DNA of 24,379 nucleotides from a virus, in IMG/VR virus record IMGVR_UViG_3300025131_004421, positions 1 to 24,379 of that record; one strand, written 5' to 3'. Position numbers and translations under genes: made by a program. This document shows, piece by piece, positions 1 to 24,379 of this stretch (the first letter of the stretch is position 1; each line of letters begins with the position of its first letter). The notes under the pieces were generated by a model. The model ran no database searches. It saw only the letters and a list, made by a program, of their open reading frames with translations, and was not told the DNA's origin.

Positions 1-40
1 TGACAGTTGGGCCGATGATCGGCTTCAGTAGTTCCCACAT
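1..40 (-). CDS. Partial CDS, N-terminal 13 residues only
   Basis: An ATG at 40 on the minus strand opens a frame reading MWELLKPIIGPTV that runs off the left edge. A good ribosome binding site (AGGAG in ataggagtagagc) sits about 6 to 7 bases upstream, and the frame follows the 78-residue membrane protein on the same strand with a 9-base gap. The product is unknown. Its position beside a small membrane protein makes a lysis or membrane function possible, but only 13 residues are visible. Confidence 0.5.
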   Translation of the reverse strand, partial: MWELLKPIIGPTV

Positions 41-49
41 GCTCTACTC

Positions 50-286
50 CTATTGATCAAGATTCATTCTCCCTGCACAATCTCTGACCCACGACATGGA
101 GCAGAGGTAGCCAAAGAAGAATCCACTGATGAAGGTCACGACCTGACCCCAAGATATTGTCCAGTCATTTAAGTAGAACGAGAGAACGGACGCCATTACC
201 CACATCCAAGCGTTGCCATTCTTGATATTGATGATTTTGGCATACACAGTATCCGACATCCACAGTCGAGTCTCATTCTTGGACAT
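50..286 (-). CDS. Small membrane protein, 78 aa, two predicted TM segments
   Basis: I do not recognise a family. Residues about 26-43 (WMWVMASVLSFYL region) and 46-64 (GQVVTFISGFFFGYLCSMSW) form two hydrophobic stretches split by a short polar turn (NDWTISW), suggesting a two-pass membrane hairpin. The short N-terminus is polar. The ATG at 286 is supported by GAGGAGAG about 8 bases upstream. It overlaps the end of the glycosyltransferase gene by 14 bases, so it is probably cotranscribed with the sugar cassette. A small two-TM phage protein could be a holin or a membrane anchor for glycosyltransferases. The endolysin is 5.7 kb away on the other strand, so the lysis assignment is weak. Confidence 0.7.
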   Translation of the reverse strand: MSKNETRLWMSDTVYAKIINIKNGNAWMWVMASVLSFYLNDWTISWGQVVTFISGFFFGYLCSMSWVRDCAGRMNLDQ

Positions 287-1070
287 CTCTGGACTCTCCT
301 CGCACCAAATGGTAGCTCAATGAGCTTGGAACCTGTAAGGCTGGAATTCCATTATCGGAGAGCTTGTCCATGTAACTCACATCCCCGGTGACCCCTTCCT
401 CGTTGATTCCATCATGGAGAGGGCCGAACTCTTCCCACAGAGCCTTCGTCTGAAGCCATGTAACGCCGTCTGGGCGCAGTTGCTTGCCTCGGGCAGGGTG
501 AGAGTGGTAGAGACTCGCTTCGACGGCTGTGAGGGCCTTCTGGTTCGCATGGCGTCTCTGTATGTCATTGCAGTACTGGTCCCACCGTCGTTCATCGAAT
601 TCATCCCACACTGTGCCAAAATGCTCGATAGGATGCCGGGACCGTCCAGCCGCAGGAGATTCCACTGTCCATGTATGATATGTATGCCTCTCGCCCCACC
701 TGTCAGCCGCAGCCATGAGATGGTGGAGCCATTGTCTGGAGAAGTATTGATCCGACCCCATCCTGACAACCCACTTCGTTTCTGCGTGTTGATATCCCAT
801 GTTGAAGCAAGCGTAGAGGTTGTGCAAGAAACGAGTCGTCTTGTCTGAAATCGTAGCTGGTTGCTTCTCAGGATGAATCACGTATTTCAGATTCATCTCT
901 GGAAAGGCTTCCTGAACTTCCTTGCAGTAACCCTCAGTCTTCTTGTTGGCTCCTGCCAGAATGATCAGCCAATCTACATCCACGCCGGCCCGTCTATGCG
1001 CATTGATAATGCACCAGTTGAGCAGTTCGATGTCATCCTTGATGATGGTATACGCCGTGATGTCACTCAT
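273..1070 (-). CDS. GT-A-like (GT2-type) glycosyltransferase, 265 aa
   Basis: Probable nucleotide-sugar-dependent glycosyltransferase. The N-terminus (MSDITAYTIIKDDIELLNWCI) matches the opening strand and helix of a GT-A fold. Residues about 97-115 (ETKWVVRMGSDQYFSRQW) look like the central metal/donor-binding segment, with GSDQ where GT2 enzymes carry DxD. The ORF starts at ATG 1070 and overlaps the end of the nucleotidyltransferase gene by 8 bases; the upstream GGGGA is a weak ribosome binding site, so translational coupling is likely. It lacks membrane segments and should be cytoplasmic. Family assignment rests on fold-like motifs; acceptor and sugar are unknown. Confidence 0.65.
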   Translation of the reverse strand: MSDITAYTIIKDDIELLNWCIINAHRRAGVDVDWLIILAGANKKTEGYCKEVQEAFPEMNLKYVIHPEKQPATISDKTTRFLHNLYACFNMGYQHAETKWVVRMGSDQYFSRQWLHHLMAAADRWGERHTYHTWTVESPAAGRSRHPIEHFGTVWDEFDERRWDQYCNDIQRRHANQKALTAVEASLYHSHPARGKQLRPDGVTWLQTKALWEEFGPLHDGINEEGVTGDVSYMDKLSDNGIPALQVPSSLSYHLVRGESRDVQE

Positions 1071-1806
1071 TGAAAATCCCCGAATCTATAGTGGCAACCA
1101 TTTCTTCTGGTGTCCCCATGCTGAACACCTTCTTAACTGGAAATCCCTTCACCTTATGTCCTCGCGTAATCATCTTGTTATATGCCGACTCGACATAGAT
1201 CTCATTTTGAACAAGATCCTCTTCAGTCATATCTGCCAGAGCAGAGAAGTAGAAGTTGGCGTCGGAGAAATAGCTGCACCCACATAATGCATAGGGAAAA
1301 TCCAGCGAAGACCTCTTGGGTTTAATTCCACGCAACTCCCAGTTGGTGCCTTGTTCAGGTATAGCGAAGCCCCAGTCATCCTTCTCGGTGGTCATCCAGA
1401 GAGGGACGATACCATCAGCACTCTCTGAGTCTATCGCTTTGACAAACTCTTCCTTGTCCCAAGACAAGAATTGATCGGAGTGATGAATCAAAAGCTGTGG
1501 ATCTTCATGGGGAATGTGATGTCGTGCCAACTGGACGCAGTGAGCTACGCCCGTAGGCTCTGTCTCTTCCAGAAACAATCCATGAGGATAATTCTGAAGC
1601 CCTGCCTGACGATACATCTCCGATGCCTGAGCAGCCTCACCCTTGGCGCAGATGAAGATCACCAAACGAATCTGATCCAGAGGAAGACACGATAGAGATC
1701 GGATAAACATCGGCAAACCGTTGATCAGAATGAGAGGCTTGCTCACTTCTGTATAGCTACGAAAGCGAGTGCCATACCCACCCATGGGCATTACGACGGT
1801 AAGCAT
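1063..1806 (-). CDS. Sugar nucleotidyltransferase, 247 aa
   Basis: Belongs to the NTP_transferase superfamily that makes NDP-sugars from NTP and sugar-1-phosphate. The N-terminal signature VVMPMGGYGTRFRSYTEVSKP (residues 4-24) has the glycine-rich nucleotide loop, the catalytic Arg and the conserved KP. HHSDQF at about 107-112 replaces the usual G-D metal site. FPVKKVFSMGTPEEM near the C-terminus resembles the usual end of the fold, where a sequence such as W-x-D-(I/V)-G-T-P-E is common. The length is right for a single-domain enzyme without an acyltransferase tail. The ATG at 1806 has GAGGATGAG upstream and overlaps the Nudix stop. Next to glycosyltransferases it probably supplies their activated donor; the sugar cannot be read from sequence. 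Confidence 0.85.
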   Translation of the reverse strand: MLTVVMPMGGYGTRFRSYTEVSKPLILINGLPMFIRSLSCLPLDQIRLVIFICAKGEAAQASEMYRQAGLQNYPHGLFLEETEPTGVAHCVQLARHHIPHEDPQLLIHHSDQFLSWDKEEFVKAIDSESADGIVPLWMTTEKDDWGFAIPEQGTNWELRGIKPKRSSLDFPYALCGCSYFSDANFYFSALADMTEEDLVQNEIYVESAYNKMITRGHKVKGFPVKKVFSMGTPEEMVATIDSGIFNE

Positions 1807-2243
1807 CTTCTCATCCTCTGGAATATGTCGAGATGTTCTGGTGCCACATCATGCATTTTGCCAGTAACCTCTGAACGGATCTGCCCACTCAGAACATCAT
1901 CCACGGTGACCCATTTTAATTCTACACCTTCACGACATTCGAAAGTCACAAATTGATCTGGGTAGGGCCTGAGCCTGAAGACAGTAGTTATCGTATTGAT
2001 GCCAGCATAGTGAAAATTGAGCAATGGTTCTAATTGATCGGGGCTTACTGCCTGTGCAGTCTCTTCCCAAATCTCTCTGACCAAAGCTTCAACAAGAGTC
2101 TCGTCGCCATCTGCTTGGCCCCCCGGCATCGACCACATGTCAGGATTCCAGATCCAATCTTTATCATCTCTTAAATTAGCAAGAACCATCTTGTCTTTGA
2201 TGATAATGACTGTAACGCTCTGTCGGCCAACGAAGGCTGTCAT
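1791..2243 (-). CDS. Nudix hydrolase, 150 aa
   Basis: A full Nudix box is visible: GQADGDE, then seven residues, then REIWEET. This fits G-x5-E-x7-REUxEE-x-G-U, except that Ala takes the last Gly. It is preceded by MWSMPGG, the usual strand before the box. Family members hydrolyse nucleoside diphosphates linked to another group, including NDP-sugars. I placed the start at ATG 2243 because it forms an ATGA overlap with the methyltransferase stop and has GGAGGTC 6 bases upstream; a longer in-frame start at 2300 would overlap 60 bases. In this cassette it may recycle an NDP-sugar, act as a GDP-mannose hydrolase-like enzyme, or cleanse nucleotides. Confidence 0.88.
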   Translation of the reverse strand: MTAFVGRQSVTVIIIKDKMVLANLRDDKDWIWNPDMWSMPGGQADGDETLVEALVREIWEETAQAVSPDQLEPLLNFHYAGINTITTVFRLRPYPDQFVTFECREGVELKWVTVDDVLSGQIRSEVTGKMHDVAPEHLDIFQRMRRCLPS

Positions 2244-2710
2244 TTGACGACCTCCAATTGGTAATACTGATCTCCATTGCCAGTAGCGTCGTATCGACAC
2301 TCAGTCACTTTGAACTCGCCTCTGATGCTATACATCGGTCCACGCTCGATGATATACTCGCCGTCCTTCTTCTCCCACATCTGGAATGACCACTGATCCC
2401 AATCTGTCTTCTTATGGGTGTAATCCTTCCCCCCGTTCGGAGAATCTTTATTGGGCACGAAGATGTCTACACTTCCACCCTTCTTGGTGACTCTCCAGAT
2501 CTCCTCCATGATGAAGATGAGGTCTTCGCCATTGAAGTGTTCAAGGATTTGCTTTGCCAGCACTCCATGAAAGTAACTGTCATCAAAGGGAATCCCTCGG
2601 GTGATGCTCCTGACAATATCCACGCCTACGAAGGGGTGATGATCCATACCGATGTAACCGGGGGCCTTGTTGGGTCCACAACCTATATCCAGAAGCCTCA
2701 TCTTAGCCAT
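2240..2710 (-). CDS. Class I SAM-dependent methyltransferase, 156 aa
   Basis: Motif I is LLDIGCGPNKAPG (residues 6-18), motif II contains GMDHH and VDIVR, and the acidic/post-II segment IPFDDSYFHGVLAKQILEH is typical of Methyltransf_11-type enzymes. WRVTKKGGSVDIFVPN is the strand-5 region. The fold is short but complete through strand 5. The start at ATG 2710 overlaps the preceding glycosyltransferase stop by 8 bases (ATGGCTAA); ATG 2701 is possible. No strong Shine-Dalgarno is present, so expression is probably coupled. By context it could methylate a sugar or a nucleotide-sugar, but the substrate is not visible. Confidence 0.85.
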   Translation of the reverse strand: MAKMRLLDIGCGPNKAPGYIGMDHHPFVGVDIVRSITRGIPFDDSYFHGVLAKQILEHFNGEDLIFIMEEIWRVTKKGGSVDIFVPNKDSPNGGKDYTHKKTDWDQWSFQMWEKKDGEYIIERGPMYSIRGEFKVTECRYDATGNGDQYYQLEVVK

Positions 2711-3632
2711 TGGTTAAATTCTTTGAAAACATCTCGGCAATACCAGCCGCATGATGCAGATAGCTCATCGTGTTGACCTGATCTCTCATACGTGCCTTAT
2801 GGCGGATCTTGCTTTCCATCAATTCACAACATGCATCTACGTCGCCAGCAGGGAACAATTCTACGCCATGGCGATAATCATCCATCCACCCTACTCTAGC
2901 CGAGATTACAGGCTTACCTAAATAAAGAGCCTCTAGAGGAGCCATAGGTCCACCTTCCCATAAAGAAGGGACTAACAGGCAATCGATCTTGTCGTAGAAG
3001 TCTCTATAGCTTCTGTAGTCCTCTCCTTCATGGATCTCTGCTTTAGGAACCATGAAATCGTCTGGATTCCATCCCTCTCCTTTGAACAGAAGAGCCATGT
3101 TCCAAGTCTCTTCTTTGACTAATCCAGTAATAACCTCCTGCAAGAAGCCGTTCCCTTTGCCGATAATAGGATTACCATCTGGGTCTGATCCACGTTGTGC
3201 GATTCCAAACGTATATGGAATCGGCTCACCAAGATCAACCTCAAAATCTCCCCCCGGCTTGGATACGATCATCTGTTCTGGATGATAGGTTTTATTCTGG
3301 AGGAACATGTCATGATAGTAGGAATTCATATGCACGACGCCATCAAGGTCAGCCCAGTGCGCCCTGAAGTTATCCCAACTGTCCTCATGAAGGTGGGTGA
3401 ACATCCCGATGTGGGGGACGTCGGGAAAGGCAGTTCTCATCGAAGGGAACCAACAGTTTTGGATATCCACGTAATACCAACCGGAGAACGATTCTGCCTC
3501 CTTGTGCGTGAGATTAATCAACTGACTGACAGGAATACTCTGGAACACATCAGGGAGAGCAGCGCAAACACGCTCTCCGATGTGCTGAAGAATCCAGCCT
3601 GAGTCAACATGAATTACACCGATCTTACCCAT
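2703..3632 (-). CDS. GT4-like (GT-B) glycosyltransferase, 309 aa
   Basis: The C-terminal half carries the GT4 signature LLVPSLWEGGPMAPLEALYLGKPVI, with the E-x7-E motif (EGGPMAPLE) that binds the donor sugar nucleotide. It is preceded by a Rossmann-type strand and followed by ARVGW and an ELFPAGD segment, where GT4 enzymes usually have a V-x-P-G-D-like motif. The N-terminus (MGKIGVIHVDSGWILQHIGERVC) fits the acceptor domain of a GT-B fold. At 309 residues it is shorter than typical GT4 enzymes (350-400), so the N-domain looks reduced. The start ATG 3632 overlaps the upstream zinc-knuckle gene by 8 bases. AAGGAAA lies about 12 bases upstream, a long spacing. Confidence 0.85.
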   Translation of the reverse strand: MGKIGVIHVDSGWILQHIGERVCAALPDVFQSIPVSQLINLTHKEAESFSGWYYVDIQNCWFPSMRTAFPDVPHIGMFTHLHEDSWDNFRAHWADLDGVVHMNSYYHDMFLQNKTYHPEQMIVSKPGGDFEVDLGEPIPYTFGIAQRGSDPDGNPIIGKGNGFLQEVITGLVKEETWNMALLFKGEGWNPDDFMVPKAEIHEGEDYRSYRDFYDKIDCLLVPSLWEGGPMAPLEALYLGKPVISARVGWMDDYRHGVELFPAGDVDACCELMESKIRHKARMRDQVNTMSYLHHAAGIAEMFSKNLTNG

Positions 3633-3852
3633 TGTCGGTATCTGTTTCCTTGATCGGACGCTCCATCATGAAGCCTTTTAGCTGGTCTTCATACTCAGCA
3701 TTACGAAGCACATCAAACTTCGTTTGATTCTCCTGCTTCAGCTTCGAATGATCCAGTTCGCAGTTGAAGCACAGGTCGAAGCGAGTGCCATCTGGCTTCT
3801 TATAGGATTCTAGGTCATGCACAACTGACTCACATCGATCACAGACCTTCAT
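3625..3852 (-). CDS. Small zinc-knuckle protein, 75 aa
   Basis: Two CxxC pairs, C4-x2-C7 and C28-x2-C31, spaced as in a zinc ribbon or knuckle, are followed by a charged helical C-terminus (KLKQENQTKFDVLRNAEYEDQL). I do not recognise a named family. The start at ATG 3852 has GGAGGAGATGGA directly upstream and forms an ATGA overlap with the previous gene's stop. It sits among glycosyltransferases and may be an accessory or DNA/RNA-binding protein. No function is claimed. Confidence 0.75.
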   Translation of the reverse strand: MKVCDRCESVVHDLESYKKPDGTRFDLCFNCELDHSKLKQENQTKFDVLRNAEYEDQLKGFMMERPIKETDTDNG

Positions 3853-4157
3853 TCCATCTCCTCCATGTCGCCATCTACATGTTCAGCCTGTCGAATATGC
3901 CAATGCATATGATCGGGCCAGTGCTGTGTCTTTCGGTCAATCGTGAAGTGATAATTCGGATACGCCACCGACGCTACATATGAGCATCGGTCGATTACTT
4001 CTTGAAGCTCTTTCTTTGTGAAGTCCTCTTCTCTTTTATGACTATGCACAACCACCATAGGCACTTTACACTTGCCGCAGCGAGTGATCAAGAAGAGACG
4101 CTCCTTGACGTAGATCTTCGCCTTGGCTGGAGGGGGTTTACAAATCGGGCACCCCAT
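3849..4157 (-). CDS. HIT-like protein with N-terminal zinc-ribbon cysteines, 102 aa
   Basis: The protein opens MGCPIC and has a second pair CGKC near residue 30, giving a likely zinc site. It then runs through MVVVHSHKREEDFTKKELQEVIDRC to a His-rich end, DHMHWHIRQ. The H-x-H-x-H pattern (HMHWH) resembles the HIT triad of nucleotide hydrolases and transferases, and the preceding VVVHSH-x-EE-FT-x-E layout also fits HIT-like proteins. A HIT-type enzyme would suit a cassette that handles nucleotide sugars (GalT belongs to this superfamily). I chose ATG 4157, with GGAAGGAAA upstream and a 20-base overlap. ATG 4187, with CAGGAG upstream, is the alternative and adds 10 residues. The HIT assignment is motif-level only. 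Confidence 0.6.
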   Translation of the reverse strand: MGCPICKPPPAKAKIYVKERLFLITRCGKCKVPMVVVHSHKREEDFTKKELQEVIDRCSYVASVAYPNYHFTIDRKTQHWPDHMHWHIRQAEHVDGDMEEME

Positions 4158-4983
4158 TTTCCTTCCGATATGCTTCGTAGGTGTCATAGTCTCCTGCTCT
4201 TCCCGGTAGAATGATTTTTGGTTTCCTACCCTTGCCGGTGGGACGACAGAACTCTGGGAACCACTCCTTCTTTGCTGTCTCCAGAACCATACCTTTCTCC
4301 GTGACCAGCCTGTCAAGTGGATACCCTGTCTGTCCATGCCTCTTGTAGGTATAGAACTTCTGGAGAATTCGCTCTGTACTAGCGAATCCATAATGGAGCA
4401 ATTGCTGGTCCTCCTCTTGAAAGCGAATCGCTCCTACGCGAATATCTTGGTCAGCACTCTCACGCCGATATGGAATAGGCATCTGCTTCTGGTGTAGCCC
4501 ACCGCGTGGATCATAGTAAAGCTGTCCGGTGTTCATCCAGAAGACGCAATGCCACAGGTCGTTGTATTCAAGGTCGGTGCGATAATACTTCTCACTACGC
4601 CAGAGATTCAGATTATGAAGATAGATCTGCACAAGATTATTCTTCTTCACTTCTGCCAGCGCGTCGTTGACTTGTTCTCTGTCTGTAAAAAACTCTCCAA
4701 GAACAGCATCGGAATCAAACCAGCAGATCCAATTACATTTAGGATGATCGCCCAGCAACCTTCTCAGCAGAAGGTCTTTGTGATGGATCTCCAGATTGAA
4801 TTCATTGGTGCGACCTTTGATGACGACACAGTCGAAATCCTGATAGACTGGCATGACATCTTCAGTCGAGGCGTCATCATAGACGTAAATCTCATCGGAT
4901 ACCATACGCATTGACGTGAGACACTTACGTAGGTCGCCATTCTCGACTCCGTTAAAGTTTTGGAGAAATCCGATGATGTTCAT
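4138..4983 (-). CDS. GT2-like glycosyltransferase, 281 aa
   Basis: GT-A fold motifs are visible. DEIYVYDDASTEDVM (residues about 30-44) is the nucleotide-binding strand with DDAST in place of DDGST, and ICWFDSDAVLGEF (about 86-98) holds the DxD metal site. The central part is rich in aromatic residues. The C-terminal YRKENGVPDL tail is polar, with no membrane span. The start ATG 4983 overlaps the next upstream GT2 gene by 4 bases (ATGA). The ribosome binding site is weak (AAGAAAG), so coupling is likely. A cytoplasmic glycosyltransferase is well supported; donor and acceptor are unknown. Confidence 0.8.
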   Translation of the reverse strand: MNIIGFLQNFNGVENGDLRKCLTSMRMVSDEIYVYDDASTEDVMPVYQDFDCVVIKGRTNEFNLEIHHKDLLLRRLLGDHPKCNWICWFDSDAVLGEFFTDREQVNDALAEVKKNNLVQIYLHNLNLWRSEKYYRTDLEYNDLWHCVFWMNTGQLYYDPRGGLHQKQMPIPYRRESADQDIRVGAIRFQEEDQQLLHYGFASTERILQKFYTYKRHGQTGYPLDRLVTEKGMVLETAKKEWFPEFCRPTGKGRKPKIILPGRAGDYDTYEAYRKENGVPDL

Positions 4984-5759
4984 AGTTGTTCTTTCTTACC
5001 ATGAGGTATCCAGACATGCCCACCGGCTCCATAGCGTTCCATCAGATATGCCATGTCAGCTTCTTTCTTCAGACGCTCTTCCTCAGTCTTCAGCGTATTC
5101 AACATCTGGCCTTGATGAACACGACGCCTCACCAATGGCTCTGCCACGGCTGAGAAATTGAATCGCTCCGCACAGCGTAATAGGAATTCGTAATCCTGCG
5201 CATGGACGATGTTCATATCGAAACCACCTACCTCATCGAAGATCTTGCGATGCCACATGACTGTTGCAGCATTGATGAAGCAGTGCTGGCGCAGATTGTC
5301 AAATAGCTTTTCTCTAGAAGGATACTGTGCTGCGGCGTGGGTCTCCATGCACTGAGGTATCCCAAGCTCAAAAGATGTATAGGAGATCATATGATCGCCC
5401 ATCTCCTGAAGCTGGAATGCCACCTTGTCCTGCATATAGAGATCATCAGAAGGAAGCCATGTGATCCAGTCGCCTTCAGATAGCCCGATAGCCGTGTTCA
5501 GTGCCCCGGCGACTCCTTGATTCTCTTGCCAGTGGTAGGTCCATTCTCTGGTTCCCACTCTCGGGACTGGACAATCCTTCTGACAACGCTCTACGACATC
5601 CTCCTGAGAAGGAGTCGAGCCGTCATCAACGACAACAATCTGGATATCGGGCCAGCTTTGGAAGTAGGCAGACTTGATAGCTGCTTCCAGAAATGTTGGT
5701 TTCTGATTATAGGTAGGAATGATGATCGAAACCAGATCAGATGAATGCACTGCCGTCAC
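4980..5759 (-). CDS. GT2 family glycosyltransferase, 259 aa, GTG start
   Basis: A canonical GT2 protein. VSIIIPTYNQ near the N-terminus, VVVDDGST about 30 residues on, WITWLPSDDLYM (DxD-equivalent SDD) and FDMNIVHAQDYEFLLR (the acceptor-side ED-like motif) are all present. The frame is open to an ATG at 5837. I prefer the GTG at 5759, because AAGGAG lies 8 bases upstream, the conserved fold starts right after it, and it gives a GTGA overlap with the stop of the 50-residue regulator. The longer version would overlap that regulator by 82 bases. Second gene of the regulator-led leftward sugar operon. Confidence 0.85.
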   Translation of the reverse strand: MTAVHSSDLVSIIIPTYNQKPTFLEAAIKSAYFQSWPDIQIVVVDDGSTPSQEDVVERCQKDCPVPRVGTREWTYHWQENQGVAGALNTAIGLSEGDWITWLPSDDLYMQDKVAFQLQEMGDHMISYTSFELGIPQCMETHAAAQYPSREKLFDNLRQHCFINAATVMWHRKIFDEVGGFDMNIVHAQDYEFLLRCAERFNFSAVAEPLVRRRVHQGQMLNTLKTEEERLKKEADMAYLMERYGAGGHVWIPHGKKEQL

Positions 5760-5908
5760 AATCCTTTCTCCTTGCGAAGTTTCTTCTTCTCTGCGCCGAT
5801 TAGCTTGCTCAACATCGCTGCCATACTCATCTTGCAAGCAGCAGCAATGATCTTGAGATCACGATGATCGTCAGCCCAGATTTTCATCGTTCTAAAGGTC
5901 TTGCTCAT
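5756..5908 (-). CDS. Ribbon-helix-helix-like small regulator, 50 aa
   Basis: A short ORF reading MSKTFRTMKIWADDHRDLKI, then IAAACKMSMAAMLSKLIGAE and a Lys-rich tail (KKKLRKEKGL). It has the layout of an Arc/CopG-type ribbon-helix-helix domain: a short basic beta strand (FRTMKIW), helix 1 (DDHRDLKIIAAAC), a turn with KMSM, and helix 2 (AAMLSKLIG). It ends in a GTGA overlap with the GT2 gene and is the first gene of the leftward operon. A strong promoter lies 33 bases upstream, and that promoter region carries a tandem/palindromic site that such a dimeric protein could bind. Its own ribosome binding site is weak. RHH assignment is by pattern, not by search. Confidence 0.7.
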   Translation of the reverse strand: MSKTFRTMKIWADDHRDLKIIAAACKMSMAAMLSKLIGAEKKKLRKEKGL

Positions 5909-5917
5909 TTAGTCATC

Positions 5918-5944
5918 CATGTAGTAAATTGGCTACATGTAGTA
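5918..5944. promoter_or_regulatory. Candidate operator: 9-base direct repeats plus 10-base palindrome
   Basis: CATGTAGTA occurs twice, at 5918-5926 and 5936-5944, exactly 18 bases apart. The second copy overlaps the perfect palindrome CTACATGTAG (5933-5942), and the pair 5919-5924/5933-5938 also forms an inverted repeat. The block covers the -10 and start region of the leftward promoter and lies upstream of the endolysin gene. RHH repressors bind short tandem or inverted sites of this size, so autoregulation by the adjacent regulator is a reasonable inference. Confidence 0.5.
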
Positions 5945-5969
5945 TAACCACACTCAAAGGAGGCGTCAA
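5941..5969 (-). promoter_or_regulatory. Sigma-70-type promoter for the leftward sugar operon
   Basis: On the minus strand there is TTGACG (-35, at 5964-5969), a 17-base spacer, and TATACT (-10, at 5941-5946), each with five of six consensus bases. Transcription would start near 5934, about 26 bases before the regulator's ATG. The -10 overlaps the palindromic operator candidate, and the spacer overlaps the endolysin ribosome binding site on the other strand. Confidence 0.65.
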
Positions 5970-5970
5970 C

Positions 5971-6627
5971 GTGGAAATAGTCCAATGTCATACTCCCAAC
6001 AAGTCTCTCAAGAAGAGACTCCGAACGAACATCACCTTGGGCGTTGTGCATTATACTGGCTCAATGAATTTCGATGGAACGCTTAACTGGTTCGAGAATC
6101 CGAAAGCGAAGGTCTCGGCCCACTACGTCATCGGCAGAGAGGGCACAGTTGCTCAATTTGAAACCATCTACACAAAACTTTGGCATGCAGGTAAGAGTGA
6201 GTGGAATGGACGCAAGTGGTGCAACGGCTACTCCATTGGCTATGAGCTTGTTGGTACTTCTGACTCTGGATTCACTCAAGAGCAATACGATGCGTTATGT
6301 GAAGTCATCATGGACAACATGACTAACTGTCCTCTCTCAGCTATTGTCGGCCATGAGCATATCAGCCCCGGCAGGAAGGTTGATCCCGGCGAGGGGTTCA
6401 ACTGGAACAAGATAGCTGCACCCCTCGCTATCGAAATCAACAAGCACACATTCACTGGCAACAAGCTTGCCCAAATAGGTCCGAAACGACTCAAACCTGT
6501 GCCCCTTGCTGTCAATGAGAGTGGTAGAGAGCTGGATGTTCCTGAACCCATGGTCACCTCGACTTCCACCGAAGTACGAAACCCCAAGATGGGCAATGGC
6601 AAAGATCCATGGTGGAAGATCTGGTAA
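5971..6627 (+). CDS. N-acetylmuramoyl-L-alanine amidase endolysin, 218 aa, GTG start
   Basis: Amidase_2 (PGRP/T7 lysozyme-like) enzyme that cleaves the MurNAc-L-Ala bond of peptidoglycan at lysis. Motifs, numbered from the GTG: VVHYT with zinc ligand H27, AHYVIGREG (50-58), WHAGKS (71-76), SIGYEL (88-93), and GHEHISPGRKVDPG (127-140) with ligands H130 and D138 plus the conserved Lys. The tail after about 155 has no recognised wall-binding repeat. I chose GTG 5971 because AAAGGAGG lies 7 bases upstream; an upstream TTG (5929) lacks a site. No signal peptide is visible, so export would need a holin. It is the only rightward gene in the sugar region, and its stop abuts the convergent gene with no gap. 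Confidence 0.93.
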   Translation: MEIVQCHTPNKSLKKRLRTNITLGVVHYTGSMNFDGTLNWFENPKAKVSAHYVIGREGTVAQFETIYTKLWHAGKSEWNGRKWCNGYSIGYELVGTSDSGFTQEQYDALCEVIMDNMTNCPLSAIVGHEHISPGRKVDPGEGFNWNKIAAPLAIEINKHTFTGNKLAQIGPKRLKPVPLAVNESGRELDVPEPMVTSTSTEVRNPKMGNGKDPWWKIW

Positions 6628-8817
6628 TCAATAGGAGAACATCTCTGACATGACAGGCATCGACAGTTTGGTCTCTGGCATCCGGTTGTACTCTCGACGC
6701 CTGTTGAAACCGCGCTTCCACTCAAACATGTACTGCACCAACTGGTCAGTCTGGGACATCACAAGCTCGATGGAATTATTCTGCACGACGTGATCCCTGT
6801 AGGCACCTGAATCGTAAGGCCCCTCCAGAAGCTCTCTAAGGCCCCCTGAATGCGTGAACGTCTCAGGCCACATCACACCCTGCCTATCGTAGAGAAGAGG
6901 CTTGATGCCCTTGCACATGGCTTCTGCGACGGAATAGCCGAACGATTCCACGATGGATGTGGAGATGATATAATCCTTATCCTCCAGCCATTCGTTTTTA
7001 CGGTCGTCATCAACCCATCCATACCACCAGACATTCGGCAACGATTCACAGGCATGTTGCCACCAGTATGCCAGATGGTTCCCTTGAAATCGACCGGCGA
7101 TATGGAACTCGTAATCGGGATGAGTCTTAGCGCACTCCATGAGCAGAGGGATGTTCTTCTTCTCATTGAGATAGCCAAGGTATGCGATCTTCTTTCCTCG
7201 ACCGTGTTCCCTGAAACTGAAGCGATCGGTCTGGACACCATTAGGGATCACTGACAGGTCAACGCGCTCTGTTTGTTCAGGCCAACGACTGATGAACAGG
7301 TCACGAATGTGATCAGCGACGAACACCAAGTGGTCGATGTTATCCCAGTTCACATTCCCCGGCACATCACCGAAGGCTTCATAGGAATGGAGTCTGCACA
7401 CAACTGGAACATCCCACTCACGAATGCTGACATCCTGTAGATTCGCATCGGCCCATTCGACCCACACGAAGTCAGCCCACTGTTGCCAGCGCGTCTCCAG
7501 TGTCTTCCTGACGGAGACATGATAGTTTTGCACCATCCATTGAGAGAGTGGGCCAGTAAAGCTGCCAATGTGATCGAGAATCAGGAAGTTCTCTCGATGA
7601 GTCTTAGAGATCTCTGTCTTGATCTGATCCTTGAATGCTTCTCGCTTGGCGATGATCGATCCATCATTAGGTCGCCATCCCAAGGCTTCCCCGGCGGATC
7701 GCATTGCAGAATGCCAATCCTTCAAATTCTCGTAGCACTTCATCTTCAGGATGATCGGCATGTAGGTATAGGCTGACCCCTGACAGAACATGACCGTGAA
7801 CGGAGCCTTGACGTTGTCAGCGATCTTGAGCCAGTGGATGCACTCTTCCCATTGACCGTCAGCGAATGCGATCTCTGCCAGAAGGATATAGGGTTCGCGC
7901 CGACGCCAGTTGACTTGCATTGCCAGAAGGAGATACTCCTTCGCCTTGGCCTTGTTACCTGTATGACGAAGATGAAGTAGGCCCAACTGTTGGAGAGCTT
8001 GGTACTTCTCTTCTCCAAATGCAGGGTTCATCTTCATATATCGTTCGTACCACCAGATCGCTTTCTTCGGCTCCCCCATGTCGGCATAGGAATTGCCCAT
8101 GTAGAAGTAGGGTCTGGTGTTCTTCTTATCCTTCTTGATGTCGTTTTTCAGGCCGGTGAGATTCATGCGTTTGCGCTGGAGCTTACGCCTCTTCTCACGC
8201 TGCGGTGGCATGTTGTGGATCAGGATGACTTCTGGACAACCTACGGCCTTCTTGGAATCGTAGCCTTCCAGATGATTGTGTACCTTCGCCTTGTAGTTGA
8301 TCTTGCCGTTGTTACGGAATAATCTTGGCTGAAGGAAGAACAAGGAAGGGATGGCATCCTCGCCCACGTTCATGCAGACATTGAAACAGGCTACATCGAA
8401 ATTCTCGTCGAAGCCTTTATCCAGAATCTGTTCAAGATAGCTGACCGATGTGAGGATCTGTCGTTCAGAAGGATCAAGGTGATAGATCCCTGCCATACTA
8501 TCTTCAAGAGGATGTCCTTCTGGACATAGAAACTCATGACCGTCAAGGATCAGAATCAATGAGCCATTGGCTCTCTTGATCGCTTTGTTGCGTGTGCCAG
8601 CGAAGTCATCGTTGAAATCGAATTCGAAGTAGTCGGTGGCATACTTCTTAGCAATCTCTGGGGTGTCGTCAGTGCACTTGCGATCTACCCCGATGATTAT
8701 CTCATCCACGAGGTTCTCAACACTCTTGATGGCATTCTCCAGCGTCTCAGCCTCATCGTGGACGACCATGCAGAGAGAGATGCTCTCCCTCGACATAGGT
8801 CGCTCTACTTCAGTCAT
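6628..8817 (-). CDS. Trimodular GT2-TPR-GT4 glycosyltransferase, 729 aa
   Basis: Three modules are visible. Residues 13-205 are GT2: SLCMVVHDEAETLENAI, a nucleotide-binding strand IIGVDRKCTDDT, and ILDGHE (91-95) at the metal site. Residues about 235-395 hold four TPR-like helical pairs, the clearest being YFYMGNSYADMGEPKKAIWW. Residues about 410-725 are a GT-B/GT4 domain: VIPNGVQTDRF (523-533), KIAYLGYLNEKKNIPLL (543-559), HIAGRFQ, and ESFGYSVAE (624-632), the E-x7-E donor motif. Two catalytic domains on a TPR scaffold suggest that one protein adds two sugars or builds a repeat. GGAGAGAG precedes the ATG at 8817, and the leader contains a terminator-like hairpin. It ends flush against the convergent endolysin. 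Confidence 0.9.
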   Translation of the reverse strand: MTEVERPMSRESISLCMVVHDEAETLENAIKSVENLVDEIIIGVDRKCTDDTPEIAKKYATDYFEFDFNDDFAGTRNKAIKRANGSLILILDGHEFLCPEGHPLEDSMAGIYHLDPSERQILTSVSYLEQILDKGFDENFDVACFNVCMNVGEDAIPSLFFLQPRLFRNNGKINYKAKVHNHLEGYDSKKAVGCPEVILIHNMPPQREKRRKLQRKRMNLTGLKNDIKKDKKNTRPYFYMGNSYADMGEPKKAIWWYERYMKMNPAFGEEKYQALQQLGLLHLRHTGNKAKAKEYLLLAMQVNWRRREPYILLAEIAFADGQWEECIHWLKIADNVKAPFTVMFCQGSAYTYMPIILKMKCYENLKDWHSAMRSAGEALGWRPNDGSIIAKREAFKDQIKTEISKTHRENFLILDHIGSFTGPLSQWMVQNYHVSVRKTLETRWQQWADFVWVEWADANLQDVSIREWDVPVVCRLHSYEAFGDVPGNVNWDNIDHLVFVADHIRDLFISRWPEQTERVDLSVIPNGVQTDRFSFREHGRGKKIAYLGYLNEKKNIPLLMECAKTHPDYEFHIAGRFQGNHLAYWWQHACESLPNVWWYGWVDDDRKNEWLEDKDYIISTSIVESFGYSVAEAMCKGIKPLLYDRQGVMWPETFTHSGGLRELLEGPYDSGAYRDHVVQNNSIELVMSQTDQLVQYMFEWKRGFNRRREYNRMPETKLSMPVMSEMFSY

Positions 8818-8830
8818 ATTCTCTCTCCAT

Positions 8831-8881
8831 AAAAAAAAGACCGATCCGCATGGGGTTTACTCAGCCCCACACAGATCGGTC
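8831..8881 (-). terminator. Rho-independent terminator
   Basis: On the minus strand a perfect 8-base stem (GACCGATC at 8874-8881, GATCGGTC at 8839-8846) encloses an inner GGGG/CCCC stem (8865-8868 with 8852-8855). It is followed at once by eight T residues (complement of 8831-8838). It would end leftward transcription of the head genes. It also lies between a promoter (8913-8941) and the start codon of the large glycosyltransferase, so it may instead be an attenuator. Confidence 0.85.
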
Positions 8882-8890
8882 TGTCTATTC

Positions 8891-8904
8891 GACTTGGGGA
8901 AGTC
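8891..8904 (-). other. Small leader hairpin upstream of the terminator
   Basis: On the minus strand GACTT-CCCC-AAGTC forms a 5-base stem with a CCCC loop, just downstream of the predicted transcription start. The loop could pair with the GGGG arm of the terminator hairpin, which would make a simple antiterminator. Seen as sequence only. Confidence 0.35.
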
Positions 8905-8912
8905 ATGAAGCT

Positions 8913-8941
8913 ATGATAGCTCCAGACACCCGTGTAGTCAA
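8913..8941 (-). promoter_or_regulatory. Sigma-70-type promoter upstream of the GT2-TPR-GT4 gene
   Basis: The minus strand has TTGACT (8936-8941), a 17-base spacer and TATCAT (8913-8918), each with one mismatch to consensus. It lies in the intergenic stretch just past the stop of the 120-residue gene. Predicted start is near 8906, giving a leader of about 90 bases with the hairpin/terminator before the ATG at 8817. Confidence 0.6.
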
Positions 8942-8954
8942 ATGTGGAAATTGG

Positions 8955-9317
8955 CTACCTAATGCGCTGGACTCCGAGTGTCAAGTAGGGATTGGTGAGT
9001 GCCTTCCCATCCGAGTTCATGGAGATCACCATTCCAGAAGTGAACCCCAGAGAGTCTACGGGAAGATGAAAGATCGAACCATCGGCAGCACTGATCGCCA
9101 TAGCCAGTTTCGTATCCGTCGTGACATTGAATCCGACCGACGTAGCTGAGTTTATCAGACGTAGGGAGACATTGCCAGACTGGATATTGAGAAAGCCTGA
9201 AGTCAGAATGACGGAATCACCACGGCCAGCAGCCGTAGGACCACCAATCTTAACCAGATGGTTGTTATTCCCCGGCTTGATAAAAACCGGTTCAGATCGG
9301 CGTCGTTGCGAAGCCAT
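8955..9317 (-). CDS. Hypothetical virion-region protein, 120 aa
   Basis: I do not recognise the family. The sequence is Ser/Gly/Thr-rich with alternating hydrophobic residues (FLNIQSGNVSLRLINSATSVGFNVTT), suggesting a beta-sandwich, and has no membrane segment. It is the last gene of the leftward head block, starting at ATG 9317 with AAGGAA upstream and overlapping the previous stop. By position it could be a head decoration, fibre or completion protein. Confidence 0.7.
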   Translation of the reverse strand: MASQRRRSEPVFIKPGNNNHLVKIGGPTAAGRGDSVILTSGFLNIQSGNVSLRLINSATSVGFNVTTDTKLAMAISAADGSIFHLPVDSLGFTSGMVISMNSDGKALTNPYLTLGVQRIR

Positions 9318-9610
9318 TATGCCAGTTCCTTCTCGTCCTCTTCGATTTCGTCAGGATCGTCCAGACTTGGTACCTCATCAGTCAATTCGACTACCTCTTC
9401 GATATTCTCTTCGACTGTGACATCAACGGACGGGGCAGGAAGACCCTTTGCAAGATCCTCTGCCTCCGTCTCGTCAATGAATCGGCACCAAGTCTCTTGT
9501 GGACCCCACTGCGCAGCGTAAGTCCGAAGCAACCTTCTGGACCAGTCATGGACTGTTCCGATCTGGAGATTCGATTTCTTACCGACAGTTTTAGTCAACA
9601 CGAGAAACAT
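9317..9610 (-). CDS. Hypothetical protein with acidic C-terminus, 97 aa
   Basis: The N-terminal 55 residues look folded (MFLVLTKTVGKKSNLQIGTVHDWSRRLLRTY). The rest is strongly acidic (VEENIEEVVELTDEVPSLDDPDEIEEDEKELA) and probably disordered. It lies between two head-region genes, with AAAAGG upstream of ATG 9610. No family recognised; it may be a virion-associated or assembly accessory protein. Confidence 0.7.
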   Translation of the reverse strand: MFLVLTKTVGKKSNLQIGTVHDWSRRLLRTYAAQWGPQETWCRFIDETEAEDLAKGLPAPSVDVTVEENIEEVVELTDEVPSLDDPDEIEEDEKELA

Positions 9611-9630
9611 GGTGATTCGCCTTTTGGTTC

Positions 9631-10101
9631 CTACTCTTCGAACGCAGGATACCAGTTGGTATGGACGCTGAGATGATTCATCGTCTGGGGGGTACCAGAA
9701 ATCGCCAATTCAAGGAACAAACCGGCGCCAGCTTCCATAGTAGCATTACCGTTGTTGATATCTGACAACTCCTTGAACCCAGAGGCAGCAATAGTGACAC
9801 CACTGAGAGAAGCATTCTGCTTCAGGAGATCAACACCACGAGATTTATTTACAAGATTTAAGACCCATGTGTCGGCTTCATTGGCGTGGTGTCGCATTGC
9901 CGAAGAACCGAAGTTCACCGACACGGACTGAATCTTCGCGCCCCCCTCGGGGGCACGAAAGATACAGAAATCCACGGCTCCAGAAGCAACCTGTCCAACA
10001 TGGGCTGGGGTCGAGCGCCGACGAGCAGCCTTGTTCAAAGCGCCAGACTGCATCCCCTTACGCTGAAAAAATCCCCGAACATTACCCGTTTTGGTTGCCA
10101 T
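9631..10101 (-). CDS. Putative structural protein, 156 aa
   Basis: The N-terminus is basic (MATKTGNVRGFFQRKGMQSGALNKAARRR). It is followed by a beta-rich body (VDFCIFRAPEGGAKIQSVSVNFG, TWVLNLVNKSRG, GAGLFLELAISGTPQTMNHLSVHTNWYP) of the kind seen in virion surface or spike-like proteins. It directly follows the major capsid gene, starts at ATG 10101 with AAGGGGAAAG upstream, and probably encodes a capsid accessory or decoration protein. The family is not recognised. Confidence 0.65.
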   Translation of the reverse strand: MATKTGNVRGFFQRKGMQSGALNKAARRRSTPAHVGQVASGAVDFCIFRAPEGGAKIQSVSVNFGSSAMRHHANEADTWVLNLVNKSRGVDLLKQNASLSGVTIAASGFKELSDINNGNATMEAGAGLFLELAISGTPQTMNHLSVHTNWYPAFEE

Positions 10102-10114
10102 CTCTTCTTTCCCC

Positions 10115-11047
10115 TTAGTCTACGATGCCAGAGAAGAAGTAGCCCAGATCAGAGGCAGTGAGCTTCATGTCAAGGTCTACATTGGCCTCGACAACGTCCT
10201 GCTCTTCAGCTTCCTCGCGATAGGTCTTCGTTGACACACCCTGCCAATTAAAAGTGTAACCGGCAGACGGAGTGTCGATGGAAGGACTGTTCGTGACACC
10301 AGCGAGGAGGACGTTCTTACCCCAGATGAAGGACATCGAGGTCGTCTGGCCTTCCTGTGCGCTGTTGTAGACCGCATCGCCCACGAGAACCGTGGGGATA
10401 TCCAGCCACGCCGCAACCTGTGCTTCCGTGAGGATGCCAGTCTGCGTGTGCTTGTAACGGTCGATAGCGTCGGGATGCTGCTTGAGGGCAGACATCACCT
10501 CGTGGCCCATCACCAGAATGTTGGGCTTCATGCCCGTGTTCTGGAGAATCGTGTCCACGCCATCGGAGATATCCTTTGCAGGATCGCCGTTGGCATAATC
10601 ATCCCACTTGTCTGCACCCACGCCACCAACAACGTCGGTGTCCCATTTGCCAGTCGCGAAAATGTCTGTTACCAGACGACGTTCGCGCCGAATGTTGATC
10701 TGCTCCATGACGTGGGAGGCCGCGTTCTCAAACGGACGAACAACGTCGTCGGCATTGTCCACGATCATATCTGGAACGCCCTGTCCGAAGCTGATGCGCT
10801 TACACGCATACGGCTCGGTTGTGACATTCCAGCCACCACGCGGTGCACGAGTTCCCGGCTGGCGATCATTCGCAGCCTCGTCACGGAAGCGATCACCCTT
10901 GGTGAACTTGAAATACACGTCACTCTTATGAGCAACATTCACCGAAGGAAATACGCGCTCTGCGATGTACAGTGAATTCTCGTATCCAATTGCAACGTCT
11001 TGGATAGCTGCGTTCACATGTGCATCGGCATTTTTGGGTTCAGGCAT
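10115..11047 (-). CDS. Major capsid protein, HK97-fold type, 310 aa
   Basis: The N-terminal segment GYENSLYIAERVFPSVNVAHKSDVYFKF, then GDRFRDEAANDRQPGT, GGWNVTTEPYACKR and an N-arm/E-loop-like region match a common phage capsid family (YIADRVFP / KSD-Y / FRDEA pattern). The middle ILVMGHEVMSALKQHPDAIDRYKHT and SMSFIWGKNVLLAG fit the P- and A-domain core. The position directly after protease/scaffold and decoration genes is standard. AGGGGACATA precedes ATG 11047. The length is usual for this group, and no N-terminal delta domain longer than about 20 residues is evident, consistent with a separate scaffold. Confidence 0.88.
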   Translation of the reverse strand: MPEPKNADAHVNAAIQDVAIGYENSLYIAERVFPSVNVAHKSDVYFKFTKGDRFRDEAANDRQPGTRAPRGGWNVTTEPYACKRISFGQGVPDMIVDNADDVVRPFENAASHVMEQINIRRERRLVTDIFATGKWDTDVVGGVGADKWDDYANGDPAKDISDGVDTILQNTGMKPNILVMGHEVMSALKQHPDAIDRYKHTQTGILTEAQVAAWLDIPTVLVGDAVYNSAQEGQTTSMSFIWGKNVLLAGVTNSPSIDTPSAGYTFNWQGVSTKTYREEAEEQDVVEANVDLDMKLTASDLGYFFSGIVD

Positions 11048-11062
11048 TATGTCCCCTATACC

Positions 11063-11440
11063 TTATGTGGCAGCTTGGGTCTGTTCCAGAAGCACGGAGA
11101 TGACATCAGAAGAAACGCCATCCTCCAGAGCTTGGGCACCGTACTTGGCATTACCCACGCCAAGAACGCCATTACCATTGGCGTCAGCCTTGACCTGATT
11201 TCCTGCCTTGACGGTTCCACCAAGACGAAGTTTCGATACTCCGATGAGCCTGATACTCAGACCCTCGGTTTTCTTTGCCGTAGACTGGGTGATACCCAGA
11301 ATACGGTCACCGGCAGCAGCAGCCACGACCTGTGGCGACGTGTTCCCCATCTTGGCGAAGATGAACTGGTCGCTATTAGCAGACAGTCCATTTCCAGAGA
11401 CAGCGAACGTCAGGTCGAGAATGCCATTTTCAGCAGCCAT
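11063..11440 (-). CDS. Capsid decoration (cement) protein, DUF2190-like, 125 aa
   Basis: Compact beta-barrel-like sequence with the pattern LRLGGTVKAGNQVKADANGNGV followed by AQALEDGVSSDVISVLL. This is characteristic of DUF2190 capsid cement proteins encoded beside major capsid genes. These proteins sit on the capsid surface and stabilise it. The ATG at 11440 has AAGGAG 7 bases upstream, and that site overlaps the TAA of the protease gene (TAAGGAG). Assignment rests on pattern and on its place between protease/scaffold and major capsid. Confidence 0.8.
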   Translation of the reverse strand: MAAENGILDLTFAVSGNGLSANSDQFIFAKMGNTSPQVVAAAAGDRILGITQSTAKKTEGLSIRLIGVSKLRLGGTVKAGNQVKADANGNGVLGVGNAKYGAQALEDGVSSDVISVLLEQTQAAT

Positions 11441-11451
11441 TGATTAGCTCC

Positions 11452-12150
11452 TTATGAGGCTTTCTTGGCCTGTTCAGCCAATTGGGGATTCTCGGTCTCT
11501 ACGAGTTTACGCGCTTCCTGCTGCGCCAACTGGTAGGTCGAGAACTTTGCAGCATCATCACTCATCAACTGACGAGCAGTCGTGCGAACCTTAGACCAGT
11601 ACTCGGTCTTGGGATCGAGTGTGGCAGTGTCCTTGTCTCCAGAACCCTGCTCCACTGTCAGTTCCAGTGGAAGCTCGGAGCGACTGGCGATGATGCTATC
11701 GAATACATCGGGGCTATCGAAGGCGAGAGATCGCATAGCAGGAACAACTTCCTTACCATCGACTTCGCTCAACGCCACCTCGGCAGGTAGCATCTTGCGG
11801 GTCTCAATGGCACGGTCGATGCGCTCCTGCCCATCCTTCTGGTTGCGATCCTGTTCCATCGCGTCCAGACGATCAGAGAGTGCCACCATCTCGTCACTGA
11901 GAATTTTCTTCTCAGATTCCAGCTTGGCATTCTCTTCCGACAGCTTGACACTTTCATCAGTGCCATCAGTCAGCTTCGCCTCGGTCTCTTCATTCGTCAC
12001 CGTCAGAGATTCGACCTGAGTCGTCAACTCTTCCAGTTTCGTCTGAAGACCCTCGGCCTCAGTGACCTTTGCAGTCAGAGCAGCGATTGCGTCTTCGATG
12101 GAGTCTTCGGCTCCGATGCTCAACAGCCCACGAAGGGTTTCTTCGTTCAT
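11452..12150 (-). CDS. Nested in-frame scaffold protein, 232 aa
   Basis: Inside the protease-scaffold gene, an in-frame ATG at 12150 (MNEETLRGLLSIGAED) is preceded by GGAGAAGATGCA, a good internal ribosome binding site 8 bases away. The product would be only the scaffold half: an acidic, Glu/Thr/Ser-rich protein with coiled coil (EGLQTKLEELTTQVESL, then EENAKLESEKKILSDEM). Nested scaffold starts are known for lambda C/Nu3 and Mu I/Z. The boundary falls just after the flexible ASDDAGLDPDGASL linker, where a domain junction is expected. Confidence 0.65.
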   Translation of the reverse strand: MNEETLRGLLSIGAEDSIEDAIAALTAKVTEAEGLQTKLEELTTQVESLTVTNEETEAKLTDGTDESVKLSEENAKLESEKKILSDEMVALSDRLDAMEQDRNQKDGQERIDRAIETRKMLPAEVALSEVDGKEVVPAMRSLAFDSPDVFDSIIASRSELPLELTVEQGSGDKDTATLDPKTEYWSKVRTTARQLMSDDAAKFSTYQLAQQEARKLVETENPQLAEQAKKAS

Positions 12151-13002
12151 TGCATCTTCTCCATCTATTGAAGTAAGACTGGCTCCATCAGGGTCCAGCC
12201 CCGCATCATCTGATGCGGACACCTCCGTAGGAACGAACATGTGCTTTACCTTCGTCCATTCATCTGGAGGGGAAAATCGAACGTCAGAATTATCCTCACG
12301 TTCGAACTCGATCTGAAACAAATCACTACCACCGTTGGAGTCGCGCCGAACAACCACGTTGTCCTCGCGTACATCCTCGATCCAGTAGTTGACTGCTTCA
12401 GAGTCTCGGAAGTTCTTGTGGAACTGAGTAGTCACATCCCTCATCATGTCGCTGATGCTGTTGGTGGACGCCAGCTTCAAGATGGATTCTTCCACCTTGT
12501 CTACTGTGGCTAACAGCAATGGTGCGAGCGAGGAAGAAGTCTGTGCCAGTGTTACGGGAGACATGCCGGGAAGGAAGGGCCGGTTGGTGAGTGCGAATGC
12601 CAGAAGCTTGGCTCCTGAAGTCTCACCGGTTTCGGGATTCGTGTAAGCCCATGTGAACTCAGGGCTGACGAAACGAAACTCTTCATTGCTGATGAATTCC
12701 TGTGCGGCTTCAGTCCAACGCACTTCAGCCATGAGAGAAAGCCGGTCATCCTGATTCTCTTTGAAGATATTCTGGATCCAGCCAGCAGCACGAGTTTCCT
12801 CGGGCGAACCTTCTCTTGCTGAGTTGTGGTTGAAGTCTACTGCGATTCGATCAGGAACGAAATTTGCCAGCACTTCATCCATCGTGTTTTCGGTGATCTC
12901 AAATACCCCATACCGAGCGTGGGTAAATTCCCCGGTCCTCATGATCTCGACGGGGATGCCGATCTCAGTCTGGAGCTTCGTTGAGATGAAGAATTTATCC
13001 AT
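11452..13002 (-). CDS. Prohead protease-scaffold fusion, Mu I-like, 516 aa
   Basis: The N-terminal part fits the Mu gpI-like protease: EIMRTGEFTHARYGVFEIT, then IAVDFNHNSAREGSPEE, AAGWIQNIF, FRFVSPEFTWAY and LLAFALTNRPFLPGM, ending near residue 150. A small beta domain follows (YWIEDVREDNVVVRR to WTKVKHMFV, about 205-255). The C-terminal half is an acidic scaffold with a long coiled coil at about 305-385. The enzyme would digest scaffold and itself during prohead maturation. I chose ATG 13002 (AAAGGG upstream); the frame extends to a TTG at 13038. A nested in-frame start at 12150 probably makes scaffold alone. First gene of the leftward head block, behind a long leader. Confidence 0.88.
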   Translation of the reverse strand: MDKFFISTKLQTEIGIPVEIMRTGEFTHARYGVFEITENTMDEVLANFVPDRIAVDFNHNSAREGSPEETRAAGWIQNIFKENQDDRLSLMAEVRWTEAAQEFISNEEFRFVSPEFTWAYTNPETGETSGAKLLAFALTNRPFLPGMSPVTLAQTSSSLAPLLLATVDKVEESILKLASTNSISDMMRDVTTQFHKNFRDSEAVNYWIEDVREDNVVVRRDSNGGSDLFQIEFEREDNSDVRFSPPDEWTKVKHMFVPTEVSASDDAGLDPDGASLTSIDGEDAMNEETLRGLLSIGAEDSIEDAIAALTAKVTEAEGLQTKLEELTTQVESLTVTNEETEAKLTDGTDESVKLSEENAKLESEKKILSDEMVALSDRLDAMEQDRNQKDGQERIDRAIETRKMLPAEVALSEVDGKEVVPAMRSLAFDSPDVFDSIIASRSELPLELTVEQGSGDKDTATLDPKTEYWSKVRTTARQLMSDDAAKFSTYQLAQQEARKLVETENPQLAEQAKKAS

Positions 13003-13025
13003 GAACCAATACCCTTTTGAATATC

Positions 13026-13061
13026 GAGTCAGGGACAAGACTTACGCCTCATCCCTGACTC
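13026..13061 (-). repeat. 10-base perfect inverted repeat in the head-operon leader
   Basis: GAGTCAGGGA (13026-13035) and TCCCTGACTC (13052-13061) are perfect complements with a 16-base loop. In the leftward transcript the hairpin sits about 25 bases upstream of the protease start codon, just before its AAAGGG site. No T tract follows on either strand, so an intrinsic terminator is unlikely. It may stabilise the mRNA 5' end or bind a regulator. Confidence 0.6.
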
Positions 13062-13187
13062 TTCCCCAAGGCGAACTTCACCATGAGAGCCTTTCGACTC
13101 TCACTATAGTAGTCGGATGAAATGCCATTTTGGCCCCTTTGCCACTTTTTCTCCAGAACAACTTGTCGAGTAACTCTGGCGTAAGTC

Positions 13188-13240
13188 GTTGTTATTGCCG
13201 ACACTTAACACGTGTGTTCACTTGTTGACAGAATAACAAC
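13188..13240. repeat. 9-base inverted repeat around the rightward -35
   Basis: GTTGTTATT (13188-13196) and AATAACAAC (13232-13240) are perfect inverted copies 35 bases apart, flanking the -35 box at 13225-13230. The interval includes the 8-base palindrome ACACGTGT. This could be a looping operator pair or a cruciform element. Confidence 0.45.
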
Positions 13241-13253
13241 CTATAGCTATATT
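13225..13253 (+). promoter_or_regulatory. Strong sigma-70 promoter for the rightward island
   Basis: Perfect TTGACA (13225-13230), a 17-base spacer, and TATATT (13248-13253, five of six). Predicted start is near 13260, with a leader of about 60 bases. The leader contains a CCCC/GGGG hairpin (13264-13282 region) and the LexA-like site. This is the best promoter match in the window, and it is of a kind host RNA polymerase could use without phage factors, as expected for early genes. Confidence 0.8.
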
Positions 13254-13290
13254 TCTCACAGTTACCCCCTTTCCCACAGGGGAAACCTGT

Positions 13291-13309
13291 ACTGTCAACA
13301 CTTTACAGT
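13291..13309. promoter_or_regulatory. LexA-like inverted repeat ACTGT-N9-ACAGT
   Basis: ACTGT at 13291-13295 and ACAGT at 13305-13309 form a perfect inverted repeat with a 9-base spacer, about 30 bases past the predicted transcription start. The enterobacterial LexA box is CTGT-N8-ACAG, so this site is one base longer. The operon encodes a protein with a LexA-type DNA-binding domain (15295-15729), making this a candidate autoregulatory operator. Confidence 0.4.
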
Positions 13310-13321
13310 GAGAGGGAATTC

Positions 13322-13603
13322 ATGGAGATCACACGGACGAAAGGAGAGATCGAGGACATGCTTCGGCGTGTCACATTCCAGATCGACTCGACACCAGACT
13401 GCACTCTGTTTGGCGAATACCAATTTGAAGAACTGGGATTGATGAAGGCGCACAAGCAAATTCTCTTGGGTGCCTTGGGAGAGGTTCCATTCTGGAAACC
13501 TCCAGTGCTGTTTGAACAAACCTGTTGGGCATGGCTGTGTGGGGAGTCATGGGACAAGTATCCAGAACTGATAAAGGAGGATGGCGTATGGCATACGATA
13601 TGA
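13322..13603 (+). CDS. Hypothetical protein, 93 aa
   Basis: First gene of the rightward island; no family recognised. It is soluble and compact (FGEYQFEELGLMKAHKQILLGALG, then a Trp/Cys-rich WAWLCGESWDKYPELIKEDGVW end). ATG 13322 has GAGAGGG 7 bases upstream, directly after the leader. Its 3' end overlaps the methyltransferase start by 16 bases. Being first behind a strong early promoter suggests a regulatory or host-interaction role, but nothing in the sequence shows it. Confidence 0.75.
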   Translation: MEITRTKGEIEDMLRRVTFQIDSTPDCTLFGEYQFEELGLMKAHKQILLGALGEVPFWKPPVLFEQTCWAWLCGESWDKYPELIKEDGVWHTI

Positions 13604-14742
13604 TCCACTGCGACGCTCTACATGTCGCAGACCATCTTGTAGAGGGAGCCGTCCACTGCGTGGTAACCAGCCCCCCTTACTGGAGCCTGAGAGACTACGG
13701 GGTTCCTCCCACCGAATGGCCCGATGGGACCAAGTGCTGCTTGGGTCTGGAGGAAACTCCCGACAAATTCATCGAACATCTGTGCGATGTTTTTGACAGT
13801 GTGAAAAAAGTCCTGCGTGACGACGGCACACTCTGGATCAATCTCGGAGACACGTTCGCCGGGGGTGGTGGCATTACCGGAGTGCCTGAGAACTGGGAAT
13901 CTCTCAGCATGTCGAATCGAGAGAAGTATCCAGAAAACGCCCCATCGAGAGACAACAAGAGGTTCGGCCTGAAGAAGAAGGATCTGATCCTCACACCGTT
14001 CAGGTTGGCAACTGAACTCCAGAAGCGTGGCTTATATCTACGTCAAGTGATCATCTGGGAGAAACCCAACCCTGCCAGAGAATCGGTCACCGACCGTCCT
14101 ACCACTTCACACGAATATATCTTCCTCATGTCGAAGAAGCCTCAATATTACTATGACATGGAAGCCATCCGTACGGAGTCAGGAGCAAATTGTGGATCAG
14201 TCTGGAAAATCACCGTCACAAATTACAAGGGTGCGCACTTCGCGACATTCCCTCCAGACCTCGTTGAGAGATGCATTAGAGCAGGTACGTCGGAGAAAGG
14301 GGCCTGTGTGGAATGCGGTGCGCCGTATGTCCGACTTATTGAAAAAGGAGAAGCCGATGACGAGTGGAAAAAAAAGTCTGGAGCCGACAGTGATGGAGAA
14401 TACCGGGGTCAAGCTACAAAAGATTATGAGTTTGGAGGAGCAGAGAATCCGTCAGACGTTAAACGACGAATACTGGCAGGAATGGTTACGCGAACAACTA
14501 TTGGTTGGGAACGCTCCTGCGCTTGCAAAGACCGTGATCCCGAAGGAAGCGCAACACCAATTAACCACGTTCCTTGCACAGTTCTTGATCCGTTTTCTGG
14601 AGCTGGAACGACCGCATTGGTTGCTGACCGTCTCGGAAGAGATGCCATCGGAACCGACCTGAAGGAAGAGTATATCCAGATGGCAGACAATCGCGTCTAC
14701 GATGACGCCCCACTGTTTCATCAACCACACCTCAAGGAGTAA
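13588..14742 (+). CDS. Site-specific DNA methyltransferase, beta class (N4-C or N6-A), 384 aa
   Basis: Motif IV TSPPYWSLRDYG (residues 27-38) precedes motif I/FxGxG VLDPFSGAGTTALVADRLGR near the C-terminus, followed by AIGTDLKEEYIQMADNR. That order defines the beta group of amino-methyltransferases. A Cys-rich insert (GACVECGAPYVRL, then RSCACKDRD) looks like the zinc-binding element common in phage members. The start is ATG 13588, with AAAGGAGG 7 bases upstream; the frame extends to 13525 without a better site. No restriction gene is adjacent, so it is probably an orphan enzyme protecting phage DNA or modulating promoters. The recognition site cannot be read. Confidence 0.93.
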   Translation: MAYDMIHCDALHVADHLVEGAVHCVVTSPPYWSLRDYGVPPTEWPDGTKCCLGLEETPDKFIEHLCDVFDSVKKVLRDDGTLWINLGDTFAGGGGITGVPENWESLSMSNREKYPENAPSRDNKRFGLKKKDLILTPFRLATELQKRGLYLRQVIIWEKPNPARESVTDRPTTSHEYIFLMSKKPQYYYDMEAIRTESGANCGSVWKITVTNYKGAHFATFPPDLVERCIRAGTSEKGACVECGAPYVRLIEKGEADDEWKKKSGADSDGEYRGQATKDYEFGGAENPSDVKRRILAGMVTRTTIGWERSCACKDRDPEGSATPINHVPCTVLDPFSGAGTTALVADRLGRDAIGTDLKEEYIQMADNRVYDDAPLFHQPHLKE

Positions 14743-14752
14743 TGGCAAGAGA

Positions 14753-15298
14753 ATGAGCAATAATCTAATCTGGGGCATCGACCCCGGCACAACAAAAAGT
14801 GCATTGTGCATCTTCGACGTGGATCAAAATAAGGCTGTGTTTTCCGAGACATTTCTCAACGAGGAACTGGCAAAAGTCTTGGAGTCGAACTATGAACATG
14901 TATCACACAATGAGATCCACCACTTCAGGACAGACAAGATGAGTGCAATGGTTTCTGGCCCTGCTGATCTTGCAATCGAACAGGTTGTCTTCTATGGCAG
15001 AACCGTAGGCGAGACCACTTTCACCACAGTCTTCTGGTCTGGACGATTTGCTCAGGCATGGGGCAGACCGTACGCCTATTTCCCGTTCAGAGAGGTAGGA
15101 CGAGAGATCTGCGGCCTTGCCAGTGGCATCAAGGAGCCTGAGGTACGCCAAGCTCTCATAGACCGGTTCGGACCTGAAAAGAGGACTGCAATCGGCCTGA
15201 AGGCGTCTCCCGGCCCCCTGTACAACGTCAAGGGGCATGAGTGGTCTGCGCTTGGGATAGCCGTCGCCCACGCTATACGAGAAGGACTCATGAAATGA
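14753..15298 (+). CDS. RuvC-like Holliday junction resolvase, 181 aa
   Basis: RNase H-fold nuclease. WGIDPGTTKSALCI carries catalytic D10, LAIEQVVFYG carries E76, and GHEWSALGIAVAHA is the C-terminal acidic helix, where bacterial RuvC has HxxDALA. It would cut four-way junctions or branched DNA before packaging. I chose ATG 14753 because the fold starts there; the only AAGGAG (14734-14739) is 13 bases upstream, beside a 4-codon ATG-GCA-AGA-GAA-TGA overlapping the methyltransferase stop. An earlier in-frame ATG at 14702 would overlap 41 bases. Part of the rightward operon, ending in an ATGA overlap with the LexA-like gene. Confidence 0.85.
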   Translation: MSNNLIWGIDPGTTKSALCIFDVDQNKAVFSETFLNEELAKVLESNYEHVSHNEIHHFRTDKMSAMVSGPADLAIEQVVFYGRTVGETTFTTVFWSGRFAQAWGRPYAYFPFREVGREICGLASGIKEPEVRQALIDRFGPEKRTAIGLKASPGPLYNVKGHEWSALGIAVAHAIREGLMK

Positions 15299-15729
15299 AG
15301 GAACCCCTCACCCAACGACAACTGGAGATCTACGCAGCTATCAGATACCATGTCATCACTCAAGGAGTCCCACCCACGATTCGCGAGATGATGACTGCTC
15401 TCCAGATCAAATCAACCAATGGAGTCAGAGCCGTCATTCAGGTCTTGATCAAGAAAGGATGGCTGACCTACCCGACCAAGGGAGCCGTGCGGGGCATACG
15501 CCTCATAGATGACGAATGGAAGCATGACTCAGAAAGTTTACGTCTCGTAGAAACAGTTCTGGCATGGTATATAAATGCTGACATACCCGACATCACCAGC
15601 AGGGAACGAGACGTGGCGCATGATGTCGGAGTATCCATCCGACAAGAGCTTGTCTATGCTACCAAGGCACAGACGGCTCTGGCAGATCGCAAGATGGCGA
15701 CCAAGCCATATACCCATAAGGAAGTATGA
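15295..15729 (+). CDS. LexA-type winged-helix DNA-binding protein without protease domain, 144 aa
   Basis: Residues 4-68 match the LexA N-terminal domain closely: LTQRQLEIYAAIRYHVITQG, PPTIREMMTALQI as the recognition helix region, and a wing ending KGAVRGIRLI (E. coli LexA has SGASRGIRLL). The C-terminal 70 residues are helical and lack the Ala-Gly cleavage site and Ser/Lys dyad of S24 peptidases, so RecA-stimulated self-cleavage is not expected. It probably represses or tunes phage or host genes. ATG 15295 overlaps the RuvC stop; GAAGGA is upstream. A LexA-like inverted repeat lies in its own operon leader. Confidence 0.85.
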   Translation: MKEPLTQRQLEIYAAIRYHVITQGVPPTIREMMTALQIKSTNGVRAVIQVLIKKGWLTYPTKGAVRGIRLIDDEWKHDSESLRLVETVLAWYINADIPDITSRERDVAHDVGVSIRQELVYATKAQTALADRKMATKPYTHKEV

Positions 15730-15920
15730 TGGCTACCATCTGGATGGTTCACGCAACAAGACGAATACGAAAGAAGGGTAAGACCCTTACAGTGAAGCAT
15801 GTCGAGCCACGAGTTATTGCACCCACCAAAGAACTGGCAGAAGAACAGATACGGCATTTTCTGGCAGACTCCACAGATTACAAGTGGACTATTCAAGGTA
15901 CCGTAAAGGAGAGTGGATGA
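15726..15920 (+). CDS. Hypothetical small basic protein, 64 aa
   Basis: MVHATRRIRKKGKTLTVKHVEPRVIAPTKELAEEQIRHFL suggests a beta strand, a basic turn and one amphipathic helix, followed by YKWTIQGTVKESG. No family recognised. Two adjacent ATGs (15726, 15729) are possible starts: the first gives an ATGA overlap with the previous stop, the second is better spaced from AAGGAA (15718-15723). It is coupled in turn to the phosphoesterase by an ATGATGA junction. Confidence 0.7.
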   Translation: MMATIWMVHATRRIRKKGKTLTVKHVEPRVIAPTKELAEEQIRHFLADSTDYKWTIQGTVKESG

Positions 15921-16546
15921 TGAACATGAGAATAATTGGAGACGTTCATGGGAACGCTGAAGACTACATCGAATTGATCGCTGAAGAGAAGTATTCGATC
16001 CAGATCGGTGACATGGGCTTTAGCCAGACCTATGAGAAGTTGATGGACTATGTGCCAGCATCTCATCATCGCTTCGTGCCGGGGAACCACGACGACTATG
16101 ACAACCTACCACCTCACGCACTGGGTGACTGGGGGATCTATGAGATCGATGGATTCTCAGCGTTCTTCGTCAGAGGCGCAGACAGTCCAGACAAGGACTT
16201 CAGGCTCATCGAGAAGACAAAGACAAAGATCAAGTCATGGTGGGATTGCGAAGAGCTTACTGCGTCACAAGGGGAGCAAGCTCTGGTCGACTACGTAGAT
16301 GCACAGCCAGACTTCATGATCACTCATGACTGTCCGACGTTCCTCACAGCTACGATGGGATCGACGTGGCCACCGACTCACACGCAGGAGTTACTACAGA
16401 GGATGTATGAGGAATGGCAACCAAAGCACTGGATCTTCGGTCACTGGCATCAAGACAAAGTGATAGCAGACGACGGTACCACCTTCATCTGCTTATCACA
16501 ATTGTCCCATGCCGACTTCGACTGTGAGACTCAGAGTTTCGTCTGA
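15917..16546 (+). CDS. Calcineurin-like metallophosphoesterase, 209 aa
   Basis: All dimetal motifs are present in order: GDVHGN, GDMGF, GNHDD, MITHDCP and GHWHQD. It is a compact single-domain phosphoesterase; family members include protein phosphatases, nucleases and cyclic-nucleotide phosphodiesterases. Sequence alone does not choose between them. ATG 15917 or 15920 are both consistent with AAAGGAG at 15905-15911. It is the last gene of the rightward island, and its stop directly abuts the stop of the convergent 43-residue gene; no terminator is seen between them. Confidence 0.9.
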   Translation: MMNMRIIGDVHGNAEDYIELIAEEKYSIQIGDMGFSQTYEKLMDYVPASHHRFVPGNHDDYDNLPPHALGDWGIYEIDGFSAFFVRGADSPDKDFRLIEKTKTKIKSWWDCEELTASQGEQALVDYVDAQPDFMITHDCPTFLTATMGSTWPPTHTQELLQRMYEEWQPKHWIFGHWHQDKVIADDGTTFICLSQLSHADFDCETQSFV

Positions 16547-16678
16547 CTACTTCTTGCCAGACTTCTTGAAAGGCATGGCTTTGCCCTTGGGCATCTTATG
16601 GCCCGTCTTCTTCGGAGGACAGACCTTTTTTGTTCCAGACTTACCCTTGCCCATGTACCCTTTACCCTTTGGCATCAT
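16547..16678 (-). CDS. Lys/Gly-rich small basic protein, 43 aa
   Basis: The ORF reads MMPKGKGYMGKGKSGTKKVC, then PPKKTGHKMPKGKAMPFKKS and GKK. Roughly a third of its residues are Lys and there is almost no acidic content. AGGGAGAGT precedes the ATG at 16678, and the ATG overlaps the portal stop (ATGA), so translation is coupled. Short Lys/Gly-rich ORFs are often found near phage portal and head genes. It could bind packaged DNA or RNA, but that is inference. A second ATG at 16675 is equally possible. Confidence 0.7.
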   Translation of the reverse strand: MMPKGKGYMGKGKSGTKKVCPPKKTGHKMPKGKAMPFKKSGKK

Positions 16679-19011
16679 ACTCTCCCTGAAGATTTCAGTG
16701 TGTAAAGCCACATACAGCGACAAGCACCTCGGCCTTCGCAGTTGATCAACGGAGGCGAGATCTCATGGAACCTTGGAGAATTCAATGTTTCTGTCTGGCC
16801 GTCATGAGCCTTGCAAGGATTGCAATTGTGATCGTCCAGAATTGACGAGAAGGTGGCTGTGCTTTCGATCAACCCACCGGCTCCAGCAATGTTACTGGCT
16901 TCAGCGACACGACCAAGGTTGAAAGCCTCAGAAGTATTCTTGGTCGCCATCAATCGAGCTTCCTTCTCCACAGAACTGGTCATCTCGTTGACGATGTTGT
17001 CCAGATCGTCCTCGGTGAAGTCAGACCCCTTCGTTCTCTGCACGTCGAGAGCCACCCTGTGAGCCGTCTCGACCGTCTTGCGGCTCAGACGCTGCACAAT
17101 GTCCTCAGTGCGACTACGCATGATTGCAAGGGCCTCTGTGCCCCCTACAGTGTCATCCCTGAGCAAGGGACCATCCCCAAGCCTGAACGGCAGCACGATC
17201 TGATCCCCGGCAGCTACAGCCTGAGAAGCGATCTCACTACGCACAGTCATCTGACCCTTCTGGTAAAGCTCAAACAGGAGAGGTCGGATATGGTTCTCCA
17301 TCCTCTTCTCGTCCATGCTTCCCAGATCAGTCATCATGATCTCACTGAATCTGCCAGACGCCAATGCACGTTCAACGCCAGTGCGAAGCGTTTCGGTCCA
17401 CTCGTCCCTCACGACCATGACACGGTGCATTATTCTGTCACGGGACGAATCAAGCGTATATTCGATGTCTGTGAGGGCTACGTGGCTCTCTATGTCCGTA
17501 GGCTCCCTCCATAGCTCGGAGGCTGCTACGCGCCCTGCTGGGGGCGCTGCGACGACCGGGGCCGGTTCCTTCTTCTTACGCTCAGAAGCCTTATCAGCCT
17601 GACGCTCACTGCGCTCCTCTGCTCTGTCCTCCTTGGCGATCTCAGCCTCTTCCTCCTCATCTGGAGTGCGACCGGAAACGCCTCGACGCTCCTGATCCTC
17701 ACGGAAGGCATCGTTATCCTTGAGAGGCAGATTGAGCAGACCACGAAGACGATTTTCCAATTCAAGATCTGGCGTGATGAATGTGTCGCCCATGATACGC
17801 AGGGCTGCCAGAAGTTCAGACATGCTGATGGCACCGATGTCTGTAGCCTGAAGCACCGGACGTGGCTGGTTGGGGAAGTTGATATCCATCAACGGCCAGA
17901 TCACATCACGGTTAATGATCTCCGACATCCAGTTCGTCAATGCCAACAGGGCATCATAGAAGAAGTTGGTGGTCACTTCACCCAAGGCACGGGTGCCTGT
18001 CTGCGTCGTGCCGAAGTTGATGAACTGCGCCAGACCGGCTTTGGCGATCTCCTCGTTGTGATGCTGAATGGTGGACATCACATCCAAAGCTGATCCGGTC
18101 ATCTGGATAATCTCAATGCCCCAACCCTGCGGGGTCACGACATATGACTGAGATCCACCCTTCCAGTTCTTCCCGATCTTCTGTGCTGCAAGGAGGTCGT
18201 CAGTATCCCATTCCTCGGGCAATTCGATGTGGGGTACACCGATTGCAAATCTCTCATGGCGAATTGCGTCGATGCGATAGATGTTGTCTTTGATGAACCA
18301 ATGCTTGTAGGCTCCACGCAGAAGGGACATGCCCTCGTAGTTATTCCCCTCCTGCTGGAAGGAGAAGACGACGATCTTGTCCTTCTGGAGATCTACTTCA
18401 TTGGGATCAGACTCACCCCTGACTCTCTTCTTACGATTGCCAGTAGTCTTGGTGCGCTGGGTGACTCGGATAAGATTGTCGCTCTCGTCAGTCCACCACT
18501 TGTAGAGTGTGCTTGCCAGACGAGGAGATAGCTTGGCGATGTGCCATTGTCCATCCTCGATGACGTAGACTTTCTCAAACCACGAGAATCCAGCCCACAG
18601 GCAGGACATGGCATGGCGCAGGAACGCTTGGAAGTCTACCCGAATGAAGAGATTGTCCTGAACGAATGCGATATGCTCATCGGTGATCTTGGCAGCTTCC
18701 TCTTCGTTGTCCTTGGGACGCTGAATCACCCAATCGGCAGCTAGCACGGGAAGCTGCACAGCATACAGCAGAGCTTGCACCTGTGCGTCTGTACGACGCA
18801 TCTTGTCGTAGGTCTCGACGCCCTTCTTGCCTGACAGGTCATTGTTGAATTCGTCGTTATCGATCAGGCCACCGAAAAACGAGACACCTCCAGAACCCAT
18901 CTCGCGAAGGAGAGTAGAACTCTGGCTTTTCTTCAGCTTCGTGGAATCGTCCTCCAGAACGACGTGTCCATTCCCGTTCGCGTTATCGACTTTTTCAGTT
19001 ACAGCATTCAT
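16675..19011 (-). CDS. Portal protein fused to Mu F-like minor head domain, 778 aa
   Basis: Residues about 30-440 fit the Mu gp29/DUF935-type portal: YDKMRRTDAQVQALLYAVQLPVLAADW, KDKIVVFSFQQEGNNYEGMSLLRGAYKHWFIKD and the QFINFGTTQTGTRALGEV stretch. A charged linker (about 445-495) leads to a MuF domain. Its C-terminus has C730-x2-C733, HDG at 736-738 and CEGRGACRC (C758, C764, C766), a probable zinc site. The portal dodecamer is the DNA gate; MuF proteins are minor head or ejected proteins. In Mu the two are separate genes, so here they are fused. Start ATG 19011 has CTGGAGATG upstream. Follows TerL in the packaging operon. Confidence 0.92.
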   Translation of the reverse strand: MNAVTEKVDNANGNGHVVLEDDSTKLKKSQSSTLLREMGSGGVSFFGGLIDNDEFNNDLSGKKGVETYDKMRRTDAQVQALLYAVQLPVLAADWVIQRPKDNEEEAAKITDEHIAFVQDNLFIRVDFQAFLRHAMSCLWAGFSWFEKVYVIEDGQWHIAKLSPRLASTLYKWWTDESDNLIRVTQRTKTTGNRKKRVRGESDPNEVDLQKDKIVVFSFQQEGNNYEGMSLLRGAYKHWFIKDNIYRIDAIRHERFAIGVPHIELPEEWDTDDLLAAQKIGKNWKGGSQSYVVTPQGWGIEIIQMTGSALDVMSTIQHHNEEIAKAGLAQFINFGTTQTGTRALGEVTTNFFYDALLALTNWMSEIINRDVIWPLMDINFPNQPRPVLQATDIGAISMSELLAALRIMGDTFITPDLELENRLRGLLNLPLKDNDAFREDQERRGVSGRTPDEEEEAEIAKEDRAEERSERQADKASERKKKEPAPVVAAPPAGRVAASELWREPTDIESHVALTDIEYTLDSSRDRIMHRVMVVRDEWTETLRTGVERALASGRFSEIMMTDLGSMDEKRMENHIRPLLFELYQKGQMTVRSEIASQAVAAGDQIVLPFRLGDGPLLRDDTVGGTEALAIMRSRTEDIVQRLSRKTVETAHRVALDVQRTKGSDFTEDDLDNIVNEMTSSVEKEARLMATKNTSEAFNLGRVAEASNIAGAGGLIESTATFSSILDDHNCNPCKAHDGQTETLNSPRFHEISPPLINCEGRGACRCMWLYTLKSSGRV

Positions 19012-19135
19012 TACTCATCTCCAGTAGAGGGATGCCGGTCTCCTCGATAAAGGTCCACCCAACGTAACCTTCAGGAGTCATCTGGCAGCATGGAACCAAA
19101 CCGTCACCACTGAGGGCAACACGACATCCCCCCAT
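18995..19135 (-). CDS. Small Cys-containing ORF between TerL and portal, 46 aa
   Basis: This ORF fills the gap between terminase and portal exactly. Its ATG at 19135 overlaps the TerL stop (TAATG), and its end overlaps the portal start by 17 bases. It reads MGGCRVALSGDGLVPCCQMT, then PEGYVGWTFIEETG and ends in NECCN, with five Cys residues. There is no Shine-Dalgarno, so translation would depend on coupling to TerL. No family is recognised. Its fit to the operon is the main support; it could also be a chance open frame. Confidence 0.45.
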   Translation of the reverse strand: MGGCRVALSGDGLVPCCQMTPEGYVGWTFIEETGIPLLEMSNECCN

Positions 19136-20688
19136 TAAAATTCTGCGGTTGCAAGGTCAGTAGCATATCCAGTATGAGTTGCAAGGGCATTCGCTCTGAG
19201 GATTTCACTTTGCATTCCGATGTTCATGGTCTGTGCCCATGACGTAAACGCCATGCATTCTGCACGATCTGGGGATCGTTCGCCTCGTTCTAACATCTTC
19301 GCCTTGGACTCTGCAACCAACCTTCCATCCGACCGATAATCGTACTTACGGGCCGCCAGTTGATGTATGAGCCGCTTGTCGTTTGGTATCGAGATGCCGA
19401 TACCCGGTGCTTCATCTTCAATTTCGTGCGTTTCTCTGAAGCGTAATCTAAGATTCCAGAGCATCTCTGTGCCCAGATTGTAGAACTGTTCGTCGTCCTT
19501 CGGTTTGTTGCCAGCATTGATAGGCACCACGTTCTTGATTTTGAGTTCACGCAATCGATCAGTAACTCCACCACCAAGTCCAGCATCATCAATACAGACT
19601 CTTTTTACACCCCGACAAAGTTCTCTTGTTCTGCCAGCCGTCACCATCAGGTTCTTGCCAGTATAGTGGTCTACGAGGTCAAACCTACCTCCCCTGAATT
19701 CTCCAAAGCATGTCTCATCGTTTCCAAATCGTGCGATGTCCACGCCACCTCCGGTGTTGCCTCCCTCGTAAACATCCCTTTCCACTGCGCTGAGAACCCA
19801 CGACAATGGAATGATCGTGTCCTCGGCTTCATCAGGAAACTCGCCCTCCACCATCGAGATGAACAGGGGGGATTCCTCGCCAAGATCTGTCGCGTCATCA
19901 TGCACCATCTCCAGACCAATTCTGGAGGATTCATAGGCCGACATCTCAAACACAGTCCAACGGTGTGCTTGTTCACCTCTACAGAGATCGTAGAAAGGTC
20001 CAGTGGGAGACCCCGGTGAACTGAGACAGATCCACCAAAACTTCCCACCGGGGTTACCACGGAGAATACGACGCACAGCGTTAAAGATCTCGGGCTTAAT
20101 AGCTTTAGCTTCATCCATAAGTACCATAACATAGTCACCGTGGACTCCTTCGAAGGTGGCTTCCTCCGTGGCCGCACGACCGAATGCTGCCCAGTCTGCT
20201 CCTAGGTCGATATGAGTCTTGCCCATTCGATCCAGACTTGCGGCGATAGGCTTCTTAGCTCTTCCAGCCCAGACGGAGATTTCACGCCACAATTGCTCTC
20301 GCAACTGTGACCACGTACCTGCTGTGGTGACGACTCGTCCACCGGGGTAGTTGTCCATGAACCAGTGAACCATGAGCGCAGCAGTCGCCGTTTTAGCAAT
20401 GCCGTTTGCCCACTTAAATGCATAGAAGCCGGGATCAGCCATTATATCCAGAGCTTCTGCCTGATAGGATCTACGAGAATCCAGAACGAAATCACCACGC
20501 GCCATCTTCTGACGGCACCAGTGATGCATCCCACTAGGAACCTCTGCCAGCCAATCCTCCAGAACTTTCTTGCCCCGATACGGAGCTAGCTCAATATCGA
20601 GATGGTCCGTAGCCCACTTCGCAGGGTGTTTACGATAGTACAGCATCCTTCTGGCGCGTTCGGACTGCAATGGCTTATTCTTGCTCAT
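19135..20688 (-). CDS. terL: Terminase large subunit, 517 aa
   Basis: ATPase-nuclease that packages DNA into the prohead. Walker A-like ANGIAKTA (94-101) has Ala where GKT-type loops carry Gly before the Lys. Walker B is VMVLMDEA (187-194) with catalytic E193, and CLSSPGSPTG (221-230) is the coupling motif. The RNase H-like nuclease has GGGVDIARFGNDE with D317, VCIDDAGLGGG with D367/D368, and SPDRAECMAF with D474. Length is typical. The ATG at 20688 overlaps the ParB-like gene stop (ATGA) with no strong ribosome binding site, implying coupling. No conventional small terminase gene is seen next to it. Confidence 0.93.
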   Translation of the reverse strand: MSKNKPLQSERARRMLYYRKHPAKWATDHLDIELAPYRGKKVLEDWLAEVPSGMHHWCRQKMARGDFVLDSRRSYQAEALDIMADPGFYAFKWANGIAKTATAALMVHWFMDNYPGGRVVTTAGTWSQLREQLWREISVWAGRAKKPIAASLDRMGKTHIDLGADWAAFGRAATEEATFEGVHGDYVMVLMDEAKAIKPEIFNAVRRILRGNPGGKFWWICLSSPGSPTGPFYDLCRGEQAHRWTVFEMSAYESSRIGLEMVHDDATDLGEESPLFISMVEGEFPDEAEDTIIPLSWVLSAVERDVYEGGNTGGGVDIARFGNDETCFGEFRGGRFDLVDHYTGKNLMVTAGRTRELCRGVKRVCIDDAGLGGGVTDRLRELKIKNVVPINAGNKPKDDEQFYNLGTEMLWNLRLRFRETHEIEDEAPGIGISIPNDKRLIHQLAARKYDYRSDGRLVAESKAKMLERGERSPDRAECMAFTSWAQTMNIGMQSEILRANALATHTGYATDLATAEF

Positions 20689-21416
20689 GCTTTCACCAAG
20701 TCTTGTGCTACATCCATGACATCTCTCAGCGCCTTACGAGCTTCCTTGGAGTAGGTGCCAAATTCATCCATAGGATTCTGGCGCAAGAATAATCTCATCC
20801 TATCTAATCGCTTTCTGTAGCGGATAAATGCCATGACATCCCTTTGTCTGGCGTCAACCCTGCCTTCCATGCGTTTTTTGCTCTGCTCCTGCAACTGCTT
20901 ATGGGCCACTGCGACTTTCGTTTCTCCAGTCTCCATGGACTGAATCAACTGCTCGTCACCTGACTCCATGATCTTCTGTATACGCCAGTAATTCGTGTAT
21001 GACGTAACATTCTTCAGTTCGCCAGCTATCTGAGAGGTGGTCGGGGTTTCACCTTCGTTAATCTTGATGTTCTCCAGCGCCTTCCCTGCTTTGTAGATCA
21101 TCCCCGGCGTCAGGTGACGCCTGAGAAGATTGTCCAACAATAGGTGCCGAATGACGGCAGCTTCACCGTCCAGTTTTACTACTTTAACCTCTACATACTC
21201 TACGTTCAATTCCTTCAACGCCCGTAGACGTTGTGAGCCACATATGACTCGACCCTCTGGGTCCAGTTCTAGAGGGTGATTGACTCCTCGTTCGTCTATG
21301 TCCTGCTTCAGTTCTTGAAACTCATCATCTCCCATCGGGCCGAAGATGGCATCTGAAAGAGGATGAGCCTGAAGATGGCTGACTATGCGGGTTTCAGTCT
21401 TCGATTCGGTCTTCAT
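20685..21416 (-). CDS. ParB-like nuclease-domain protein with HTH, 243 aa
   Basis: The N-terminal ParB/Srx domain is clear: ELKQDIDERGVNHPLELD, RVICGSQRLRALKELN (the GxxR-type motif), then VEVKVVKLDGEAA. A helical middle part (TPGMIYKAGKALENIK, TTSQIAGELKNVTSYTNYWRIQKIM) resembles the KorB/ParB helix-turn-helix. It lacks a partner ParA gene here, so plasmid-type partition is not supported. It sits where a small terminase often lies, immediately upstream of TerL with an ATGA overlap. DNA binding for packaging or transcription control are both possible. Confidence 0.8.
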   Translation of the reverse strand: MKTESKTETRIVSHLQAHPLSDAIFGPMGDDEFQELKQDIDERGVNHPLELDPEGRVICGSQRLRALKELNVEYVEVKVVKLDGEAAVIRHLLLDNLLRRHLTPGMIYKAGKALENIKINEGETPTTSQIAGELKNVTSYTNYWRIQKIMESGDEQLIQSMETGETKVAVAHKQLQEQSKKRMEGRVDARQRDVMAFIRYRKRLDRMRLFLRQNPMDEFGTYSKEARKALRDVMDVAQDLVKA

Positions 21417-22075
21417 CCTACATACGCCAAGGCATCTTCCTTCAACTGCTCTCTAGGACATTGCCAGTCTTCTGCAAGCTGGCCCAAGGATGCCCCTTCA
21501 GACAGTTCCTTCAGTAAGGTGCGAATATGAGCCGGTGGAGTTTCTTGGGGTAGTTCAGGAGGGTCCACGATGATCGTGGATGGTTTAACATCGATGTATT
21601 CTGGACCGTCGTGAAGACGCTCCCATGAGTCTGCTGCCGCAATGCCGTGAGCGAAAGCGACCTCTTCGTGAGTGGGGTTTCTGCCAAGATCCCGACGCAA
21701 GATCTCTACATCCTTGAGAACCTTGCGCTCCTTTTTGGTTTCCCACTCTGGCTTCGTGACTGTCCCTTCGCGAGTCCTCGTGAACTGGACGATGGCACGT
21801 CGCACTGATATCTTGGCATAGGCACCGAACCGATAGGTTCGATCTTCAATCTGGTAGGTCTCAACGGCTTCGCAAAGAGCTACGTGGCCCTCTCCTTGAA
21901 GTTCTTCAAACTGGATCTGACCACCACCGTTGACATACTGTCTTGCTGTAGATCCGACAATCGGCTTATGGGACATGATCATCTGGTCTCTGGCAGTGCC
22001 ATTGCCGAGAGCGATCAGAGTCCAGAGAGTTGTTTCAGCCGAAGGATTCATACCCACCTGAGTCTGCGCTGCCAT
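21413..22075 (-). CDS. Phage-encoded sigma-70-like RNA polymerase factor, 220 aa
   Basis: Region 2 is recognisable: MSHKPIVGSTARQYVNGGG, FEELQGEGHVALCEAVETYQ, then YRFGAYAKISVRRAIVQFTR. This is the DLIQEG / F-STYA-WWIR pattern of sigma-70. LGRNPTHEEVAFAHGI fits region 3. The C-terminus LLKELSEGASLGQLAEDWQCPREQL may be a degenerate region 4 helix-turn-helix. The start ATG 22075 has GAGGGTAGG upstream; ATG 22051 (AGGTGGGT) is an alternative. It would redirect host RNA polymerase to phage late promoters; the head block lacks a convincing host-type promoter. Confidence 0.82.
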   Translation of the reverse strand: MAAQTQVGMNPSAETTLWTLIALGNGTARDQMIMSHKPIVGSTARQYVNGGGQIQFEELQGEGHVALCEAVETYQIEDRTYRFGAYAKISVRRAIVQFTRTREGTVTKPEWETKKERKVLKDVEILRRDLGRNPTHEEVAFAHGIAAADSWERLHDGPEYIDVKPSTIIVDPPELPQETPPAHIRTLLKELSEGASLGQLAEDWQCPREQLKEDALAYVG

Positions 22076-22140
22076 CCTACCCTCACTGGGGTTAAGGGCA
22101 GGATGGCTACACAAAGGAGAATGGCGAAGTCGCCTATGAT

Positions 22141-22317
22141 CTACTTGAGGACTCGATTGCCTTCAGACGCGGGGCCGATCCTGCTGGTGATCTTGTCAAA
22201 TCGAGCAGAATCAACGCCCATGGCTGCGGCCCTCTTCTTCCCCATACCCAAGAGATTCTGAGCAGCATTCTTGATGCCAGTCTTCTCTCCTGAGATGGAG
22301 ACCTGTCCATTACCCAT
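22141..22317 (-). CDS. Hypothetical small protein, 58 aa
   Basis: Reads MGNGQVSISGEKTGIKNAAQ, then NLLGMGKKRAAAMGVDSARFDKITSRIGPAS. It is basic, mostly helical, with no recognised family. AAGGAG lies 7 bases before ATG 22317; another ATG at 22323 is too close to that site. The ribosome binding site is embedded in a 12-base palindrome (22327-22338), which could limit translation. It lies between the ParB-DUF4417 gene and the sigma factor gene. Confidence 0.65.
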   Translation of the reverse strand: MGNGQVSISGEKTGIKNAAQNLLGMGKKRAAAMGVDSARFDKITSRIGPASEGNRVLK

Positions 22318-22326
22318 GACCATTCT

Positions 22327-22373
22327 CCTTGCAAGGATGGGGCCTGAGAATTATTCCCGTGAGAGTAGGCCCC
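22327..22373 (-). other. RBS palindrome and intergenic hairpin
   Basis: TCCTTGCAAGGA (22327-22338) is a perfect 12-base palindrome that includes the ribosome binding site of the 58-residue gene. Just upstream on the minus strand, GGGGCCT/AGGCCCC (22339-22345 with 22367-22373) forms a 7-base stem right at the stop of the ParB-DUF4417 gene. No T tract follows, so termination is unlikely. An mRNA processing or translation-control element fits better. Confidence 0.45.
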
Positions 22374-23650
22374 TACTTCCCCCCACGGAGTCGTGACTGC
22401 ATTCTACTCCCGATCCAGACGTATCGAGTGCCCGTATCAGGCAGAGAAGGCTCAATAAACTCCTGATGCCTATCTCCACCATAGAACACTACAACCTCTG
22501 GTGTCAAGCTCTCTATTGCTTTCTGGTAGCCTTGGATGGACATGCCCCGGCGGCGAACCTGTTCTTCTTCGTCACCCTTGCCCCAAGCCATTGTCCTGCA
22601 CTGAGTATAGACAACTGGAGCGTTTTTGGGTATCCCAGCGAAACAGAAGTCGTGAGACGAGGTATCGATGAAAGTCAAATTGGGGGCTACTTTGAGTCCA
22701 GCTTCCTGAAAGAATCGGGCACACCAGAAGGCTTTATACATCTGGTGAATCTGCAAACACCGGGGCTGTCCCTCCCAGATTGAGAAGTCAGGCATGATCA
22801 CTGTACCCCACTTGTTCAGCCGTAAACGAGTGACAGCATCTACAGGATCATTCCAGATCGATTCGAATTTGAAGTCGTCATCGTAGAAGCCGATGATCCC
22901 TCCTTCGCCCATACCGACATCCCAGTGCGATCCCTTGATTCCATGCCATGTGAAGAAGGTCTCATCCAGAGGTGTCTCTACTCCACCCTGCTCGTTCCAA
23001 ACGTATTCAGCAACACCACTCGCCATCATGCTCACATCCAACGGCGGAATCTCCAAGTAATTGTCAGAAGGAAAAGTCACGTTGGGATTCAGGCTGTAGA
23101 CGCCAGTGAGTTCCTCGCGAGGCATGTTGACCACGTCGGCAACCTTGGTGATGTCCTCTTCCTGTTCTGCAACAGAAGGAGTCTCAGGTTGCTGGTAACC
23201 AAGCTCTGGAAGAGCCTTGAGGATTTCAGAATCATCGAATCCGGTGTGCACCAGATCCTCGCCCATCTTGTGGATGGCTTTCATCTCGTGGTTTAGGATG
23301 CGCTGATCCCATGTGGCCTCTTCGGCGATCCTGTTGTCGAAGATGATGAACTGGCGACGTTGCCGTTCAGTAAGGTGGGTGACCTTGATGGTGGGGATTT
23401 CCTTCATAGCCATCTGCTGTGCTGCCAACACTCGGCCATGACCGGCGACGATAGAATCGTCTTCATTGATGATCACTGGCACCAGAAAACCGATCTCATT
23501 GATCATGCCGACCAACTTGTCGATCTGGCTTTGGGGGTGCTTACGCGCATTACGCACGTAAGGCTTCAGATCATCAGGCACACGATATTCAATGTGCAGT
23601 CTAATTTCTGGAGTATTGAGGTTATCAACAGTGCCAGATATGTCAGTCAT
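22373..23650 (-). CDS. ParB N-domain fused to DUF4417, 425 aa
   Basis: Residues about 20-130 are a canonical ParB/Srx domain: NARKHPQSQIDKLVGMINEIG, VPVIINEDDSIVAGHGRVLAA, TIKVTHLTERQRRQFIIFDN. From about 230 to the end it fits DUF4417, a family found in phages and mobile elements: WGTVIMPDFSIWEGQPRC, MYKAFWCARFFQEAGLKVAPNLTF and VVFYGGDRHQEF. Its function is unknown; the ParB part may bind nucleotide or act as a nuclease. GGGAG lies 8 bases before ATG 23650. It overlaps the methyltransferase stop by 8 bases and may act with it. Confidence 0.83.
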   Translation of the reverse strand: MTDISGTVDNLNTPEIRLHIEYRVPDDLKPYVRNARKHPQSQIDKLVGMINEIGFLVPVIINEDDSIVAGHGRVLAAQQMAMKEIPTIKVTHLTERQRRQFIIFDNRIAEEATWDQRILNHEMKAIHKMGEDLVHTGFDDSEILKALPELGYQQPETPSVAEQEEDITKVADVVNMPREELTGVYSLNPNVTFPSDNYLEIPPLDVSMMASGVAEYVWNEQGGVETPLDETFFTWHGIKGSHWDVGMGEGGIIGFYDDDFKFESIWNDPVDAVTRLRLNKWGTVIMPDFSIWEGQPRCLQIHQMYKAFWCARFFQEAGLKVAPNLTFIDTSSHDFCFAGIPKNAPVVYTQCRTMAWGKGDEEEQVRRRGMSIQGYQKAIESLTPEVVVFYGGDRHQEFIEPSLPDTGTRYVWIGSRMQSRLRGGK

Positions 23651-24329
23651 CTATGTTCTCCCGTTTGGCAAACCACAATCCTCTACGACCATTAACCCAT
23701 CCAGTTGTAGTCTCATCTTTCCATCCAAGCTTGATAGGAAAGGGATGGTTGTCGTACGTGCCCTGTCGATACATCTCTGACGTAAATCCTCCATCACCAA
23801 AGGTTTGTTCGATCCAGCCTATTGAAGGACGACATCCTGTAGCGGTCTGATCCCCTTGCTCACCATCGAAGGCATGGTCATTCCCTTCATCAGAAAAAAA
23901 CTTTGTGGGAGCAACTTCTGGCAATGTATGAATGCCAGTTCCTCCTATAGTCAGTTCACTATCCAGAACCAAGTGATCACAGGAATCACATGCTTTCCGT
24001 ATGCTGAACTCAGGATTTTCCAGATGATACAGAACTCCAAGGTGAAGAATGATATCAAAGTGACCCTCAAAAGGCCACTCTGTATTCAGATCAACTCTAT
24101 GAACTTCTATTTCTTCATTTCTACGCTTGACCTCTTCTAAGAACTCTGGTCGTACATCGCTACATACAACCTCACATCCCAGAAGATAGAAAAAATTACC
24201 AATTGTACCATCCCCACATCCGACTTCCAGCATTCTTTTGCCGTAAAAAAACTCTCTACCATAATGATCCAGCATGGCATTTATCCTAGCCCTACGCCAC
24301 GAAGGATAGTACAGACCGGGACATCTCAT
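23643..24329 (-). CDS. Class I SAM-dependent methyltransferase, 228 aa
   Basis: Motif I MLEVGCGDGTIGNFF (residues 33-47), motif II VVCSDVRPEFLEE, acidic VHRVDLNTEWPF, and IILHLGVLYHLENP (post-motif) show a Rossmann methyltransferase resembling tRNA/sugar-type Methyltransf_11/23 enzymes. The C-terminal half has a beta-rich region (DSELTIGGTGIH, GLWFAKRE). ATG 24329 is supported by AAGGAAAGGAAG upstream, but the frame stays open to the right edge of the window, so an earlier start outside cannot be ruled out. The substrate is unknown. Confidence 0.82.
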   Translation of the reverse strand: MRCPGLYYPSWRRARINAMLDHYGREFFYGKRMLEVGCGDGTIGNFFYLLGCEVVCSDVRPEFLEEVKRRNEEIEVHRVDLNTEWPFEGHFDIILHLGVLYHLENPEFSIRKACDSCDHLVLDSELTIGGTGIHTLPEVAPTKFFSDEGNDHAFDGEQGDQTATGCRPSIGWIEQTFGDGGFTSEMYRQGTYDNHPFPIKLGWKDETTTGWVNGRRGLWFAKRENIDD

Positions 24330-24379
24330 GGGTGAATACTTCCTTTCCTTGGGGCCACTACGCCGAAACGGGCTTATGT

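Follow-up and report, generated by a model that had tools for sequence, protein, structure and literature searches.

An island of sugar-donor, glycosyltransferase and methyltransferase genes in an uncultured tailed phage probably serves the glycosylation of the phage virion. The window, meaning the whole stretch of DNA that was analysed, is the entire IMG/VR record IMGVR_UViG_3300025131_004421 with its 24,379 bases, and the phage is recognizable as a tailed one by a Mu-type portal, a Mu-like protease, a major head protein (phrog_1005, 10115-11047), a scaffold/cement protein and a terminase. The island is best understood as serving protein glycosylation in the cytoplasm, most likely of a head or tail protein of the virion, a reading that we hold with modest confidence. 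A more detailed proposal, which is put forward only tentatively, is a distinct pathway in which the two-headed enzyme GT729, whose gene neighbours those of the capsid, places a sugar on a virion protein and elongates it. No lipid carrier would be involved: a soluble core of five glycosyltransferase and methyltransferase genes, together with a donor module that can be exchanged, would assemble a methylated oligosaccharide directly on this protein. To our knowledge, capsid glycosylation has been shown in few phages (Che8, Rita), and here diverse uncultured phages keep a nearly complete pathway from donor to acceptor, often between head and tail genes. The domain order of GT729 hints at how the acceptor is selected. 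If this is true, such an island marks genomes whose virions are glycosylated and provides a set of soluble enzymes that attach oligosaccharides to proteins without lipid.

The cassette consists of ten overlapping genes that run in one direction on the minus strand from position 5908 down to 273, in the order RHH-like, GT285, GT281, HIT-like, Zn-ribbon, GT4, MTase, Nudix, NTP and GT265. All genes named in the original prediction are thus present on one strand with overlapping stops and starts, as judged by ORF calls, Pfam and motifs, and the interval 273-5908 stands as a gene run, but as the extent of the system it stops short, as GT729 (6628-8817) belongs with it. Three ORF starts need shortening (GT285 to GTG at 5759, the HIT-like gene to ATG at 4157 and the Nudix gene to ATG at 2243), and each of these corrected starts is preceded by a purine-rich, Shine-Dalgarno-like stretch. 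With these starts, the overlaps are 4 bp for RHH/GT285, GT285/GT281, HIT/Zn and MTase/Nudix, 8 bp for Zn/GT4, GT4/MTase and NTP/GT265, 16 bp for Nudix/NTP and 20 bp for GT281/HIT. GT265 in turn overlaps by 14 bp with a 78-aa ORF (50-286, minus strand) that has one borderline hydrophobic stretch, with its hydropathy maximum at the threshold, and no family match. As the record ends at base 1, the island is probably incomplete in the window. An opposite-strand amidase stands between GT729 and the cassette. The window also encodes an N6/N4 DNA methylase, and it has no RNA family matches.

Five Pfam assignments lie above the cut-offs, namely NTP_transferase (9e-12), NUDIX (2e-12), Methyltransf_11 (3e-7), Glyco_trans_1_4 (1e-9) and, for GT285, Glycos_transf_2 (9e-22), and the catalytic motifs are mostly intact across the cassette enzymes. 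The nucleotidyltransferase NTP (1063-1806, minus strand like all of the following) reaches 45.5 bits at a cut-off of 21.2, its GxGxR...KP signature is invariant in the alignment, and its best PDB relative in a profile search is the nucleoside-diphosphate-sugar pyrophosphorylase 4evw (2e-18). The Nudix hydrolase (1791-2243) has its box G-x5-E-x7-REUxEE intact and readable in the sequence. The methyltransferase (2240-2710) is a short class I, SAM-dependent enzyme with an LDxGCG motif, whose relatives in an alignment of eight are 45-70% identical to the window protein; further matches of the methyltransferase scan (L098-L112) are below about 40%. In the GT4 enzyme of the cassette (GT4_309, 2703-3632), the E-x7-E motif is intact as EGGPMxxxE in an alignment of seven homologues. 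GT285 (4980-5759) is a GT2 enzyme with xSDD and QDYEF motifs that are invariant among four aligned homologues; in a profile search of the PDB it matches chondroitin synthase (2e-23), and TuaG and other polysaccharide GT2 enzymes are similar to it as well. Two further glycosyltransferases score under the Pfam cut-offs. GT281 (4138-4983) is of the GT-A type with an invariant DSD, has weak GT34/GT2 matches in Pfam (GT34-like, 6.5e-4), weakly resembles GmaR and xyloglucan xylosyltransferase in the PDB, and is kept in nine distinct records. GT265 (273-1070) belongs to a GT-A-like family with an invariant GSDQ, matches GT2 at 3e-4 and has four aligned relatives with 48-55% identity, and no PDB relative was found for it. 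Family matches, motifs and conservation therefore back the donor synthesis, methylation and transfer that had been proposed from the sequence. The HIT-like protein (3849-4157) has CxxC motifs and an HxHxH motif and no Pfam match; the HxHxH is present in both the window and a sister virus, and with its AlphaFold2 model the top seven PDB matches in Foldseek are all HIT proteins, with probabilities up to 0.99 and a best E-value of only 0.07. The 75-aa Zn-ribbon-like protein (3625-3852) is recognized by its cysteine pattern (CxxC...CxxC) and a weak ZZ-type match (E=0.097), and its homologue in the sister virus is 47% identical.

The cassette begins with an RHH-like protein of 50 aa (5756-5908), for which the RHH_10 match is below the cut-off (E=0.011, 16.4 bits at a cut-off of 27) and only the pattern is RHH-like. 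It is possibly a regulator. Upstream of it, at 5913-5969 on the same strand, there is a promoter-like site (5969-5941), a kind of match that is no commoner than expected by chance, and a 9-nt direct repeat, CATGTAGTA, that occurs twice, 18 nt apart, and is a possible operator; the repeat is absent from the sister virus. This sister, G003 (IMGVR 3300035698_009495), has the RHH-like gene at the same place and continues with GT285, GT281, HIT, Zn, GT4, MTase and Nudix in the order of the window until its record ends, except that an HNH-like gene and a small ORF separate GT285 from GT281. The cassette can therefore be called RHH-led in these two viruses, but not beyond them. The proteins of the two viruses are 39-70% identical (eight genes, GT729 included). 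For GT729, GT285, GT281, HIT, Zn, GT4, MTase and RHH, a set outside of which are Nudix (incomplete in G003), NTP and GT265, pN is 0.20-0.43 and pS is 0.71-0.91 in all eight comparisons; as dS is saturated or nearly so between the two viruses, only pN is set against pS. Nonsynonymous differences are thus far fewer than synonymous ones, which shows that these genes are real and under purifying selection.

GT729 (6628-8817, minus strand, 729 aa) is encoded downstream of the small head genes (8955-11440) and combines a GmaR/SunS-type GT2 domain, a TPR region and a GT4 domain according to Pfam, a PDB profile search and an AlphaFold2 model. Its TPR matches in Pfam lie at 237-300, and helices extend over 205-403 in the model. 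Among solved structures, a profile of seven viral homologues matches Listeria GmaR (6e-24) and SunS (5e-20) best, and this similarity extends beyond the catalytic domain and includes an RxFRxxGKIxxxxxVH segment. The model has a pLDDT of 79.6 and, like the model of the HIT-like protein, rests on a shallow alignment; SunS/ThuS rank first with it in Foldseek, and in VIA-align residues 1-317 match SunS with a Z of 24.1 over 283 residues and residues 407-702 match GT4 enzymes with Z up to 26. The C-terminal half is a complete GT4 with an intact E-x7-E (E624/E632). All seven homologues of GT729 have DGH (D92/H94 in the window) in place of the DxD of GmaR/SunS (DAD), so that metal binding or even activity of the GT2 domain could differ; a D-x-H occurs in polypeptide GalNAc-transferases. 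The joining of a GmaR/SunS-type domain to a TPR region suggests that GT729 has a protein acceptor.

The core GT285-GT281-GT4-MTase-GT265 is found in this order, whole or in part, in at least nine distinct and diverged viral records (the window, G001, G002, G003, G007, G012, G013/14, G015 and G016), a lower bound, as the scans used short peptide patterns, and a count of records and not of independent events. All relatives are fragments. All five core genes are there in the window, G007 and G012; GT4 is missing from G001, and GT265 from G015 and from G013/14 (a single virus, the two records being 99.9% identical). In G002, G003 and G016 the limits of the records truncate the core; the records of G015 and G016 begin inside it. 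GT729 lies upstream of the core in five of the nine records, and a tail-completion block (Phage_tail_S and its neighbours) follows the island in five as well (G001, G007, G013/14, G015, G016). Into the same block runs the variable donor part of G017 and G018. In the relatives this variable part comprises a kinase of the APH family, NTP transferases, NAD-dependent epimerase/dehydratases, Methyltransf_24/CmcI-like enzymes, a B12 radical-SAM C-methyltransferase (KedN5-like), a SPASM radical-SAM enzyme, a sulfotransferase-like gene and a WecB homologue. The NTP of the window is homologous to those in the islands of G007, G012 and G018; a single-protein scan with NTP gave no viral relatives and alignment-based scans found some. 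G018 pairs GT265 with Nudix and NTP, and in the more distant island L087 a Nudix gene adjoins GT265 and NTP, but that Nudix and HIT have an editing function, as was originally supposed, is only a guess.

A survey of the cassette beside head genes had been proposed, and for GT729 such an association is indeed seen. GT729 homologues are kept in G001-G004, G007 and G008; the gene adjoins head genes in the window and in G001, G002, G003 and G004, stands at the record start in G007, and in G008 a 31% identical homologue directly follows a different major head protein (phrog_1357 instead of phrog_1005). Of the many distant phages brought in by a portal scan, G001-G004 have GT729 and G001-G003 also the core. 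In G012 and G013/14, however, the core comes after replication-type genes; in these fragments no homologue of the window capsid was found, and GT729 gave no match in G012 and only a marginal one (6-7e-4) in G013/14. GT729 and head adjacency are thus not obligatory for the core, as far as these fragmentary records go. Beyond uncultured viruses, a genome-contig scan with two peptide patterns gave no cellular or prophage relative of GT729 except for one weak GT4-only match. Among 50,697 records of isolated phages there was no full-length relative of GT729, GT281 or GT265: the matches of GT729 were limited to two fecal contigs and to partial, GmaR-like ones in records labelled Listeria, and GT281 and GT265 had none. 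In a search of isolated phages with NTP, the matches were confined to one fecal contig and to pyrophosphorylases of cyanophages, which are distant.

In the pathway that we infer, NTP would make the nucleotide sugar, aided in the relatives by kinases and epimerases. The acceptor would be bound via the TPR region of GT729, as has been proposed for GmaR (PMC9638930), the GT2 domain would attach the first sugar, and the GT4 domain may add the second. GT285, GT281, GT4_309 and GT265 would then lengthen the chain directly on the protein in the cytoplasm, and the MTase would methylate it, with Nudix and HIT perhaps hydrolysing or recycling nucleotide by-products. The nature of the sugar and the order of steps are conjectural here, as are the roles of the Zn-ribbon-like and RHH-like proteins. 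The original prediction left it open whether virion, DNA or host surface is modified, and the evidence now favours, short of proof, a virion protein: the location among head and tail genes indicates such an acceptor, the neighbour GT729 is of the protein-glycosyltransferase type, and there are neither predicted membrane segments in the window cassette nor a base modifier of the thymidylate synthase family.

A lipid-linked O-antigen conversion and DNA-base modification fit less well. It is unlikely that the glycosyltransferases and the methyltransferase remodel the O-antigen, teichoic acid or capsule of the host for superinfection exclusion or receptor masking, although phages commonly bring about surface conversion of the Gtr type, GT285 resembles TuaG, other polysaccharide GT2 enzymes and chondroitin synthase, and the core follows replication-type genes in G012/G013. 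Neither a GtrA flippase nor a membrane GtrB nor a polymerase was seen (the GtrB PHROG match is only 9e-4), GT729 groups with protein glycosyltransferases, and a late-gene location at head and tail genes is ill suited to an early surface change. As the hydropathy rule, a rough test that flags a few island proteins in the relatives including some homologues of soluble enzymes, predicts no membrane segment in the window cassette, a lipid-linked route is disfavoured.

Somewhat less likely still is a glycosylation of modified phage DNA bases for escape from restriction. Some glycosyltransferases of phages are known to attach diverse glycans to the bases of DNA (Pyle et al. 2024, as cited in PMC12619734), and the N6/N4 DNA methylase of the window would fit with this, but the thymidylate synthase/hydroxymethylase family is absent from 12 related records (fragments) in a search whose controls worked, and GT729 matches protein rather than DNA glycosyltransferases. 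Tet/JBP gave no match in these fragments either, but its control was silent too. The least likely of these possibilities is that small molecules or host proteins are glycosylated in auxiliary metabolism, RiPP-like or immune-signal chemistry. SunS/ThuS do act on peptides, and relatives of the island have SPASM and B12 radical-SAM enzymes that resemble RiPP or natural-product methylases, but no precursor peptide was noticed in an unsystematic look, and the head/tail location is conserved in several records.

Among known systems, GmaR, the flagellin O-GlcNAc transferase and antirepressor of Listeria, has the same order of GT2 and TPR (PMC9638930) and is homologous to GT729 through RxFRNxGxI..VH, but where GmaR has its C-terminal antirepressor, GT729 has a complete GT4, its DxD is a DxH, and it is phage-encoded beside head genes. 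The peptide S-glycosyltransferases SunS/ThuS, of which SunS comes from the SPbeta prophage, rank highest in Foldseek for the N-terminal half, but SunS ends after the helical repeats where GT729 continues into the GT4, and the partner genes of GT729 look glycan-extending and not like RiPP genes. In domain layout, the flagellin transferase FlmG of Caulobacter is comparable, as a TPR domain that binds the acceptors, flagellins, lies beside a GT-B domain (PMC7591256), but it has no N-terminal GT2. Chloroviruses, as giant viruses with virus-encoded glycosyltransferases and capsid glycans (PMC9614988), are alike by description, and they infect eukaryotes. Other large phages carry core glycosyltransferases whose target is unknown according to PMC12619734. 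The mycobacteriophages Che8 and Rita carry capsid glycans, and their close relative Maravista encodes its own glycosyltransferases near the 3' genome end; the available part of PMC11256854, the source for all three, describes no donor-synthesis island. No mycobacteriophage match to GT729, GT281 or GT265 was among the 50,697 phage records (GT285 and GT4 were outside this test). Phage virion glycosylation as such is already known from Che8 and Rita, and the cassette with its two-headed enzyme is new as a variant of it.

Between the glycosyltransferase cassette and the two-headed glycosyltransferase GT729 lies the gene of an N-acetylmuramoyl-L-alanine amidase (window 5929-6627, plus strand), which separates the two on the opposite strand. 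In the sister virus the same place is occupied by an unrelated opposite-strand gene (L057:4764-5300), and in the related record G002 an amidase homologue is present that runs in the direction of the island genes. Upstream of the ribbon-helix-helix-like gene, CATGTAGTA occurs in two exact copies 18 nt apart (window 5913-5969), and this pair, which was not seen in the sister virus, is adjoined by a promoter-like site matching at 10 of 12 positions.

Related islands carry additional genes. In the sister, an ORF labelled HNH-like by eye is inserted between GT285 and GT281 (L057:3290-3787), and in another island-bearing locus a radical-SAM/SPASM gene (L084:6015-8036) appears to carry an intein, the match to Intein_splicing being 2e-6 and below the family cut-off. 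Proteins of 237 aa with no family assigned are encoded between GT281 and the methyltransferase or GT4 in G001 (L055:5078-5791) and G002 (L056:8070-8783). A family of 230-250 aa (e.g. L055:10034-10759) recurs in most longer islands, with several copies in the related record G007; it has no Pfam match and is a candidate for an uncharacterised island enzyme.

Outside the island, a plus-strand block of an N6/N4 DNA methylase, a RuvC-like protein, a LexA-like DNA-binding protein and a metallophosphatase (window 13525-16546) lies on the opposite strand between the protease and portal genes. The methylase and metallophosphatase are kept in the sister, where the RuvC-like protein is conserved more weakly; this protein, without a match in Pfam, was labelled by eye and by homology between records. 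At the far end, both on the minus strand, follow a ParB_N domain joined to DUF4417 in one protein (window 22373-23650), with homologues in the sister and in other loci brought by the portal scan, and a second SAM methyltransferase (window 23643-24329).

More distant phages (L069:3296-8783 and L068) also have GT4, methyltransferase and GT2 genes among their head-tail genes, and their separately encoded GT4 and GT2 proteins are similar to the respective halves of GT729.
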